Positions 1 through 64,000 of a DNA stretch of 64,000 nucleotides are shown piece by piece. The notes under the pieces are model-generated. The model searched no databases. It was not told where the DNA came from and saw only the letters and a list, made by a program, of their open reading frames with translations. The DNA lies in the NCBI GenBank assembly GCA_017510405.1, contig JAFWNG010000040.1, positions 124,001-188,000 of the forward strand, in the 5' to 3' direction. Made by a program: the position numbers and the translations under genes. This stretch comes from Solobacterium sp. (GTDB taxonomy: Bacteria; Bacillota_I; Bacilli_A; Erysipelotrichales; Erysipelotrichaceae). Position 1 is the stretch's first letter. Each line of letters starts with the position of its first letter.

Positions 1-1152
1 ATCCTTGGCAGCGGAAATATTGCGGAAGAAGTGTTTAAGACTGTGTTCTGGTGCGGACAGATGAGCGGGATCCAGCTGGTTATGAATATCATTTCGATGG
101 ATACGACACAGATGATGCGGAGAATGCGTTCCCGCTGTCCGGAAATATTCCGAACATGCGTCCTGCAGAAAAACGGGGCATGCAGTGATGCAAAAAAGAA
201 ACCGAAAGAATTACTGAAGATCTACCGGAATTCCGAACTGACAAATCCCCCGTATGCCGTGATCAACTGGTGGAATCGTTATAACGCTGAGAACATAAAG
301 GAATATCCACCCGGCATACTGAAGAATACCCATTACTATGTTGTTGCCCTGGGAGAAGATAAAAAGAACAGTGAAGTTACACTCATGCTGAAAAGAGAAC
401 TGTCCCGGCTCATGCTGGAACAGGAGCCGGGTTTACGCCCCGTCATAACGACTCCTGTATATGATAACCGTCTGGCAGATTCCCTGCTGTCAGCGGACAT
501 AACAAAAGTATATGAGCCGTATGTATTTCCGTTCGCAACATTAAAAAAACGGTATTCCTGCAGTAATATATTCTTTTCGGATTTCTACAGGGAGGCGGAA
601 AAGACGGAAGAATTATACGGTGAAAAACAGCAGGAGGAATATTATAAGGACAGCTATAATTACTGGTCAAATATCGCCAAAGTGATCCACGCGCCTTATA
701 AAATGTACGGACTCGGCCGTATCACGAAATACACGGAGGGGGGAACTGACAGATATTCCTTTGAATATAAAAAAGGCAGCCTGGACGAACACGAACAAAC
801 GGTGTTCCGGTGGATGGAAAAAAGAAGATGGAACGCATATATGCGGACGCGCGGATTTATCAGAATGACAGACACACAGCATAAACAGCTGTATGCTTCT
901 CAGGAACTGCATAAAGACCTGGAAAACAAACTGCACAACTGCCTTGTGGAATGCAGTCTGAAGAAAGTGATGGATCCGCAGACATATCCGCAGGACTTTG
1001 ATATGTTCGATAATCTGGATATGGTTGCTGTACGGGTCTATGAGATGGAAACAGAAAGCAGATGCCGGAGTGGGAAAGGTCTGAAGGAAAAAGACTATAA
1101 GAAATACGACGGCATCGGATATGATCCGGCCGCCGAAAAACTGATATCCTGA
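1..1152 (+). CDS. Rossmann/RyR-like domain protein (5' end outside window)
   Basis: The reading frame is open from base 1 and starts with ILGSGNIAEE, so the N-terminus lies upstream; the first in-frame GTG at 31 has no ribosome site. The opening glycine-rich strand followed by VFKTVFWCGQM matches the Rossmann (TrkA-N-like) segment of the kinase fusion at 16598 (LGLGGYGQKFLDICLQTGQM) and the membrane protein at 29967. The C-terminal third carries WMEKRRWNAYMRTRGF and later KLHNCLVEC...FDNLD, which resembles a ryanodine-receptor repeat (RyR: EHxRW...GW, then HPCLVP...YD). It lies 87 bases before the vWA gene and may share its operon. Likely a soluble nucleotide-sensing regulator. The domain assignment rests on motif comparison within the window; the function is inferred. 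Confidence 0.6.
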   Translation: MLGSGNIAEEVFKTVFWCGQMSGIQLVMNIISMDTTQMMRRMRSRCPEIFRTCVLQKNGACSDAKKKPKELLKIYRNSELTNPPYAVINWWNRYNAENIKEYPPGILKNTHYYVVALGEDKKNSEVTLMLKRELSRLMLEQEPGLRPVITTPVYDNRLADSLLSADITKVYEPYVFPFATLKKRYSCSNIFFSDFYREAEKTEELYGEKQQEEYYKDSYNYWSNIAKVIHAPYKMYGLGRITKYTEGGTDRYSFEYKKGSLDEHEQTVFRWMEKRRWNAYMRTRGFIRMTDTQHKQLYASQELHKDLENKLHNCLVECSLKKVMDPQTYPQDFDMFDNLDMVAVRVYEMETESRCRSGKGLKEKDYKKYDGIGYDPAAEKLIS

Positions 1153-1202
1153 TCCTGCTGAATATGGTTTATACCGGGGCTCTGAGGAGCGGACAGCCGG
1201 TG

Positions 1203-1211
1203 TGGTATGAT
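1203..1211 (+). promoter_or_regulatory. Extended -10 promoter (TGG TATGAT)
   Basis: A TG-N-TATGAT extended -10 lies 29 bases before the ATG at 1240. No good -35 is visible, as is common for extended -10 promoters. It overlaps the longer alternative start at 1207, which argues for the later ATG. Confidence 0.4.
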
Positions 1212-1239
1212 ATATGTGATTGAAAACAGTGTGAGAAAT

Positions 1240-2637
1240 ATGAACGTAAAGCAGAAAAAAATATCAAAACTGGCAAGGGAAGTATTAACACTGAGCAGAA
1301 ACACATTACTCATTAATCTTCGTTTTATGGATCTGGCCCTCAGCCGGTTCAAATATGTGGAGTTTAATGAATTAACACTGGCCACGGACGGACAGTACCT
1401 GATCTATAACCCGATGCATATTCTGAATGTTTTCAAGGGCGAGCAGGAAGCTGTCGTACGGGATTATCTGCATGTTGTTTTTCACTGCGTCTACCGGCAT
1501 ATGTTCCTGCATTCACTGAAGGATCAGGATCTGTGGAATCTGGCCTGTGATATTGCCGTGGAAAAAACGATCACGGATCTGGGAATACGGTCAACGAACG
1601 CACTTCGCACCAAACAGCAGATCCATGTACTCAGAGAACTTGAGAATCATCTGAAGATCATAACAGCCGATAAGATCTATAACTATTACCTTGAGAAAGG
1701 TCTTTCCGTAGACGATACGAAAGAACTGGCAAAACTGTTCTGTGCGGACGATCATACGATCTGGTATATGAGCTCAGAACAGAAACAGAAGATGGGGATC
1801 GGCAGCGGTTCCGGTGATTCCGAAGATGATGATCAGGATGGAGACGGCGGCGGATCATCGCAGGAAGACGGCGAAAGCTCCGGTACGGGCGGATTGTCTG
1901 CGGCTGAACTGGAACAGGACTGGAAGGACATTTCCGAACATATGCAGATGGATCTTGATACGTTTTCAAAAAAACAGGGCACCGCTGCGGGCAGTCTCAT
2001 GCAGAATCTGCGGGAAGTGAACCGTGAGAAATACAACTATGAGGAATTCCTGCGGCGCTTCTCCGTGCGCGGCGAAGTGATGAAACTGGATATGGATGAA
2101 TTCGATTATGTATTCTATACATACGGTCTGCAGCTGTACGGAAAAGTGCCGCTGATCGAACCGCTGGAATACAAAGAAGTGGAACGCATCAAGGAATTCG
2201 TGATCGCGATCGATACTTCCGGATCCACGTCAGGGGAACTCGTGCAGCGCTTTATCCAGAAAACCTATAATATCCTGAAGAGTACGGAAAGCTTCTTCTC
2301 AAAGATCAATCTGCATATTATTCAGTGTGACGCAAGAATTCAGGAAGATGCCAAGGTCACTTCGCAGGAAGAATTCGATGAATATCTGAAGACCATGAAA
2401 CTGCACGGCTTCGGCGGAACGGATTTCCGGCCGGTATTCCGCTATGTGGATCAGCTGATCGAACAGAAAGAATTTGAAAACCTGAAAGGACTGATCTACT
2501 TTACCGACGGTTACGGGACTTTCCCGTCAGCGACGCCGCAGTACGATGCTGCGTTTGTATTTATCGATGACGGATATAACAATTACGACGTCCCGTCATG
2601 GGCGATCCGGCTGATCCTGCAGAAGGAAGATATCTGA
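1240..2637 (+). CDS. DUF2201-type vWA protein with degenerate zincin domain
   Basis: Residues about 70-115 match the DUF2201 putative metallopeptidase domain: HVVFHCVYRH (H78, H82, H87) followed by LWNLACDIAVEK. The glutamate of HExxH is valine here, so peptidase activity is doubtful. A long acidic Gly/Ser/Asp linker (about 188-216) leads to a C-terminal von Willebrand A domain with an intact MIDAS motif DTSGST and a later GGTDF. Such proteins work with MoxR AAA+ ATPases in chaperone-like or conflict systems, and the next gene is one. I chose ATG 1240 because the longer start at 1207 overlaps the extended -10; neither has a strong ribosome site. Cytoplasmic; no signal peptide or membrane segment. 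Confidence 0.8.
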   Translation: MNVKQKKISKLAREVLTLSRNTLLINLRFMDLALSRFKYVEFNELTLATDGQYLIYNPMHILNVFKGEQEAVVRDYLHVVFHCVYRHMFLHSLKDQDLWNLACDIAVEKTITDLGIRSTNALRTKQQIHVLRELENHLKIITADKIYNYYLEKGLSVDDTKELAKLFCADDHTIWYMSSEQKQKMGIGSGSGDSEDDDQDGDGGGSSQEDGESSGTGGLSAAELEQDWKDISEHMQMDLDTFSKKQGTAAGSLMQNLREVNREKYNYEEFLRRFSVRGEVMKLDMDEFDYVFYTYGLQLYGKVPLIEPLEYKEVERIKEFVIAIDTSGSTSGELVQRFIQKTYNILKSTESFFSKINLHIIQCDARIQEDAKVTSQEEFDEYLKTMKLHGFGGTDFRPVFRYVDQLIEQKEFENLKGLIYFTDGYGTFPSATPQYDAAFVFIDDGYNNYDVPSWAIRLILQKEDI

Positions 2638-2755
2638 TGCGTGAATCATCCGCCGGTTTGCGGCGGGGAAGAAACAGCGGGCTATAGTAGGAACAGACAG
2701 GATTCCGGACAGGACCCTGATCAGGAATACAGAAACAGCGGACAGGAGAAAAACA

Positions 2756-4336
2756 ATGAATATCAAAGAAGCGAAAAATGAAATTCAGAATGCAATGAAG
2801 GCGTATTTCACCAAGAACCAGTACGGGGAATACATCATTCCGCTTGAGAAGCAGAGACCGGTCTTTCTGATGGGTCCTCCGGGAATCGGAAAAACTGCGA
2901 TCATGGAACAGATCGCCGCGGAACTGGGCGTCGGTCTTGTTTCGTATTCCATGACGCATCACACCCGTCAGAGTGCCCTCGGTCTGCCGTTTATTGAAAA
3001 GAAAACATACGGCGGGAAAGAATACAATGTATCGGAATATACCATGAGTGAGATCATTGCGACGGTATACGACATGATGGAAGAGACCGGTGTAAAAGAA
3101 GGCATCCTGTTCCTGGATGAGATCAACTGTGTATCTGAGACGCTTGCACCGGTAATGCTGCAGTTTCTGCAGTATAAGATCTTCGGCAAACACAGAGTGC
3201 CGGACGGATGGATCGTCGTAACAGCCGGCAATCCGCCGGAGTACAACAACTCGGTACATGAATATGACATTGTTACCTGGGACCGTCTGAAACGTGTGGA
3301 TATTGAACCGGATTATTCCGTCTGGAAAGAATATGCCTACAAACAGGGTATTCATCCGTCCATCACATCCTATCTGGATGCCAAGCGGGATAACTTCTAC
3401 AAGATCGAAACGACAGTGGAAGGAAAGACGTACATCACTGCGAGAGGCTGGTCCGATCTTTCCGATATGATCCGTCTGTACGAACAGAACAATATCCCGG
3501 TAAAAGAAAGCCTCATCATTCAGTACCTGAGAAACAACAGGATCGCAAAAGACTTTGCGGTATATTATGACCTGTTCAATAAATACAAATCGGATTATCA
3601 GGTACCGGGCATCCTGGCCGGCAAAGTATCCAGAGAAATCGAAGAGCGTGCGTCAAAAGCGAAGTTTGATGAAAAACTAGCGCTTCTCGGTCTTCTGATC
3701 GATAACATCGGTACAGCGGCGCACGAAGTATTCATCATGGAAGCCACACAGAGGGATCTTCAGGAAGGACTGAAAGACGTCAAAGCCGGTCTGTCAAAGC
3801 AGTATACCGATCCGGTCGAACTGCTCAGCAAACAGATCAGGCTTCGTCAGGACCGTCTGCAGAAAGGCAGATCGTCAAAATCACTTTCCAATGACCAGCA
3901 GGCAACGTTCCATGAAGCGGTCAATGTGCTGGAAGAGATGCGTGCAGCTGTCCAGAAAAACAAGCCCGCCGGCAATACCGAAGCCTTTAAGTTAATGGCG
4001 GATATGTATAACGCCAGGATCAAAGATCTGAAGAAGCACGCGGATGCCTGCAGAGACGCAATGACCAATGCATTCACATTCTGTGAAAATGTATTCAGAG
4101 ACGGCCAGGTCCTGCTGATCTTCGTTACCGAGCTGACGGTCAATTACTATACGGCTCAGTTTATCAGCCGCTACGGCTGTGATGCCTACTTCCGTCACAA
4201 CAAAGATCTGCTGACCTATGACGGATGGCAGAAGATCCAGAATGATCTGAACCGCATGAAGGACGAGGATCTGTATGATCTCGATGACGATTCTTCTGAT
4301 CCGTCTCCTTCTTCGCCGAAGGGAGCGCTGAGCTGA
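2756..4336 (+). CDS. MoxR-family AAA+ ATPase
   Basis: Walker A is GPPGIGKT at residues 40-47, Walker B is ILFLDEIN (D121, E122), and sensor 1 is VVTAGNP (N159). The N-terminal 260 residues are a MoxR-type AAA+ module. The remaining 260 residues are mostly helical and charged, longer than a plain MoxR (about 330 aa), and may contact the vWA partner. The gene follows the vWA gene by 118 bases with a GGAGAAAAACA ribosome site before ATG 2756 and ends at a strong terminator. By family knowledge, MoxR ATPases remodel or activate substrates together with vWA proteins. The substrate here is unknown; the Rossmann/RyR protein upstream is a candidate partner. Confidence 0.85.
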   Translation: MNIKEAKNEIQNAMKAYFTKNQYGEYIIPLEKQRPVFLMGPPGIGKTAIMEQIAAELGVGLVSYSMTHHTRQSALGLPFIEKKTYGGKEYNVSEYTMSEIIATVYDMMEETGVKEGILFLDEINCVSETLAPVMLQFLQYKIFGKHRVPDGWIVVTAGNPPEYNNSVHEYDIVTWDRLKRVDIEPDYSVWKEYAYKQGIHPSITSYLDAKRDNFYKIETTVEGKTYITARGWSDLSDMIRLYEQNNIPVKESLIIQYLRNNRIAKDFAVYYDLFNKYKSDYQVPGILAGKVSREIEERASKAKFDEKLALLGLLIDNIGTAAHEVFIMEATQRDLQEGLKDVKAGLSKQYTDPVELLSKQIRLRQDRLQKGRSSKSLSNDQQATFHEAVNVLEEMRAAVQKNKPAGNTEAFKLMADMYNARIKDLKKHADACRDAMTNAFTFCENVFRDGQVLLIFVTELTVNYYTAQFISRYGCDAYFRHNKDLLTYDGWQKIQNDLNRMKDEDLYDLDDDSSDPSPSSPKGALS

Positions 4337-4344
4337 ACCAGCAT

Positions 4345-4368
4345 AAGCCGGAGACATCCGGCTTTTTT
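4345..4368 (+). terminator. Rho-independent terminator after the MoxR gene
   Basis: AAGCCGGA pairs with TCCGGCTT across a GACA loop and is followed by a T run, 9 bases after the MoxR stop codon. Confidence 0.85.
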
Positions 4369-4417
4369 ACTCTGTGCGCCTTATTAGATGGCCATATCTG
4401 ATTGCCGGGGGTGAACA

Positions 4418-4446
4418 TTCACAAGGAATACCGGGTATGATATAAT
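4418..4446 (+). promoter_or_regulatory. SigA-type promoter of the MBOAT operon
   Basis: TTCACA (4418-4423), a 17-base spacer and TATAAT (4441-4446) lie 70 bases before ATG 4517. Confidence 0.65.
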
Positions 4447-4516
4447 TCCCCAAAGTGAAACAGGGGCGTTCGCACAGATATCCGTCCGGAATGTGCGGGC
4501 AGTAAAGGGGATTTTT

Positions 4517-5929
4517 ATGAACTTTGGTTCGTTGTTATTTATATTCGGATTCCTTCCGGTCGTCATTCTGATCAATCTGGTGATGCAGGAGAAGTACCGG
4601 AAGTACTGGCTTCTGCTGACCAGCATCGTTTTTTTTGCATGGGCGCAGCCGTACTACCTGGATATTCTCGCAGCAGTCGGGATCCTGGATTATGTTTCCG
4701 GACTGTTGATCGAAAAGGTGCCGGAAAAGCTGAAAAAACCGGTCATGATACTGGCAGTGCTGGCCAGCACAGCGATCCTGTTCAAATATAAGTATTTCAA
4801 TTTCGTGTCCGGCATGATCAGTAAGCTTATCGGAAGAGAAGCGGTGGTGCTGACCAGCATCATGCCGATCGGCGTATCGTTCTTTACGTTCAAGAGTATT
4901 TCCTATATCGCGGACGTCTACACAAAGAAGATCCAGGCGGAAAGAAATCCCATCTTTGTTTTTACATATCTGTTCATGTTTCCATCGATCATGTCCGGTC
5001 CGATCGACCGGTACGGCGATATCAGCGTCAGTCTGAAATCACAGGTGACTACAGTCGATGATGTGGTGCGCGGCATTGAACGGTTCACATACGGTCTCGC
5101 GGAAAAGGCGGTCATCGCCAATACGCTCGGCCTCATGGTCGATCAGATCTGGGCAAGCGGCGCCGGCAGTAACAGCGCCGCGGTTGCGTGGCTCGGCAGT
5201 ATAGCCTATTCGCTGCAGCTGTATTTTGACTTTGCCGGGTATTCCCACATGGCGATCGGAATCGGCAAAATGATGGGACTGCATCTGGCGGAAAACTTCG
5301 ATCTCCCGTATATTTCGAAAAGCATTGCGGAATTCTGGCGCAGATGGCATATGACACTGGGAAGCTGGTTCCGTAACTATATTTATATTCCTCTGGGAGG
5401 AAACCGTTCCCATGTCTATCTGAATACCGCAGTCGTATTCCTGGCAACCGGCCTGTGGCACGGCGCCGGCTGGAGCTTCATTCTGTGGGGACTGTATCAC
5501 GGCTTCTTCGTGATCGCGGAACGCATGAAACGTTCCATTCTCAAGAAGACAGGCCGACGTTCCCGCAGTATCCCTGTGCTCAGTCATCTGTATGTACTGC
5601 TGGCAGTAAACTTCGGCTGGGTCCTGTTCCGGGCACCGGTGCTTAAGGATGCGCTGAGCTACTTTGGATCCATGTTCGGACAGATCAGCGGGCAGCCGGC
5701 AGGACTGTCGCTGGCGTTCTATCTCAATCCCTGGAACGCTTTCGTACTGATCACAGCGATACTGCTGGCATCCGGACTGCCGCAGAAGGGTGTACAAATG
5801 CTGGAAAGCCGCGTCGATGAAAACATCTATACGACACTGAAGCATATCCTGTGCCTTCTTCTGCTGCTGTTCTCCGTGATGCGGCTGATCATGAGCACGT
5901 ACAGTTCATTTATCTATTTCCAGTTCTGA
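4517..5929 (+). CDS. MBOAT family membrane O-acyltransferase
   Basis: A polytopic membrane protein of the DltB/AlgI-like MBOAT family. Seen: a hydrophobic N-terminus (FGSLLFIFGFLPVVILINL), the family segment SIAEFWRRWHMTLGSWFR with IYIPLGGNR, and GLWHGAGWSFILWGLYHG containing the catalytic histidine region. About 470 residues is normal for the family. MBOATs move acyl (often acetyl) groups across the membrane onto extracellular polymers. ATG 4517 follows AAAGGGGA; the upstream in-frame ATG 4493 lacks a ribosome site. The next gene encodes a DHHW-type extracellular partner 23 bases downstream, the usual AlgI-AlgJ/X-like arrangement. The acceptor polysaccharide is unknown. Confidence 0.9.
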   Translation: MNFGSLLFIFGFLPVVILINLVMQEKYRKYWLLLTSIVFFAWAQPYYLDILAAVGILDYVSGLLIEKVPEKLKKPVMILAVLASTAILFKYKYFNFVSGMISKLIGREAVVLTSIMPIGVSFFTFKSISYIADVYTKKIQAERNPIFVFTYLFMFPSIMSGPIDRYGDISVSLKSQVTTVDDVVRGIERFTYGLAEKAVIANTLGLMVDQIWASGAGSNSAAVAWLGSIAYSLQLYFDFAGYSHMAIGIGKMMGLHLAENFDLPYISKSIAEFWRRWHMTLGSWFRNYIYIPLGGNRSHVYLNTAVVFLATGLWHGAGWSFILWGLYHGFFVIAERMKRSILKKTGRRSRSIPVLSHLYVLLAVNFGWVLFRAPVLKDALSYFGSMFGQISGQPAGLSLAFYLNPWNAFVLITAILLASGLPQKGVQMLESRVDENIYTTLKHILCLLLLLFSVMRLIMSTYSSFIYFQF

Positions 5930-5952
5930 GCAGGGACTACAGGAGAAACAAC

Positions 5953-7518
5953 ATGTATAAGAAAACAGAAAAAATCATATTCATCCTGTTATTCCTGGCC
6001 GGCTTATATCTGCCGATGCTGTTTATGAATCGGAAGACAGGTGTGATCTCCGAAACGGAGAACCGGGCTCTGGCAGCGCCGGCGCAGTTCTATGACAGCA
6101 ACGGACTGCGCAATCTGAATTACAATCAGGATTTTGAAAGATGGTTCACCGATAATCTCGGTTTCCGCTCCGAACTGGCAGAAGCCGACAGTAATATCCA
6201 GTACCATGTTTTCCATCAGCTGAACAATATGCCGCTGGGCAAAAACGGTGTCCTGGCACCCTATGACAACCTGAATGACCTTCAGCACAGGAATATGTAT
6301 ACAGAGGAACAGGCTGCGGAGATCGTAAATGCGTATCAGACCGCACATGATTTCCTGGCGTCGCAGGGCATCCAGATGTTTTACATGCAGTGCTGGGATA
6401 AGCATACGATCTATCCGGAACAGTATCCGGATACGATCACTGTATTCGGCGATCTGTCCAGAACGGAACAGGTGGAAAACGCTCTCATCAGCAGCACTGA
6501 CATCAATGTGATCCCGCTGCAGGAATTACTGTTCAGTGCAAAAGAGCAATACCCGGTATTCTCCGAATGGTCGGATCCATGGCACTGGACGCCCCGGGGA
6601 GCCTTTATCGCCTACCGGGAACTGATCTCGAAGATCAATGAGAAAAACGACGGCAAATACAAAGAACTGACTGAAGAGGATTTTGATATAACAGTCGAAG
6701 ACTGCGGAAAAACCTATTTCAATTCCATTCATAAGCCGGAAATGCTCGAAGTATTCCGTCTCAAACACCCGGAGTACACGGAAATGCGCGATAAGCTGAC
6801 ATACCAGCCTCCGAACCAGTTTGAGCGGCACATGGAATACGTGGTAAATCCCACTGCAGGCAATGATGATACGCTTCTGATCATCGGCGACAGTTATATC
6901 CATGATTCCATGATCTTCCAGACGATCACTTCCTCGTTCGGAACGACGATCATGTTCAACGGCGCAGCCATTACGGATGACAGTTTCCTTCGTATGGTTG
7001 AAGAATATGAGCCGGATATCGTGCTGTTTGAAAATGCCGAAAGATCTGTCAAGGATACGTTCCCGCTCATTACAAATACCGCACGAATACTGGCGGCTCC
7101 CGATTATGTGCTCGGCACGCCGATCCATTTCAGCGAAGAAGAGCCTTCCGGTGTTCCTTACATCATGAACGGAATGGATGAGCCTTCCGACACATCTGCG
7201 TGGACAGTCGGAAAGAAATGCACGCTGTTCCTGCGGCCGGAAAATGCCGCGGCCGGAGTGCCCATGACCATGGACATGGAAATCGAAAGAGTAAGCGGCG
7301 GCAGTCAGGACATTACTGTATGGATCAACAACCGGAAAGCATATGAAGGAACTGTGGAAGGGGAGGATACGATATCGATCCCGTTTGAACTGCAGGATCC
7401 CCGCTTCCTGTCCGTACGGATCGAGATCCCCAATGCGGTATCCCCGCTGGAACTGCATAACAGCACGGATACACGCGAACTAGGCCTGGCAGTCCGGGAG
7501 ATCACGATCACCCAGTAA
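5953..7518 (+). CDS. DHHW/AlgJ-like extracellular acyltransferase partner
   Basis: One N-terminal membrane anchor (IIFILLFLAGLYLPMLF) precedes an extracellular SGNH/AlgX-like fold. Seen: NRALAAP with the FERWFTDNLGFR segment typical of DHHW proteins, DPWHWTPRGA in place of the DHHW-type motif, and IIGDSYIHDS as the GDS serine block. The last 150 residues look like a beta-rich carbohydrate-binding or accessory domain. ATG 5953 follows AGGAG at 5941; the longer upstream frame overlaps the MBOAT gene. The two genes are probably co-transcribed and O-acylate a surface glycan. The acyl acceptor is an inference. Confidence 0.8.
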   Translation: MYKKTEKIIFILLFLAGLYLPMLFMNRKTGVISETENRALAAPAQFYDSNGLRNLNYNQDFERWFTDNLGFRSELAEADSNIQYHVFHQLNNMPLGKNGVLAPYDNLNDLQHRNMYTEEQAAEIVNAYQTAHDFLASQGIQMFYMQCWDKHTIYPEQYPDTITVFGDLSRTEQVENALISSTDINVIPLQELLFSAKEQYPVFSEWSDPWHWTPRGAFIAYRELISKINEKNDGKYKELTEEDFDITVEDCGKTYFNSIHKPEMLEVFRLKHPEYTEMRDKLTYQPPNQFERHMEYVVNPTAGNDDTLLIIGDSYIHDSMIFQTITSSFGTTIMFNGAAITDDSFLRMVEEYEPDIVLFENAERSVKDTFPLITNTARILAAPDYVLGTPIHFSEEEPSGVPYIMNGMDEPSDTSAWTVGKKCTLFLRPENAAAGVPMTMDMEIERVSGGSQDITVWINNRKAYEGTVEGEDTISIPFELQDPRFLSVRIEIPNAVSPLELHNSTDTRELGLAVREITITQ

Positions 7519-7528
7519 TATCTGGAAA

Positions 7529-7558
7529 ACAGAAAAGCCGCCCATGGATGCGGGCGGC
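7529..7558 (-). terminator. Terminator of the cystatin-like lipoprotein gene
   Basis: GCCGCCC (7537-7543) pairs with GGGCGGC (7552-7558). On the minus strand the stem is followed by TTTTCTGTTTT. It may also stop readthrough from the convergent DHHW gene. Confidence 0.7.
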
Positions 7559-7588
7559 CTGACAGAAACAGGATTCTATGCCGGTGTC

Positions 7589-8308
7589 TCAGGATGCCGG
7601 CTTTTCCTTATCCGGCATTGCGATCTGAAGATCGCGGATATCGGTGATCTTCGCACTTCCGTCGAGGTCCTCGTGGATCGTCACGATTGCCCAGGACGTG
7701 TCACCTTTCACAGCAACGGTGCTCTTGCGGCAGAGCAGGGCATAATTGGTGCCGTCGACGAGCTGCCAGCCAAGGTAAATACACGGGGAAAGATCGGAGC
7801 CGGTGAAGCCTTCCATTCCCTTGGAGAACACCAGGGAGAGTTCGTTATAGATCTCCGGCGAATCCGCGACTTCCCACTTTCCGAGAGTATCTGCTTTGCC
7901 GGCAAATTCCAGCGGAACGATATCCAGGATCTTTGCATTTCCCTTCAGATCCTCATTTACATAAACGATGGCGAAGTCCTTTTTCGGCTCCGCAGTTACC
8001 GTCACTGAGCTGCACAGCAGAGCATAATTCGTACCGGACACGACCTGTCTGGCAAGACAGATATACGGTGTATAGCTGACGCCTGTAAGCCCTTCAGATG
8101 CTTTGTCAAAGACAGCCTGCAGTTCATCGGTGATCGTTTCATCTTCCATCAGCTGCCAGCCTCCTACCGCTTCTTCCGTCTGGGAATGGTCTTCGGTCTG
8201 TGAGGACGGTACCGGTGCCGCGGATGAAGCAGACGGTGAAGCAGGGGAAGAGCAGGATGCCGCAAACAGGGCGGATACAGCTGTCAAAATACACAATTGT
8301 TTTCTCAT
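7589..8308 (-). CDS. Lipoprotein with two tandem cystatin-like repeats
   Basis: The N-terminus MRKQLCILTAVSALFAASC is a lipoprotein signal with the modified cysteine at the end of FAASC. A Ser/Ala/Pro-rich linker follows. Two copies of one domain of about 75 residues follow: ICLARQVVSGTNYALLC in the first and IYLGWQLVDGTNYALLC in the second, each then VYVNEDLKGNAKI or VTIHEDLDGSAKI. The Q-x-V-x-G-x-N-Y segment is the hallmark loop of the cystatin/monellin fold, which suggests a protease-inhibitor-like or ligand-binding surface protein. GGAGG sits five bases before ATG 8308. It is monocistronic with its own terminator. Inhibition of a protease is an inference; no target is visible nearby. Confidence 0.75.
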   Translation of the reverse strand: MRKQLCILTAVSALFAASCSSPASPSASSAAPVPSSQTEDHSQTEEAVGGWQLMEDETITDELQAVFDKASEGLTGVSYTPYICLARQVVSGTNYALLCSSVTVTAEPKKDFAIVYVNEDLKGNAKILDIVPLEFAGKADTLGKWEVADSPEIYNELSLVFSKGMEGFTGSDLSPCIYLGWQLVDGTNYALLCRKSTVAVKGDTSWAIVTIHEDLDGSAKITDIRDLQIAMPDKEKPAS

Positions 8309-8458
8309 TATTTCCTCCGTAAATGGATCTTTTGTTAACAATATACCCTAAAGATTTCGGAAACGCTATACTGGGGATACTGAGGAATATTCAAAACGAC
8401 CCCCGGTATTCTTAAGTTTTTCAGCAGAGGCTATCATACAGCATATGGAGAAGAAAAT

Positions 8459-9223
8459 ATGGCACACACAATATGGGTGACCGGCGACACACACAGTGAC
8501 ATGACGCGTTTCTCCCGGGAGATCTTCCCGGAACAGAAAGAAATGGACAAGAGCGACGTCATGATCATCTGCGGCGACTTCGGCGGCCTGTGGAACTGGA
8601 AAGGCGAGACAAAAGAAGAACGTTACTGGATGGACTGGCTCAATGACCGCCCGTTCACGACCTGTTTCGTAGACGGCAACCACGAGTGCTTTCCGCGTCT
8701 GTATGCTCTGCCGGAAGAAGAACGCTTCGGGGCACCGTGCGGGATCGTACGCGACTCGGTGCTGTGGCTGAAGCGGGGGAATGTATACACGATCAATGGA
8801 AAAACAGTATTCGCATTCGGCGGCGCGTCTTCCCACGACATCAGCGACGGCATCCTGGACGGAACGGATCCGAAATGGAAGAAACAGGCAAAGAGAATGG
8901 AAAAGCAGGGAAAATACCTGTTCCGCACTGAAGGCGTCACATGGTGGAAAGACGAAGTCGAGCAGGACGAAGCCGTATACCGGCGCGGACTTGAAAATCT
9001 TGCGGCGCACGGCAGCGCTGTCGACCTGATCGTCACCCACTGTGCTGCGACCGCCACACAGGCAGTCCTGGGAGCGTTTCAGAAAGACCGCATGACCGAT
9101 TATCTGCAGACAGTTCATGATACCGTACAGTTCAAAAACTGGTTTTTCGGACATTACCATATGAACCGTACGGCACTGCCGCATGAGTACTGCCTGTACG
9201 AACAGATCGTCCGTGCTGCATGA
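8459..9223 (+). CDS. Calcineurin-like metallophosphoesterase
   Basis: The metal-binding blocks are all present: GDTHSD near the N-terminus, IICGDFGG, DGNHEC, VTHCA and FGHYHMN. The length of 254 residues fits single-domain bacterial phosphoesterases. No signal peptide, so cytoplasmic. It starts at ATG 8459 after ATGGAGAAGAA. The gene stands alone between the lipoprotein and telA; TATACT at 8367-8372 could be its -10. The substrate (nucleotide, phosphoprotein or other phosphoester) cannot be told from sequence. Confidence 0.85.
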   Translation: MAHTIWVTGDTHSDMTRFSREIFPEQKEMDKSDVMIICGDFGGLWNWKGETKEERYWMDWLNDRPFTTCFVDGNHECFPRLYALPEEERFGAPCGIVRDSVLWLKRGNVYTINGKTVFAFGGASSHDISDGILDGTDPKWKKQAKRMEKQGKYLFRTEGVTWWKDEVEQDEAVYRRGLENLAAHGSAVDLIVTHCAATATQAVLGAFQKDRMTDYLQTVHDTVQFKNWFFGHYHMNRTALPHEYCLYEQIVRAA

Positions 9224-9254
9224 ATGAAATTCCAAGAGAAATTCAAATAGAACA

Positions 9255-9263
9255 TGCTATACT
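9255..9263 (+). promoter_or_regulatory. Extended -10 promoter of telA
   Basis: TG-C-TATACT lies about 28 bases before the telA ATG; AAAGGGG at 9280-9286 is the ribosome site. No convincing -35 is seen. Confidence 0.5.
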
Positions 9264-9290
9264 TGTTACGTAAAAGCAAAGGGGTAAATT

Positions 9291-10502
9291 ATGAGCGAGA
9301 ATAATAATAACTATCAGGCTCAGGTTCAGGAAGAACCGGAGATCTCCCTGACACTTACACCGGATGAGGTCAAGGAAGAAAACGAGATCACACTGGCTAC
9401 TCTGGAAGAAAAGAAACAGGATCTTGCCGAACAGAGAGATCCGCTTGAAAATATCCAGCTGACAGAAAAAGAGAGAAAGACCATCGATGCGTTCTCTGAG
9501 AAGATCGACATCACAGAGTCCAACGTTGTACTGCAGTACGGTTCCGCTGCTCAGAAGAAAGTCACAGACTTCTCCGACACAGCATTAAAGAATGTCCGTA
9601 CCAAGGACCTCGGTGAGATCGGTGATCTGTTAAGCAGCCTGGTCGTCGAACTGAAGGGCTTTGAGTCCGGTGCCGATGAGAAGAAGGGCTTCTTCGCAAG
9701 TCTGTTCTCCAAGGGCGCTGACAAGGTCGCAACATACAAGGCGCAGTATGACAAGGCAGAGGCAAACGTTGCCAAGATCGCCGCAGTCCTCGAAGACCAC
9801 CAGATCACTCTGCTGAAGGACATCGCCCTGCTGGATGAACTGTATGCGAGAAACCAGCAGAACCAGAAGGAACTGGCTATGTACATCCTGGCCGGCCGCA
9901 AGAAACTCAGAGAGATCCGTCAGAACGAACTGCCGGCGCTCGTTGAAAAGGCAAAGAAGAGCGGACTTCCGGAAGATGCACAGGCTGCCAACGACCTGGA
10001 TCAGGCATGCCAGCGTTTCGAAAAGAAACTGTATGACCTGGAACTGACACGTCAGGTCGCTATCCAGATGGGACCGCAGATCCGTCTTGTTCAGAACAAC
10101 GACACTCTGATGACAGAAAAGATCCAGAGCACACTTGCCAATACGATCCCGCTGTGGAAGAACCAGATCGTTCTCGCCATGGGTATCGAGCACTCCAAGG
10201 AAGCTATGGAAGCACAGCGTGAAGTCACCAACATGACAAACGACCTTCTGAAGAAGAATGCCGAGACACTGCATATGGCTACCGTAGAGACTGCCAAGGA
10301 AAGTGAAAGAGGCATTATCGATATCGAAACTCTCCAGCATACCAACCAGGAACTGATCGCTACGCTGGACGAAGTGATCGCCATCCAGAAGGAAGGACAC
10401 GAGAGAAGAGAAGCAGCGGAACAGGAACTCCGCAGAATCGAAAACGAACTGTCCACAAAGCTTCTGCAGATCGACGCACAGCGCGATATCACAAAGAAGT
10501 AA
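9291..10502 (+). CDS. telA: TelA family (toxic anion resistance) protein
   Basis: A soluble, charged, almost wholly helical protein of 403 residues that matches the TelA family in length and layout: an acidic N-terminus, a central helical block with LAMYILAGRKKLREIR, the segment RQVAIQMGPQIRLVQNND, and a coiled-coil tail. TelA proteins are linked genetically to tellurite, bacteriocin and phage-type envelope stress, often beside TerD, vWA and MoxR genes; the biochemical role is unresolved. Here it is monocistronic, with an extended -10 promoter and a terminator at 10512. The MoxR/vWA genes 5 kb upstream fit the usual stress context. Confidence 0.85.
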   Translation: MSENNNNYQAQVQEEPEISLTLTPDEVKEENEITLATLEEKKQDLAEQRDPLENIQLTEKERKTIDAFSEKIDITESNVVLQYGSAAQKKVTDFSDTALKNVRTKDLGEIGDLLSSLVVELKGFESGADEKKGFFASLFSKGADKVATYKAQYDKAEANVAKIAAVLEDHQITLLKDIALLDELYARNQQNQKELAMYILAGRKKLREIRQNELPALVEKAKKSGLPEDAQAANDLDQACQRFEKKLYDLELTRQVAIQMGPQIRLVQNNDTLMTEKIQSTLANTIPLWKNQIVLAMGIEHSKEAMEAQREVTNMTNDLLKKNAETLHMATVETAKESERGIIDIETLQHTNQELIATLDEVIAIQKEGHERREAAEQELRRIENELSTKLLQIDAQRDITKK

Positions 10503-10511
10503 ACAGATTAC

Positions 10512-10538
10512 GGGCATCGTGAAAACGGTGCCCTTTTT
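10512..10538 (+). terminator. Terminator of telA
   Basis: GGGCATCG pairs with CGGTGCCC (one G-U pair) across TGAAAA and is followed by TTTTT. Confidence 0.85.
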
Positions 10539-10550
10539 CGGAGGTGCCCT

Positions 10551-12128
10551 ATGATGTACAGAAAACTGAGCGTACGCTGGATCGTCCAGCCGGAATCCCT
10601 TTACCGTGTTTTTATGGTTCCGGAAGACATGGAGCTTCAGGAACTGGGCTGTCTTATTCTTACCGCGTTTCATGTGAAAGAGGATCCGGTATTTGCGTTT
10701 ATCGATGGAGAAGATACGTATGAATGCCGGCCGCATGCAGGTATGAGTACGGAAGGTGAAGATCTCTGTACAGAAGATCTACCTGCTGAATTTCTGTTCC
10801 GGATCAATACGTTTTTCCCATGGGAATTCCAGTGCCGGAAGACCGGCAGGCTGACGAACCGTTTTACCGGTGACTATGTGATCGACGGTGCGGGAACCGG
10901 CATTATGGACGAGGAACCGGACAAAGTGGCGGCCTGGATCAGGAATAATGACAGTTTCCGGGAAGATTTCGAAGACCTGGATATCCCGAAAGAAAACTTC
11001 TATCTGAACAATGCGTATCAAAGTACGCAGAGCACGTATGCCTGGGAATTCCTCTGGGAAGAACTGCTGAAACGTCTGGACGACGCAGAGGAAGAAGAGG
11101 ATGACAGGCTGAGAGTACGCACTCTGAAGAATGCATGGAAGGAATTCCGCCGGGTCTGTATGGATCTCAGGAAAGAAAACGCACTTCCCGATACACTTCG
11201 TGAACTGGCAGAAGAAACGTGCGGCGAAGGCTATGACAGTGAGGATTTTTATGATGATGTCATCGGCATCATCGACGATCTGTTCATAGAGGACAAGAAT
11301 ACGGACGTGATCAGTTCATGCAGACAGATGAAGGAACTGTTCCCTCTGGATAGGGAGACCAATAGCGCGCTTCTGATCTGTCTTGTCAGCAGTCTGAATC
11401 GACTCCGCCGGTATAAAGAGGCAATGTCGCATATTGAGCAGGCACTGCAGAATGATCCGGATGATCCGATCGCCCAGGCTATGACGATCGATACGATGAT
11501 CCAGTCCGGAAGAATGGATCAGGCAAAAAAATATGCGGAAAAGTACCGCCGTCCGCTGGAAGAATGCGATACTTCCAACCTTGTCCTGTTCATGGCGCTG
11601 CAGAACTACGAAGAATACGTGGGAAACGACGAAGAAGCCGAACGCATCCGGAGAACAGTGGAAGAAGTCCGCAAAGAACTGGATGATGAGGATTACCAGG
11701 AAGAGGAAGACGATCTGATGGGTTTCCTCAGCGGTCTCGCCGAAGATGATGAGGCAGACCCGGGTGAAATATCAATGCAGATCATTGACCGCTTTGATGA
11801 GGAAAATAACGGTGCTTTGTTCGCTGTCGCCATGGCCAGCCTGATGTTTCTGAAAGAACATGATGTCCCTGTCATCTCTGTTCCGGATGAGGATGACCAC
11901 CTGGTCAGAACATTCTATACCTGCAGTGAAGCTGCTCTGCGTGACAGATACACGAAACAGACAACGTGCACGATACAGGATATTCTGGATGAACTGTCCT
12001 TGAATGAGTATGCCGAAGTGTCTATCGATCCGATCGGCGGCGAAGACCGCTTTACCGTACCGGCAGAAGTATTCCTGGAGATCATGGAACTGGACGCATC
12101 ATCGGACGACAGCAGCCTGATGTCATAA
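10551..12128 (+). CDS. pRiA4b ORF-3-like N-terminus fused to TPR-like acidic protein
   Basis: The first 130 residues (LYRVFMVPEDMELQELGCLI, then FAFIDG) resemble the pRiA4b ORF-3-like domain found as a passenger in some mobile elements and in many host proteins. Residues about 240-375 look like helical TPR-type repeats (ALLICLVSSLNRLRRYKEAM, then YAEKYRRPLEECD). The rest is strongly acidic. GGAGG at 10540, immediately after the telA terminator, serves ATG 10551. It has its own terminator. Possibly a scaffold for neighbouring stress proteins; that is inference, and the N-terminal family call is moderate. Confidence 0.6.
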   Translation: MMYRKLSVRWIVQPESLYRVFMVPEDMELQELGCLILTAFHVKEDPVFAFIDGEDTYECRPHAGMSTEGEDLCTEDLPAEFLFRINTFFPWEFQCRKTGRLTNRFTGDYVIDGAGTGIMDEEPDKVAAWIRNNDSFREDFEDLDIPKENFYLNNAYQSTQSTYAWEFLWEELLKRLDDAEEEEDDRLRVRTLKNAWKEFRRVCMDLRKENALPDTLRELAEETCGEGYDSEDFYDDVIGIIDDLFIEDKNTDVISSCRQMKELFPLDRETNSALLICLVSSLNRLRRYKEAMSHIEQALQNDPDDPIAQAMTIDTMIQSGRMDQAKKYAEKYRRPLEECDTSNLVLFMALQNYEEYVGNDEEAERIRRTVEEVRKELDDEDYQEEEDDLMGFLSGLAEDDEADPGEISMQIIDRFDEENNGALFAVAMASLMFLKEHDVPVISVPDEDDHLVRTFYTCSEAALRDRYTKQTTCTIQDILDELSLNEYAEVSIDPIGGEDRFTVPAEVFLEIMELDASSDDSSLMS

Positions 12129-12141
12129 GCTGCATTTCACA

Positions 12142-12168
12142 AACAGGAGAACATGGTTCCCTGTTTTT
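12142..12168 (+). terminator. Terminator of the TPR-like gene
   Basis: AACAGG-(A)-GAAC pairs with GTTC-CCTGTT with one bulged A and a tight ATG loop, followed by a T run. Confidence 0.7.
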
Positions 12169-12506
12169 GGATTGTCTAGGACAGCCGTCCTCCCGGCATT
12201 CTCTATTCATTCATCAGAATGTAAGATGCTTACATTCTGATGAATTTTCCATTAATTTCAAATATGTTGAGATCGGGAGATTTTTCACCCGTTTTCCTGC
12301 TGGTTTTGAGCCGTTTTTTCTCCCGATGTTTCCAGCGCTACTTCAGTTATCTTTGCCATTATCTAAAAAGTGCTTATTTATAGGCATTTTGACGCATTTG
12401 TATATAATTTCATGACGCTGAGATCGGGAGATTTTTCAATAGGTATTCGATACTTTTCCTTAACTCTTTATGATATACTGGTCTCAAAGGTAAGCTTTTT
12501 ACCTTA
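12169..12506 (+). other. AT-rich non-coding CRISPR leader region
   Basis: No supportable gene. The region is AT-rich, holds an exact 20-base direct repeat (12268 and 12419), a possible weak promoter (TATGAT at 12469-12474 or TATACT at 12474-12479), and a hairpin AAGGTAA...TTACCTT at 12488-12505 that touches the first CRISPR repeat. Repeat orientation (GAAAC at the right end, decay at the right) makes this the leader side. Confidence 0.6.
12268..12438 (+). repeat. Exact 20-base direct repeat in the CRISPR leader
   Basis: TGAGATCGGGAGATTTTTCA occurs at 12268-12287 and 12419-12438, 151 bases apart start to start. The intervening segment also holds TCTCCCGAT, part of its inverse complement. It could be a leader duplication or protein-binding sites. 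Confidence 0.85.
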
Positions 12507-12874
12507 GTCTACGCTTTCCTATAAGGAATTGAAACACGGGGAACAAAGAACCTTCTTCTTCATTTACGTCTACGCTTTCCTATAAGGAATTGAAACACCA
12601 AGGATCGGTGGATTTAGTAGCCTTCGGCTGCGGCTTCGGTCTACGCTTTCCTATAAGGAATTGAAACCAACTGCTGCTGTGTTTGTTGTGTAATAATCTG
12701 CCATAAATACGTCTACGCTTTCCTATAAGGAATTGATACCTTTTTTCGGAAGCATTAGTTTAGCCTCGATTTCAAATTTGTTTACGCTTTCCTATAAGGA
12801 ATTGAAACTAGGTATAGGAACCCGGAATAATGTTGCTCCAGGTGTGTCTCCGCTTTCCTGTAAGGAATTGTTTT
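12507..12874 (+). CRISPR. Orphan CRISPR array, six repeats, no cas genes nearby
   Basis: 29-base repeats beginning GTCTACGCTTTCCTATAAGG and ending AATTGAAAC lie at 12507-12535, 12568-12596, 12639-12667, 12711-12739 (GATAC instead of GAAAC), 12780-12808 (GTTT start) and 12846-12874 (degenerate: GTCTCC, CTGTAAGG and a lost GAAAC end). Spacers measure 32, 42, 43, 40 and 37 bases. The inner CCTATAAGG is a short partial palindrome, and the ATTGAAAC end is the type seen with type I-B and type III systems. Transcription should run left to right from the AT-rich leader. No Cas protein is encoded in this window, so the array is orphaned or served in trans. Confidence 0.93.
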
Positions 12875-12923
12875 TTAGAGGTAACTTCACTTGGGGGGTT
12901 AACTTCTTATTCATCTTTATTAC

Positions 12924-12968
12924 CAAGAAAAAGAAAAGCAGCCTCGCCGTATTGAATGGCGGGGCTGC
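12924..12968 (-). terminator. Terminator of the aldo/keto reductase gene
   Basis: Read on the minus strand, GCAGCCCCGCC (12968-12958) pairs with GGCGAGGCTGC (12948-12938) and is followed by TTTTCTTTTTCTTGG. Confidence 0.85.
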
Positions 12969-12982
12969 AGGTATGTTGCTGG

Positions 12983-13972
12983 TTAGAAAGGTCTGCCTTC
13001 GGGACGGGGAAGGGGACCTTTTAGTTCGTGGGGAACATAAGGTTCTTCGAGATAACGTATTTCATCGGCGTTGAGTTCGATGTCCATGGCCTGTACGGCT
13101 TCGTCGAAGTGCTTTGCACTTGTTGCGCCGACGACCGGGGCAGTGACGCCGCGGGCATACTGCCAGGCGAGTGCTGTCTGTGCCATGGTGATTCCGCGTG
13201 CCTGGGCAATGTCCTGGACATGGGCGAGGACACGCAGATCATTTTCTTTGGCTGCGTCATAGCGTCTGCGCAGTACATTGTCTGTCTGTGAACGGACGGA
13301 GCGGGAATCCCATTCCGGACGGGACAGATGACCGCCGGCCAGGGGGCTGTAGGAAATACGGGATACACCGAACATTTCGCATACCGGGATGAGTTCACGT
13401 TCATCTTCGCGATAGAGAAGATTGTAATGATTCTGCATGACAGAGAAGGGAGTCCATCCCTTTTTCTCTGCCATGTTCTGCAGCATGTGGAACTGGTACG
13501 CATACATGGAAGAAGCAGCGAGGGCACGCACTTTGCCTTCTTTTACCAGGGAATCCAGCGTCTCCATGAACTCCTCGGGCGGTGTATCATAGTCATACCG
13601 GTGGATCATATACAGGTCCACGTAGTCGGTGCCGAGGCGCTCCAGTGAGCCTTCGATCTCCCTTCGGATGGCTGCCGGGGAAAGATGCCCTTCGTTGTAA
13701 TAGACTTTTGTCGCAAGAACGATCTGATCCCGCGGGATGTCCAGTTTCTTCAGGGCTTTGCCGATGTATTCCTCACTGGTGCCGTGGCTGTACTGGTTGG
13801 CGGTATCAATGAAGTTGACGCCGAGATCCCAGGCATGCGCGATCATATCGCAGGTCTCTTTTTCATTCAGCGTCCACTGGTAAAAATCATCGAAATGCTT
13901 GCCGAAAGACATGCCTCCGAGACATATGCGGGAAGCACGGATCGGTGTCTGACCGAGTGTCTGGTATTTCAT
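12983..13972 (-). CDS. Aldo/keto reductase
   Basis: An NADP(H)-dependent aldo/keto reductase of 329 residues, the usual (beta/alpha)8 length. Seen: LGGMSFG near the N-terminus, FIDTANQYSHGTSEEYIG with the catalytic Asp and Tyr, ATKVYY with the Lys, LYMIHRYDYDTP with the His, and SYSPLAGGHLSRPE. The C-terminus keeps cofactor-site residues (APVVGATSAKHFDEA). It most resembles the general YajO/Tas-like group; the substrate is unknown. AGAGGA precedes ATG 13972. It is a single-gene unit with a strong terminator, unconnected in function to the CRISPR array next to it. Confidence 0.9.
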   Translation of the reverse strand: MKYQTLGQTPIRASRICLGGMSFGKHFDDFYQWTLNEKETCDMIAHAWDLGVNFIDTANQYSHGTSEEYIGKALKKLDIPRDQIVLATKVYYNEGHLSPAAIRREIEGSLERLGTDYVDLYMIHRYDYDTPPEEFMETLDSLVKEGKVRALAASSMYAYQFHMLQNMAEKKGWTPFSVMQNHYNLLYREDERELIPVCEMFGVSRISYSPLAGGHLSRPEWDSRSVRSQTDNVLRRRYDAAKENDLRVLAHVQDIAQARGITMAQTALAWQYARGVTAPVVGATSAKHFDEAVQAMDIELNADEIRYLEEPYVPHELKGPLPRPEGRPF

Positions 13973-14120
13973 AAATCATAGTCCTCTTTCTGTATCCATT
14001 GTATCCCATGAAACCGGCAGAATGGTACAATGTAACAGAAACATACCCCCCCTCCAAACGGAAATTATTACTGCTTTATAGTTAGCGCATACCGAAGGTA
14101 TGCAGAAGAAAGGAATGAAG

Positions 14121-15869
14121 ATGGAAGCTTTAACGATTACAACAAAAGCGAAAGCAGCACTCGAAGACCTGAACAAAGAATTCGGATCCCTGTATACCCG
14201 TCGTGATGCTGAACACAAACTGGCGGCCTTGAAGGAAGCCGAAGGAATGTCCGACTATCCTGAAGTTCTCAGTGAACTCATGAAGATCATGGACGCATTT
14301 AACATGAAATATGAAAAAAGAATGGACGACGCAGCGTATTATGCAAAGCTCCTGAAAAACGCCCCTATCCCGACATATGACGAAGTCCGGGATAAGATGG
14401 TGTATACGATTCTGAAGAAAACGAAGTATTATGCTTCTCCGGAAGAGTATATGAAGCGTATCGTTGACCGGATGGAAGATCCGGAAGACGGCTGGAAGGA
14501 TGATACACTGCGTCTTCGTATTCTGAAGCAGTTTATCAAATACGGAAATTATCTGCAGGATGTATGCCACAAGGGATCGAACGGAAACGTTGTGCGCGAC
14601 ATCGGCGGAAGAATGCAGATCGTTGGATATGTAAGAGAAAAGACCGGAAAGAGAACGGTCACACTTGAAGATGTCCTGAACGAACTGGATGACGGAGTAT
14701 TCGGACTGATGGACAATGCGCCGCGTGAGCAGCTGCGTCCGCGCGGAATGTTCGGTCTTCTTAAGATCGTGAATGACCTTGCGAAAGGTCTGTTCCGTAC
14801 GGAAGGCTCCACGAAGCGCGCTCTGTATTTCTTTGCCATGGTATACGGAATGACATACTATGCCGGCAACGAGAGAGATCCGGAAGTGTATGACGCCAGA
14901 ACGGATATCGAAGACAACCTGTTTCGCGACTACTATGTCAATAATCTGATGCGGTATATCTCGGCAGCCTACCGCAGCGATATCAGTAAGTACGAAGCCG
15001 ATCCTTCCGGCCAGGGCATCAACTACAAGAACTTCGCGGAAATGGTGTACCTGTACTACATCCGCAAGAGGATCTCACCGCAGGAAAAGATCCGTCTCTC
15101 CAGTCTTATGATCGATGAACTGACAGACAAGAGCACGCAGGCCGGCACCCAGAGCGGCGGCACCAGACAGTTCCGCAGCCGTGTACTTGTCGTTTCCGAG
15201 GACGGACAGACAGACGTTGGAACGGTCCTGAATCTTTCCGAGAAGGAATTCAAAGAGTTCATCCTGAAATACTACGATACCCACACGACAGTTCAGATGG
15301 TGAACGCAAAGGGCAAGACTGTTTCGACAGCGATCAGTCCGGTGACTATCGGCCTGGATCAGAACACTGCTTACGAGGTCTACACAGGGATCCTGAAGGA
15401 GCTTCGTGAGGATTACAAAATGACCCCGGCCGACTGCATTTACGGTCTGCAGTTTGTCGAGATCAAAGAACTCCGGGATCTGTCGGAACAGTTCCTTGCC
15501 AGACACACAGATGTCACAAAACAGGAACTCGACGATTATATCGGTCTTCTGGAATCGGTCAACCGCTTCATCGTAAAACAGTCCGGCGTCGATCCGGAGA
15601 CCGGCAGAGAACTGGAAGATTCCTCGGCGCTTTCCGTAAAGAAGCCGGAGGATGTTACCCGCACCTCGATCATTACCGCTTACTACTATCTGTATAACGC
15701 GATGATCGAACAGGAGTATGGAGAATGGAAGAACTTCAAAGAGCTCTTCGACGACTTCAGTTTTTCTGTAAACAAACATCTGGAAGAGGCATATTATCAG
15801 CCTGTCAGTGTTAAGAACATCTTTGATATTATGCTGATATTCTCTTCCTACGCATATATGAATCTGTAA
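14121..15869 (+). CDS. Unrecognised soluble protein at head of the PP2C-kinase operon
   Basis: I do not recognise a family. The 582 residues are soluble, charged and largely helical, with no signal peptide and no membrane segment. An N-terminal helical stretch (ITTKAKAALEDLNKEFGSLY) is followed by a YYASPEEYMKRIVDRMEDPE segment and a Tyr-rich C-terminus. ATG 14121 sits seven bases after AAAGGA; the nearer ATG 14115 would be too close. It precedes the PP2C gene by 22 bases with only a ribosome site between, so it is almost certainly co-transcribed with the phosphatase and kinase. A substrate or scaffold of the kinase is a reasonable guess only. Confidence 0.75.
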   Translation: MEALTITTKAKAALEDLNKEFGSLYTRRDAEHKLAALKEAEGMSDYPEVLSELMKIMDAFNMKYEKRMDDAAYYAKLLKNAPIPTYDEVRDKMVYTILKKTKYYASPEEYMKRIVDRMEDPEDGWKDDTLRLRILKQFIKYGNYLQDVCHKGSNGNVVRDIGGRMQIVGYVREKTGKRTVTLEDVLNELDDGVFGLMDNAPREQLRPRGMFGLLKIVNDLAKGLFRTEGSTKRALYFFAMVYGMTYYAGNERDPEVYDARTDIEDNLFRDYYVNNLMRYISAAYRSDISKYEADPSGQGINYKNFAEMVYLYYIRKRISPQEKIRLSSLMIDELTDKSTQAGTQSGGTRQFRSRVLVVSEDGQTDVGTVLNLSEKEFKEFILKYYDTHTTVQMVNAKGKTVSTAISPVTIGLDQNTAYEVYTGILKELREDYKMTPADCIYGLQFVEIKELRDLSEQFLARHTDVTKQELDDYIGLLESVNRFIVKQSGVDPETGRELEDSSALSVKKPEDVTRTSIITAYYYLYNAMIEQEYGEWKNFKELFDDFSFSVNKHLEEAYYQPVSVKNIFDIMLIFSSYAYMNL

Positions 15870-15890
15870 AATGAACGGACAGGAGGAGAT

Positions 15891-16598
15891 ATGACATATA
15901 CATTCAGTAAAACAGGTTCCCATCATCTGGAAAGGAAAGAGGGCAACCAGGATGTGGTCACCCATGAGGAGAACGAACGCTATGCAGTGATCACACTGGC
16001 CGACGGCGTCTCCTCCTGTACCAACGGAAGAGAAGGCGCTGAGGTAGCGGCCAGAGAAATGACACGACTGCTCTTTCATAAGGCGGAACACTTCATGGAG
16101 TTCCCCGAAGCAACGATCGCGGAACTGTCGCTGGCACATGTGAAATGGGAGCTGCGGAAATGTGCGGAACAGCTGAACGTGGAGTTCGATGAGCTGTCCA
16201 GTACGCTCTGCAGCGCCCTGTATGACCGGAAAACAAGAAAACTGCTGCTGATCAATCTGGGAGACGGGCTGATCATTACCGGATCAAAAAACGGCTGTGC
16301 AATTCCATCCATGCCGTCGGATTCACGGAACGGGTGCTATGTAACGACAACGCCCGAAGCCGAAAAGAAGATGAAAGTACGAAAACTGGATGCCGGTATC
16401 TATGAATCGATCTATCTATGCTCTGACGGAGCGTGGCGAAATCTGTTCGACCGGAGCCATATGCGGGAAGAAGTCCAGTATATGATCAATAATAACCGGA
16501 GTGTTCAGCTGGGAGATTATCTTAACAACATGAAACCGTTCGATGACTGCACATTTGTAAGTATGGAACTCAGAAGAAGCGAAAGGAAATACTCTTAA
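15891..16598 (+). CDS. PP2C-family Ser/Thr phosphatase
   Basis: A compact PP2C (PPM) phosphatase of 235 residues. The Mn/Mg-binding acidic set is present: NQD (D21), LADGVSSC (D38), CSDGAW (D179) and DDCTFV (D218/D219). The typical GREGAEVAAREM helix follows the second motif. AGGAGGAG precedes ATG 15891. Its stop codon overlaps the kinase start by one base (TAATG), so the two are translationally coupled, the classic kinase/phosphatase pair. It probably reverses phosphorylation by the kinase fusion. Cytoplasmic. Confidence 0.9.
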   Translation: MTYTFSKTGSHHLERKEGNQDVVTHEENERYAVITLADGVSSCTNGREGAEVAAREMTRLLFHKAEHFMEFPEATIAELSLAHVKWELRKCAEQLNVEFDELSSTLCSALYDRKTRKLLLINLGDGLIITGSKNGCAIPSMPSDSRNGCYVTTTPEAEKKMKVRKLDAGIYESIYLCSDGAWRNLFDRSHMREEVQYMINNNRSVQLGDYLNNMKPFDDCTFVSMELRRSERKYS

Positions 16599-19500
16599 TG
16601 GGACGTCAATACCTCAAAGATTCTATTCTTGTATGCTCAAAAAGCAGCGATAAGAAATATGCCCGTCGTTTCACGATCCGCGGACGCAGAAATGAAGGAA
16701 GCACCGTTGTCTGCTATGACGCGTATGACGAAAACAGCAATGTGGGTATCCTGAAGGAATACTATCCGCTCTATGAGTATTCTGTGACCCGCAATGAAGA
16801 CGGACAGCTGGTACATGCGGAAGACAGCTTTGAAGAGGGGATCCATCGCTTTGAAGAAGGACGCACGCGCTATGTTGAGCAGCACAGGATGCTGCTGGAA
16901 AAGAAACGTGACAGCGGCAATGAGATGCTGGCAGCCTTCATTCCGGCATTTGAGATCTACAGCGGATGTGATGAAGATCTGAATGAGATCGGTACGACCT
17001 ATATATGGACGCCGCAGCCGAAGGTCCTGTCCTTCAAGGAATTCTGTGACCAGATCCACGCAGATCCGGATGAAAAACCGGAATACTATCTGTTTGCCGT
17101 ACTGAAGGGAATCGAATCCCTGACAAAGTGTCTTGGCGCACTGCACCGGGAAGGTCTCATTCACCGTGATATCAAGCCTTCCAATTTCGGATTCCAGAAG
17201 CTTGGTGAAGAAACGCTGACCCAGACCCTGACGATGTTTGATATCGATTCGATCTGTTCGGTATTCGATTCCGTCAGCTATACCATGGGAACGCCGGCGT
17301 TCATGGAGCCGGAAGCGCTGCGTCAGAAGCCCGGCATACAGACGGATATCTATGCGATCGGAGCGACGCTGTTCCAGGCAATATGCATCAACGATGAAAC
17401 AAAGAAGAATGACTGCCTGTACTCCCCGGAATATTCCGACCGTCTGAAAGAACTGGTCGATTCTTCGTTCCTGATGCGCGGTTCGGAAGTGAACTCCAAT
17501 CCGAATCTGAGAAATATCCTGGCAGGGATCCTGGATAAATGTCTGGCACCGCGCAACCGCCGCTACAAGCGTACGGAAGACCTGCTCGTCGATCTGGAAC
17601 AGGCACTGTTCTATGTCGTGCCTGCAGGTATTGCGCGCAAGGAACAGAAAGGCCAGAAGTGGGTGCTTGCGGATGCCAGCAAAGTTCTGGACCAGAATAA
17701 AGAAAAGAACTCTTCTCTGGTGATCCGTCACCATCTGTATGAGATCCCTCTGTACCGATATGAAGAAGAGAACGAAAAAGAACTCAATGTACTGGTGCTC
17801 GGACTCGGCGGATACGGTCAGAAGTTCCTCGATATCTGTCTGCAGACAGGACAGATGCTTGACCGGGAACTGAATGTGATCACTATCTCTGCCAATCCGG
17901 ACGACCTCAGTCTGTATCTGAGCCCGCGCAAAGGATTGAAAGACTTCTTCCGGATCAACGGAACAGCGCCGGAAGGAATGGAAGTGTTCGGCAATATTAC
18001 CAGCAATACCTTCCGCTTTGATGACAGTGATGAGAAGAACCTGAAAGAATCTGTCGAAGAAGCTCTGAAAGAATTCTGCTTCGGCAAACATATTCATTAC
18101 ATTTTTACAGCCCTGGGAGATGATAAGCGCAGCCAGAATACTGCGAAGATCTGCCACCAGTATTACAACAGCAGGTTTGGCGTACGCACTTCTGTACAGT
18201 TTGTACGGGAAGGACGGCGCATCAGTACCGAGCTGCCGCAGGGACTGGCGGCTGTCTATGTCGATGAAGATGCCAAAAGCTATCGGAATTACAAAGATAT
18301 TGAACGCATGGCATTCAATGCGCACTGTATCTGGGAAACGGAAACGAATTATTACGCCCGCAAACAGAAGTTCAGAGAACCGTATAATCATGATTCCAGC
18401 GTAGATAATGTCCTGTCCCTGAAATACAAGCTGCACAGTATCGGGATCGACCTCGATAAAATGGATACGAAGGAAGCGGCTGAAACGTTCCTTACCAGAA
18501 TGGTGGAGAAAAGCAGTATCGCTCCGGGTCTGATCAATAACCTGACCTGGCTGGAACACCGCCGCTGGATCACAGAGCGCGTATGTACAGGATGGACAGC
18601 CCTTACGGATCTGTCCTGGTGCCTGAACGGATACGAGAAGGACGAAGACGGAAAACGCAATGTATGCATCGTTCCGAGCCGCAATGATCAGATGCTTGCG
18701 GAATGGAATCACGAAAAATGGGATACTGCTTCCGAGGAAGAACTGTCAAAACTGGATGATCTGGACAGAATGTCTGTTCTGCTGCACCGGACCTATGCCG
18801 CAAAGGCAAAGGAAATGCACCGCAAAAACCTGCTGAACAGTTCCCTGCTGAATGAGATCCGCACACTTGTTTTTACTTCACCGACAGCCCTGGATGCCTA
18901 TCGTGAATGGTTTGAAAGCATTCAGGATATCTGGAACCGTGAAGATCATAAAGTTGCTGTTTATCAACAGCGCAAAACACATCTGAAGAACAGTCTTTCG
19001 GAACTGCCCAAAGATACGAAAGAAGCAGTTGATACGCACATCGATCTGTTTGACAAAGAGTTCTATGTCATGTACAAGTCGATGGAATACAAGAACTGGA
19101 AAGAGAACGATACCGGACTGATCCGGAATATTCCGTTTATTCTGACACATACCGATGATTCGTGCATTGCCGTGCCGTTCCAGATGGGTGACAACGATGC
19201 GCTGTTCGCCAACGCAGCGTCCGCTCTTCTGCTGGATCCGGAACGCATCATCTATCTGTGCTGGCTTGAAAAGAAAGACAGCGTCAGGAATCTGCTGAGC
19301 GGTATGGAAGCGATCGTGAAGCTGTTTGACCGGAAGGGGATCCGTTCCTCCATTATCATCTATCTGCTGCACAGGATCGAAATGTCAGACCTGGTCAATG
19401 AAGACCTGAACAATAAACTGAAGCAGCTGAGCAGCCGTATTGAAACACCGCGGACGCTCAAAATGGAAAAGACGGCAGAGACCGTGAAAGAACTGGAAGA

Positions 19501-20770
19501 ACGTCTGCGCAAAGGACCGTGCAGACAGGAATTCTTCGGACTGGAGAAGAATGAATCCGGACTGTCTTATCTGCTGGACGGAGCCGGTGTCTATGACCGT
19601 CTGCCGAATTACCGCTGCGATGCGAAGAACCGTACATTTGAGCCGCTGAAGGGATGCGAAGTCCTGCGGTATAAAACACGGGATGTCTGTCTTACCGTCA
19701 ACGATATCAGCGCCTTCCGTCTGTCCGCTTCCAATTCCGGAAAACATCCGGAGTTCTACGGGGATTATGAGGAACTGTGGAGCGTGTACAACGCCAGCGC
19801 ACCGGTCTGGAAAGCACTGAGCATGCTGCTGGAAGAATACTCCGAAGAAAAGGATCGTCTGATCATCCTGAATCTTCGTGAGGACTCGAAGAAGAAGGAA
19901 CCGGAAACACTGCGTTATATCGTTCCGTCCATGTGCGGCAGGACCGTTTCGGAGATCGTAAAGGGTCTCATAAAAGAAGGTGCCTGCGAAGCGGACAGCG
20001 GCGTATACGGATATACGAGCGACGCGGTGGAAGTGATCATCCGTGACCGCTACGGAAACAAAATGTACTATGACCGCCTGTTTGCCAACGTATATTCGCT
20101 GACAGACGCCGACGCAGTCAAGGTATTCCATATGAACGCGACGGCTGTGAAGGTCGAGTTCGATAATCTGACCGTAAGAAATCTTACGATCGGCGGTAAA
20201 GACAAGGAAAAGATGGTCGCCCTCCTGGAATACTTCTGGGGAAAGGGATATGTGATCGGACTGAACTACAAGCCGAGCAAACCGGAAGATGCGAGTTCTC
20301 CGTACCTCGTCTTCTTCTCCTATGCGTCCAGGCAGATCAAGGAGCTGCTCTCCAACGCCGGCAAGATGCTGGAAGTATATGTCTATCACAAGGCACGCGC
20401 ACTTGGCCAGTTCGATGATGTGACGGGAAGCTATGAGCTCTACTGGGACAATTCCGATGTCATGAGTGAGTTCGACTGCGTGATCACCAAGGGATTCCGT
20501 ACCATCTTCATCGAATGCAAGGCAAGGGCGGAGATCGACCAGGATTACTATTACCGCATCAAGGAACTGAAGGATACCTTCGGAATCAATGCTTCGGCTG
20601 TCCTGATCGCGGATACGAAAGAACAGAACAACGAAACGTTTGCGCGCCTGAACGCGGCAAAGAGACAGCGCGGCGATATGCTGGATGTTGTAACGGTCTA
20701 TCGGCCTGAAGAGATCGAACACATCGGCGATACGCTTCTGAAAATAATAGAAGGAACCTACACAGGTTAG
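16598..20770 (+). CDS. Ser/Thr kinase-Rossmann-RyR-like-PD-(D/E)XK nuclease fusion
   Basis: A 1390-residue multidomain protein. Residues about 25-340 are a Hanks-type kinase: Lys in VGILKEYY (K53), catalytic loop HRDIKPSN (D191, N196), FDID (D215) for DFG, and GTPAFMEPEA. Residues 397-540 form a Rossmann domain starting VLVLGLGGYG, with FTALGDDKRSQNTAKIC later. Residues 650-735 carry LEHRRWITERVCTGW, then CIVP and LDDLDRM, a RyR-like segment. Residues 845-940 look like another alpha/beta domain. Residues 1256-1345 match the Card1/DUF1887-type nuclease: EFDCVITKG (D1293) and FIECKA (E1306, K1308). The phosphatase upstream and the RyR protein 11 bases downstream form one operon with it. I infer a phosphorylation-gated nuclease. 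No membrane segment. Confidence 0.8.
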   Translation: MGRQYLKDSILVCSKSSDKKYARRFTIRGRRNEGSTVVCYDAYDENSNVGILKEYYPLYEYSVTRNEDGQLVHAEDSFEEGIHRFEEGRTRYVEQHRMLLEKKRDSGNEMLAAFIPAFEIYSGCDEDLNEIGTTYIWTPQPKVLSFKEFCDQIHADPDEKPEYYLFAVLKGIESLTKCLGALHREGLIHRDIKPSNFGFQKLGEETLTQTLTMFDIDSICSVFDSVSYTMGTPAFMEPEALRQKPGIQTDIYAIGATLFQAICINDETKKNDCLYSPEYSDRLKELVDSSFLMRGSEVNSNPNLRNILAGILDKCLAPRNRRYKRTEDLLVDLEQALFYVVPAGIARKEQKGQKWVLADASKVLDQNKEKNSSLVIRHHLYEIPLYRYEEENEKELNVLVLGLGGYGQKFLDICLQTGQMLDRELNVITISANPDDLSLYLSPRKGLKDFFRINGTAPEGMEVFGNITSNTFRFDDSDEKNLKESVEEALKEFCFGKHIHYIFTALGDDKRSQNTAKICHQYYNSRFGVRTSVQFVREGRRISTELPQGLAAVYVDEDAKSYRNYKDIERMAFNAHCIWETETNYYARKQKFREPYNHDSSVDNVLSLKYKLHSIGIDLDKMDTKEAAETFLTRMVEKSSIAPGLINNLTWLEHRRWITERVCTGWTALTDLSWCLNGYEKDEDGKRNVCIVPSRNDQMLAEWNHEKWDTASEEELSKLDDLDRMSVLLHRTYAAKAKEMHRKNLLNSSLLNEIRTLVFTSPTALDAYREWFESIQDIWNREDHKVAVYQQRKTHLKNSLSELPKDTKEAVDTHIDLFDKEFYVMYKSMEYKNWKENDTGLIRNIPFILTHTDDSCIAVPFQMGDNDALFANAASALLLDPERIIYLCWLEKKDSVRNLLSGMEAIVKLFDRKGIRSSIIIYLLHRIEMSDLVNEDLNNKLKQLSSRIETPRTLKMEKTAETVKELEERLRKGPCRQEFFGLEKNESGLSYLLDGAGVYDRLPNYRCDAKNRTFEPLKGCEVLRYKTRDVCLTVNDISAFRLSASNSGKHPEFYGDYEELWSVYNASAPVWKALSMLLEEYSEEKDRLIILNLREDSKKKEPETLRYIVPSMCGRTVSEIVKGLIKEGACEADSGVYGYTSDAVEVIIRDRYGNKMYYDRLFANVYSLTDADAVKVFHMNATAVKVEFDNLTVRNLTIGGKDKEKMVALLEYFWGKGYVIGLNYKPSKPEDASSPYLVFFSYASRQIKELLSNAGKMLEVYVYHKARALGQFDDVTGSYELYWDNSDVMSEFDCVITKGFRTIFIECKARAEIDQDYYYRIKELKDTFGINASAVLIADTKEQNNETFARLNAAKRQRGDMLDVVTVYRPEEIEHIGDTLLKIIEGTYTG

Positions 20771-20781
20771 AAAGGAGCGCC

Positions 20782-21066
20782 ATGTACACACCAAAGCCAA
20801 TGGATACATCCGGGATCGAGCTTCCGGAAGATCTTCTTCAGCTGACGGAAAAGATCGCCGAAAATGTTCACGATGTTTGGGCAAGCGGGAGGATCGCTGA
20901 GGGATGGACTCTCGGAGAGTTCAAGGATCCCGTAAAGAAGACCACACCGCTTCTGGTCCCGTACGATGAACTGCCGGAAAGCGAGAAGGATTATGACCGC
21001 AATACGGCAATGGAGACACTGCGTCTGATCATCCGGATGGGATATACGATCCGGAAAGAGGACTGA
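20782..21066 (+). CDS. Stand-alone RyR-domain protein
   Basis: 94 residues consisting of little but one ryanodine-receptor repeat: IAENVHDVWASGRIAEGW, then PLLVPYDELPESEKDYDRN and a final METLRLIIRMGY helix. These are the conserved blocks of the prokaryotic RyR domain. GAAAGGAG precedes ATG 20782, 11 bases after the kinase-nuclease stop. RyR domains in bacteria occur with TIR, TrkA-N and kinase proteins and are proposed ligand or protein interaction modules. Here it may compete with, or complete, the diverged RyR-like part of the upstream fusion. Confidence 0.9.
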   Translation: MYTPKPMDTSGIELPEDLLQLTEKIAENVHDVWASGRIAEGWTLGEFKDPVKKTTPLLVPYDELPESEKDYDRNTAMETLRLIIRMGYTIRKED

Positions 21067-21075
21067 CCGCAGCAG

Positions 21076-21100
21076 GTCCGGTCGCAATGACCGGGCTTTT
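21076..21100 (+). terminator. Terminator of the kinase/RyR operon
   Basis: GTCCGGTC pairs with GACCGGGC (one G-U pair) across GCAAT, then TTTT, 9 bases past the RyR stop codon. Confidence 0.8.
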
Positions 21101-21178
21101 CTTCTGCGGAAAATGCAAAAGTGAGGGGATACCTGACAATGTCAGAGTATTATGGAAGAAAGAAAGAGGTGATCGGAA

Positions 21179-22081
21179 ATGGAAAAACAGATCACAACAG
21201 AACAGCGCAATCCTGCCACCATGTCCCTGGACACGATGACTGCCGAAGAGATCGTGTCGGAAATGAACCGGGAAGATCATGATGTGGTCAACGCCGTGAA
21301 TACACAGCTTCCTGCGATCGCCAGGGCGGCGGAATATGCCGCAAAAGCGATCCGCAGCGGCGGCCGGCTGATCTACATCGGCGCCGGAACGAGCGGAAGA
21401 CTGGGCGTACTGGACGCCTCGGAGTGTCCGCCGACATTCGGTGTCAGCCCTGAGACGGTGGTCGGCGTGATCGCCGGGGGACCTTCTGCTGTCACGCAGG
21501 CGGCGGAAGGCGCGGAAGATGACCGCGTTCAGGCGGCCGAAGATCTGAAACGATACAGTCTGTCTGCGAAAGACTTTGTGGTCGGCATCGCTGCCAGCGG
21601 CAGAACGCCGTATGTCATTGCCGCTCTGCAGTACGCACATACAATGGGCTGTCAGACCGCGGCGGTGTCCTGCACGCAGGATGCACGGATCAGTAAGGAA
21701 GCGGATATTGCCATAGAAGCAGTGACCGGTCCGGAAATACTGACCGGGTCCACCCGGCTGAAGGCGGGCACCGCAACGAAGATGATCCTGAATATGATCT
21801 CCACAGCTGCCATGGTGCGTCTTGGAAAGGCGTACGGCAATCTCATGGTGGATGTTGTTCCGTCCAATGAAAAGCTGCGTATGCGCGCTGTGCGCATTGT
21901 TTCCGAAGCCGCTGAAGTATCTTATGAGACTGCGCAGAAAGCTCTGCAGGAAGCCGGCGGAAGCTGTAAAAAGGCGATCACAGCACTGCTTTGCGGCTGC
22001 GGTCCGGAAGAAGCGGAAGAGCGCCTGCAGAAGGCAGACGGCTATATCCGCCGGGCAGTGCAGAACGGGGATGCTTTATGA
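21179..22081 (+). CDS. murQ: N-acetylmuramic acid 6-phosphate etherase MurQ
   Basis: MurQ cleaves the lactyl ether of MurNAc 6-phosphate to give GlcNAc 6-phosphate and D-lactate in cell-wall recycling. Seen: a SIS-domain sugar-phosphate site (LIYIGAGTSGRLGVLDASECPPT), the acidic loop GAEDD and the second phosphate loop VGIAASGRTPYV. A length of 300 residues is normal. AGAGGTGAT precedes ATG 21179. The stop codon overlaps the start of the PTS gene (ATGA). Cytoplasmic; it acts on the product of the PTS transporter next to it. Confidence 0.95.
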   Translation: MEKQITTEQRNPATMSLDTMTAEEIVSEMNREDHDVVNAVNTQLPAIARAAEYAAKAIRSGGRLIYIGAGTSGRLGVLDASECPPTFGVSPETVVGVIAGGPSAVTQAAEGAEDDRVQAAEDLKRYSLSAKDFVVGIAASGRTPYVIAALQYAHTMGCQTAAVSCTQDARISKEADIAIEAVTGPEILTGSTRLKAGTATKMILNMISTAAMVRLGKAYGNLMVDVVPSNEKLRMRAVRIVSEAAEVSYETAQKALQEAGGSCKKAITALLCGCGPEEAEERLQKADGYIRRAVQNGDAL

Positions 22082-23487
22082 CGATACAGGAACTGGCGCA
22101 AACGATCCTGGATCATATCGGCGGGATCGATAATATCAAAGATGCGGCCAACTGCATGACGCGTCTGCGCATTACGGTATACGATCCGGAGAAGATCGAT
22201 GACGCTGCGCTTGGCAGTACAGAAGGCGTGCTCGGTGTGATCCACGATGAAAGAGACTACGTGCAGATCGTGATCGGACCGGGAAAAGTACTGGAAGTCA
22301 TGAAAGAACTGCAGGCGCACGGCATCCATACCGGTACCGTCAGAGAAGAAAAGACGGAAAAGACCGAAAAGAAGGAAAAGACGGGATTCCTGTCCGGCTT
22401 CCGGGTGTTCTCCGATATCTTTACGCCGATGATTCCGGCATTCATGGCATCCGGTCTCGCCAGCGGAGCGGCTGGTATTCTTGCACTCTGTGTGAAAGCA
22501 TCCATTCTTCCGGATGTTTCCGCAGTGGAAACGGTACGGCAGATGTTCCTGCTGATCTCAAACGGATTCCTCGGGTATCTGGCTGTATTTACCGGCATGC
22601 AGAGTGCGCGTCAGTTCGGTGCGGATCCAATGCTCGGCGGTCTGCTTGGCGGGGCTTCGATCAGCGCCGTCATCAATACGATCTCCGAAGGGCTTGGCTG
22701 GTACAATGCGTCGATGCCGAACGATTCTTTTCTGTCTGCCGGAGCGGGCGGAATACTTGGCGTCGTGTTCGGCGTATGGGTGCTGGCAAAAGCGGAAAAG
22801 TGGTTCCATAAACATTTTCACGGCGTATGGGATACGATCCTGACACCGGTCATGACGATGATCGCTGTCATCCCGGTATATGTTCTCATGATCATGCCGG
22901 TCAGCGGGTTTCTGTCCGCGAAGATCGCGTCGTTCCTTTCGCTGTTCCTGTATTCCGACAGTATCGTCATAAGTGCGCTTACCGGCTATGTGCTGGCAGC
23001 GCTGTTTCTGCCGATGGTCATGGCGGGGCTTCACCGGGGACTTCTGCCGGTATATGTTCTGCAGATCGAGAAAATGGGCACTACGACGCTGTTTCCGACA
23101 GTCGCAATGGCCGGCGGCGGACAGGTCGGCGCAGCTCTTGCGCTGCTGGCAAAAGCAAAAAAGATAGGCAATACGCGGCTTCAGAATGTGATCCGCGGCG
23201 CAGTTCCTGCCGGTGTGATGGGGATCGGAGAACCGCTGATCTACGGCGTCACGCTCCCGCTGGCAAAACCGTTTATTACAGCCGGACTTGGTGCCGGCTT
23301 CGGCGGCGCGTGGTGTATGGTGCGGCATGTCATGAGTACGGCATATTCCGTTTCCGGGATCCCGGCATTCACGATCATGGCTGCTCAAAGCATGCTGGAT
23401 TATCTGATCGGCTGGTGTATCGCCTGTATTATGGGTGCCGTCATCACCTATATCTTCATTCCGGCATCCATCACTGCCGAAACGTAA
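22078..23487 (+). CDS. murP: MurNAc-type PTS transporter EIIBC
   Basis: The N-terminal EIIB domain has the phospho-cysteine in AANCMTRLRI. A charged linker (KTEKTEKKEKTG) leads to an EIIC domain with many membrane helices, GLHRGLLPVY and GIGEPLIYGVTLPLAKP. It imports and phosphorylates a sugar, most likely MurNAc given the coupled murQ; no EIIA domain is attached, so a general EIIA must serve in trans. ATG 22078 overlaps the murQ stop (ATGA). The reading frame is open upstream to 21991 only by overlap and should not be used. Confidence 0.9.
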   Translation: MTIQELAQTILDHIGGIDNIKDAANCMTRLRITVYDPEKIDDAALGSTEGVLGVIHDERDYVQIVIGPGKVLEVMKELQAHGIHTGTVREEKTEKTEKKEKTGFLSGFRVFSDIFTPMIPAFMASGLASGAAGILALCVKASILPDVSAVETVRQMFLLISNGFLGYLAVFTGMQSARQFGADPMLGGLLGGASISAVINTISEGLGWYNASMPNDSFLSAGAGGILGVVFGVWVLAKAEKWFHKHFHGVWDTILTPVMTMIAVIPVYVLMIMPVSGFLSAKIASFLSLFLYSDSIVISALTGYVLAALFLPMVMAGLHRGLLPVYVLQIEKMGTTTLFPTVAMAGGGQVGAALALLAKAKKIGNTRLQNVIRGAVPAGVMGIGEPLIYGVTLPLAKPFITAGLGAGFGGAWCMVRHVMSTAYSVSGIPAFTIMAAQSMLDYLIGWCIACIMGAVITYIFIPASITAET

Positions 23488-23491
23488 TATG

Positions 23492-23528
23492 TACAGAAAG
23501 ACCGCTGCGGCATTAACCGCTGCGGTCT
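23492..23528 (-). terminator. Terminator between convergent murP and TIR-NACHT genes
   Basis: AGACCGCTGCGG (23499-23510) pairs, apart from one T-T position, with CCGCTGCGGTCT (23517-23528). The minus-strand tail is TTTCTGT, so it mainly serves the TIR-NACHT gene that stops at 23531. Confidence 0.75.
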
Positions 23529-23530
23529 GT

Positions 23531-26500
23531 TCAGGAATCGGTTTCGGAGGAAAGCCACGCGTACATTGCGTTGATCGTGGCTTTGATCTCCTGCAGGAAA
23601 TTCTCCGCATGGAGCGATGTGGAAGGAAGAACCGGCCGTCCTGCAATGGTCAGATGAATCTTATTCTCCAGTGCCTGCGGTACAAGAGAGAACAACTGGT
23701 AATTGCAGTAGAGCGCTGTTGTCGCAAGAACGACTTCAGCCTTTTCTTTTACATGGAACAGCTGCAGGAAGTGGGCAAAGGTATCTTTCGTATTGGCGCG
23801 TCTGCCGTTGACGGACGGTGTGCAGAGAGCATAGTAATCCCGTTTGTCAGTTGAATCTTTCCAGTGTCTCTGAATACCGCCGTTTTCATCGATCGTTTCA
23901 GTAAAGCCGTTTTTCAGTTCGAATACCTTTTCCATGCCGGCACAGATCGCGTCATATTCCGTTACAGCATCCGGAGCGAAGTCCCGGATCTTCTCTTTCT
24001 CCGCGTCGGTAACAGGACGGCTGGCCCCAAGAGCGATGATCTTGATCTTCGCATCCGGAAGGCGTTCGGCGATGTCTTTGCCGAGGATACAGCGAGTTTC
24101 ATTGGAACGGTTGGCGCCGCCGAGAACAAGGATGTGATCTGCGTTGGTGACCGGATAGATATCCTGCCGCATCATGCCGAGTTCATCGGCGATCTTCAGG
24201 ATCTCATCCCGGTGCGTTCCTGCAATCTCGTCGTCTGCCTGTATTTCCTGCCGTTCTCTGCCGTTACGGTAATTCCAGCGTTCCGAGAATTCGTTGACTG
24301 CCTTCAGATCGGCGTACAGGTCTCCCGTCATGACATACGGACATGAGAACAGTTCCAGCAGCTCGCGGAATGCGTTCGAATCCAGATACTGACGGATGGA
24401 ACGCTTCAGGAAAGCGGTCTGTTCTTCTTTTGACAGGGATGCCGGGGCAGTGCGGAGACTGTGCCACGGCAGTTCGTGCGTCAGGTCAATGGCGATCGGC
24501 CGGCGGCTGTTGGCGCATTCCGATAAGTATCCGGCGGTATCCCGGATCTCCTGAATACAGGAAGCGGACAGTTCCGGAATACGGTACAGCTGTACGATCA
24601 TAGCCCGGAAATTGGCAACGCCGTTCTCCAGTTCCTTATAGAAATTGCCGTCCCTGGCAGAGCGGACAAGATCCCGGAACTCGCCGCAGTAATCCATGAT
24701 ATCTGCTTCGGCCGGAATACGCATACGCACCTTCGCACCGAGGATCCGCATGCGGTTCTCGTTCATCTCTGCTTTTACTTCGGAATGGATCGTCTGAAGA
24801 CGGGGATCCTCCAGGATCTGCCGGCGCAGCGACAGCGCATATTCATGATATTCGATTGCTTTTTCGTACTGGCCTTTCCGGAAATAATTCGTGGCGGCAG
24901 CGGCAGCGCTCTTCGGCACACGCTTCTGTATTTCCTTCAGTTCTTCGATATCCGGGTCCGGATCGGCAAGGATCTCATCCCGGATCTTCTTACGTTCATC
25001 CAGAATGGTCAAAGCAATATCAAATGCCTCTTGCGCAGCTTTTTTTCGCTCCTCCGGATCCGGTGACAGCTGGCTGATCTTCTGCAGACCCGCTCCTGTC
25101 AGAGTGCCGAAGCGGGCGTGTTCCATACGTATAAAGCGCCGTTCTTTTTCTGTGCCGGCGGGATAGCCTTTCAGTGCTGCGGTGCATTTTTCAAAGGTGT
25201 TCATGGCCAAGCGCACGATCTCAAGTTCACTCCTGCCGTCCGGTACGCCGCCTTTCAGATGGCAGAGACCATACGCTGCGGACGCGATCGTTCCGTTGAG
25301 TTTGCGGTAACCGAACGGGTCTTTCTCCGGTGTGCTGTCTTCATAGATCTGTTCCGCCTGTTTGAGGGCAGACAGGGTGACACGGCATGTGCCGGTCGAT
25401 TTATGAAGCCCGTTCGCATTGGATACTCTGAGCAGAAGATCACGGTATTCCCGGGAAGAGAAGGTGTCTTTTAACATGCCGTATACAAACTCACCGATCT
25501 CAACACAGTCGTCATAATCCGGGTCGTCGCATGACTCGGTGATCGGAGCAGCGGTCTTGTTCAGCCATTTTTCGCAGTACTCTGCGGCCTGTGGAGCCGC
25601 CGGACTGCGTTTCATTTTCGATATGCGGGCAGTAAGTGCGATTCCCCGGGCAATAAACCAGTCCAGAAGGCTCTGGTGCGTCCAGCGCACTTCGCCGTCC
25701 TCGCTGAGCTCTTCCAGAAAATTCATCTCATCGATGAGAAACTGCAAAGTATGGTTCGCCTGCGATCGGCTGAATGAAACAGTATGATTCTCTAACTGAT
25801 CTGTCCATTCGCCGATATACTGCCGGGCTTCTTCTTTCTGACGCACATCGTAGTTCATATCCAGCAGGTCATAAATACGCTCTTCCAGCGGAATGAGCAG
25901 GTCTTTCGAGACGGTTTTCAGAGCACAGCTCAGTTCATACCGGTCGATTCTGGAATCCTCAAGACTGTGGCTGAAATACAGCTGTGCGGCGGCCAGCGGG
26001 AGGAGAACGCGGATCCCGACATGCACGGCATAATCACGCCGGTATACTTCTCCGGACATCTGCGCCTGGATACAGAAACTGATGAGTTCCGCAAGATTCA
26101 TATCGGACAGATCATACCGAGTCCTGTTTTCATAATCCGTACGGTCATACGCATTGATCATCATCATCAGGATAAGCGGACTTCGCATCAGGTCGAAGAT
26201 CCGGTCATTCAGATCCGTCAGGATCCTTACCGGATGTGCTTTATTCAGTTCCCGGATCTGCCCGTCACTCAGAGGCATGGCTTCCAGTTTTGTGAAACCG
26301 GGCCGCTGTTCAAAGCCGCTGTTATTACGGCTGGTAATACACATGCGCACGGACGGCAGGGCATGCAGGAAAGAAATATCTTCCTGGATCGCGTCATATG
26401 CACTGGATTCGTTATAGCCGTCGATCAGAAACAGAAAGGAAAACATCGGTGACAGCTTCCGGAAGAAATCCTTCATGAATTTCGGGATATCCACGGTCTG

Positions 26501-27307
26501 CGGAGGAAGATTCAGTATCTTATTGCCAATATAGCGAAGGATCGGGAACGGTCCTTCATAGCTTTTGGCATTGAGCTCACGTACGGGAATATACACCGGT
26601 ATGTACGAAGTATCCTGCAGATCATAAGTCAGATATTTGACCGAAGTGGACTTACCGCCGCCGCCTTCTCCCGTAAGGATCAGACTGCCTTCCGCAGACA
26701 TTGTCCGATAATAATCTGTCAGAGGAACCGGTGTACTGCAGAGGGGAGAACTGATATACGGAAGGATCTCCTTGAAAAATGGTTTCGGCAGAGACGGTTT
26801 TGCGGCGGCGCGGAAATAGCCGATGTAATCGTCTGCCTGATCCAGCAGGACCGCGTGGGTATCGGTCTGTTTCAGGCGGAATTCACCGTTGATCGCTGCC
26901 TGTGCGATGGCACGCAGCGTACGTTTTTCTTTTTCGGCATCTGCCGGATCCATGATCCAGATCCAGTCGGCGGTCATTGCCGGATACATCAGTCCCTGGT
27001 CAATGTCTTCGGTTCCGTAGCGGATACAGTACATCGGTTTGTTGAGCAAATTTGCCTGATCCAGTTCGCGCTTGCACTGCCTAGGCGCTTCATTCATCTC
27101 TTTTGTGACCAGGCACAGTACAGCGTCCGTCTCATCGCGCATGACTTCGGGAATGCGGTTCAGATATGCTTCGCCATCTGCGTCTTCCGCGATAAATTCC
27201 CGGTCCCAGCGCGGAAAGATACCCAGATCAAAAAGGATATCGCGGACGTGTTCCATCAATTTCGTATTTACGCCTTTGTAGGAAAGGAAAATACGCGGTC
27301 TGTTCAT
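23531..27307 (-). CDS. TIR-NACHT-TPR protein with C-terminal DUF218-like domain
   Basis: A 1258-residue NLR-like (STAND) protein. The TIR domain (1-145) opens with PRIFLSYKGVN and keeps the NADase-type glutamate in CKREL (E81). The NACHT NTPase follows: Walker A GEGGGGKST (213-221), Walker B FLFLIDGYNE (D296) and CITSRNN. The middle is helical with a TPR-like stretch (YFRKGQYEKAIEYHEYAL). The last 204 residues start HILVLGGANRSNETRC and include NTKDTFAHF and VLATTALYCNYQL, the pattern of YdcF/ElyC-type DUF218 domains. ATG 27307 lies 10 bases after the upstream TIR gene's stop; the longer start at 27355 overlaps that gene. Likely an anti-phage sensor with a TIR effector. The C-terminus probably senses the trigger; that part is inference. 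Confidence 0.85.
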   Translation of the reverse strand: MNRPRIFLSYKGVNTKLMEHVRDILFDLGIFPRWDREFIAEDADGEAYLNRIPEVMRDETDAVLCLVTKEMNEAPRQCKRELDQANLLNKPMYCIRYGTEDIDQGLMYPAMTADWIWIMDPADAEKEKRTLRAIAQAAINGEFRLKQTDTHAVLLDQADDYIGYFRAAAKPSLPKPFFKEILPYISSPLCSTPVPLTDYYRTMSAEGSLILTGEGGGGKSTSVKYLTYDLQDTSYIPVYIPVRELNAKSYEGPFPILRYIGNKILNLPPQTVDIPKFMKDFFRKLSPMFSFLFLIDGYNESSAYDAIQEDISFLHALPSVRMCITSRNNSGFEQRPGFTKLEAMPLSDGQIRELNKAHPVRILTDLNDRIFDLMRSPLILMMMINAYDRTDYENRTRYDLSDMNLAELISFCIQAQMSGEVYRRDYAVHVGIRVLLPLAAAQLYFSHSLEDSRIDRYELSCALKTVSKDLLIPLEERIYDLLDMNYDVRQKEEARQYIGEWTDQLENHTVSFSRSQANHTLQFLIDEMNFLEELSEDGEVRWTHQSLLDWFIARGIALTARISKMKRSPAAPQAAEYCEKWLNKTAAPITESCDDPDYDDCVEIGEFVYGMLKDTFSSREYRDLLLRVSNANGLHKSTGTCRVTLSALKQAEQIYEDSTPEKDPFGYRKLNGTIASAAYGLCHLKGGVPDGRSELEIVRLAMNTFEKCTAALKGYPAGTEKERRFIRMEHARFGTLTGAGLQKISQLSPDPEERKKAAQEAFDIALTILDERKKIRDEILADPDPDIEELKEIQKRVPKSAAAAATNYFRKGQYEKAIEYHEYALSLRRQILEDPRLQTIHSEVKAEMNENRMRILGAKVRMRIPAEADIMDYCGEFRDLVRSARDGNFYKELENGVANFRAMIVQLYRIPELSASCIQEIRDTAGYLSECANSRRPIAIDLTHELPWHSLRTAPASLSKEEQTAFLKRSIRQYLDSNAFRELLELFSCPYVMTGDLYADLKAVNEFSERWNYRNGRERQEIQADDEIAGTHRDEILKIADELGMMRQDIYPVTNADHILVLGGANRSNETRCILGKDIAERLPDAKIKIIALGASRPVTDAEKEKIRDFAPDAVTEYDAICAGMEKVFELKNGFTETIDENGGIQRHWKDSTDKRDYYALCTPSVNGRRANTKDTFAHFLQLFHVKEKAEVVLATTALYCNYQLFSLVPQALENKIHLTIAGRPVLPSTSLHAENFLQEIKATINAMYAWLSSETDS

Positions 27308-27317
27308 CAGATCTTCT

Positions 27318-29294
27318 TTATTCGGATACTCTTTCAAACGGCACCTCCGGATCATTCAGCCAGGCAAGAAGCTGGCGTACATATGGTTCACAGCTGCAGC
27401 TGGTAATACCGGTGCAGATCAGTATATTGGCTTCCGGCGTCGGTTTTTCCTGTTTTTTCAGCCGGTCGCGGACTTCGAAAGAGATATGCAGGATCGACGC
27501 TTCTTTCGGGGCTGTGCCTTCCATGGCGTATACATATTCGAAATCACCGGTATCCATGTTTCTGCGGATGACCATCGTCAGTACACAGGAAGAAAGACGG
27601 AAGATCACAGAAAGGGCAAACGGTGTGCTTTCCGCTGTCTGCGGGAACCGCTGCAGGACTGCCATATATGCCCGGATCGTCCGGATCATTCCTTCATCGT
27701 CCAGACTCCAGCGGTATGTGCGCTTCTTCAGGAACTCCGCAGCCGTGATGTATTCTTCCCATTCCATCGTATGACGAACGGCAAGAATGTCTTCCGGACG
27801 GATCGTATCCAGTGTGACGGCAGGAATCGTCCGGATATCCGTCAAAGACAGTTCATCACTTCCGACAACAGGAAGTGTGCGGTGCAGCAGGGAGTCCAGG
27901 AAGCTGGTCAGTTCGTCCGCGTAGACGACGCGGCTGTACTGGCTTTCCGTTCCGTCGGTCTTCTGCAGATACATGTTTCCGCTCTTCAGGTCGCACAGAT
28001 GGGAATAGGCGAAGTTCATGGCGTAGATCTCATCGGCGATCTGCTTGATCTCCGGCGCGAAAGGCTTATCCGGATCCATGATCGTATCCCGGACAGTAAC
28101 GCCTGTATACGGACTGCCGGCCGGCAGGGATTTCTCATCCACGGTCACATACTGCCGGTACAGCTGGGTCCGGTTGTAATAGTTGTTTTCGCGGTACCAT
28201 GCATTCGCACTGTCAGAGATCTGCCGGAGAACGGCCCGGAACGCGTCCGCGTCCTGAATGTGATAACGGCGTATCCATTCGTCGGTCATATACTGGTGCG
28301 CGTACAGCGTCATCATGGCTGTGCCGAATGGTTCGAACAGCGTCGTCCGGTTGATCCTGCTGTTGAACGCCTCGGAATCCCAGTCGAACTTCATAAAGTA
28401 CGGCTGACAGGTCAGAAGGAAATTGCCCCAGGATTCGCGGTCACTCTCGTAATCTGTATCTTCATACGGATCTTCATCCATCAGGACAAGCACAAGAGCA
28501 CCCTGGTTCAGAAGGGAACGCAGAGCATCTTTGCGGTCATCGCTGCCGTCTTCGTAGATCGAGCGGAACACAGGGGAATTCTGAAAGAATGCCCGGTTGA
28601 CGAGGATCTGGCGGGAATGCAGAAGGGCACGGTAAAACTCCTGACGCTGCAGCGGCGTCCGGTATGCCTGTATCTCTTTTCGAACTGCCGGATCCTGTGA
28701 ATACAGTCTTCCGTCTTCATAGACGTCTGCCGGATACCACTGGTCGTCCAGTTCCAGCAGAGTGCCGGAATACGGCAGGATGTCCGCCAGCTCGATCCGG
28801 TAATATTTCAGTTTCCCGTTCTCATATACGGGACGGGGATCGGAATTCGTATTAATGTAGTCGGACAGTGACATCGGTTCTGTGTTATGCAGCGTGACAT
28901 CCTGCTGGATACTTTCCGCGATACTGCGCAGAGTCATCGTATTATAGCGGCGCAGCAGTACGTACTGCTGAAACGTGATCAGAGTGCGGATCGGATCTTC
29001 CAGTCCGTGCAGCCGTATGTTTTCCAGGCATATGACAAAGACCGGCAGCTTCCGCTCCATGATCGTTTTCACTTCCCGGATGACGACAGGTCTTCGTACC
29101 GCGTCATTTGTCGCAATCAGGATCAGTCCCCGGGAATTCTCCAGAGCAGTGCGGATCTCTTCGTTCCAGTCATGATACAGACGGATATGCCCGTCATACC
29201 AGATGTCAAGGCCGCATCCGGTCAGAAAGCGTATGATCGCCTCGGTTTTTTCGATATCGGTGTGTCCGTAGCTTACAAAATACTTATTGCTCAA
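27318..29294 (-). CDS. TIR-domain protein with unrecognised C-terminus (TTG start)
   Basis: Residues 1-135 are a TIR domain: KYFVSYGHTDIEKTEAI, LDIWYD, and the catalytic-type glutamate in VVIREVKTIMERKLPVF (E74). The remaining 520 residues are soluble and match no family I know (IELADILPYSGTLLEL, LVLVLMDEDPYEDTDY). The start is a TTG preceded by a strong AAAGGAGAG; it overlaps the end of the Nudix gene by 11 bases, so translation is coupled. By family knowledge TIR domains with this Glu cleave NAD+ or make cyclic ADP-ribose signals. The C-terminal part may be a sensor or a second effector; unresolved. Confidence 0.8.
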   Translation of the reverse strand: MSNKYFVSYGHTDIEKTEAIIRFLTGCGLDIWYDGHIRLYHDWNEEIRTALENSRGLILIATNDAVRRPVVIREVKTIMERKLPVFVICLENIRLHGLEDPIRTLITFQQYVLLRRYNTMTLRSIAESIQQDVTLHNTEPMSLSDYINTNSDPRPVYENGKLKYYRIELADILPYSGTLLELDDQWYPADVYEDGRLYSQDPAVRKEIQAYRTPLQRQEFYRALLHSRQILVNRAFFQNSPVFRSIYEDGSDDRKDALRSLLNQGALVLVLMDEDPYEDTDYESDRESWGNFLLTCQPYFMKFDWDSEAFNSRINRTTLFEPFGTAMMTLYAHQYMTDEWIRRYHIQDADAFRAVLRQISDSANAWYRENNYYNRTQLYRQYVTVDEKSLPAGSPYTGVTVRDTIMDPDKPFAPEIKQIADEIYAMNFAYSHLCDLKSGNMYLQKTDGTESQYSRVVYADELTSFLDSLLHRTLPVVGSDELSLTDIRTIPAVTLDTIRPEDILAVRHTMEWEEYITAAEFLKKRTYRWSLDDEGMIRTIRAYMAVLQRFPQTAESTPFALSVIFRLSSCVLTMVIRRNMDTGDFEYVYAMEGTAPKEASILHISFEVRDRLKKQEKPTPEANILICTGITSCSCEPYVRQLLAWLNDPEVPFERVSE

Positions 29295-29970
29295 TCTTCT
29301 CTCCTTTCTGCTGTGAAGATAACAGGTATGCCGTCAGGGTAAAGGAATCCACGATCTCACCGGCGCGGATCATCCGCACAAGTTCCTCGCGGCTGACCTG
29401 CATGATCCGGGTGATTCCTTCTTCTTCCTGCGGCGCGTGATATGCATCGATCTCTGCTTCGAAGATGTCCACATAGATGGCTTCGAAGGCGGTATTCGGC
29501 GATACAGTGCCGATCAGCCGTACATTTTCCGGACGTACTTCGGCGCCGATCTCTTCCTGCAGTTCTTTCACTGCGTTGGCAATGCCGTCGATCCCGTCGT
29601 TGAATCCGCGCGGAAATTCCCATACATATGTGCGCAGAGCGTGACGGAAGATCCGAATCAGGATATAGTCATCGCCCAGTTTCGGCAGGATCACGGTTCC
29701 GTGGTGCTTTCCGAGGTCGACCGGAAGTACTCTTTCATACGGAAAACGTACGCCGCCGGGATTCTCCACGAGATCCACACAGTGAATATTCCACGGTGTC
29801 TCGTAAACGACGCCGATGACAAAATCACTGTCCTGCATCCAGTTTTCAATGACTGCCCGGTCGGTCACGATCTTCAGTGCCGGAGCAGGACTTTCGAACA
29901 GCGCCGGAGCCTGTTCCATCAGTTCAAAGTAACGATCCAGTGCTTCAGCACCGGTAAGCTGGATCTTCAT
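29284..29970 (-). CDS. Nudix hydrolase in a TIR operon
   Basis: Residues about 95-225 form a Nudix fold: VWEFPRGFNDGIDG followed by KELQEEIGAE (E136, E139, E140 bind metal). The EFPRG start resembles ADP-ribose pyrophosphatases, though the loop is one residue shorter than the textbook Nudix box. The N-terminal 90 residues are extra. It overlaps the upstream membrane-protein gene by ATGA and the downstream TIR gene by 11 bases. AAGGAGAAACACGC precedes ATG 29970. In this context the likely substrate is a TIR product such as ADP-ribose or a derived nucleotide, either to modify the signal or switch it off. That role is inferred. Confidence 0.85.
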   Translation of the reverse strand: MKIQLTGAEALDRYFELMEQAPALFESPAPALKIVTDRAVIENWMQDSDFVIGVVYETPWNIHCVDLVENPGGVRFPYERVLPVDLGKHHGTVILPKLGDDYILIRIFRHALRTYVWEFPRGFNDGIDGIANAVKELQEEIGAEVRPENVRLIGTVSPNTAFEAIYVDIFEAEIDAYHAPQEEEGITRIMQVSREELVRMIRAGEIVDSFTLTAYLLSSQQKGEKIEQ

Positions 29971-31952
29971 GCGTGTTTCTCCTTCCAGCGGTCTTCAAGA
30001 TTCTGAAGATACGATTTCATCTCATCGTTCATGTGATCCATGATGTAGGTGACATTGTCATATTTTTTGATTTCTTCCGGCAGATATTCATATGGGGTGA
30101 TATCCGTGTGACGGCGGATCGGCTTGATCGTATTGGCAAACGGATCGGCGTGATTCTTATCGCGGATGTCCCGCTTTGCCGGAATATAACCGAGTGAGAT
30201 CATATACGCAGACCAGCGGTCGTGTTCCACGACAACGAGCGGACGGCGGTCATAGGAAAGTCCCCGCATATAGTCCGCCGGGATGCATTGGACGCTGGCT
30301 TTCTTCTGCAGGGCGGATGCCATGGAAGAACGCCGGTTGTATTCCGAAGTGCGGTATTCTTTCCGGATCTCAGATTCGTCCGGTACGGTCTCACCGGTTT
30401 CCTGTGCCTTGATCTCACGTTCTTTCAGATGGGTACTGACGGCCAGATCATCCAGATCCTTGTCTGCGATCGTACTCCAGGAGTAGAACTCTTTGGGGAT
30501 CCCGATGAACGAAATATGCACATTGTATTTCTTTTCCCGGTCGCCGAAGTTTCCGCTGTACTGCAGATCCCGCGCGTATGCCGCAATATCTTCGTCTTCG
30601 CAGTGCACGAACAGATACTGGCGCTCCGCCAGATTCGTACGCTGAACATACTTCTGAAGAAGCTGGATATTATCGTTGTCATTATCCAGTGTGAATGCTG
30701 TGATAACGGAACGGTCATTGAGCAGCGCCCGCACCAGGGCATCGCTCTTCAGGGAAAAGACCGGATTCAGTTCCACCGTGAACAGATCATTGCACGTCAG
30801 GGTATCCGAAGCACAGTGATACTCATAGGTCATATCCTGGGCATACAGTTCCGAGAATGCCGGGAAATGATACAGGAAGAGGTCTTTCAGATCGTCGGCG
30901 GTACCGGTATGGTACATATGGATGTAGGCACGGTGTCCGTACATATTGCCCAGCCACATCATAGTCTTGAGCAGCTCTTCGCCATACGGCGTCCAGCCGG
31001 CAATCGATACATGGATCTCTTCACCGCTCAGATGCAGGAAGGGATTTTCTTCTTCGTCGCTGCTGTTCATAAGACGCAGGAAGTGGCGCCATATACTGTC
31101 TTTGACCGGATCGATGGTGTAGGTGTGTATTTTTGCCTGCTGCTTATATCCGGCAGCTTCCATCTCATTTTCCAGACTGTGCGTCAGCCGGTCCAGCGTC
31201 GCTGTGCCGAGTTCATCGGTAAAGAAGTAGAGTCCGGCATTGATCGTATACAGTTTCCGGTACGCTTCCTCATACAGGTCATAGTTCTCTTCGGTGAAAA
31301 ATACAAATATCTGACGGTTTGTATTCTTTGTGATCATATCCAGCATGGATGTCAGCGGCTCTGCACTGAAGGAAGAAGCAGGCACACGGTGCGGCTCCAG
31401 TCCCTTGATCACTTCACGGTAATCCTCGTCCTCATTGGAAAGAGAGCAGAACAGGATATTTCCGCGCTTTTCCTTCAGGATGCTTGCGGCAAGATATACA
31501 GACTTCTGATCGTGGGACGGAAAGATGAACAGGTCGCCGTGACGCAGGTGCATCTTTGTGCCGAAACGAAGCAGTTCCGTAATGATCATACGGGAGATCG
31601 TGCCTAATAAGAGGACCGGATTGATGACCATCAGAAGGCCGACCAGAAGACTGCCGGCTGCGCCTGACGCTTCCGAAAGTCCACGGAAGAACTCAACATT
31701 GGTATCAAGAGAGTACATCTGTACGGTGTAGATGATCGCCGGAAAGAACTGCGGCTCACCGATCGTACTGCGTGCCTCCGCCGGTACGAGCAGCCACAGT
31801 ACCAGGACCGTGACAAAGCTGATGCCAAGCATGCCGGACAGCGCTTTTGCGATCAGTGTGCTGAAACCGGCTTCCCTGCGTTCATACTGACGGCCAAGGT
31901 ATAAAAATAACAGAATGATCAGAAGGATCATGAAAATACAGAAAACAGTCAT
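29967..31952 (-). CDS. Membrane protein with tandem Rossmann domains and RyR-like tail
   Basis: The N-terminus has membrane helices at about 1-20, 35-57 and 98-125 (MILLIILLFLYLG, then SFVTVLVLWLLVP). Two alpha/beta domains follow: one from HGDLFIFPSHDQKSVYLAA, and a second from VSIAGWTPYGEELLKTMMWLG that aligns with the Rossmann segment of the kinase fusion and of the first gene. The C-terminus carries VVVEHDRWSAYMISLGY, then ITPYEYLPEEIKKYD, a RyR-like module. The layout recalls channel-RCK proteins, but no TVGYG-like filter is seen. It heads a four-gene operon with Nudix, TIR and TIR-NACHT genes and diverges from the TIR-LRR gene. Proposed membrane sensor for the system. Confidence 0.75.
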   Translation of the reverse strand: MTVFCIFMILLIILLFLYLGRQYERREAGFSTLIAKALSGMLGISFVTVLVLWLLVPAEARSTIGEPQFFPAIIYTVQMYSLDTNVEFFRGLSEASGAAGSLLVGLLMVINPVLLLGTISRMIITELLRFGTKMHLRHGDLFIFPSHDQKSVYLAASILKEKRGNILFCSLSNEDEDYREVIKGLEPHRVPASSFSAEPLTSMLDMITKNTNRQIFVFFTEENYDLYEEAYRKLYTINAGLYFFTDELGTATLDRLTHSLENEMEAAGYKQQAKIHTYTIDPVKDSIWRHFLRLMNSSDEEENPFLHLSGEEIHVSIAGWTPYGEELLKTMMWLGNMYGHRAYIHMYHTGTADDLKDLFLYHFPAFSELYAQDMTYEYHCASDTLTCNDLFTVELNPVFSLKSDALVRALLNDRSVITAFTLDNDNDNIQLLQKYVQRTNLAERQYLFVHCEDEDIAAYARDLQYSGNFGDREKKYNVHISFIGIPKEFYSWSTIADKDLDDLAVSTHLKEREIKAQETGETVPDESEIRKEYRTSEYNRRSSMASALQKKASVQCIPADYMRGLSYDRRPLVVVEHDRWSAYMISLGYIPAKRDIRDKNHADPFANTIKPIRRHTDITPYEYLPEEIKKYDNVTYIMDHMNDEMKSYLQNLEDRWKEKHA

Positions 31953-32049
31953 AACAGTACCTCAGAATATACAGGTCTTATTTTAGCATGACCAGCCGTA
32001 TAGGACACGAACGGGTGAAATAATGTTATGATACTTTCGGAGGTTCTGT
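31953..32049. promoter_or_regulatory. Divergent promoter region of the TIR locus
   Basis: 97 bases separate the two divergent TIR-locus genes. Plus strand: extended -10 TG-T-TATGAT at 32024-32032, then CGGAGG directly at the expected start site, giving a very short leader before ATG 32050. Minus strand: TG-C-TAAAAT at about 31988-31980 before ATG 31952. No clear -35 elements are visible, so an activator or weak basal expression is possible. Confidence 0.5.
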
Positions 32050-34050
32050 ATGACCGCTAGTATTGACCGCGTCGTTCCGTATGAAGGGAATGATCCGTAT
32101 ATTTTTATCAGCTACAGCCACAAGGATACCGACCGTGTCATGCCGGTCATCCGTGTGCTGAAGGAGAACGGTTTCCGCGTCTGGTATGACGAAGGAATCG
32201 ACCCGGGATCCGAATGGCCGGAATCGATCGCCCAGCACTTGAATGGAAGTACTGTGTGTATTTACTTTATTTCCGAAAACTCTCTCCAGTCCAACAACTG
32301 CAAGCGGGAAGTAAACTTTGCTCTGTCGAAGAACAAAGGCTTTTTGTCGATCGTACTGGAACCGGTGGAAATGTCGCTTGGCCTGGAACTGCAGATCGCG
32401 ACATATATGTCTCTGATCCGCTACAAATACGCTTCGGAAAAACAGTTTATCGATAAGCTGATCGGCGTGGACCTTCTGAAACCATGCCGCATGCAGATGC
32501 CGGAGGAAGAAACGGCGGAAAAGCCGGCAGAAGAACCGGTAAAGCAGCCGGAATCATTGCCTGAAAAACAGCCGGAACCGGTGCCGGAAAAACCGGCAGA
32601 AGAAATCAAGCCGGTAAAAAAAGAACGCAGGGTAAAAGCAGAAAGACCGGCAAAGAAAGAAAAGACGTCCGTCAGGCCTTCCGCAAAAACCGGAAAATAT
32701 ATTCTGATCGCGCTTCTGGCGGTGTCGCTGGTATTCTTTGCTGTGAAGATCATTTCCGGCATGAGCGGTCCGAAGAAGGAAGAACGGGTCCCTGTGATCA
32801 TCGGGGAACAGGAAGTCTACGACAATACACTGGTTCAGATCGAAAACCAGACTCTGACGGCGGCGGACATGGATACTGTCGCTGCTCTGCAGAAGGTATA
32901 TACGCTCCGGTTCTTCAACTGCTCCTTTGAAGGCGACAGTCTTCAGAAACTGTCTGCACTCACAAACCTGAATGAGATCCGTCTGGAAAACTGCAAAGGC
33001 GTGAATTCCCTCGCATTTACCGGATCGATGGAAAAACTGAAAGATATTCTGGTCCGCTGGTGCGGGATCACCGACGATATTCTGTCCACCCTGGTTCTGC
33101 GCGACACCTTCCGTCAGCTCAATCTGCGCGGAAATGAACTGACCGCACTGCCCGACCTGTCGGTATGTCCCGGTCTGACCGTCCTGAATATCCGCGAAAA
33201 CAGCATCACTTCTCTGGAACCGATCCGGACATGCACAAAACTAAAGGAGCTGTACGCCGGATCCAACCAGATCACGGACTTCTCCATCCTGGAACCGATG
33301 ATCTACCTGACCACGGTGGATGTCGCAAACAACGGCGTCACTTCTCTGGATTTTCTGAAGAACACAACGCTGCTGAAGGAAGTCGATTTCTCCGGAAACA
33401 CGGAACTGACCGATCTTTCCATTCTCAGCAGGAATGCTGAAACGCTGGAGTCGGCAACGCTGGAATACCTTTCGCAGGCAGATCTCTCCGTACTGGCAGC
33501 CTGCAAAAATTTGAAAGTACTTGATATTACTGCATGCGATACCGACGATGTGTCTTTTGTGAGAGATATGCGAGGTCTTGAAACGCTGCAGGCGGCGGGC
33601 AACAGGATCCATTACCTGTCACCGCTGTTTGAGTGCAGAGGACTCAAACTGATCAACCTGGCTTATAACGATATTTCTTCTCTCACAGGATTCCCGCCTA
33701 CGCTTACCGCGAATTACTGGTATCTGTATCTTCAGCATAATCACCTGGAAACACTGGATGGTCTGACGCCGTCGGAGAATGGCACAGTCCTTGCCTTACA
33801 GGGAAATCCGCTGCAGAATATCGATGCGCTTCAGAATACGAAGGTATCAGATGTGGTTCTGGACTATACGCCGAATCTGGATAAAGAAGTTCTGAACAGA
33901 TCCTTACGGGTTTATGTGACATCGGTCGATCTGTCCGAACAGGTTGCCCTGGAGAAAGGCGTCACCTCCCAGCTGTATCTGCTGAATGAAGAAGAAGCGA
34001 TGGCAAAGATCAGCGAAAGATACAACAGCGTTCATCCGGTCTTTCCCTGA
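32050..34050 (+). CDS. TIR-transmembrane-LRR protein
   Basis: Residues 16-140 are a TIR domain: PYIFISYSHKDTDRV, FRVWYDEGI and NNCKREVNFAL with the NADase-type glutamate (E87). A Pro/Glu/Lys linker (150-210) leads to one membrane helix (KYILIALLAVSLVFFAVKII, 217-236). About 400 residues of leucine-rich repeats follow (LTVLNIRENSITSLEPI, LKELYAGSNQITDFSIL). With Lys-rich residues before the helix, the TIR should be inside and the LRR outside, a mirror image of a Toll receptor. It is transcribed divergently from the TIR-NACHT operon. Likely a surface sensor that triggers NAD+ signalling; role inferred. Confidence 0.85.
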   Translation: MTASIDRVVPYEGNDPYIFISYSHKDTDRVMPVIRVLKENGFRVWYDEGIDPGSEWPESIAQHLNGSTVCIYFISENSLQSNNCKREVNFALSKNKGFLSIVLEPVEMSLGLELQIATYMSLIRYKYASEKQFIDKLIGVDLLKPCRMQMPEEETAEKPAEEPVKQPESLPEKQPEPVPEKPAEEIKPVKKERRVKAERPAKKEKTSVRPSAKTGKYILIALLAVSLVFFAVKIISGMSGPKKEERVPVIIGEQEVYDNTLVQIENQTLTAADMDTVAALQKVYTLRFFNCSFEGDSLQKLSALTNLNEIRLENCKGVNSLAFTGSMEKLKDILVRWCGITDDILSTLVLRDTFRQLNLRGNELTALPDLSVCPGLTVLNIRENSITSLEPIRTCTKLKELYAGSNQITDFSILEPMIYLTTVDVANNGVTSLDFLKNTTLLKEVDFSGNTELTDLSILSRNAETLESATLEYLSQADLSVLAACKNLKVLDITACDTDDVSFVRDMRGLETLQAAGNRIHYLSPLFECRGLKLINLAYNDISSLTGFPPTLTANYWYLYLQHNHLETLDGLTPSENGTVLALQGNPLQNIDALQNTKVSDVVLDYTPNLDKEVLNRSLRVYVTSVDLSEQVALEKGVTSQLYLLNEEEAMAKISERYNSVHPVFP

Positions 34051-34070
34051 CCGGAACAGGAGGTAATCCT

Positions 34071-34559
34071 ATGTATGTTTGGATCATTGCGGCAGTTCTG
34101 CTGGCTGTGTTCATCTGTTTCGGATATATCCGGAAACCCGGAATTCCCGGCAGACTCTGTCTGCGCACCAAAAACATGGGGACCGGCATAGAACAGCTGT
34201 ATCCGATCAGGAAAGACATAAAAACTGTTCTCCTGCCGTTTGTCAATGAAACGGGTTCGTTTCATGTAAAAACTGGCGGGATGAACTTCCAAATCACGAT
34301 TCGTGCGCATGAAAACAGACGGGATTTCATAGTCACGGGGACATCAGGCTTTTATGACCTGATTTTGCGGCAGACCATTGTTATGCCGCACCTGCCGAAA
34401 GCAACTGTCGGAGAGATGCGTCCGCAGATTAATCGTCTTTTCCGGGATATGGTGTTTTCTTATTCGGGTTTTCAATTCGGGATATATCTTCCCGATCGGC
34501 TTCGCTGGAACGGAGATCTGGAAAACCAGATAAACGCAGATCTGATAAAGCGGCACTGA
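34071..34559 (+). CDS. Small protein with N-terminal membrane anchor, unknown function
   Basis: 162 residues. The first 20 form a membrane helix (VWIIAAVLLAVFICFGYI) followed by basic residues. The remainder is a mixed alpha/beta domain (TKNMGTGIEQLYPI, FVNETGSFHVKTGG) that I do not recognise. AGGAGG precedes ATG 34071, 21 bases after the TIR-LRR stop, so the two are probably co-transcribed. It could assist the LRR receptor at the membrane. Confidence 0.65.
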   Translation: MYVWIIAAVLLAVFICFGYIRKPGIPGRLCLRTKNMGTGIEQLYPIRKDIKTVLLPFVNETGSFHVKTGGMNFQITIRAHENRRDFIVTGTSGFYDLILRQTIVMPHLPKATVGEMRPQINRLFRDMVFSYSGFQFGIYLPDRLRWNGDLENQINADLIKRH

Positions 34560-34566
34560 ATGAAAT

Positions 34567-34589
34567 ACCGGACCTGTTACAGGTCCGGT
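34567..34589 (+). terminator. Perfect 11-bp hairpin after the TIR-LRR operon
   Basis: ACCGGACCTGT and ACAGGTCCGGT are perfect inverse complements around a single T. No T run follows, so it may be a weak terminator or a protein-binding site instead. The bases from here to 34686 hold no supportable gene. Confidence 0.5.
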
Positions 34590-34686
34590 CACAGTAATGA
34601 CTCGGGATGCGCGTCGTAATACAGAGAAAGAGCATCCATGATATTTGATGCATTGCGGAACGTACATGGTACGATATCCGCATTTT

Positions 34687-35562
34687 TTAGTTTTCGGTAT
34701 TACTGCTCATAGTCTCTTTTACCGAATGAAGGAGTTTTTCCGCTTCTTCTCTGCACAGGGTATGATCTGACATGAGTGCCGATAGGATTTCCTCATCGTT
34801 ATGCCCGAAATTCAGTAAGTACCGGATTCCTTTCTTCAGGTTTTCTTCTGCCTCCGCTTTCATTTCGGCTTTGCCTTCCTCATAGCCCTCACTGCGGATC
34901 GCCGCTTCTTTCTCAAACTGATCCATAACTGTTCTCCTGAACTCTCCGTCTCTTTTCACTTCTGCTACGGCTGTATTGATTCTTCGCACAAGCGGATCGG
35001 ATGTATCTGCGGCGCCTTTCAGCAGATACAGGAAAGGACGCAGACTCTCCGGTGCTTTTTCGATCGCTGTCGGTGAAAAGCAGATCACTATGCGCTTTTC
35101 GGTATAGCGCAGATCTTCCCGCCCGTCCAAGGATATCTTCCGTCGGTATACCGGATCACCGCCTCCCATCGGATCGAACGTGCAGAAGATCAGCAGGATC
35201 TGTTCCGGAAGTTCTTTTGCAAGAGCTCCGATCGGCAGCTCGCAGTCCAGCATGGAGCCGGCATAGCGCGCGTACATGGGCAGATCGGGATCGTAGGTAA
35301 ACATCTCCAGATCGACGACCTTGTCTCCGGACTGTGATCGTGTGATGAGATCGAGACGGATCCTCTTGTTTCCGACAGAGACGATGATCTCGTGTTCGCT
35401 CTCGGCGATAGTGAACGAAGAAGCGTCGATGCCGGGGATACAGAGCTGCAGGACATCCTGCAGGATATCAGGGTTGCTGCGAAGGACCTGTTTGAAGATC
35501 AGATCATTTGTAAAGCCTGCCTCCTGATAACGTTTCTGTGCTGCTTTTAACAATTCATTCAT
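34687..35562 (-). CDS. Rpn family PD-(D/E)XK nuclease (recombination-promoting)
   Basis: A 291-residue member of the Rpn/transposase_31-like family. The N-terminus (FTNDLIFKQVLRSNPDILQD) and the nuclease core, with RLDLITRS and VVDLEMFTYD giving the D...DLEM pattern, are clear, as is YYRRKIS-like RRKISLD. The C-terminus is the typical charged helix (EGYEEGKAEMKAEAEENLKKG). ATG 35562 follows AGGAGG; the longer frame to 35598 lacks a site. These proteins nick DNA non-specifically, occur in many copies in gut Bacillota, and affect recombination or phage defence. Monocistronic, next to the TIR locus. Confidence 0.85.
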   Translation of the reverse strand: MNELLKAAQKRYQEAGFTNDLIFKQVLRSNPDILQDVLQLCIPGIDASSFTIAESEHEIIVSVGNKRIRLDLITRSQSGDKVVDLEMFTYDPDLPMYARYAGSMLDCELPIGALAKELPEQILLIFCTFDPMGGGDPVYRRKISLDGREDLRYTEKRIVICFSPTAIEKAPESLRPFLYLLKGAADTSDPLVRRINTAVAEVKRDGEFRRTVMDQFEKEAAIRSEGYEEGKAEMKAEAEENLKKGIRYLLNFGHNDEEILSALMSDHTLCREEAEKLLHSVKETMSSNTEN

Positions 35563-35621
35563 ATATAAGTTCCTCCTGTATTCTGTATTCCCCAGCACAG
35601 GAGATCTCCCCGGAACCAGAT

Positions 35622-35649
35622 AAAAACCTGCGTCATTACTGACACAGGT
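35622..35649 (-). terminator. Terminator of the amidohydrolase gene
   Basis: On the minus strand ACCTGTGTCA pairs with TGACGCAGGT (one G-U pair) across GTAA, followed by TTTTT, just after the stop codon at 35656. Confidence 0.8.
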
Positions 35650-35655
35650 ACAGGC

Positions 35656-37092
35656 TCAAAGTTCGCCGCGTTTCATTTTCTGCATTAATGCCGTATCTTC
35701 CATGCCTTTAAAATGTTCACGGACAAGCGGTTCCATGGCGGAGGCAGCTGCCTGGGCTTCCCGCACGGCTTCTTTTTCATCCACCGTCAGGACGGTATAG
35801 TTTTCCATGACGATCTTTCCGTCGATCACGGACATTTCCACTTCGCTGCCCTTAGCGGAATAAACGAGATTCGGAACGATATTCCGCACCGGTGAGAGGA
35901 TCACAGGGGAAAGGGCGGGGTGAGACATGTCGATCATGATCAGATCGGCTTTCCTGCCTGGTTCCAGCGAACCGATCTCATCGCCGAGACCGATGGTGCG
36001 GGCAGATTCGATCGTTGCCATGCGCAGGACGCGGTCGGCCGGGAACACCGTGGGATCCTTGGCTTTGCATTTGTTCAGGATGGCAGTGAATTTCATCTCG
36101 TTGAACATATTATTGCAGTTATTGCCGGGTGCCTGGTCCGAGCCAAGGGCAAGCCGGCTGCTTTTCTTCAGGAACGAAGCAGCAGGGGGGACTATGCCGT
36201 CAATAATGCCGATACTGCCGCTGCAGAGCACCATGCCGGCGCCGCTGGAAGCGAGGTACTGTGTTTCTTCGTCGGTCGCTTCGGTAAGATGGACGGCGAT
36301 CAGCCGGCTGTTCAGATAACCGAGTTCATCGAGGAACTGCACCGGACGTTTGCCGTAACGCTGGATCATCTGATCGACTTCGCGGTCTCCCTGGGCAACG
36401 TGCATATGAATGGAGGTGTTCAGCTGTTCCGCCATTTCCTGCAGTTCGAGAAGCGTCTCTTTGCTGCACATGTCCGGTCCCTGCGGTCCGAGCATGCACG
36501 TGATGCGGCCGTTTCCCGCACCGTTCCACCGGGCAAACAGCTCCCGTGTCAGACGCATTTTTTCCTCTTTCTGCTCCGGATCGAACCGGTACAGCTCGCC
36601 GACTTTCGTATTCTTGACTTTCGGCAGTTCACTGATCATTTCCGCAACGCGTGCCCGGGTGCCTGCTTTAACGTGATTCTGCACGATCTCCGTCATGGGC
36701 GAATCGAAGTCGCAGAATGTGGTCGTTCCGGCTTTGATCCCTTCGATGATATTGACCAGGCTGCCTTTCATGACCGCGGAAAGATCGCTGCGGAGCACCT
36801 GGGAGTACGGCCATATGCCGTGCTGCATCCAGTTTCTGATATCCTGCGATACACCGCGTATGAGCGCATCGCCGGTATGAATATGCGCATCGATCAGACC
36901 GGGCATGATCACTTTCCCGGACGCGTCGATGACCCGCTTTGCCGTATATTTCTCCGTCAGTTCGGCTGTCTCGCCGACAGCAGCGATCCTGTTTCCGCTG
37001 ATGCCGACCGCGCCGTCGTTCACAAACCCGACGCCGCTTCCCTGCATCGTCAGAAGCCACGCATGTATAAATAAAAGATCCAGTTCCTGCAT
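35656..37092 (-). CDS. Amidohydrolase (TRZ/ATZ-type deaminase)
   Basis: A metal-dependent amidohydrolase of 478 residues, the size of the chlorohydrolase/S-adenosylhomocysteine or guanine deaminase group. Metal ligands: PGLIDAHIHTGD (HxH), MHVAQGD, AVHLTEA and LGSDQAPGN. The C-terminal strand SLEPGRKADLIMIDM is characteristic of the family. It deaminates or hydrolyses a purine-like or pterin-like substrate in the cytoplasm; the exact substrate is not readable. GGAGG precedes ATG 37092. It shares direction with the sigma factor upstream, but a terminator lies between them. Confidence 0.88.
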   Translation of the reverse strand: MQELDLLFIHAWLLTMQGSGVGFVNDGAVGISGNRIAAVGETAELTEKYTAKRVIDASGKVIMPGLIDAHIHTGDALIRGVSQDIRNWMQHGIWPYSQVLRSDLSAVMKGSLVNIIEGIKAGTTTFCDFDSPMTEIVQNHVKAGTRARVAEMISELPKVKNTKVGELYRFDPEQKEEKMRLTRELFARWNGAGNGRITCMLGPQGPDMCSKETLLELQEMAEQLNTSIHMHVAQGDREVDQMIQRYGKRPVQFLDELGYLNSRLIAVHLTEATDEETQYLASSGAGMVLCSGSIGIIDGIVPPAASFLKKSSRLALGSDQAPGNNCNNMFNEMKFTAILNKCKAKDPTVFPADRVLRMATIESARTIGLGDEIGSLEPGRKADLIMIDMSHPALSPVILSPVRNIVPNLVYSAKGSEVEMSVIDGKIVMENYTVLTVDEKEAVREAQAAASAMEPLVREHFKGMEDTALMQKMKRGEL

Positions 37093-37162
37093 AGATACTT
37101 CCTCCTGTGCAACACTTTATCACAGCATCTGCGCCGCTGCCCGCAGTGTGCTGTACGCAGAC

Positions 37163-37191
37163 ACAAAAAAACACAGACATTTCTGTCTGTG
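37163..37191 (-). terminator. Terminator of the sigma-factor gene
   Basis: CACAGACA and TGTCTGTG form a hairpin (37172-37191). On the minus strand it is followed by seven Ts, immediately after the sigma gene stop at 37200. Confidence 0.85.
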
Positions 37192-37199
37192 CTGACCGG

Positions 37200-38036
37200 T
37201 CAGAGCGGATCTTCCATCTGCGCATGCAGACGTCTCAGCGCACGCTTTTCGTAGAAAACAGCTTTCTGTCTGGTGATGTGATACCGTTCGGCGATCTCAT
37301 CGATCGTCAGCGGTTTATTTCCATCCAGTCCGAAGCGCAGCCGGATAATGTCTTCATCACGCTCACTCAGCTGACGAAGTCCCTTTGTCAGCGGGTCATC
37401 CGGGGAATTCAGATAATCCTTAAGCGGATCGCGTTCGGTTTCAGTAGTTATGAATTCACCGCGCCGGGAGGAATCCCGATCATCGCTTACTGTGTCATCC
37501 AGCGATTTAACGACCGCCGGAAGCGTCAGTACATCGATGATCTTGTCCGTCGGAATACCAAGTTCTTCCGCGATCTCTTCCGGTTTCGGTTCACGGGACA
37601 GTTCCTGACGAAGTCTTCCCTGCGCTTTCGAAACTTTCGAAAGCAGTTCGCGCTTGTTGGACGGCAGATAGATCTCCTTGGTCTGATCATCGATCGCCCG
37701 CTTGATCTGCTGCCCGATCACCTTCGATGCATAAGTAGAGAATTTGTTTCCAAGTTCCGGCTTAAACTTGTCGATCGCTGTAAGCAGAGCAATGTTTCCC
37801 TCCTGGATAATGTCCGGAAGTCTCATGGAGGAATTGCTGTTGTAGTAATTCTTTGCGACATAAACGACAAGCCGGAGATTGGAAACGATCATGAGATTCT
37901 TCGCTTCCGTATCACCTGCCTGGGCTTTGCGGATCGTTTCGGCTTCCTCTTCTTTGGAAAGGAGCGGATATTCACCGATTCTCTTCAGATACTCAGTCAT
38001 GATCTCGTTGCTGGTTTCATGTGTATTTTTATCCAT
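37200..38036 (-). CDS. Sigma-70 family (group 2-like) RNA polymerase sigma factor
   Basis: A 278-residue SigA-like factor without region 1.1. Region 1.2 spans 13-45. Region 2 has RLPDIIQEGNIALLTAIDKF and then FSTYASKVIGQQIKRAI, where the usual tryptophans of region 2.3 are replaced. Region 3 includes REPKPEEIAEELGI. Region 4 has ERDEDIIRLRFGLDG and the helix-turn-helix LTIDEIAERYHITRQKA. The altered region 2.3-2.4 suggests changed promoter opening or -10 preference. AAGGAGG precedes ATG 38036. The gene diverges from the vWA/tubulin-like operon, so it may control that operon; this is inferred from position only. Confidence 0.92.
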   Translation of the reverse strand: MDKNTHETSNEIMTEYLKRIGEYPLLSKEEEAETIRKAQAGDTEAKNLMIVSNLRLVVYVAKNYYNSNSSMRLPDIIQEGNIALLTAIDKFKPELGNKFSTYASKVIGQQIKRAIDDQTKEIYLPSNKRELLSKVSKAQGRLRQELSREPKPEEIAEELGIPTDKIIDVLTLPAVVKSLDDTVSDDRDSSRRGEFITTETERDPLKDYLNSPDDPLTKGLRQLSERDEDIIRLRFGLDGNKPLTIDEIAERYHITRQKAVFYEKRALRRLHAQMEDPL

Positions 38037-38056
38037 ATACGACCTCCTTGTTTTAT

Positions 38057-38062
38057 ATTATA
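38057..38062 (-). promoter_or_regulatory. -10 element of the sigma-factor gene
   Basis: On the minus strand TATAAT lies close before AAGGAGG and ATG 38036. The -35 at 17 bases (TGTAAG-like) is poor, so an alternative sigma or autoregulation is possible. Confidence 0.45.
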
Positions 38063-38441
38063 GGGATCAACATGCCGTCTTACATACACGGGGAGGAGAA
38101 ATATGTGCTTTTGCCGAACCGGGTGTGTGAAGAATACGATTTTTACCGCCCGTAATCCGCTTTATGAAATAATGTACTATGATAACCGTAACAGTTTTCA
38201 GACCGCGTGGATCAGCGCCGAGAACTGAGGTACCCTCCGATCCGTAAGAACCACGAAATTAATGGCGGATAATCAGGAGGCAACAGTGAGAACTGTAAAA
38301 TATATGATATAATTTTACAGTTAACAGTATTTAATATTCAAGATGAGACAGCGGCAGGGGAACTCTGTTCATGGCAGAGAAGCCGCTGGACGATCGATTT
38401 TGAGTTTCCGGGATAGATCCAGGATCCCGGGGAGGGGAAGA
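38063..38441 (+). promoter_or_regulatory. Intergenic region with palindromic operator over TATAAT
   Basis: No protein gene of normal size. AACTGTAAAAT (38291-38301) and ATTTTACAGTT (38312-38322) are perfect inverse complements spaced by 10 bases; TATAAT (38308-38313) lies inside. No -35 is visible at 17 bases. AGGAGG at 38275-38280 followed by GTG 38286 could translate an eight-codon peptide (MRTVKYMI) across the palindrome. The structure suggests regulated expression of the vWA/tubulin-like operon that starts at 38442. Confidence 0.55.
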
Positions 38442-41051
38442 ATGAAAAAGATCAAAATCTTTATACTATGCAGCCTTCTGTTCCTTTCACAATTGGCTTT
38501 TATGACATCTGTTCAGGCAAAGGGTTCCGATGAGAATGACAAATCACGGATCATCTACGTGGTCTATGACGATTCCCAGAGTATGGCAGACGATCACGGC
38601 AATCCGGACGATCCCGGAGAAATGCTGCTGCGGTGGTCGCAGGCAAAATACGCGATGGAAGTCTTCACAGCCATGATGGATGAAAAAGACATCATGCGTA
38701 TTTACCCCATGTCTGACTATGGCGATAAATACATTGAGCTGAAAGGTTCTGACAGCAAGCGCGTCGAAACGGTGCATAACTGGACGACAAATTACAATAC
38801 CACGCCTTTTTCAACGGTAGAGAAAGCGGCGGAAGCGCTCGGCGGAGCGTCCGGAAACGCGGACAAGTGGCTTCTGGTGCTTACCGACGGTGTCCTCAGG
38901 GACGGCGACGGCAGCGGCCGCGCAAATCCGGTCGACGTACAGGGCGGACTTCAGAGCTTTATTGACAGATACAAGATCAAAGTCGGGTATCTGGCGATCG
39001 GCAATGAAGGAACCGAAATAATGCCGGCGAACGGTCTGTATCCGGCCAAGGCAGCCGATGATGCGGACAGTATTCTGGAGAATGTCACAAAACTGGCAAA
39101 TACGATCTTTGTTCACATGGACCTGCCGGCGAGTCATATTCGTGAAAACGGCGCCATGAAAGAACTGAGCATCGATATTCCGACCGACCATATCATCGTG
39201 TTTGCCCAGGGATCCGACGCGGATATCAAAACAGTCACAATGAACGGCGAGGCAGTCGACTTCAAGAAAACAGTTGTAAAATTCAGCGACGTCAAGCCGA
39301 AAAACTATAATAACGCAAAGGCAGACGAGTCTCTGCGCGGAATCATTGCCGAGATCGTTCCGTCGAAGAACAGCGATTCGATCCCGAAGGGACACTTCAA
39401 CTTCGAAGTGACAGGATCGAACATCAAGAACATTCAGTATAATATCTCACCGGCTGTTCAGGTCACGTTCTTCATCGATGGAAAACCGGCTACGGACGCA
39501 AATCTGAAAGCCGGCGAGCATACGGTAACACTCGGTTTCATTGATCCAGTCAATAACAGTACGGTCGTATCGGATCTGCTGGATTCGGCCGACATCGATA
39601 TGAGCGTTATGGTAAACGGCGAAACGGTTGCCAGTTTCAGCGGAAAAGCCGGAGAAAGCAGCGAGAAGACGTTTGTCCTGGAAGAAGGCGATATCGAGAT
39701 CGAAGTCGTTGCCGAGATGCCGGGAAACATCCACCTGGAAGAACACAGAGAATACCGCGTTGTTCCGAAGCCAATCGACCTGAAAGTGGAGATCGTTGAG
39801 AAACCGGAAGTCTATGCGCCGGACCGTATCAATGAAAACTCGGATCCGGTCGTCATCCGTGTATCCAATCCGGATGGAACAGAACTCAGCGACAGTCAGA
39901 TCAAAGCAATCGAGAAAGATCTCGAAAAGAATATCCAGGTGACCAGCACTCAGCAGGGAGATATTACATTCCTCAAGAAAAAAACAGATCAGCGGGGAGT
40001 GTATGATCTGATCCCGGTTCCCGTCAGTGATTCGTTCGAAAAACTGGCGAAGGGTTCTTCAACAAACTGGACCGTTACGGTCGGATATGTCGATGATCTG
40101 CAGACAGCAGAAGGCTATACGAACTTTACTCTGACAATTAAAGAGTATATTGCCTCCAGACTGGAGATCAGAGGAAGTCAGAACGGTGAGATCCGGCTGA
40201 AGACTCTGAGCGGAAACGTCGATGTGGAAGTGTACTATGAAGATCTGTCCACCGGCGAGATGAAGCCGCTTACCGATGAGATGTGGGAAAAACTCAGACT
40301 GAAGCATCAGACGATCAAGTCAGACGGAAATCCCGGAAGACTGGACTGGTCGATCAGTAAAGGCAGCAGCCCCGGCACCTATACGATGAAGCCGAAACAC
40401 TTCGTATCGATTATTCCGTGTTTCTGGCTGCTCGACTGGCTGCTGGCAAGCGGTGATGTTACTCTGCGGCTGAACGGTTCTGTTGCGAGCGGGGAATACC
40501 TGTATTCGGGCACCGGCGAGATACCTGTGAGTATCGTTCCTCTGTCCTGGCTCGATATTCTGATCGCCCTGCTGATCATGCTTGCCATAGCGTTTATTGT
40601 CTGCGGTTATCTCTTTAAGAAGAAGATCCCGTACGGCATAACACATCCGGCAAGCAAGCTCTATCCGGTATGTATTGATAATACGAGAACGGATACAGAA
40701 GGAAACTGGGCGACGTCTCCGAAAAAGACGATTTCCAAGGGCTTCCTGAGTGTTGTGATCCCGTGGGTGCCGCAGAGAGCTACAGTATACAGCAGCGACC
40801 CTCATTATCACTGCAGATCAGGCAATCTTGAGATCGAAGCCATGAGCGGCAAATCGTTCCGGATCCTGAGCAATCATAATCTTGCCCGTACACGGTTCAA
40901 CGGCCAGCAGTACAGAAACATGGCGGACGTGAAGGCAGTAAGATTCCGGTATGGAAACTTCAAAATGGCAACCCGGGATGAGGATGACCTGACGATCGGA
41001 GTCTTCCAGTTCACCAAGCCTGCATGGCAGCGCCGGCGGAGAAGAAGATGA
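38442..41051 (+). CDS. Secreted/membrane-anchored vWA-domain protein
   Basis: The N-terminus MKKIKIFILCSLLFLSQLAF is a signal peptide cleaved near VQAKG. Residues about 33-230 are a vWA domain with MIDAS DDSQS and later LTDGV. Several beta-rich Ig-like segments follow. A membrane helix (LDILIALLIMLAIAFIVCGYL, about 706-726) and a basic cytoplasmic tail of about 135 residues close the 869-residue protein, so it is a type I membrane protein with the vWA outside. GGAGGGG precedes ATG 38442; the longer frame from 38343 has no site. It heads a six-gene operon with the tubulin-like gene 79 bases on. Likely an adhesion or sensing subunit at the cell surface. Confidence 0.85.
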   Translation: MKKIKIFILCSLLFLSQLAFMTSVQAKGSDENDKSRIIYVVYDDSQSMADDHGNPDDPGEMLLRWSQAKYAMEVFTAMMDEKDIMRIYPMSDYGDKYIELKGSDSKRVETVHNWTTNYNTTPFSTVEKAAEALGGASGNADKWLLVLTDGVLRDGDGSGRANPVDVQGGLQSFIDRYKIKVGYLAIGNEGTEIMPANGLYPAKAADDADSILENVTKLANTIFVHMDLPASHIRENGAMKELSIDIPTDHIIVFAQGSDADIKTVTMNGEAVDFKKTVVKFSDVKPKNYNNAKADESLRGIIAEIVPSKNSDSIPKGHFNFEVTGSNIKNIQYNISPAVQVTFFIDGKPATDANLKAGEHTVTLGFIDPVNNSTVVSDLLDSADIDMSVMVNGETVASFSGKAGESSEKTFVLEEGDIEIEVVAEMPGNIHLEEHREYRVVPKPIDLKVEIVEKPEVYAPDRINENSDPVVIRVSNPDGTELSDSQIKAIEKDLEKNIQVTSTQQGDITFLKKKTDQRGVYDLIPVPVSDSFEKLAKGSSTNWTVTVGYVDDLQTAEGYTNFTLTIKEYIASRLEIRGSQNGEIRLKTLSGNVDVEVYYEDLSTGEMKPLTDEMWEKLRLKHQTIKSDGNPGRLDWSISKGSSPGTYTMKPKHFVSIIPCFWLLDWLLASGDVTLRLNGSVASGEYLYSGTGEIPVSIVPLSWLDILIALLIMLAIAFIVCGYLFKKKIPYGITHPASKLYPVCIDNTRTDTEGNWATSPKKTISKGFLSVVIPWVPQRATVYSSDPHYHCRSGNLEIEAMSGKSFRILSNHNLARTRFNGQQYRNMADVKAVRFRYGNFKMATRDEDDLTIGVFQFTKPAWQRRRRRR

Positions 41052-41130
41052 AAACGATCACTTACATACACACGGAAACAATGACAGGCAGTCATTCACA
41101 GAATAAACAAAAGAGAGGAGATAATCTGTT

Positions 41131-44100
41131 ATGAATGCACCAACATTAATCGTCGGACTTGGCGGATCCGGTTCAACAATCGTTCAGAAAGTATATCAGC
41201 GTGCTACAGCCAAACAAAGAGAAAACATCGGTTTTGTGATCTTTGACACGGATGTTAACGAATTACGCGGCATCGAAGAGAAAATGCCGAAGATCCGTAC
41301 GATTCAGATCTCCACAAGACTGACTGTCGGTGAGTATCTGGATATCGACGAATACGCCCGTGACAGCTGGTTCCCGGTCAATCCGATCCTGAACGCAAAA
41401 GCGCTGACAGAAGGCGCCGGTCAGGTCCGTTCTGTTTCGCGTCTTGCTTTAAATACGGCCATCCAGCAGGGACGCATGTCGCCGCTGAATGAGTCGATCG
41501 AGGAATTATACAAGCTGACCGGTGAAAAAACACAGCAGGCTCCGCGTGTCATCGTTACAGGTTCTCTCTGCGGCGGCACCGGCTCCGGTCTGATCCTTCC
41601 GGTATGCTTATATATCCGCAACTACATGACGACCAAACTGCAGCACGGAACGACGATCATCCGCGGCTTCTTCCTTCTGCCGGAAGTCTTTGACGGCGTC
41701 ATCCGCACACAGAGTGAAAGAAACAACCTGAAGAGCAACGCCTATGCGGCAGTCCGTGAGATCAATGCATTCATGCTGAAGGACGCCGACGCTCTGCCGG
41801 CAAGCTATGACCTTCACTTCATGGCACCGCGCGCCGGTTCCACGAAACTGGATGAATACACCGGAAACCCGATGGACTTCTGCTTCCTGTTTGACGCGCA
41901 GAACCTGAACGGCATGACTCTGAACAGCTTCGAAGAGTATAAAGACCATGCAGCAAACTGCATTTACGGTATGGCGATCGCTCCGACAAGTATCCGTTCG
42001 AATTCTTCGGAAGACAATGTCATCCGTGAGATCATCGCTTCCAAAGGCCGCACCAGATTTGCCGGTTCCGGAACCAGCCTTCTGATCTATCCGACTGATG
42101 ATGTCAAGCACTACATTGGTCTGAAATGGACAAAGGAAAGCATTTCGAATGAATGGCTGAAAATGGACGAAGAGTTCAACCAGAAGTACAGAGAATACCA
42201 GAAAGCCAAGGAAAACGGCGTCCAGATGGAACCGATCGACCGCGGCACGGAGTATATCAATGCGGTCAATGAAGGCATGGAGGAAAGTGCTTTCTTAAGA
42301 GCTGTCCGCTCTGCCAACATTGAATACGACAAGAACGGTTATATCGAGAAAAAGCCGTACTGGAAACTGTACAGCGAAGCCGTCACAGCGTATATCAAAG
42401 ACAAGATCAGAGATCAGAAGAAGAACATCAAGTCGATCTCGGAGAACGTCTCTGCAAGCATCTCCAACACGATGGAGAAAAAAGCAGGCGTATCTGAGTA
42501 TCTTGCTCTGTATGAAGTTCTTGTGAGCTATCTTGAAACAACGCGTACACTGACGAAGAACCTGGCGCAGTCGATCTCCTTTACTCTGTATAAAGACAAC
42601 AGTGACTGGACAAAGACAACGATGAAATACCGTATGGAATACTGGCTCAGAGAAGATCAGAGCAAAGAAAAATTCCATCACCCGAACGCTGTCCGCTACT
42701 TCATCTACAACGCGATCAAAGAGTTCGATGATGCCTACAGAAAAGTCAGTCAGAATCTGAAGGAAAGCAACATCTACTTCGAAGACTTTGAAAGCCAGGT
42801 ATTCGATACCGATGATAATCCGGAAACAAAAGAGACACCGGAAGACTACTTCAACCAGGATATGTGGAAAGTCACCGGTCTCAAGAAACTTCTGAATTAC
42901 AACAAGCTGAAAGGCGAGAAGGAAGAACTTGACGCTGCTTTCTCCACATACCGCCAGACAGTAGATGAATACTGGGAACTCGCTGTCAAGGAGATCATCT
43001 ACAAAGAGGCTCTGGGCTACATGAACAACATTGCCCGTCAGCTGGAGGAATTCTATGACGTTCTGGGCAAGACTGTAGGCAGTATCGATAAGAGCATCGA
43101 ACAGCTCGAAGCGAAGTACCAGACATCCAAGAAGGGCGATGCGCTGCGCTATGTCTGCGCAAATGAAAAGTGCCTGAAGGGACTGGCCGGTGAAGTGCGC
43201 AATCCGAACGTCAACAGCCTCACTCTTCCGACCGACATCTGCCGTGAGATCTTCCTCAGAGCAAAGAACGCTGCGCTGTCCGATCAGAAGATCGATCTGG
43301 ATGATTACTACAGAAGAGTCTTCAATGAAACGATCGTGAAGTATCTGGAAGACCTGGTCGAAACGCACAACAGCTCCATCGTCAACATGGACATCATCTC
43401 CGCTCTGCAGAAAGAAGCGCAGATCGAACGTGACGGTGCGATCGAAGGCGATGATCTTGAGATCTATATCGCAAAGATCATTGAGGAGAGCGGAAGACTG
43501 GCAGTGCCGTTCATTGAGTCTCCGGCGGGACAGGAGCCGCGTATCATTGATACCTGCGCCTATAATCCGTCTCTGAGTGAAGCGGACATTCCGGGCAGAA
43601 CACAGTTCGTTAACAAGAATCTGAAGTCCAAGGGCGGCGTCGACGATGACAGCATCGATTCGAACATGATCCTGTTCTATCAGGCAGTATACGGACTCCG
43701 TCCGACAGATCTGAGCAAGTTCGCTCCGCAGAAAAACGCCGAGACAATGGAACGTCCGTCCGGTGAGTACTACAAAGCATACTTTGAGCAGATCGAACAG
43801 ATCGATCCGGTCACAACAAAATCGAAGGTCATTACCCCGCATATCGACCGCTGGTGGCATGTCATCACGAAACTTCCGGATATCAGCGATGAGAACCAGG
43901 AAGCTCAGGAAGCCAAGATCTACCGCGCATTCTTCTGGGGTATCGTCGGCGATTACATCCGTCTGGAAAAGATCAACAAGTTCCGTTCTGAATACAAGGT
44001 AAACAATGTCAACTTCAACAAGGAAAAAGACTTTGAGAACCTGATCGTATCGAACGGCACAGCATGCGACCATCTGTACGAAGTTCTGGATGCATTTACG

Positions 44101-44613
44101 ATCTTCCCGTACTTATGCACGGAAATTCTGGAAGACATCAAGCTGATCATTACAAAAGATCGTGATAATAAGCGCCCGTTTGCGGTAAGCAAGCTTAAGA
44201 GAATGATCGACCGGTTTGAAGTCAAGGAAGAAATCCTGAATCAGAATGCCAAAGAGAACACGGTCCGTTCCGTTCTGGAACTGCCGATCCTCATGAAGCT
44301 TTCTGTTCCGGCAGAACAGTATGACGAAAAGAGAATGATGCATCTGACCAGAGTCATTCTGGAAGAACTCCGCGCATATACGGCACGCTTCACAGATGAA
44401 TCAACGTTTGCAAGTACTTACGGAACACTGTTAAAAGACCAGTTTAACAAGTTCCAGCAGCATGTAGAGGATTTCGCAAAACAGGATCCGGAGATGCTGA
44501 CAGACAAACTGTTCGTTTACATCTGCCAGAATGCTTCCAAAGAATTTGAAAGCATTGATCTCTTCGATGAAAGCGATGCAATTCTCGACTACATCAGCAA
44601 AGTAAGCAATTAG
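41131..44613 (+). CDS. Tubulin-like (Tubulin_2) GTPase
   Basis: Residues 5-17 (TLIVGLGGSGSTI) and the tubulin/FtsZ signature GGTGSG at 148-153 (SLCGGTGSGLILPV) identify a Tubulin_2-type GTP-binding domain in the N-terminal 300 residues. The remaining 860 residues are helical, with long coiled-coil-like segments and no membrane helix. It is far larger than FtsZ (about 380 aa). GAGAGGAGATA precedes ATG 41131. Proteins of this family occur beside vWA and other conflict-type genes; whether they polymerise is not established. I infer a GTP-switched cytoplasmic scaffold for the membrane partners encoded around it. Confidence 0.88.
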   Translation: MNAPTLIVGLGGSGSTIVQKVYQRATAKQRENIGFVIFDTDVNELRGIEEKMPKIRTIQISTRLTVGEYLDIDEYARDSWFPVNPILNAKALTEGAGQVRSVSRLALNTAIQQGRMSPLNESIEELYKLTGEKTQQAPRVIVTGSLCGGTGSGLILPVCLYIRNYMTTKLQHGTTIIRGFFLLPEVFDGVIRTQSERNNLKSNAYAAVREINAFMLKDADALPASYDLHFMAPRAGSTKLDEYTGNPMDFCFLFDAQNLNGMTLNSFEEYKDHAANCIYGMAIAPTSIRSNSSEDNVIREIIASKGRTRFAGSGTSLLIYPTDDVKHYIGLKWTKESISNEWLKMDEEFNQKYREYQKAKENGVQMEPIDRGTEYINAVNEGMEESAFLRAVRSANIEYDKNGYIEKKPYWKLYSEAVTAYIKDKIRDQKKNIKSISENVSASISNTMEKKAGVSEYLALYEVLVSYLETTRTLTKNLAQSISFTLYKDNSDWTKTTMKYRMEYWLREDQSKEKFHHPNAVRYFIYNAIKEFDDAYRKVSQNLKESNIYFEDFESQVFDTDDNPETKETPEDYFNQDMWKVTGLKKLLNYNKLKGEKEELDAAFSTYRQTVDEYWELAVKEIIYKEALGYMNNIARQLEEFYDVLGKTVGSIDKSIEQLEAKYQTSKKGDALRYVCANEKCLKGLAGEVRNPNVNSLTLPTDICREIFLRAKNAALSDQKIDLDDYYRRVFNETIVKYLEDLVETHNSSIVNMDIISALQKEAQIERDGAIEGDDLEIYIAKIIEESGRLAVPFIESPAGQEPRIIDTCAYNPSLSEADIPGRTQFVNKNLKSKGGVDDDSIDSNMILFYQAVYGLRPTDLSKFAPQKNAETMERPSGEYYKAYFEQIEQIDPVTTKSKVITPHIDRWWHVITKLPDISDENQEAQEAKIYRAFFWGIVGDYIRLEKINKFRSEYKVNNVNFNKEKDFENLIVSNGTACDHLYEVLDAFTIFPYLCTEILEDIKLIITKDRDNKRPFAVSKLKRMIDRFEVKEEILNQNAKENTVRSVLELPILMKLSVPAEQYDEKRMMHLTRVILEELRAYTARFTDESTFASTYGTLLKDQFNKFQQHVEDFAKQDPEMLTDKLFVYICQNASKEFESIDLFDESDAILDYISKVSN

Positions 44614-44628
44614 TAAAGGCAGGATATT

Positions 44629-46653
44629 ATGTACACAGTCCTCATTCTGGCACAAAAGACATTGAATGATTTCAACGAGTTTTCTCCGTTGATGTCTTCC
44701 TTTGTGCAAAATGGAAATATCGGCGTATGCCGATGGGAGCCAAACGGAACAACTCTGGAAACGTCTGTTCCGGACCTTTATCGTCTCGTCAACGAGAAAA
44801 AGGAATGGAGAGCTGTGATCGTATGTACAGACCCGGCCGAATTCAAAGGTCATTCAGCCAGCAAGTTCAACCCGTTTGATTTTGATGAAAATTCAGATCG
44901 TACATGGGTCGATATGAAAGACGGAGAGATCCTGGACAGCAGGATCCCTCTTGTCCGGCTGACGCATCTGCTGGGAGGCATCCCTGCTCCGAATCCCGGC
45001 TATGAGGAATACTACGTCGATGAGAACAATGTCCGGGTCGCCAAAGTCAGTGAATATCTTCAGGCGCAGGAGGAGATCACCGAAGAAAGTGAATTGAAGA
45101 AGATGAATTCAAAACTTCTCCGGCTGGTGTATGTTCCGAAAGACTGCGAGACAGAGAAAAAAGCCCAGAAACAGTGGATGAAAGACCACTACCTTCCGGT
45201 AGTTTCTCCGACGGAGATCATTCTGGCTTTTGCCCGTGATCAGGACGATGCTTTCGATGCGTTTGATTCTGTGAAAATGTCCTGGAAACAGCACATGGAG
45301 ATCGACAGTTCCAAGTTCTGGGAGAGAAATACCTACCCGCAGAACTGCCGGTTTCTCGTTTTTGATTTTTCCAACCGCGGGATCATGTGCCATAAGGAAG
45401 AATTGTTCAAGTTCTGGTGCGGCGTCCTTCTGCTGAGTGTCAACAGAGTGGATCCGGATCTGATCCAGGCACACAGACTGTACAAGATCGATGTAATACT
45501 GAACGAAAAAGAACTGAAAGACAGTTTCGAAACAACGGCTGCGAAGATCAATACGCGCAAGTATCAGCTGGAACAGCAGGTGGAAAGAGACCGCAAAGTA
45601 CGCATCAATTCCAATGATGATATACCGGATTATGCGCAGACGATCAGCGTGAACTTCAAACAGTCTGCTCCGAAGTCGGAAAAAGAAGCAGAGTACGGTC
45701 TATACCGGGATGACAATTCCAATGATCTGTACGAATGGAAACGCTATCGTGATTCTGCCATCGGCAGCGTTTCGACGATGATCCGAAGAACAGAGCGCGT
45801 ACTGGACAAGGCCGCAACGGAATACAGAGAGATCTGTACATACAAAGAAAGCGACGTAGAGCCTCTGAATGAGTTCCAGGCGGAAGAAATGGAACTGTCA
45901 CTGAGTGAGGTATATCACCGGATCCTTCAGGATCAGAAAGAACTGCCGTCAACGGAACAGCTGGTAAAGACGGAAATAGAAAAAGCGGACAAAGAAGTCA
46001 TGACATGTCTTCGCCGCAGAGTCACCCGCAGAGAAGTGTACAGTATTCTTATTTTACTGACTCTGACACTTGTTCTTTTCTCCGTGAGCGGATTCTTTAC
46101 ACCGGGTGTGAACCGGATCTTCCTCGGCGTATATCTGGGTATGGCTGTCATACTGGTTTACGCGATCGTTTATATCTGCCTGATCCTGCAGCATAAGGAA
46201 CTGGGAAAGACGCTTACCGACTTCAGAAGCGGAATGATGACGATCATTTCGATCATTTCTCAGAATGCCGGTAAGTATTCGGCTTTCATCAGTGATATCT
46301 GTACACATGTGCACGGCAGAAGCTATCTGGATATTATGGATGATCAGAAGCGTTCCTATACAAATGAAGAGTCTATGAAACTGCGTCAGATCAAAGAGAT
46401 CGATCTGTTCAAAGACACGCTTTCTCTGTGGAATACCGCACTTCATCTCAACGCGAATATCGAACGCGGTGAAGTCAGCGTTTCTCCGTTCAGGGAAGAC
46501 GTGCCGGAGGGCAGAAAGATCACGGAACTTGACGCCGGCAAAAACTACAGAATACCGGTAGGAAGAAGCGGCTTTGAGATCATTTCTCCGTACGGTTTTG
46601 TTAAGAGACTTGAAATAGACAGGGAGGAGAATTACGATGACATACTTAATTGA
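44629..46653 (+). CDS. Unrecognised protein with C-terminal membrane hairpin
   Basis: 674 residues of no family I can name. The N-terminus (MYTVLILAQKTLNDFNEFSP, then WRAVIVCTDPAEF) looks like an alpha/beta receiver-like or flavodoxin-like fold. The middle is charged and helical. Two membrane helices follow at about 471-491 (SILILLTLTLVLFSVSGFF) and 500-522 (GVYLGMAVILVYAIVYICLI). The C-terminal 150 residues are cytoplasmic. It starts 15 bases after the tubulin-like gene and its end overlaps the next gene by 17 bases, so it is a tightly coupled operon member. Probably the membrane adaptor of the tubulin-like protein. Confidence 0.75.
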   Translation: MYTVLILAQKTLNDFNEFSPLMSSFVQNGNIGVCRWEPNGTTLETSVPDLYRLVNEKKEWRAVIVCTDPAEFKGHSASKFNPFDFDENSDRTWVDMKDGEILDSRIPLVRLTHLLGGIPAPNPGYEEYYVDENNVRVAKVSEYLQAQEEITEESELKKMNSKLLRLVYVPKDCETEKKAQKQWMKDHYLPVVSPTEIILAFARDQDDAFDAFDSVKMSWKQHMEIDSSKFWERNTYPQNCRFLVFDFSNRGIMCHKEELFKFWCGVLLLSVNRVDPDLIQAHRLYKIDVILNEKELKDSFETTAAKINTRKYQLEQQVERDRKVRINSNDDIPDYAQTISVNFKQSAPKSEKEAEYGLYRDDNSNDLYEWKRYRDSAIGSVSTMIRRTERVLDKAATEYREICTYKESDVEPLNEFQAEEMELSLSEVYHRILQDQKELPSTEQLVKTEIEKADKEVMTCLRRRVTRREVYSILILLTLTLVLFSVSGFFTPGVNRIFLGVYLGMAVILVYAIVYICLILQHKELGKTLTDFRSGMMTIISIISQNAGKYSAFISDICTHVHGRSYLDIMDDQKRSYTNEESMKLRQIKEIDLFKDTLSLWNTALHLNANIERGEVSVSPFREDVPEGRKITELDAGKNYRIPVGRSGFEIISPYGFVKRLEIDREENYDDILN

Positions 46654-49600
46654 ACTGATCCCTTATATTTCAATGCTGTTCGTTCTGTGCGTTCTGTACT
46701 TTGTAATGAGCATCCTCTCCATCCGAAAAGAGAAACGGTACCTGTCGTATCCGCTGGTCCTGCTTTCTCCGATCATTCTGACAGTCCTCTCGGTGCTGTG
46801 TTACCGGCTCATGCGGGTCATCGACTTTGCCGGTACATTTCTGAGCAGCATCATGAACGGTTCGTTCATGATCGTGGGATGGAACGCGCTGCTGTTTATC
46901 GTATATATGATCATTCGGAGCATCATCAACGGCATCCTGTCAGCCCGGGGAGAAGTACCGGATATGCTGGCGGAAAACTGCCGGAATTACTACACTCTGG
47001 ATGAAGAATATCACCTGTACTTCTTTAATGAAGACCATATCAATTTCCGCCGGATCATCAATGCTCTGACGGTATTCACGATCGTATTTACGGCCGGCCT
47101 GCTTACGTATATCGCAATGCATCCGGGCGGCCAGGACTACGCGTACCGGATCTTCCCGATCGCAGCGATGCTGGTGATCGCGGAAGTTGAACTGTTCCTG
47201 AGCGGCTATATCAAACAGGAATACTGTGATCACATCGGCGGAAAAGCTATTACTTCCAGTGTCTACAGCAATTATTCACGCCTGCGTCAGGTCTATGAAA
47301 AACTGCTTCCGGAAGACCTTCTGAAGGCGCATACCGGAAATGAGTTCCAGGCGAAAGACGGGGCTTCGGACTTTATCAATTCACTGGAAAAGTCGGATGA
47401 TGAGGCGGACCGGATCGCCGCCGCCTACTTTGACTCTCTGGAAGCCAGAAACGGATTGTTCGATGTAGATCTCATTGAACTCACTCTGAATCTGCTTCAC
47501 GGGAAAAGCGCAGTCGTCATGAATCCCTTCTACCGGGATCTGAGCGACTATATCCTGCTTCCGGTCGTCGATCAGCTGGTCAATCACCGGAACTGCCTGA
47601 TCATTGTCGGAAGAAATTCGATTGCGGATGATGCAATGGAATGGATCCGCGGCGTTCTGAAGGGATACTGCCGTACGGAGAGACTCTGGCGTGTCGGAAT
47701 GCTGGAAAACAGAAAGCCGGACTGCGAAGTCGGAATGCTTTCTTTCTCCCAGCTCTATGATTTTGATGTGGTCCGCGAGAACCGTGAGTTCCTGGAAAAT
47801 ACAGGATTTGTATTACTTCTGGAACCTTCCAGAATGCTTACGACTTCCCAGACCGGTCTGGCGAATCTGGCAGATATCATTAATTCCAAAAGAACACCGG
47901 TATACTGCATCAGCGATCATGACGCGGACGGCCTGGCAGATACGCTTTCTCACGTGCTGAAGGTGAACATCACGGATGTTTCTTCCGCACCGCGTCCGCA
48001 CAGCATCTATACGATCCTCGGATGGGATGCCTCAGGCGACTACCAGAGACAGAGAATGTTCGGCAAAGAGGTGCATTATCTCGGAAACGGTATTGAGATC
48101 GCTTCGGTGGCGCTGAAAAACCAGGTGCCGCATGTCAGCTGGTATTCCGAATCCAAAGCTCCGATCAAAGATATCCGCTGGATCGCGGGACAGTATTATC
48201 CGCAGATCTGCCGGTATGCCGGCATTGTCCAGCAGCAGAAATCGATCGATGACTACATTACATTCTCTTCCGATCTGTGGGGATCAGAAGTTGTACCGAA
48301 TGAATTTGTCATCGTTGAGGATGAATTCTGCAATCTGTTCTCAAGCGCCCGTGCATATCTTTCGAGAGGTTTTAACCAGACGTTTGTAAATGTAATCACT
48401 GAAAACTATCTTCTCAGGGATTATATGCGCTACAACTGCGAGATGTTCATCAGCGATCACAAAGCGATCCCTGCGATCTCTTCCGCATATGTGAAGAGCG
48501 AGCGGAATACCGTGCACCGGCTGATCCTGAAGATGGCTGCTGCACCGGTTCCGGAAAGCGAGATCATCCATGAGCTGTCGCTGATCAATATCAAAACAGA
48601 CGATATCTACGATACGCTGACGAAACTGATCACAAAGTACAGCGTTGATGTGCAGAATGACGCGATCATCACCGTTGAGCAGAAGAGCGGTCTCAGCCGT
48701 GATCTGGAACCGATCATCAAAAACTTCTATTCCATTTCAAACAAGACGTTTATCAGGCACTTCCGCAGGACCCTGAGAAATGCCTATTTCGTTGTGGAAG
48801 ATGAAGTGGAAGGCAGAGAGAATATCGATGCCAGACTGTATGAACACGTAACGCAGATCGTCATGCCCGGTCAGCTGATCATCCATGACGGAAAGCTGTA
48901 CCGTGTTCAGAGCGTAAATCCGGATGAATGCATTCTGCACAGAGCTTCGGATCATTATGCGGGAAGAAGATATTACAAGCAGAACCGTACATACACATTC
49001 TCCGCCAATGCGGAAACAGAGCATGTACGCCGCGTAATGGATATTGAGATCAGCAGAGAACGCAGGGATTTCAAGGTGACCTCATCCGGTTACTTTGATA
49101 TGGAAGAATACGGCAACCTGCGCTCTGCCAGATATGTGGATCTTTCCGATGATCCGAGCATGAAGGAATATGACCGCAGATACCGCAACAAAAATGTCCT
49201 TCGCATTAAAATGTCCGGAACGACCGAAAAGGAGCGTTATACGACGTCGGTATTACTGACGGAATTATTCCGTTCCCTGTTCCCGGAGGCGATCGACTAT
49301 ATTGCAGTCCTGTCGCGTGTCCCGGAGACAGTCACCGGTATTCTGCGCGACTTCAGCTATACGCTCGAAGGCGCATACGATGATGAATCGATCTATATCG
49401 TGGAAGACAGCGATATGGATATCGGTCTGATCGAAGCAGTCGACCAGAATATCATGCGTATCTTTGAAATTCTTGCGGATTATATTGACTGGCATGAAGA
49501 ACAGTTCCGGAAACAGAAAGAGGAACCTAAGCCTCTTCCCGCTGTTCAGCTGCCGGAAGATAAGAAGATACCGGGCGTGGAAGGCTTCTTCCGCCGGCTC

Positions 49601-50680
49601 ATAGAAGCCATAAAGCGGCTGTTCCGCAAGAAGGAAAAGGAACCGCAGCAGCCAGCCGGTGTAACGCCGGCAGCCCCTGCCGGCAATACAGGCGGTATTG
49701 TCGTGACGGACCAGGTTGAAGAAGATGTTGAGATCCCGATCGAATATGTACCGGAGAGAGATGTACAGGAGCCGGCAGAACCTGTGTTTACACAGAATGA
49801 CGGCGCACCGGATGATATCGAAATTCTTCTTCCGGCCGATGAAACGGATTATCAGAGAAGATGTTATCTCAAGTTCGGCTTTGAAGAGATCGACGCCAAC
49901 TTTGATCTCTTCAATCTCCGTGTTTACCTCAATAAGCACGGCTGGACGAACAATGCGATCACCAAATCACGCCACCGTGAACCGATTCCGGAACATCTGC
50001 TGGATATCGGAGCAGTGGAGACCTGTGATTTCTGCGGCAAACCTCTGAGCGGCGTAAACTATGAGAAACTGGCTGACGGCAGAGTCCGCTGCAACGAATG
50101 TTCCCGTACAGCGATCGACAATGTAGAGGATTTCCAGGAACTTGCGATGCGTACAAAAGCAATGATGGAAAGCATCTACAACATCAGCTATACGAAGGCG
50201 ATCACCATTCAGATCGCAGACGCCAAAGTCGTTGCGAAACAGAGCGGAATGCTGTTCAAGCCGACTCCCGGTTATGACGGAAGAGTACTCGGATTTGCGA
50301 GAAAAAAGAACGGTCAGTTCTCGATCCTTATGGAAAACGGAGCGCCGAGGCTTGCCTCGATCGAAACGTTTGCCCATGAGATGACGCACATCTGGCAGTA
50401 TGAGAACTGGGAGGAAAAAGACGGCAGACAGAAGATCGTAAAACTGTACGGCAGTGAGATGAACCGAAAGATCGTCTACGAAGGAATGGCTACGTGGTCA
50501 GCCTGTCAGATGCTGTACGCTATGGGAGAAACTGCATACGCGGAACAGAACGAAGCGGAAATGGCCATGCGTCAGGATGAGTACGGCGTGGGATTCCGTC
50601 TGTTCCGGGAAAAGTACGGCTTTGTGAAGAACGGAGATATTCCGCCGAATACGCCGTTCAATCACTTCCCGCCGCTTTAA
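46637..50680 (+). CDS. Polytopic protein: degenerate helicase-like core, zinc ribbon and HEMTH zincin
   Basis: Five membrane helices lie in the first 195 residues. Residues about 300-800 resemble a decayed superfamily-2 helicase: LVLLLEPSRM at a Walker B-like place, and PGQLIIHDGKLYRVQSV then ASDHYAGRRYY (about 746-780), a pattern known from Lhr/YprA-type helicases with DUF1998. No proper Walker A is seen. A Pro/Glu linker follows. The C-terminus has a zinc knuckle CDFC...CNEC (C1130, C1133, C1152, C1155) and a zincin motif FAHEMTHIWQY (H1247, E1248, H1251), an arrangement like LIM-DA1 peptidases. It starts inside the previous gene. I infer a membrane-anchored protease; the helicase resemblance is tentative. 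Confidence 0.75.
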   Translation: MTYLIELIPYISMLFVLCVLYFVMSILSIRKEKRYLSYPLVLLSPIILTVLSVLCYRLMRVIDFAGTFLSSIMNGSFMIVGWNALLFIVYMIIRSIINGILSARGEVPDMLAENCRNYYTLDEEYHLYFFNEDHINFRRIINALTVFTIVFTAGLLTYIAMHPGGQDYAYRIFPIAAMLVIAEVELFLSGYIKQEYCDHIGGKAITSSVYSNYSRLRQVYEKLLPEDLLKAHTGNEFQAKDGASDFINSLEKSDDEADRIAAAYFDSLEARNGLFDVDLIELTLNLLHGKSAVVMNPFYRDLSDYILLPVVDQLVNHRNCLIIVGRNSIADDAMEWIRGVLKGYCRTERLWRVGMLENRKPDCEVGMLSFSQLYDFDVVRENREFLENTGFVLLLEPSRMLTTSQTGLANLADIINSKRTPVYCISDHDADGLADTLSHVLKVNITDVSSAPRPHSIYTILGWDASGDYQRQRMFGKEVHYLGNGIEIASVALKNQVPHVSWYSESKAPIKDIRWIAGQYYPQICRYAGIVQQQKSIDDYITFSSDLWGSEVVPNEFVIVEDEFCNLFSSARAYLSRGFNQTFVNVITENYLLRDYMRYNCEMFISDHKAIPAISSAYVKSERNTVHRLILKMAAAPVPESEIIHELSLINIKTDDIYDTLTKLITKYSVDVQNDAIITVEQKSGLSRDLEPIIKNFYSISNKTFIRHFRRTLRNAYFVVEDEVEGRENIDARLYEHVTQIVMPGQLIIHDGKLYRVQSVNPDECILHRASDHYAGRRYYKQNRTYTFSANAETEHVRRVMDIEISRERRDFKVTSSGYFDMEEYGNLRSARYVDLSDDPSMKEYDRRYRNKNVLRIKMSGTTEKERYTTSVLLTELFRSLFPEAIDYIAVLSRVPETVTGILRDFSYTLEGAYDDESIYIVEDSDMDIGLIEAVDQNIMRIFEILADYIDWHEEQFRKQKEEPKPLPAVQLPEDKKIPGVEGFFRRLIEAIKRLFRKKEKEPQQPAGVTPAAPAGNTGGIVVTDQVEEDVEIPIEYVPERDVQEPAEPVFTQNDGAPDDIEILLPADETDYQRRCYLKFGFEEIDANFDLFNLRVYLNKHGWTNNAITKSRHREPIPEHLLDIGAVETCDFCGKPLSGVNYEKLADGRVRCNECSRTAIDNVEDFQELAMRTKAMMESIYNISYTKAITIQIADAKVVAKQSGMLFKPTPGYDGRVLGFARKKNGQFSILMENGAPRLASIETFAHEMTHIWQYENWEEKDGRQKIVKLYGSEMNRKIVYEGMATWSACQMLYAMGETAYAEQNEAEMAMRQDEYGVGFRLFREKYGFVKNGDIPPNTPFNHFPPL

Positions 50681-50695
50681 TGAAAGGAGAATACA

Positions 50696-51361
50696 ATGTC
50701 AGAAATCATCAATATGTACCGCAGAATCGCGGCACAGCTGTCAGAGATCGGAAACTCCTATATTAAAAGCGCGGAAGACACGATCCGTCTCATGGAACTG
50801 AGCGGTGAAGATCAGGACAGAGCAGAGTTTTTTACCAGTCAGCTGAAGGAACTGAAAGACTGTCTTGATCAGATCCGTTATTATCGACAGATCGCAGAAA
50901 AACATATTACCTCTACGAATACACTGCCGATCGTTCCGAGAGAAGTGGATCTGACAAAACTGAAGACCTGGTGCAGCCGGATCAACATCTACAGTGATGA
51001 TGATCCGTACGCTGCCAGGCTGTATGTACTGTGCTGTTCCAATGAACTGTATCTGGAGAAAAAGATCTCACAGGTCAATGACATTCTTACTGCTCTGGGA
51101 TGTGGAACGGAAGATTCGGAAGAGAAACTGCTGGAGAATCACGAAAAAGATATCACCGAGCAGTGCCGAGCATTATTTGAAAGCCCTGAATTTGAACGGT
51201 TCATGACCATGCTGTATCCGGAAAACGCTGTTCTGAAGCCGGAAGAAAGCAATACTGTTCAGACGGAACTTCCCGAAACTCAGGAAGACGGAACGGAAGA
51301 AGGGAAGGCTGAGCCGGCCGAACCGGCTGAACCGGAAGAGATGCAGTCAGAAGACGCATAA
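50696..51361 (+). CDS. Small helical protein of the tubulin-like operon
   Basis: 221 residues with no known family. The first 75 residues form amphipathic, coiled-coil-like helices (FTSQLKELKDCLDQIRYYRQ). The last 40 residues are acidic and repeat Glu/Pro/Ala (AEPAEPAEPEE). GAAAGGAG precedes ATG 50696, 15 bases after the zincin gene. No signal or membrane segment. Probably an adaptor within the complex. Confidence 0.7.
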   Translation: MSEIINMYRRIAAQLSEIGNSYIKSAEDTIRLMELSGEDQDRAEFFTSQLKELKDCLDQIRYYRQIAEKHITSTNTLPIVPREVDLTKLKTWCSRINIYSDDDPYAARLYVLCCSNELYLEKKISQVNDILTALGCGTEDSEEKLLENHEKDITEQCRALFESPEFERFMTMLYPENAVLKPEESNTVQTELPETQEDGTEEGKAEPAEPAEPEEMQSEDA

Positions 51362-51373
51362 AGGAATAAGACA

Positions 51374-52675
51374 ATGCTGTTAAACAAGATATTGGCAGTA
51401 CTTCTGGCAGTCGTATTCCTGACATTCAGCGGATTAGCACTTGCCGGTCCTGAGCCTGAGAAACCAAGTGGAAATACCGAAAAGAAAGAAGAGAAGACGA
51501 TCTCTTTAAAAAAGGGCACAAAGTTTCTGGAAGAAGAGAAAGAACAGGAAGAGCAGGAAGGTCAGTCCTCGGAAGAAACGGAACAGACCGAACAGACAGA
51601 ACAGACGGAGCAGACAGAAGAAAACGAAGAGACGTCGACCGAAAATACACTGCTGTATATTAACGGTACCGACCATCCCTACTACTATCCGCTTCTGAGT
51701 GATGAAGAAAAACTGTTCTATGAGGGATACGAAAGAATCGCTCAGAATGCGCAGACGGCCGGGTATTCCACCAGCGTCTTTACAGCCCTGGATCCGTCCG
51801 CAGATGAATGCTGGAAGGCCAGAGACAAAGCATACGAAGCGATGTACATGGATCACCCGGAATACTTCGGATTCTTCCGGAAAGCCGGTACAAAATGTAT
51901 TTACTACAAGTCCCCGAACTCGGAGGGAAGGTATCAGGTCACCTTTACGGTAGAAACACCGTATAGTGACTATGAGCAGGAAATGACGGCGTTCAATGCG
52001 GCTGTAGAGACGTTCCTCGCAGATATTGATCGGACGCAGCGTCCTGAGCAGATCGCTCTGGCGGTACATGACAAGCTTATGGATACCGTGGCATATGATT
52101 ATTCCGCCCTCGAAGATCCGGAGAAAAAGGACAGCTACGTATACACTGCGTACGGAGTCCTGGTCAAAAATCTGAAAGGCCAGGATAACATGGCAGTCTG
52201 CGAGGGATACTCCCACGCGTATGTATATCTCTGTCAGCTGTGCGGACTGGATGTCACCATGGTGCACGGGGATGCGGGCGGTTCGCTCGACAGTCTCGGT
52301 GCGCACGCATGGAATCTTGTGAAGCTGGACGGAGACTGGTATGAACTGGATGTGACCTGGGATGACAATGTCGGCACGAACGCCAGAACAACACAGGGAG
52401 AAGGTAATTTCCGGGAAATGACGAATGCCATGAATGCCGATACAGATTTCTATAATCGGACTTCTCATGTCTACTTCCTTCTGACGACCGAAGCCATATC
52501 TCACCGTGCTCCTGCTGAAAATGCGTGTAAATTCGATTACAACGGCGGCTGGTATACGGTGTGCGCGGACGAAGATTATCATATCCGTGCAGGAACGGAT
52601 ACGCAGTCGACAGCGGATCTGACACCGACTGCTTACGGAGCGTTCCATTCGTATGAATCGATCATGGCGGAGTAG
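51374..52675 (+). CDS. Secreted/anchored transglutaminase-like protease-fold protein
   Basis: A hydrophobic N-terminus (LLNKILAVLLAVVFLTFSGL) acts as signal or anchor. A low-complexity Glu/Gln/Thr stretch (EQTEQTEQTEQTEE, about 72-85) is a spacer. The C-terminal domain has the papain-like triad of transglutaminase-like proteins: VCEGYSHAY (C276), GAHAWNLVK (H311) and YELDVTWDD (D326). Such secreted domains crosslink or cleave peptides at the surface. It ends the six-gene operon, 12 bases after the previous gene, and is followed by a bidirectional terminator. It could act on the vWA surface subunit of the same operon; this is inference. Confidence 0.88.
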   Translation: MLLNKILAVLLAVVFLTFSGLALAGPEPEKPSGNTEKKEEKTISLKKGTKFLEEEKEQEEQEGQSSEETEQTEQTEQTEQTEENEETSTENTLLYINGTDHPYYYPLLSDEEKLFYEGYERIAQNAQTAGYSTSVFTALDPSADECWKARDKAYEAMYMDHPEYFGFFRKAGTKCIYYKSPNSEGRYQVTFTVETPYSDYEQEMTAFNAAVETFLADIDRTQRPEQIALAVHDKLMDTVAYDYSALEDPEKKDSYVYTAYGVLVKNLKGQDNMAVCEGYSHAYVYLCQLCGLDVTMVHGDAGGSLDSLGAHAWNLVKLDGDWYELDVTWDDNVGTNARTTQGEGNFREMTNAMNADTDFYNRTSHVYFLLTTEAISHRAPAENACKFDYNGGWYTVCADEDYHIRAGTDTQSTADLTPTAYGAFHSYESIMAE

Positions 52676-52720
52676 GACTAATATAGCGTCATTCCGCTGA
52701 GCATTGTTGATGAACAGGAA

Positions 52721-52750
52721 AAGGCAGCCCGTTTCAACGCGGGCTGCCTT
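52721..52750. terminator. Bidirectional terminator between operon end and RCC1-like gene
   Basis: AAGGCAGCCCG pairs with CGGGCTGCCTT; T runs flank it on both strands. It lies 46 bases after the transglutaminase-like stop codon. Confidence 0.85.
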
Positions 52751-52774
52751 TCATCTGGTATAGATCCGTCTGAG

Positions 52775-52805
52775 AGGATGCTGTAAATCATGGATACAGC
52801 ATCCT
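52775..52805 (-). terminator. 11-bp hairpin after the RCC1-like gene
   Basis: AGGATGCTGTA (52775-52785) and TACAGCATCCT (52795-52805) are perfect inverse complements. There is no T run on the minus strand, so termination may need the bidirectional terminator just beyond. Confidence 0.5.
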
Positions 52806-52809
52806 GGTT

Positions 52810-53724
52810 TCAGCGTCTTTCCCCAACAGCGATGACGAATGCGTTTCCGGACCATTCGGATCCGACCGCAAACGATGTGACGTTCCAGTTTTCCGGAAAG
52901 ACCGGTTTATTGATTTCGTGATCCGGCAGATTCCGGTTCATTACCGGCAGGACTCTGCCGTCTGCTGTTTTTGTCATCACGGTATAGCAGAACACTCCGT
53001 CCAGGGAATCCGCCGGAGCCGTAAACAGTACTGTTCCGCTGCAGTCGGTGATCGTTCCGTCTTTTTTCAGAATGATGACTTCCTCGCATTCTGAACCGGT
53101 CGGACAGAGATCGAGGACATCGGTGAATTTGGACAGAACGTCCTGCATATTGCCGTGCGGGCCTTGCGTGCAGTTCCTGCCGGCGCACAGGATCCTGCCG
53201 TCGTTCGTGATCCCGAATACAGCGCTCTGAAGACCTGTGACGATCCTGCGGACATCTTTCCAGCCGGATACCGCAGCGTATTCATCCATGTCTCCCATAC
53301 GCTGGGAATAATGCATATGATGTACGCGTCCGGAGGAATCCAGCGCAAAGAACGCGTCGGAAACATCCACCTGCACGATATCCTTCCAGGATTTTACTTC
53401 GTTATTGATATCTTCAAATGTGTGCCGGAATCGGTATCCGCTTTTCAGGGTATTGCGGACCGGCTGTTTTGAGATCATGCACGTTCCGTCACTGACCAGA
53501 CCGACGGCAGAGCCGGGATAACATTTACTGATGGCGATCTGCCGGATCCTGGTCCAGTACTGACAGCGTGCGGCATATTCATCCGATCTGCACTTCTGCA
53601 GCACCCGGCCGTCGTCGGTAACTGCCATAATGCAGTCCGTGCCGGCATAGACACTGCGTATGGATTCCTTTTCCCAGTCTTTCAGGGAAAACGGGATATT
53701 GTTCGTATACAGTAATCTGCCCAT
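52810..53724 (-). CDS. RCC1-like beta-propeller protein
   Basis: 304 residues made of repeated units that end in a fixed pattern: IMAVTDDGRVL, AVGLVSDGTCMI, FFALDSSGRVHH, VFGITNDGRILCAG, VIILKKDGTITD and VMTKTADGRVLPV, each after a Trp/Val stretch such as WKDVRRI. This alternation is that of RCC1/BLIP-II-type propellers, here about six blades. No signal peptide, so probably cytoplasmic, where it would be a protein-protein interaction module. The partner is unknown. It is convergent with the transglutaminase-like operon and in the same direction as the zinc-ribbon gene. Confidence 0.75.
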   Translation of the reverse strand: MGRLLYTNNIPFSLKDWEKESIRSVYAGTDCIMAVTDDGRVLQKCRSDEYAARCQYWTRIRQIAISKCYPGSAVGLVSDGTCMISKQPVRNTLKSGYRFRHTFEDINNEVKSWKDIVQVDVSDAFFALDSSGRVHHMHYSQRMGDMDEYAAVSGWKDVRRIVTGLQSAVFGITNDGRILCAGRNCTQGPHGNMQDVLSKFTDVLDLCPTGSECEEVIILKKDGTITDCSGTVLFTAPADSLDGVFCYTVMTKTADGRVLPVMNRNLPDHEINKPVFPENWNVTSFAVGSEWSGNAFVIAVGERR

Positions 53725-53764
53725 ATTATTCTTGTATCCTCTGTTCTGTGTAAGATATCAATCA

Positions 53765-53797
53765 AAAATACGCAGGATGCTCAGACGGCATCCTGCG
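53765..53797 (-). terminator. Terminator of the zinc-ribbon/SH3 gene
   Basis: CGCAGGATGC pairs with GCATCCTGCG across TCAGACG; the minus-strand tail is TATTTTTGATT. Confidence 0.8.
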
Positions 53798-53802
53798 CAG
53801 GA

Positions 53803-54648
53803 TCATTCAGCGAACTTCGTGATCTCAAGCCACTCGCCCTGATCGGCGATCCACTGGTCTCTGCCGATGCGGTACCAGGTATATCCTTCGCCTTCTTCGG
53901 CAGCGTAATAGGTGTAAGTGGCGCCTTCACGGGCGTCTCCCACAAGGTCAGCGGCCGTTGCCGGCTGTGTGCGGATATGCAGCTTTGTGACTTTGACGCG
54001 TACGGTACCGATCGCGTTTCCGAGAGCAGAAGGATCCGAGGTCATTTCCGGACGCGCTGTCTCTTCGTTCATCGCCGGTATATTTTCGGATGAAGACGGT
54101 GTCTTATCAAACTTCGGGAACTCCAGTCCGGTGATATCCGTGATCTTCTGCAGACCTTTGTCGAGGAGGTCCGGGCGGTTCTGGGAAAGCCACCATGTGC
54201 CGCCGGCACATAATGCGATCAGAAGAATCAGGATCCACGGCCACTTTCTGTGCTTGTAGCGGACGATCTCTTCGTCCTCATCCTCTTCTTCTTCCACTTC
54301 TTCCTCTTCGATCAGACGAATCGGTTTCTTCTTTTTCTTTGAGGCTTTTTTCGGCTTCTGCTCTGCCGGTGCTGCACTGACCGGTACAGGCTTCGGCTCC
54401 GGCTCCGGTTCCGGTTCCGGAACGGCAGATACGATGACCGGTTCCGTCACTTCCATATTGTTCAGCTCATTGACGATCGAAGTCATCGTTCCCGGTGTTC
54501 CGTCTGCCGGTTCATCCAGGATGCTCTTTGACGGCTTCGGGAGTTCAAGATCATCTATATTGGGCTCCGGAAGTTCAAAACCGCAGTTGGTGCAGTAACG
54601 GACGCCGTATCCCAGTGGTTTACCACAGTTCGTACAGTATTTGCTCAT
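53803..54648 (-). CDS. Zinc-ribbon membrane protein with extracellular SH3-like domain
   Basis: The N-terminus has a double-knuckle zinc ribbon (KYCTNCGKPLG, RYCTNCGFEL). A long Pro/Glu and Lys-rich cytoplasmic linker (PEPEPEPEPKPVPV, KKASKKKKK, EEEVEEEEDEDEE) leads to one membrane helix (WPWILILLIALCAGGTWWL). The extracellular C-terminus is a bacterial SH3 domain (VKVTKLHIRTQPATAADLVG, then WYRIGRDQWI) of the kind that binds cell wall. ATG 54648 follows GGGAGG by eight bases; an in-frame TTG at 54654 is less likely. Possibly a wall-sensing adaptor. Confidence 0.85.
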   Translation of the reverse strand: MSKYCTNCGKPLGYGVRYCTNCGFELPEPNIDDLELPKPSKSILDEPADGTPGTMTSIVNELNNMEVTEPVIVSAVPEPEPEPEPKPVPVSAAPAEQKPKKASKKKKKPIRLIEEEEVEEEEDEDEEIVRYKHRKWPWILILLIALCAGGTWWLSQNRPDLLDKGLQKITDITGLEFPKFDKTPSSSENIPAMNEETARPEMTSDPSALGNAIGTVRVKVTKLHIRTQPATAADLVGDAREGATYTYYAAEEGEGYTWYRIGRDQWIADQGEWLEITKFAE

Positions 54649-54754
54649 AGACAAGTCCTCCCTGTAACTAAAGGTTATTATACAGGAATTTGGAGTATTT
54701 GTGACGTGACAAGCAGAATGGCATTCTTACATGTATATGTTTATAATTTGTACG

Positions 54755-55588
54755 ATGGCAGTGAGAAGAAGAAAACGCAGAAGACTGAAGCGTCAGGTCG
54801 TGTATTTCCTGATCTTTTCCGGTATCCTGCTGGTCAGCGTTGTTCTGCTTACGACAAAGGCGCGCAGAACGATCCCGTATGAACCGGCAGAACTGGTGGA
54901 AAAGACGAGAGAACTGCATTCCTATGACTGGGCAAATCTGGAAACAGACGGTAATTTTGCGTCCTATAACGATGACCGGTACACTTCCCTGCAGGGGATC
55001 GACGTTTCCGAACACCAGGCGGAGATCGACTGGGAAAAAGTAAAAGCTGCCGGCATCGACTTTGCCTTCATCCGGACCGGATACCGGGGAACGGAATCGG
55101 GCTGGTGCACCGAAGACCGCTGGTTCCGCACAAATATGGAAGGAGCTTCCCAGGCAGGCATCGACATCGGCGTCTATTTCTTTTCCCAGGCAATAACGGA
55201 AGAGGAAGCGGTGGAAGAAGCGGACTACGTTGCCAGACAGATCAAAGGATACGATGTGACATATCCGGTCGTATTTGATATGGAACATCCGGAGACCGGA
55301 ACAGACCGGATCCGGGATCTGTCCAGAGAAGAAAAAACACGGATCGCTGCTGCGTTCATGAGCCGTGTTCAGTGGGCAGGATATACGCCGATGCTGTACA
55401 ACAGCACCGGGCTCCTGGATGTGTTTTTCGATATGGATCTTCTCACGGATTATCCGGTATGGGCTGCGGAGTACGGGTCACTGCCGCGCTATCCGTATGT
55501 CTTTGAGATATGGCAGTATACCAATACGGGCAGAGTCGACGGCATCCGGGGAAATGTGGATATGGATATCCGTTTTACGGAAAAGTGA
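54755..55588 (+). CDS. Membrane-anchored GH25 lysozyme
   Basis: A basic N-terminus (RRRKRRRLKRQ) and one membrane helix (VVYFLIFSGILLVSVVLL) anchor a glycoside hydrolase family 25 muramidase domain: LQGIDVSEHQAEIDW with the first catalytic Asp, FAFIRTGYRG, YPVVFDMEHPE with the Asp-x-Glu pair, and IWQYTNTGRVDG. GH25 enzymes cleave MurNAc-GlcNAc bonds, so it remodels the wall outside the cell. TATAAT (54742-54747) ends seven bases before ATG 54755 and no ribosome site is visible, so the mRNA may be leaderless. An upstream in-frame ATG at 54731 also lacks a site. Confidence 0.88.
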   Translation: MAVRRRKRRRLKRQVVYFLIFSGILLVSVVLLTTKARRTIPYEPAELVEKTRELHSYDWANLETDGNFASYNDDRYTSLQGIDVSEHQAEIDWEKVKAAGIDFAFIRTGYRGTESGWCTEDRWFRTNMEGASQAGIDIGVYFFSQAITEEEAVEEADYVARQIKGYDVTYPVVFDMEHPETGTDRIRDLSREEKTRIAAAFMSRVQWAGYTPMLYNSTGLLDVFFDMDLLTDYPVWAAEYGSLPRYPYVFEIWQYTNTGRVDGIRGNVDMDIRFTEK

Positions 55589-56188
55589 TCAGGCGTCCTT
55601 TTCCAGCATGACAGTGTCAACGAATTCAGCTTCGACCGTTCCCTTGGACAGGTCGCGCAGTTTGCGGGCAATGTCTTCGTCTTCACTGATAAACGTACAG
55701 GAGACCTGTTCGTCGTAGCCGATGTCTGTGATGGATGCGTTGCGGCGCAGCCAGGTCTCGATCGTTCCGGAAAGCTCGTACGGATACTGTACGAGCCATT
55801 CTTTTGCCGGCACGTCGATGACTTTCGGCGCCATTGCGACCGCGGTGGAGACCGATGACGAATACGCGCGGACAAGACCGCCGGCCCCAAGCTTGATCCC
55901 TCCGAAGTAGCGGACGACGCAGGCGCAGATATCCTGCACGCCGCTCTTATTGATCGCTTCGAGCATCGGGACGCCGGCAGTGCCGGCCGGCTCTTTGTTG
56001 TCGGAGGAACGGCGGATGGTGTCGCCGACGGAGTAGGCGGTGCATACATGGGTGGCATCGGGAAATTCTTTCCGGATGACATTGATGTAGCTGCGTGCTT
56101 CTTCTTCCGTGCGGCACGGACATATGCAGGTGATGAAGCGGGACTTCTGGATCACGATCGTATTGCGGAATTCATCTTTCAGACGCAT
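55589..56188 (-). CDS. YigZ/IMPACT family protein
   Basis: 199 residues with the UPF0029/IMPACT signatures: KSRFITCICPCRTEEEA, FPDATHVCTAY, SDNKEPAGTAGVPML and VVRYFGGIKLGAGGLVRAY. Family members bind nucleic acid or ribosomes and are linked to translation control; the bacterial role is unsettled. ATG 56188 follows AGAGG; the reading frame open to 56590 beyond it lies opposite mutL and is not coding. The gene ends one base from the convergent GH25 gene. Confidence 0.9.
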   Translation of the reverse strand: MRLKDEFRNTIVIQKSRFITCICPCRTEEEARSYINVIRKEFPDATHVCTAYSVGDTIRRSSDNKEPAGTAGVPMLEAINKSGVQDICACVVRYFGGIKLGAGGLVRAYSSSVSTAVAMAPKVIDVPAKEWLVQYPYELSGTIETWLRRNASITDIGYDEQVSCTFISEDEDIARKLRDLSKGTVEAEFVDTVMLEKDA

Positions 56189-56269
56189 AGGGAACCTCTT
56201 TGGTTCTATTATACAGAGGAAGCGGCGCGGCTGCCACACAGCCCGCACTGAGTGGGCACGGCACGGCTG

Positions 56270-56278
56270 TGATATAAT
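56270..56278 (+). promoter_or_regulatory. Extended -10 promoter of mutL-miaA
   Basis: TG-A-TATAAT lies 40 bases before the mutL ATG; no good -35 is seen. Confidence 0.5.
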
Positions 56279-56317
56279 ACGCTGGTAGAAATACCGGAAT
56301 ATTTCAGGGAGAGTACC

Positions 56318-58147
56318 ATGGGAAAGATCAGACAACTGGATACACAGACCGCAAATATGATCGCAGCGGGAGAAGTGGTCGAACGGCCGCGCGGCGTCGT
56401 CAAGGAACTGGTAGAGAATTCCATCGATGCCGGTGCTTCGCGCATCACGGTACTGATCGAACAGGGCGGCATTGACCGGATCACTGTCGAGGACAACGGC
56501 AGCGGAATGGACAGCGAAGACGCTTCGAATGCTTTTCTGCGCCACGCCACCAGCAAGATCCGCTCGCAGAACGATCTGTGGACGATCCATACCCTGGGAT
56601 TCCGCGGTGAGGCGCTGCCGTCGATCGCGTCAGTTTCAAAGCTCACAATGATCACAAGCGACGGAGAGGACGCGTCCCGCGTCGTCGTGGAATACGGAAC
56701 GATCACGGAAAAGGAACCGTATCCGTGCGACCAGGGAACTTCGATCACTGTCGAAGGGCTGTTCTACCAGACGCCGGCAAGACTGAAGCATCTGCGCTCC
56801 GGTTCCTACGAAGCGTCGCTGATCCAGGATGTCATGGGCAAGTTCGCACTGTCGCATCCGGAGATTGCGTTCACGCTGGTCAGTGACGGGAGGGATGCCT
56901 TCCGCACCAGCGGGCAGAATGATCTTCTGGAAGTACTGTATGCGGTGTTCGGCTGGCAGGCGGCGGAAAACGCGATACCGGTACAGTTCGAGGATTACGA
57001 TTATACCGTCACCGGCTATATCGTAAAGCCGACGGTCACGCGGGCAAACCGCAACGCGATCGATCTGTTTCTGAACGGCCGCATGGTGCGTACAGGAAGG
57101 CTGTACAGTGCTGTGCAGGAAGCGTATGAGGACTTTATCGTCAAAGGAAGATACCCCCTCTGTGTGCTGAATATAAGCATGGATCCGCATCTTCTCGATG
57201 TGAACGTGCATCCGTCCAAATGGGAAGTGCGCCTTTCCAAGGAACGGCAGCTGGAATACCTCATCCGGGATAGGCTGAAAGACGCTCTGGCAGGCACTCT
57301 GCTCGTGCCGGAAACAAGCGCCCGGGAAGCACGGGCGGAATACTATGAGCCGATGGCCTTCGACACCGACCGGCTGATCGATGAAACACGCCGGAAACAG
57401 GCGGAAAAGGCACCGGTCACGATTCCGGAACCGGTCCTGCAGGTAAAAGAAGAACCGGCGGTATACGCGCCGGAAGAAAAGACCATCCAACAGGAAATTC
57501 GGGAAGATACGCAGATCCTGGAGAAGATCCGGGAGACCATCGAACCGCCGAAGCCGAAAGATACGCCGATGCGGGCATTTCCGGACATGCAGGTGATCGG
57601 TCAGCTTCATGAGAAATTCATCCTGTGCGCGGTGCCGGAAGGACTGGCGGTCATTGACCAGCACGCCGCCCAGGAGCGGGTCCATTTTGAAGAATACTGC
57701 CGGATCCTGAATCAGAACCCGGTCATGAACGATACTCTGGTGCCGATCGTGCTTCATGCGGGGAATGATCTGGTGCGCCGTGCCGACGAACTGAACGAAG
57801 CCGTGAAAGACCTGCATGTGGTCTTCGAACCATTTGGAACGGATACGCTGGCGGTGCGCGCGGTGCCGTCCTGGCTGAAGGAACTGGAAGAGGAAGCGTT
57901 CCTGCAGGATGTGATCGAGAACTTCCGCAGTGAGACCGCTTCGGTATATACACGGATGGAACGGAAGAAGATCGCAACGATGGCCTGCCACCATTCGATC
58001 CGCTTCAACCGTTCGCTCACCATGGAGGAAATGCGGGAAGTTGTCCGGCAGCTTTCACTGTGTGAAAATCCGTATCACTGTCCGCACGGACGTCCGACAT
58101 TCGTCATCCTGAAAGAAAAAGAACTTGTAAAGGAGTTCCTGCGATGA
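56318..58147 (+). CDS. mutL: DNA mismatch repair protein MutL (endonuclease type)
   Basis: 609 residues. The N-terminal GHKL ATPase has ENSIDAG, DNGSGMD, ATSKI and TLGFRGEALPSI. The C-terminal endonuclease is indicated by DQHAAQERVHFEEY together with ACHHS and CPHGRP, as in MutL proteins of bacteria without MutH. The segment GEVVERPRG differs from the usual RPAS. It links mismatch recognition by MutS to strand nicking. CAGGGAGAGTACC precedes ATG 56318. Its stop overlaps miaA (ATGA). mutS is not in the window. Confidence 0.97.
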   Translation: MGKIRQLDTQTANMIAAGEVVERPRGVVKELVENSIDAGASRITVLIEQGGIDRITVEDNGSGMDSEDASNAFLRHATSKIRSQNDLWTIHTLGFRGEALPSIASVSKLTMITSDGEDASRVVVEYGTITEKEPYPCDQGTSITVEGLFYQTPARLKHLRSGSYEASLIQDVMGKFALSHPEIAFTLVSDGRDAFRTSGQNDLLEVLYAVFGWQAAENAIPVQFEDYDYTVTGYIVKPTVTRANRNAIDLFLNGRMVRTGRLYSAVQEAYEDFIVKGRYPLCVLNISMDPHLLDVNVHPSKWEVRLSKERQLEYLIRDRLKDALAGTLLVPETSAREARAEYYEPMAFDTDRLIDETRRKQAEKAPVTIPEPVLQVKEEPAVYAPEEKTIQQEIREDTQILEKIRETIEPPKPKDTPMRAFPDMQVIGQLHEKFILCAVPEGLAVIDQHAAQERVHFEEYCRILNQNPVMNDTLVPIVLHAGNDLVRRADELNEAVKDLHVVFEPFGTDTLAVRAVPSWLKELEEEAFLQDVIENFRSETASVYTRMERKKIATMACHHSIRFNRSLTMEEMREVVRQLSLCENPYHCPHGRPTFVILKEKELVKEFLR

Positions 58148-59046
58148 AAAAAGTACTGGTCATAGCGGGACCGACCGCGGCCGGCAAGACGTCGTTCTCC
58201 CTGCGGTGCGCGAAGGAATTCGGCGCTGAGATCATCAGCGGCGATTCCATCCAGGTATACCGCGGCATGGACATCGGCTCCGGCAAGGTCACGCCGGAAG
58301 AAATGGGAGATATCCCGCATCATCTGATCGATATTCTGGAACCCACGGAACCCTACAGTGTTTCCGACTTTCAGAAAGCCGTACGGCATGAAATCGATAC
58401 AGCGGAAAGTCCGCGCATCCTGTGCGGCGGCACCGGTCTCTATCTGAAAGCCTGCCTGTACGATTATGAATTCCGGGAAGAGGAAGACGACGGCGGACAG
58501 GATGCCTCACTGGCAGATATTCCGACGGAAGAATTGTATAAGCAGCTGCTGGAAATCGATCCGAAACAGGCAGAGAAGATCCATCCGAACAATCGCAGAA
58601 GGATTGAGCGTACCCTTACGATATGGCGGCGTACAGGTGTTCGGCAAAGTGATATCATCGCTTCTCAGGAACACCGCATGCTCTATGACGCGTTCATTGC
58701 CGGCTGTACAATGCCGCGGGAAGTCCTGTATGCCCGCATCAATGCGCGGGTGGAACAGATGTTTCGGGACGGACTGGAGGAAGAAGTCAGAGGTCTGCTG
58801 AGCAGGGGCATCGGTTTTGATGCGCCGGGCATGAAGGGAATCGGATACCGGGAATGGGAACCGTATTTCAAAGGAGAATGCACGGCAGAGGAAGTGAAAG
58901 AAGCGATTCAGAAAAACTCCCGTCACTTTGCCAAACGGCAGTATACATGGCTGAATCACCAGATGCCGGTGGACTGGTTCAACATTACCGATCCGGCAGA
59001 CACGGAGCGCATGCTCGAAAAAATACGCGCGTGGTATGGGGAATAA
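58144..59046 (+). CDS. miaA: tRNA dimethylallyltransferase MiaA
   Basis: Adds dimethylallyl to N6 of A37 in tRNAs reading UNN codons. Seen: the P-loop AGPTAAGKTSF, SGDSIQVYRGMDIGSGKVT, HHLIDILEP, CGGTGLYLKA, and the C-terminal FAKRQYTWLNHQ. 300 residues is normal. ATG 58144 lies inside the end of mutL, giving translational coupling; the mutL-miaA order is common in Bacillota and Proteobacteria. Confidence 0.97.
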   Translation: MKKVLVIAGPTAAGKTSFSLRCAKEFGAEIISGDSIQVYRGMDIGSGKVTPEEMGDIPHHLIDILEPTEPYSVSDFQKAVRHEIDTAESPRILCGGTGLYLKACLYDYEFREEEDDGGQDASLADIPTEELYKQLLEIDPKQAEKIHPNNRRRIERTLTIWRRTGVRQSDIIASQEHRMLYDAFIAGCTMPREVLYARINARVEQMFRDGLEEEVRGLLSRGIGFDAPGMKGIGYREWEPYFKGECTAEEVKEAIQKNSRHFAKRQYTWLNHQMPVDWFNITDPADTERMLEKIRAWYGE

Positions 59047-59065
59047 CCGTATACGTGTACAGTAA

Positions 59066-59093
59066 TTGACATTTTGAGCGGGAGATTTATTAT
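59066..59093 (+). promoter_or_regulatory. SigA-type promoter of the Bax-inhibitor-like gene
   Basis: A consensus TTGACA (59066-59071), a 16-base spacer and TATTAT (59088-59093) lie about 43 bases before ATG 59136. Confidence 0.65.
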
Positions 59094-59135
59094 ATATTTA
59101 TTCCACTGATGGAAATAGAAAGGATGGTGGAAACA

Positions 59136-59855
59136 ATGAGTGAATACAACAACTATAACGTTTACGAAGCTTCCGGTGAATCACTGAAGTCGTACATCAA
59201 TAAAGTGTTTATCAAGATGGGCATTGCCCTGCTGATCACAACTGCAGTTGCGTACTTCGGTTACCGCAGTCTCTTCACAGGAGGAATCCTGGCGAAGTTC
59301 GTAATGGGTTCCAGCTTTGCATTCATCGGCCTGATGATCGTACAGATCGCCGTTGTTCTGGTACTGTCTCTCGGACTGAGAAAACTCTCACCGACAGCCG
59401 CAAATATTCTGTTCTACGTATATTCCGCAATTACCGGCGTTACCTTCAGCGTACTGCCGCTTGCGTTTGAGATCTCAACGATCTTCACAGCATTCCTGTT
59501 TGCGGCGGTCCTGTTCGGAAGCTGCGCAGTGATCGGCTATACAACAAATGTTGATCTGTCCCGCTTCAGAGGACTGATGCTTGGCGGTCTGCTGGCACTG
59601 GTCATCACATCCGTGCTGTCGATCTTCATTCCGATCCTGCGGAACAACATTCTGATCAGTTACCTGGGTCTTGCAATCTTCCTTGCTCTTACCGCATGGG
59701 ATATGCAGAAGATCCGCGCATACTACTATTCGACAGAAACAAGCCCGCAGATGCGTGCCAACCTGTCAACGTATGCGGCTCTGGATCTGTATCTGGACTT
59801 CATCAATATCTTCCTGAGAGTCCTTCAGATTCTCGGAAGAAACTCCAAAAACTGA
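59136..59855 (+). CDS. Bax inhibitor-1/YccA family membrane protein
   Basis: 239 residues with seven predicted membrane helices, ending LDLYLDFINIFLRVLQILG as is typical of the family. Bacterial members (YetJ-like) are pH-sensitive calcium leak proteins; the acidic residues in YAALDLYLDF fit that group. ATG 59136 has GGTGG five bases upstream; the frame from 59109 (MEIERMVET) would place the start within the leader. It has a consensus promoter and its own terminator. Confidence 0.9.
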   Translation: MSEYNNYNVYEASGESLKSYINKVFIKMGIALLITTAVAYFGYRSLFTGGILAKFVMGSSFAFIGLMIVQIAVVLVLSLGLRKLSPTAANILFYVYSAITGVTFSVLPLAFEISTIFTAFLFAAVLFGSCAVIGYTTNVDLSRFRGLMLGGLLALVITSVLSIFIPILRNNILISYLGLAIFLALTAWDMQKIRAYYYSTETSPQMRANLSTYAALDLYLDFINIFLRVLQILGRNSKN

Positions 59856-59873
59856 TATTACTCAGGCTCACAG

Positions 59874-59896
59874 AAAAGCGGGTACGACCCGCTTTT
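59874..59896 (+). terminator. Terminator of the Bax-inhibitor-like gene
   Basis: AAAAGCGGGT pairs with ACCCGCTTTT across ACG, then further Ts. The next gene starts 17 bases on, so some readthrough is likely. Confidence 0.85.
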
Positions 59897-59912
59897 TCAG
59901 TAAAAGAGGACT

Positions 59913-60617
59913 ATGAAACTTAACGAATACTATTTCAGTGAATACTACCACCAGTTCCTGACCATTGAAGCCGACGTGCTGACCGACCGGTTCAGCGACC
60001 GGATCGAAGTGACGGAGGAAGACTGCTACGCTCTCTGTTCGGGATTTGTGAACGAAGAGGGAATGGCTGCTTTCGCCGTGCTTTCCATCGGTCCCTCGTG
60101 GGAACACTGCACCAAAGGACTGGAGCAGGAGGATATGCTCGGCTTCCTGACGATGGAAGAAGTGGAAGAAAAGGAAGCCCGTCTTGTAGAAGCGGATCTG
60201 GACATGGTGGAAAAGAACGATCTGTTTCTGGAAAGTGCGGAACCGGACGTGGATGAGACACTGTACGATCTGCGTCTGAACGGCATTCTGGACGGCATGC
60301 GGGATATTCTGTACCCTGATGTCGTACCTGCCCAGATGCTTTCCTGGGACGGCTTTGAAACGTATGCGGTAGAGCTGCAGGGCATGCAGGCGCAGTTCGT
60401 ATACGGTACGGTGGAAGAAAGTCTGGATGAAGGCGATACGCTGGCAGAAGGCGATACGGTATGGATGGTGCCGGCTTCGATCGAAGAAGACCCGGCTCTG
60501 ATCATCGTATATTCCGGCGAGCATATGACCGATGAGATCATGGAACAGATGCAGATATTCCTGGACGCTCTGCCGCGGGAAGACGAAGCAGCCGCGGAAA
60601 GCGTACTGCCGAACTGA
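59913..60617 (+). CDS. Acidic protein of unknown function
   Basis: 234 residues, very acidic, no signal or membrane segment, no family that I recognise. An N-terminal ITIEADVLTDRFSD-like region is followed by VNEEGMAAFAVLSIG and a C-terminal half with MVPASIEEDPALIIVYSG. AAGAGGA precedes ATG 59913. It lies 10 bases before the CpXC gene and so is likely co-transcribed with it and the GGDEF gene. Confidence 0.7.
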   Translation: MKLNEYYFSEYYHQFLTIEADVLTDRFSDRIEVTEEDCYALCSGFVNEEGMAAFAVLSIGPSWEHCTKGLEQEDMLGFLTMEEVEEKEARLVEADLDMVEKNDLFLESAEPDVDETLYDLRLNGILDGMRDILYPDVVPAQMLSWDGFETYAVELQGMQAQFVYGTVEESLDEGDTLAEGDTVWMVPASIEEDPALIIVYSGEHMTDEIMEQMQIFLDALPREDEAAAESVLPN

Positions 60618-60626
60618 GGAGGAAGA

Positions 60627-61271
60627 ATGGGACAGTCAAGAAAAGCAGAATGTGTCTGCCCGTACTGCGGAAGACACTTTGAGATCGATGTATGGGACAG
60701 TGTGAATGCGGCGTCCGATCCCCATGAACGGGAGCGGGTCATGAGCGGCGACCTGTTCCGCCACAGCTGTCCGCACTGCAAGACAGACTTCATGTTTCAG
60801 AATGATCTGGTCTACCTGGATCCGCGGTTCTCCTTCATGATCTGGCTCAGTGAAAAAGACCCTCTTGACCAGCTGGTGCAGTATACGCGTCCGCTGGCAC
60901 AGCAGGGATGGAAACTGCGCCGGTGCAATACGATCCCGGAGATGATCGAGAAGATCCAGATCTTTGAAGACCGTATGGATGACGTGGCAGTAGAACTTGC
61001 AAAGTATGACAGTTTCATCGAGTTTATCGACAATAAGAAAGGCAGGCCGGAGGACGTCACGTCGGTGGAATACCAGCGGACGGACAACGGTGTCATGAAG
61101 ATCAATATCCGGATGGACGACAAGGGAATGTCCTTCCTCATCCCGACCGGCATGATCGAAGAAGAACTGGAAGAAAATCCGGAGCGCTATGCGGTAAACA
61201 ATGAGGAGATCCCGTGCATTAACAGTGACTGGATGATCAGCCTGTTTACGGAATCCGAAGGAAAGGCATAA
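60627..61271 (+). CDS. CpXC-domain zinc protein
   Basis: 214 residues. The first 85 form a CpXC domain: CVCPYCGRHFEIDVWDSVNA and, 45 residues later, HSCPHCKTDFMFQNDLVY, giving four zinc-binding cysteines. The C-terminal part is alpha/beta and unrecognised. CpXC proteins are of unknown function, common in gut Firmicutes. GAGGAGGAA precedes ATG 60627. It sits between an acidic unknown and a diguanylate cyclase in one operon. Confidence 0.85.
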   Translation: MGQSRKAECVCPYCGRHFEIDVWDSVNAASDPHERERVMSGDLFRHSCPHCKTDFMFQNDLVYLDPRFSFMIWLSEKDPLDQLVQYTRPLAQQGWKLRRCNTIPEMIEKIQIFEDRMDDVAVELAKYDSFIEFIDNKKGRPEDVTSVEYQRTDNGVMKINIRMDDKGMSFLIPTGMIEEELEENPERYAVNNEEIPCINSDWMISLFTESEGKA

Positions 61272-61279
61272 ATAGAAAA

Positions 61280-62365
61280 ATGCGTGAACTGATCGACCGG
61301 CTTCTGGGCAAAAGCATGGAAGCCTACCGGAAAGAGATCGGCAGAAGAAATCTGGAAGTAACTGACCAGTTTCTACTGTTCGGCATGATCCTGAGCGTCA
61401 TGATCCTGACGGTTCAGGTTTTTGTGCGCCGTACGGCGATCATCTATACCAATGTGATCATGTTCGTGTATTTCTTCGTTCTGCTCGTCCTGCGGCGGAT
61501 GACGGCGCACAGAGTACATATTGACGGCACAGTCATGATGTATCTGATCCAGATCCCGATGGTCATCTTCAGCATCCTGATGGGAACGGTCTGGGATCCC
61601 GGCCGGGAGGCGTTTACGATCCTGGTCCTGCTGGCATCGTTTCCGCTGTGCATTCTGGATAAGCCGTACAGGATCCTGCTGTATATCATATGCAGCTCTG
61701 TATCGTTCCTGGTGATCGACCACATGATCAAGACGCCGGAACTGTTTCAGACGGATATCAACCATATGATCAGCAGCACGCTCGTATCGATCGCCGCCAG
61801 TATGTTCGTTCTGCGCGACCGGATGGAGAGCCTGCGCAACTATATCGCTGTGCGGGATATTTCGCAGACGGATGCGCTTACCGGCATCTGGAACCGGTCG
61901 CACGGACAGGATCTGATCCAGGATATGCTGGACAGCGAAGAAGGCGGCGGTGCGTGCATCATGATCGATGTGGATGAGTTCAAGCGGATCAATGACCGCT
62001 GGGGACACATGGTCGGCGATGACGTGCTGCGCCACGTGGCACAGATCCTGAAAGAGCAGTTTGCGGAGGGGATCGTATGCCGGTACGGCGGCGATGAGTT
62101 TGCCGTATACACCCGGTTCACGCGGGGTGAAGAAGTGCGGGCGGCGGTCCTGCAGGCGCAGCAGCGTCTCGAAAAAAAATCCGGATGGAAACACCTTCCG
62201 GTGCGCATCCGGTTCAGTACAGGCTGCGTGATCCACAACGGCAGCTGCGAGAGCGTATTCCGTCTGATCAGTGAAGCGGACAAACAGCTGTATTATGTCA
62301 AGAATAACTGCAAAGGGGATATCCGCATCCGGATCCTGGACAGCGACGATCCGAAAAGCGAATGA
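61280..62365 (+). CDS. Membrane GGDEF diguanylate cyclase
   Basis: Six hydrophobic helices in residues 30-180 (LFGMILSVMILTVQVFV, VIMFVYFFVLLVL, LIQIPMVIFSILMG) precede a GGDEF domain with DALTGIWNR, CIMIDVDEFKRIND and the intact catalytic motif RYGGDEFAVY. The bases for an inhibitory I-site (RxxD five residues before GGDEF) are absent, so product inhibition is unlikely. It makes cyclic di-GMP from GTP in response to a membrane signal. It starts 8 bases after the CpXC gene and abuts the convergent recombinase gene. Confidence 0.9.
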   Translation: MRELIDRLLGKSMEAYRKEIGRRNLEVTDQFLLFGMILSVMILTVQVFVRRTAIIYTNVIMFVYFFVLLVLRRMTAHRVHIDGTVMMYLIQIPMVIFSILMGTVWDPGREAFTILVLLASFPLCILDKPYRILLYIICSSVSFLVIDHMIKTPELFQTDINHMISSTLVSIAASMFVLRDRMESLRNYIAVRDISQTDALTGIWNRSHGQDLIQDMLDSEEGGGACIMIDVDEFKRINDRWGHMVGDDVLRHVAQILKEQFAEGIVCRYGGDEFAVYTRFTRGEEVRAAVLQAQQRLEKKSGWKHLPVRIRFSTGCVIHNGSCESVFRLISEADKQLYYVKNNCKGDIRIRILDSDDPKSE

Positions 62366-63475
62366 TCAGCGTTTCGGACTTATTCCGATGATCTGATACA
62401 GGATATCGTCACCGAGCTGACTGCGTATATCCCGGATCTTCTCCGCCATACAGGCAGGGAAGTCCTGGTCCCAGCAGCCGATCCATCCCAGTTTTGCAAG
62501 GGGAAGAAAGACCGATTCACAGGCCGCAAGCTCTTTTTCCAGAGCGAGCCCTGCCTGCGGCGAGGTCTCTTTTTTTATTTCCCGGGTAAGCCGGTTGTGC
62601 TTGTGCAGCTCTGTTTCCATCATATAGGTATGGATGGTGCCGTACATGGACAGCTGCTGCGGCGTGATACTGCGGTCGGAAAGACCGGCAAGTTCGCATA
62701 CCGTGCGTACAAGGTGATGAATGGAATGGTACGTATACGGACGGTGGCGGGATGTCATGAAGAACGGACGCGTGTCATTGTTTCGGCCGATATCAGGAAT
62801 ATAATCCATAATGATCTTGGCAGACTCGTCGAAGAAACGGAATGATGCCCGTGATTCCCAGGTGACCACGCCGGCCGCCGATTCGCTCTTCTTTTTCAGA
62901 TTCCGGTTCTTGTGGGGCTCCCTGCTGCGGAGAAGACCTTCGCTGAATGTGACGGACAGAACACCGCCGCTCATGCGGAAATCCCGGATCGAAAGAGAAC
63001 AGATATGCCGCGGCAGAAAGCCGTTCAGGATCATAAGTTCCATGATGAGCTGTTCCGCTTTGGACAGCTGCGGCAGAACGTTCAGGATCTTCCGGACATG
63101 TTCCGGCGACAGGAAATCCTTTCTGCTGTAGACGGAGCGGGTACGTACTTCTTTTTTCAGAATGCCGCGGAACGGATTCCGGTAGTCCGGGAATACGCTG
63201 CGGGCTTTCTCCATATGCATTCCGATGCTGCGAAGAGTTGCCTCATAGCGGTGAACGGTATTGACAGAAAGACCGCTTTCTTCTTCAAGATAGCGGAAAT
63301 ACTCCACAGCGTCGCTGTGCGTCATAGTAAGAATGGAATATCTGTGGTTCTGGTGGGCATGGAGGCGTTCAACAACTTTTCGATAATCATTTTTTGTGGA
63401 AGGACTCACGTTAAGATCCCCTGTGATCGCTTCCCACTGCACTTCACTCAAACCATTTGGTGCTTTAGCAGTCAT
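62366..63475 (-). CDS. Degenerate tyrosine-recombinase-like protein
   Basis: 369 residues with the layout of a XerC/phage integrase: an N-terminal SAM-like core-binding domain (SPSTKNDYRKVVERL, VNTVHRYEATLRSIGMHME) and a catalytic-type domain (LMILNGFLPRHICSLSIRDF). The arginine of the first box is plausible in PRHI. At the second box the family pattern HxLRHT is TPQQLSMYGTIH, so the His and Arg are lost, and no clear nucleophilic Tyr follows. Probably DNA-binding only. ATG 63475 follows AAGGGGAGAAAT; the longer frame to 63613 has no site. No attachment site is visible. Confidence 0.7.
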   Translation of the reverse strand: MTAKAPNGLSEVQWEAITGDLNVSPSTKNDYRKVVERLHAHQNHRYSILTMTHSDAVEYFRYLEEESGLSVNTVHRYEATLRSIGMHMEKARSVFPDYRNPFRGILKKEVRTRSVYSRKDFLSPEHVRKILNVLPQLSKAEQLIMELMILNGFLPRHICSLSIRDFRMSGGVLSVTFSEGLLRSREPHKNRNLKKKSESAAGVVTWESRASFRFFDESAKIIMDYIPDIGRNNDTRPFFMTSRHRPYTYHSIHHLVRTVCELAGLSDRSITPQQLSMYGTIHTYMMETELHKHNRLTREIKKETSPQAGLALEKELAACESVFLPLAKLGWIGCWDQDFPACMAEKIRDIRSQLGDDILYQIIGISPKR

Positions 63476-63765
63476 ATTTCTCCCCTTGGTTTTCTTCAAT
63501 GATATAGAATTTTTTCGGTTATTTCCACAATACCTTAATGATACAGTGTCAAAAAATACCCATATGTAAAAACGTCGTAAAATAGGTGACTCTTCTTTCA
63601 CATATTTTTCCATAATTCTACGATAATTCCGTGATACATACCTGATATCTTAAAAGTGCAGATAAGTTCTGCCCCTGAATGATGCTCCCCCTTAGCAGTC
63701 AGTCAGAGATTCTATCCCCTTAAATCAAATACAGAGAAAGGTTCCGAAAGGAGCCTTTTCTCGTC
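63476..63765 (+). other. Intergenic region, no gene seen
   Basis: 290 bases between the divergent recombinase-like and AEC genes. AT-rich near the recombinase start. The only structure I see is the hairpin at 63737. No RNA gene is recognisable. Confidence 0.5.
63737..63759 (+). promoter_or_regulatory. GAAA-loop hairpin covering the AEC gene's ribosome site
   Basis: AAAGGTTCC pairs with GGAGCCTTT (one G-U pair) across a GAAA tetraloop, then TTC. The only AAGGAG before ATG 63766 is inside the stem. It may be an attenuator or a translation-blocking hairpin. Confidence 0.45.
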
Positions 63766-64000
63766 ATGCAGGAAGAGAACGATTATAATATGGTCATGGA
63801 CTTTACCAAATTATTTACTCTGCAGTTTGTGATGTTTGCGGAACTGATGCTGGGCTATGCGCTGTGCCGCATGAATATACTGAAGCCGCAGGAACGCGGC
63901 GTTCTGTCACGCCTTGTGATCCATCTTCTTCTGCCGTGCAGTATCATTCACGCTTTCCGGGTGGAACTGACGCAGGAGCTCCTCAGCAACTTTGCCGAGA
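63766..64000 (+). CDS. AEC (auxin efflux carrier) family transporter, 3' end outside window
   Basis: The visible 78 residues begin MQEENDYNMVMDFTKLFTLQ and continue with the first AEC helix (FVMFAELMLGYALCRMNILK) and the second (GVLSRLVIHLLLPCSIIHAF). Family members export organic acids or similar solutes across the membrane. An in-frame ATG at 63790 is an alternative start. The frame runs off the window. Confidence 0.8.
   Translation, partial: MQEENDYNMVMDFTKLFTLQFVMFAELMLGYALCRMNILKPQERGVLSRLVIHLLLPCSIIHAFRVELTQELLSNFAE

What the first reader, a model, noticed from the sequence alone, without database searches (positions are those of the whole stretch)
38442..52675. Six-gene operon: surface vWA, tubulin-like GTPase, membrane zincin, transglutaminase-like enzyme
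Six genes run with gaps or overlaps of 79, 15, -17, 15 and 12 bases. A cytoplasmic tubulin-like GTPase of 1160 residues is encoded with a surface vWA protein, two large membrane proteins and a secreted Cys-His-Asp enzyme. This suggests a trans-envelope machine: cytoskeletal scaffold inside, protease and crosslinker outside. I do not know of a described system of this make-up; contact-dependent killing, envelope remodelling or defence are all possible.
Basis: partly seen in the sequence, partly recalled or inferred. Interest (0 to 1): 0.88.

Follow-up and report, generated by a model that had tools for sequence, protein, structure and literature searches.

The report
Reduced tubulin-based membrane machine, toxin-exporter kin
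Six adjacent bacterial genes encode a membrane machine built around a tubulin-like protein; in many relatives the same core sits beside a type VII secretion motor and toxin genes, but this genome has kept only the motor's docking domain and carries a secreted transglutaminase-like enzyme instead.

Summary
The six-gene operon is real. Gene 2 is a Tubulin_2/FtsZl1 protein (Pfam E 5.6e-55), a family already linked to vWA operons in 2010. The order vWA, tubulin, g3, g4 holds in 42 of 44 relatives with enough flank, mostly Bacillota but also Actinomycetota, Spirochaetota and Myxococcota. The body has the fold of the DUF1998 helicase MrfA but no Walker A or DExH motif (a pseudo-helicase). New here: in 20 of 55 relatives the next gene is gene 5's domain fused to an EccC/EssC-type ATPase, or a full EssC. 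Thirteen of these also encode EspC/WXG100-like proteins, and several encode toxins. Gene 5 of the window is that ATPase's N-terminal domain alone, so the window holds a reduced form with a secreted transglutaminase-like protein as another output. Other loci have CASTOR/POLLUX-like channels. I read the core as a trans-envelope sensor and assembly platform with exchangeable outputs, often type VII-like toxin export. Anatomy and gene order are shown; function is inferred. Open-access literature searches found no report of the tubulin and type VII link.

The parts
38286..38313 (+). promoter-like site (GTGAGA-16-TATAAT, extended -10)
   Evidence: the best + strand match in the region; a consensus match only, and the total number of sites is near the shuffled expectation
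38442..41051 (+). gene 1: vWA protein, 869 aa; signal peptide, external vWA and beta-rich region, one TM (706-724), basic cytosolic tail; MIDAS D43-x-S45-x-S47
41131..44613 (+). gene 2: Tubulin_2 / FtsZl1 protein, 1160 aa, no TM; T1 loop GLGGSGS (aa 9-15), T4 loop GGTGSG (aa 148-153)
   Evidence: (PF13809 E 5.6e-55)
44629..46653 (+). gene 3: 674 aa; N-terminal alpha/beta domain, long helices, two TM (473-491, 501-519), both ends predicted cytosolic; no PDB fold match
46637..50680 (+). gene 4: 1347 aa; five N-terminal TM segments, MrfA-like pseudo-helicase body, disordered linker, four-Cys zinc ribbon, C-terminal zincin
47309..49516 (+). MrfA/DUF1998-like pseudo-helicase body (aa about 225-960); motif I replaced by P297-F-Y-R-D, motif II by E396-P-S
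   Evidence: MrfA 6znp E 4.3e-22; Z 16
50024..50101 (+). four-Cys zinc ribbon C1130-x2-C1133 ... C1152-x2-C1155
50375..50389 (+). zincin motif H1247-E1248-x-x-H1251; likely third ligand E1282 (YEGMA)
   Evidence: HE[LM]TH in 51 of 53 related rows
50696..51361 (+). gene 5: 221 aa helical protein, homologous to the N-terminal ~185 aa of the EccC-like ATPase of relatives; the ATPase part is missing
   Evidence: phmmer E 1.7e-25 to L099
51374..52675 (+). gene 6: 433 aa secreted transglutaminase-like protein, C276/H311/D326
52945..52960 (+). terminator-like stem-loop after the operon
   Evidence: consensus match only

Best explanation
The operon is a reduced member of a widespread lineage of FtsZl1 (Tubulin_2) operons with a five-part core: an external vWA receptor with one TM, a cytosolic tubulin-family protein, a two-TM cytosolic adaptor (g3), a five-TM protein carrying an MrfA-like pseudo-helicase (g4), and a cytosolic zinc-ribbon zincin. 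Shown: gene order, homology, motifs, and the predicted fold of g4. Inferred: the vWA domain senses or grips a metal-dependent surface ligand; g3 and g4 pass the state inward; GTP-dependent assembly of the tubulin protein clusters or positions the complexes; the zincin cleaves a cytosolic component as a licensing step; and an exchangeable output module then acts. In the window's clade the ancestral output was an EccC/EssC-type ATPase docked through the gene-5 domain and exporting EspC/WXG100-like partners with polymorphic toxins. The window lineage lost the ATPase and its cargo, kept the docking domain as gene 5, and has a secreted transglutaminase-like protein as output, which could crosslink or deamidate surface protein.
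For: Core order in 42 of 44 loci with at least 7.5 kb upstream of g4. g4 fold: MrfA best by far, E 4.3e-22, Z 16 over 526-582 residues; Walker A absent from the motif I site in all 38 sequences, P297 and P397 invariant. Cytosolic zincin. ATPase as next gene in 20 of 55 loci: TIGR03924 EccCa E 6e-23 and full EssC in L133 at 753 bits, PDB 4nh0 EccC E 8e-14, intact GxxxxGKS motif in the copies long enough to hold it. EspC/WXG100-like proteins in 13 of 20 ATPase+ loci and 0 of 35 ATPase- loci (PF10824 26.4 bits against a 23.5 cut-off). Toxin domains: PF13930, PF15644, PF03496, PF14414, PF14411. Window gene 5 matches the N-terminus of the ATPase of its near relative L099, E 1.7e-25, and the window groups with ATPase+ L099 and L105 at 99*. 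Transglutaminase-like gene next in 9 ATPase- loci and 0 ATPase+ loci; CASTOR/POLLUX-like channels in others.
Against: No experiment links any of these proteins to secretion or to one another. The core occurs without ATPase, WXG-like protein or toxin in most sampled loci (35 of 55), so export may be a passenger function. Ancestral presence of the ATPase rests on quick trees (7 changes of state), and the root of the larger tree is not inferred. The external position of gene 6 and the topology of g4 rest on hydropathy and charge. HExxH is lost in a few relatives (L065, L144/L070, L124), so protease activity is not always needed. All 62 loci were found through g4, so order conservation is conditional on g4 being present.
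Confidence: 0.5

Rival explanations
1. A membrane-remodelling or vesicle machine, as proposed for FtsZl1 operons in 2010: tubulin-family filaments under the membrane, anchored by g3 and g4, shape the envelope, with vWA and the transglutaminase-like protein acting on the wall or matrix.
For: Same family and the vWA partner (PMC2875224); membrane proteins in the core.
Against: Linkage to an EccC/EssC ATPase, EspC-like proteins and toxins points to export or conflict. The strain's genus mostly lacks the operon: full-length matches in 2 of the 60 genomes of the genus searched.
Confidence: 0.2
2. An intracellular conflict (defence) system: the core senses attack, assembles, and triggers an output that is a toxin, a membrane channel or a protein-modifying enzyme, as proposed for vWA and GTPase/tubulin conflict systems.
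For: Patchy distribution; alternative outputs including CASTOR/POLLUX-like channels, a TIR/HD protein and transglutaminase-like proteins; TIR and Card1-like genes elsewhere in the window; tubulin plus vWA conflict systems described in PMC7159879.
Against: No PADLOC model matches genes 1-4 or 6. The vWA protein and gene 6 are predicted extracellular. The P-loop GTPase, HSP70 and MoxR partners that define the published systems are absent. EspC-like proteins and toxins with an EspC-like N-terminus look like export cargo.
Confidence: 0.2
3. One reading: a trans-envelope machine with cytoskeletal scaffold inside and both protease and crosslinker outside.
For: vWA and the transglutaminase-like protein are predicted outside.
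Against: The zincin is predicted cytosolic.
Confidence: 0.04
4. A decaying remnant of a type VII-like locus with no present function.
For: ATPase and cargo are missing; the EccC-like protein is cut to its N-terminal domain.
Against: All six ORFs are intact and conserved at about 34-58% identity with a congener; nucleotide-binding, MIDAS, HExxH and Cys-His-Asp residues are kept; the same stump plus intact core recurs in L101 and L131.
Confidence: 0.06

Closest known systems
FtsZl1 (Tubulin_2, PF13809) operons, Makarova and Koonin 2010 (PMC2875224)
   Same: Gene 2 belongs to this family; vWA partner; membrane-associated partners; FtsZ-like domain followed by a long C-terminal region
   Different: The paper calls most other partners lineage-specific with no recognisable domains. 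Here the core is defined as g3 plus an MrfA-fold pseudo-helicase plus a zincin, linked in relatives to a type VII ATPase and toxins. No P-loop GTPase or kinase in this operon
Type VII secretion systems T7SSa-T7SSj (PMC11217815)
   Same: Relatives carry an EccC/EssC-family ATPase, small helical EspC/WXG100-like proteins and polymorphic toxins; T7SSc also has a vWA component (cytosolic TscE)
   Different: The window lacks ATPase and cargo. In relatives the ATPase is TM-less and carries the gene-5 domain (except L133 and L134). The paper's main text does not contain the words tubulin or FtsZ
GTPase/tubulin (GAP1-N2) and vWA-MoxR conflict systems (PMC7159879)
   Same: Tubulin-domain and vWA proteins in one locus in Firmicutes; exchangeable outputs
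   Different: No GAP1 GTPase, HSP70 or MoxR; has the MrfA-like pseudo-helicase and zincin
MrfA / DUF1998 SF2 helicase (PDB 6znp, 6zns)
   Same: Predicted fold of the g4 body over most of its length
   Different: Membrane anchored; Walker A and DExH motifs replaced by PFYRD and EPS
Transglutaminase-like superfamily (PF01841; NF045980 lipoprotein family)
   Same: Gene 6 core with Cys-His-Asp
   Different: The window protein is operonic and has an acidic low-complexity N-terminal region; its substrate is unknown

Membership tests
Tubulin_2 / FtsZl1 | match to PF13809 above the curated cut-off | tested here: met
   187.5 bits against 27
Tubulin_2 / FtsZl1 | GTP-binding loop GGTGSG and T1 glycine loop | tested here: met
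   GGTGSG and GLGGSG in the window; GGTGSG in 43 of 50 related rows, the others being ORFs that lack the N-terminus
Tubulin_2 / FtsZl1 | operonic vWA protein | tested here: met
   gene 1; DxSxS in 41 of 47 related rows, the rest mostly truncated ORFs
Tubulin_2 / FtsZl1 | GTP-dependent filament formation | not testable with these tools
   needs biochemistry; T6-H7 elements are reported as unidentifiable in this family (PMC2875224)
Type VII secretion system (window operon) | EccC/EssC ATPase in the locus | tested here: not met
   only the N-terminal docking domain is present (gene 5); a separate EssC-like locus exists at G000:C43
Type VII secretion system (window operon) | WXG100-type small protein in the locus | tested here: not met
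   EspC-like profiles sm1 and sm2 find nothing in the stretch downstream of the operon (L159), and no ORF of this kind lies between the six genes; the region upstream of gene 1 was not profiled
Type VII secretion system (relatives) | EccC/EssC-family ATPase next to the core | tested here: met
   20 of 55 loci
Type VII secretion system (relatives) | ATPase is membrane-bound | tested here: not met
   no convincing TM segment in the gene-5-type ATPases; L133 and L134 do have TM segments
Type VII secretion system (relatives) | WXG100 / EspC-family small proteins | tested here: met
   one above the PF10824 cut-off (26.4 against 23.5); WXG100 models only weak (E 0.002-0.012)
MrfA/DUF1998 helicase | fold | tested here: met
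   Foldseek E 4.3e-22, Z 16
MrfA/DUF1998 helicase | Walker A and DExH motifs | tested here: not met
   absent at both sites in 38 of 38
Zincin metallopeptidase | HExxH | tested here: met
   window HEMTH; 51 of 53 related rows; activity not testable here
GAP1-N2 GTPase/tubulin conflict system | GAP1 P-loop GTPase in the locus | tested here: not met
   no GTPase family hit among the six proteins apart from the tubulin
Known anti-phage defence system | PADLOC model hit | tested here: not met
   no hit to genes 1-4 and 6; gene 5 was not scanned

The most novel reading that the evidence does not exclude
A tubulin-family GTPase, an external vWA receptor, a membrane pseudo-helicase and a cytosolic zincin form the core of an undescribed class of export machine that uses a soluble EccC-like motor to deliver EspC-tagged polymorphic toxins. 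The window holds a motor-less derivative re-used with a surface transglutaminase-like protein.
Probability: 0.4. Interest if true: 0.92.

Novelty: new variant of a known kind. Interest (0 to 1): 0.72.

Why it matters
FtsZl1 proteins were described in 2010 and I found no report of a tested function since. The link found here, seen in 20 loci mostly of gut Bacillota, gives them a testable role: part of a type VII-like toxin-export apparatus. That would be a cytoskeletal GTPase serving a secretion system, with a dead SF2 helicase turned into a membrane scaffold. The window shows the core kept when the motor is lost, which suggests that the core does something on its own.

Tried and rejected
Defence system: no PADLOC hit. 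The Allomeiothermus plasmid locus (vWA, Tubulin_2, then brxL and a helicase) looked like a defence island, but its third gene shows no profile similarity to g3 or g4, so I do not use it. Azospirillum plasmid locus: its 1118-aa protein aligns with g4 over 392 columns (hhalign probability 58%, E 1e-4), suggestive only; its 710-aa protein does not match g3. PDB sequence searches for g3 and g4 gave nothing useful; the fold search for g3 gave no match. The first genome-contig scan with gene 2 and a viral-contig scan found no relatives. A phage-record hit (MT836542) is an unverified 9.8 kb faecal contig, probably bacterial. Transglutaminase-like homologues elsewhere in the genome are generic and say nothing about the operon. 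Literature searches for a tubulin and type VII link found none; subscription papers and preprints were not searchable.
Full report
OBSERVATION. The six ORFs are present at 38442-52675 (+) with the spacing given. The strongest + strand promoter-like match of the scan lies just upstream of gene 1 (38286-38313), although promoter-like sites overall are no more frequent than in shuffled sequence. The genome (G000, 3.27 Mb, 46 contigs) is in the same genus as G004. G004 carries all six genes in the same order at about 34-58% identity, and the contig length (86606) identifies that contig as Solobacterium sp. RGIG7085 from sheep rumen (L091). Only 2 of the 60 genomes of the genus searched have the operon.

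PARTS. Gene 1: signal peptide, MIDAS motif, large external region, one TM, basic cytosolic tail. Gene 2: Tubulin_2, with T1 and T4 loops conserved. Gene 3: AlphaFold model with mean pLDDT 86, an alpha/beta N-domain plus long helices and two TM segments, without a match in the PDB. Gene 4: five TM segments, a body, a disordered linker, a zinc ribbon and a zincin. The AlphaFold model of residues 196-1347 (mean pLDDT 80) matches the DUF1998 helicase MrfA best (E 4.3e-22; Z 16.1-16.3 over 526-582 residues). The DEAD-box rows with slightly higher Z cover only about 300 residues, the two RecA-like domains. Across 38 homologues the motif I site reads mostly [N/D/T]-P-F-Y-R-D with P297 invariant, motif II reads E-P-S with P397 invariant, and no Walker A lies at the site. 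It is therefore a pseudo-helicase. Gene 6: signal peptide plus a transglutaminase-like domain with C276, H311 and D326.

TOPOLOGY. Charge and hydropathy give g4 N-out and C-in with five TM segments. In nine named relatives the zincin is a separate protein without signal peptide or TM segment. This is inference from sequence, not a measurement.

RELATIVES. A scan of GTDB species genomes with the g4 family gave 62 named loci, mostly Lachnospiraceae and Oscillospiraceae, with Erysipelotrichaceae, Eggerthellaceae, Treponema, a Myxococcales MAG, Leucobacter and Thiocapsa. Six-frame profile searches show vWA, tubulin, g3 and g4 in that order in 42 of 44 loci with enough upstream sequence; the zincin is found in 59 loci. 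HE[LM]TH is kept in 51 of 53 rows and the zinc ribbon cysteines in nearly all. A search of 395 genomes of the class with the g4 profile found one further family. Conservation of order is conditional on the presence of g4, which was the query.

TYPE VII LINK. In 20 of 55 loci with enough downstream sequence the gene after g4/zincin encodes an FtsK-type ATPase. In 19 of these it begins with the gene-5 domain and has no convincing TM segment (the L095 copy is cut short before the ATPase core motifs); in L133 it is an EssC-like protein with TM segments (753 bits to TIGR03928, just under that model's 778 cut-off). L134 is a further, partial locus of the L133 kind. The nearest named families are EccCa, EssC and EccCb, and the nearest solved structure is EccC 4nh0. 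The Walker A motif is intact in the copies long enough to hold it. Thirteen ATPase+ loci, and no ATPase- locus, also have small EspC/WXG100-like proteins, as stand-alone proteins or as N-terminal domains of larger proteins. Neighbouring proteins carry toxin domains: non-specific endonuclease, papain-fold deamidase, ADP-ribosyltransferase, WHH and LHH nucleases. Window gene 5 matches the first ~185 residues of the ATPase of the near relative L099 (E 1.7e-25) and stops at the domain edge. On the g4 tree and on a g2+g3+g4 tree the window and L091 group with L099, L105 and L126 at 99*; L099 and L105 have the ATPase. Stand-alone stumps recur in L101 and L131 inside ATPase+ groups. The simplest reading is repeated loss of the motor with retention of its docking domain. 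Counting states on the tree needs 7 changes; direction is not proven, because the larger tree is unrooted and both trees are 'quick'.

OTHER OUTPUTS. A transglutaminase-like gene follows the core in 9 ATPase- loci and in no ATPase+ locus at that position (not corrected for phylogeny; L115 has one further downstream). CASTOR/POLLUX-like channel genes follow in others (L126 E 1e-16, L135 E 2e-9). The core is thus best seen as a platform with exchangeable partners.

MECHANISM (inferred). Metal-dependent vWA contact outside; signal through its TM and through g3/g4; GTP-dependent assembly of gene 2 beneath the membrane; a licensing cut by the cytosolic zincin; activation of the output. In the window the output is most likely the secreted transglutaminase-like protein acting on surface protein.

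OWN GENOME. No second copy of this ATPase exists. A separate, conventional-looking type VII locus with two WXG100-like genes, an EssC-like ATPase of about 1126 aa and a YukD-size protein lies on another contig (G000:C43). The WXG100 and YukD labels there rest on size, position and sequence by eye. Whether that locus cooperates with the window operon is unknown.

KNOWN VERSUS NEW. FtsZl1 with vWA is known (PMC2875224), tubulin plus vWA conflict systems are known (PMC7159879), and T7SS variants are known (PMC11217815). I found no report joining a tubulin-family protein to type VII components, nor of the pseudo-helicase; the library lacks most subscription papers.

Noticed in passing
L032:9787-11238, L033:10617-11603 (own genome G000 C20 and C15), L031:7268-8314 (congener): Short orphan Tubulin_2 paralogues (328-483 aa) that keep the GTPase domain (and in two a C-terminal patch) but lack the middle region; L033 and L031 have similar flanking gene sizes, in L033 DUF5058 and M20 peptidase.
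   Followed up: partly
window 15891-34050: Conflict-like neighbourhood: PP2C phosphatase, kinase protein with a Card1-like endonuclease domain, TIR proteins with a NUDIX gene, and a TIR-LRR protein.
   Followed up: no
L158:5892-11956 (G000:C43): Separate conventional type VII-like locus with two WXG100-like genes, EssC-like ATPase and a YukD-size gene.
   Followed up: partly
L125:15509-18484: Downstream of a tubulin/transglutaminase operon: a 991-aa protein with TIR and HD domains.
   Followed up: no
L090 (Allomeiothermus silvanus plasmid pMESIL01): vWA + Tubulin_2 + 687-aa gene beside brxL and a helicase, with a WYL gene: possible defence island with a tubulin-family protein.
   Followed up: partly
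L088 (MT836542.1): Record labelled 'Bacteriophage sp.' carries the vWA and Tubulin_2 genes of this system; probably a mislabelled bacterial contig.
   Followed up: partly
L065, L144, L124: Zincin domain without HExxH but with the zinc ribbon kept: likely pseudo-proteases.
   Followed up: partly
window 52810-54654 (-): RCC1-like protein and a zinc-ribbon/SH3b protein downstream; the latter is also next to the operon in the congener (L029:6231-7049), so the insertion site is shared on that side.
   Followed up: no
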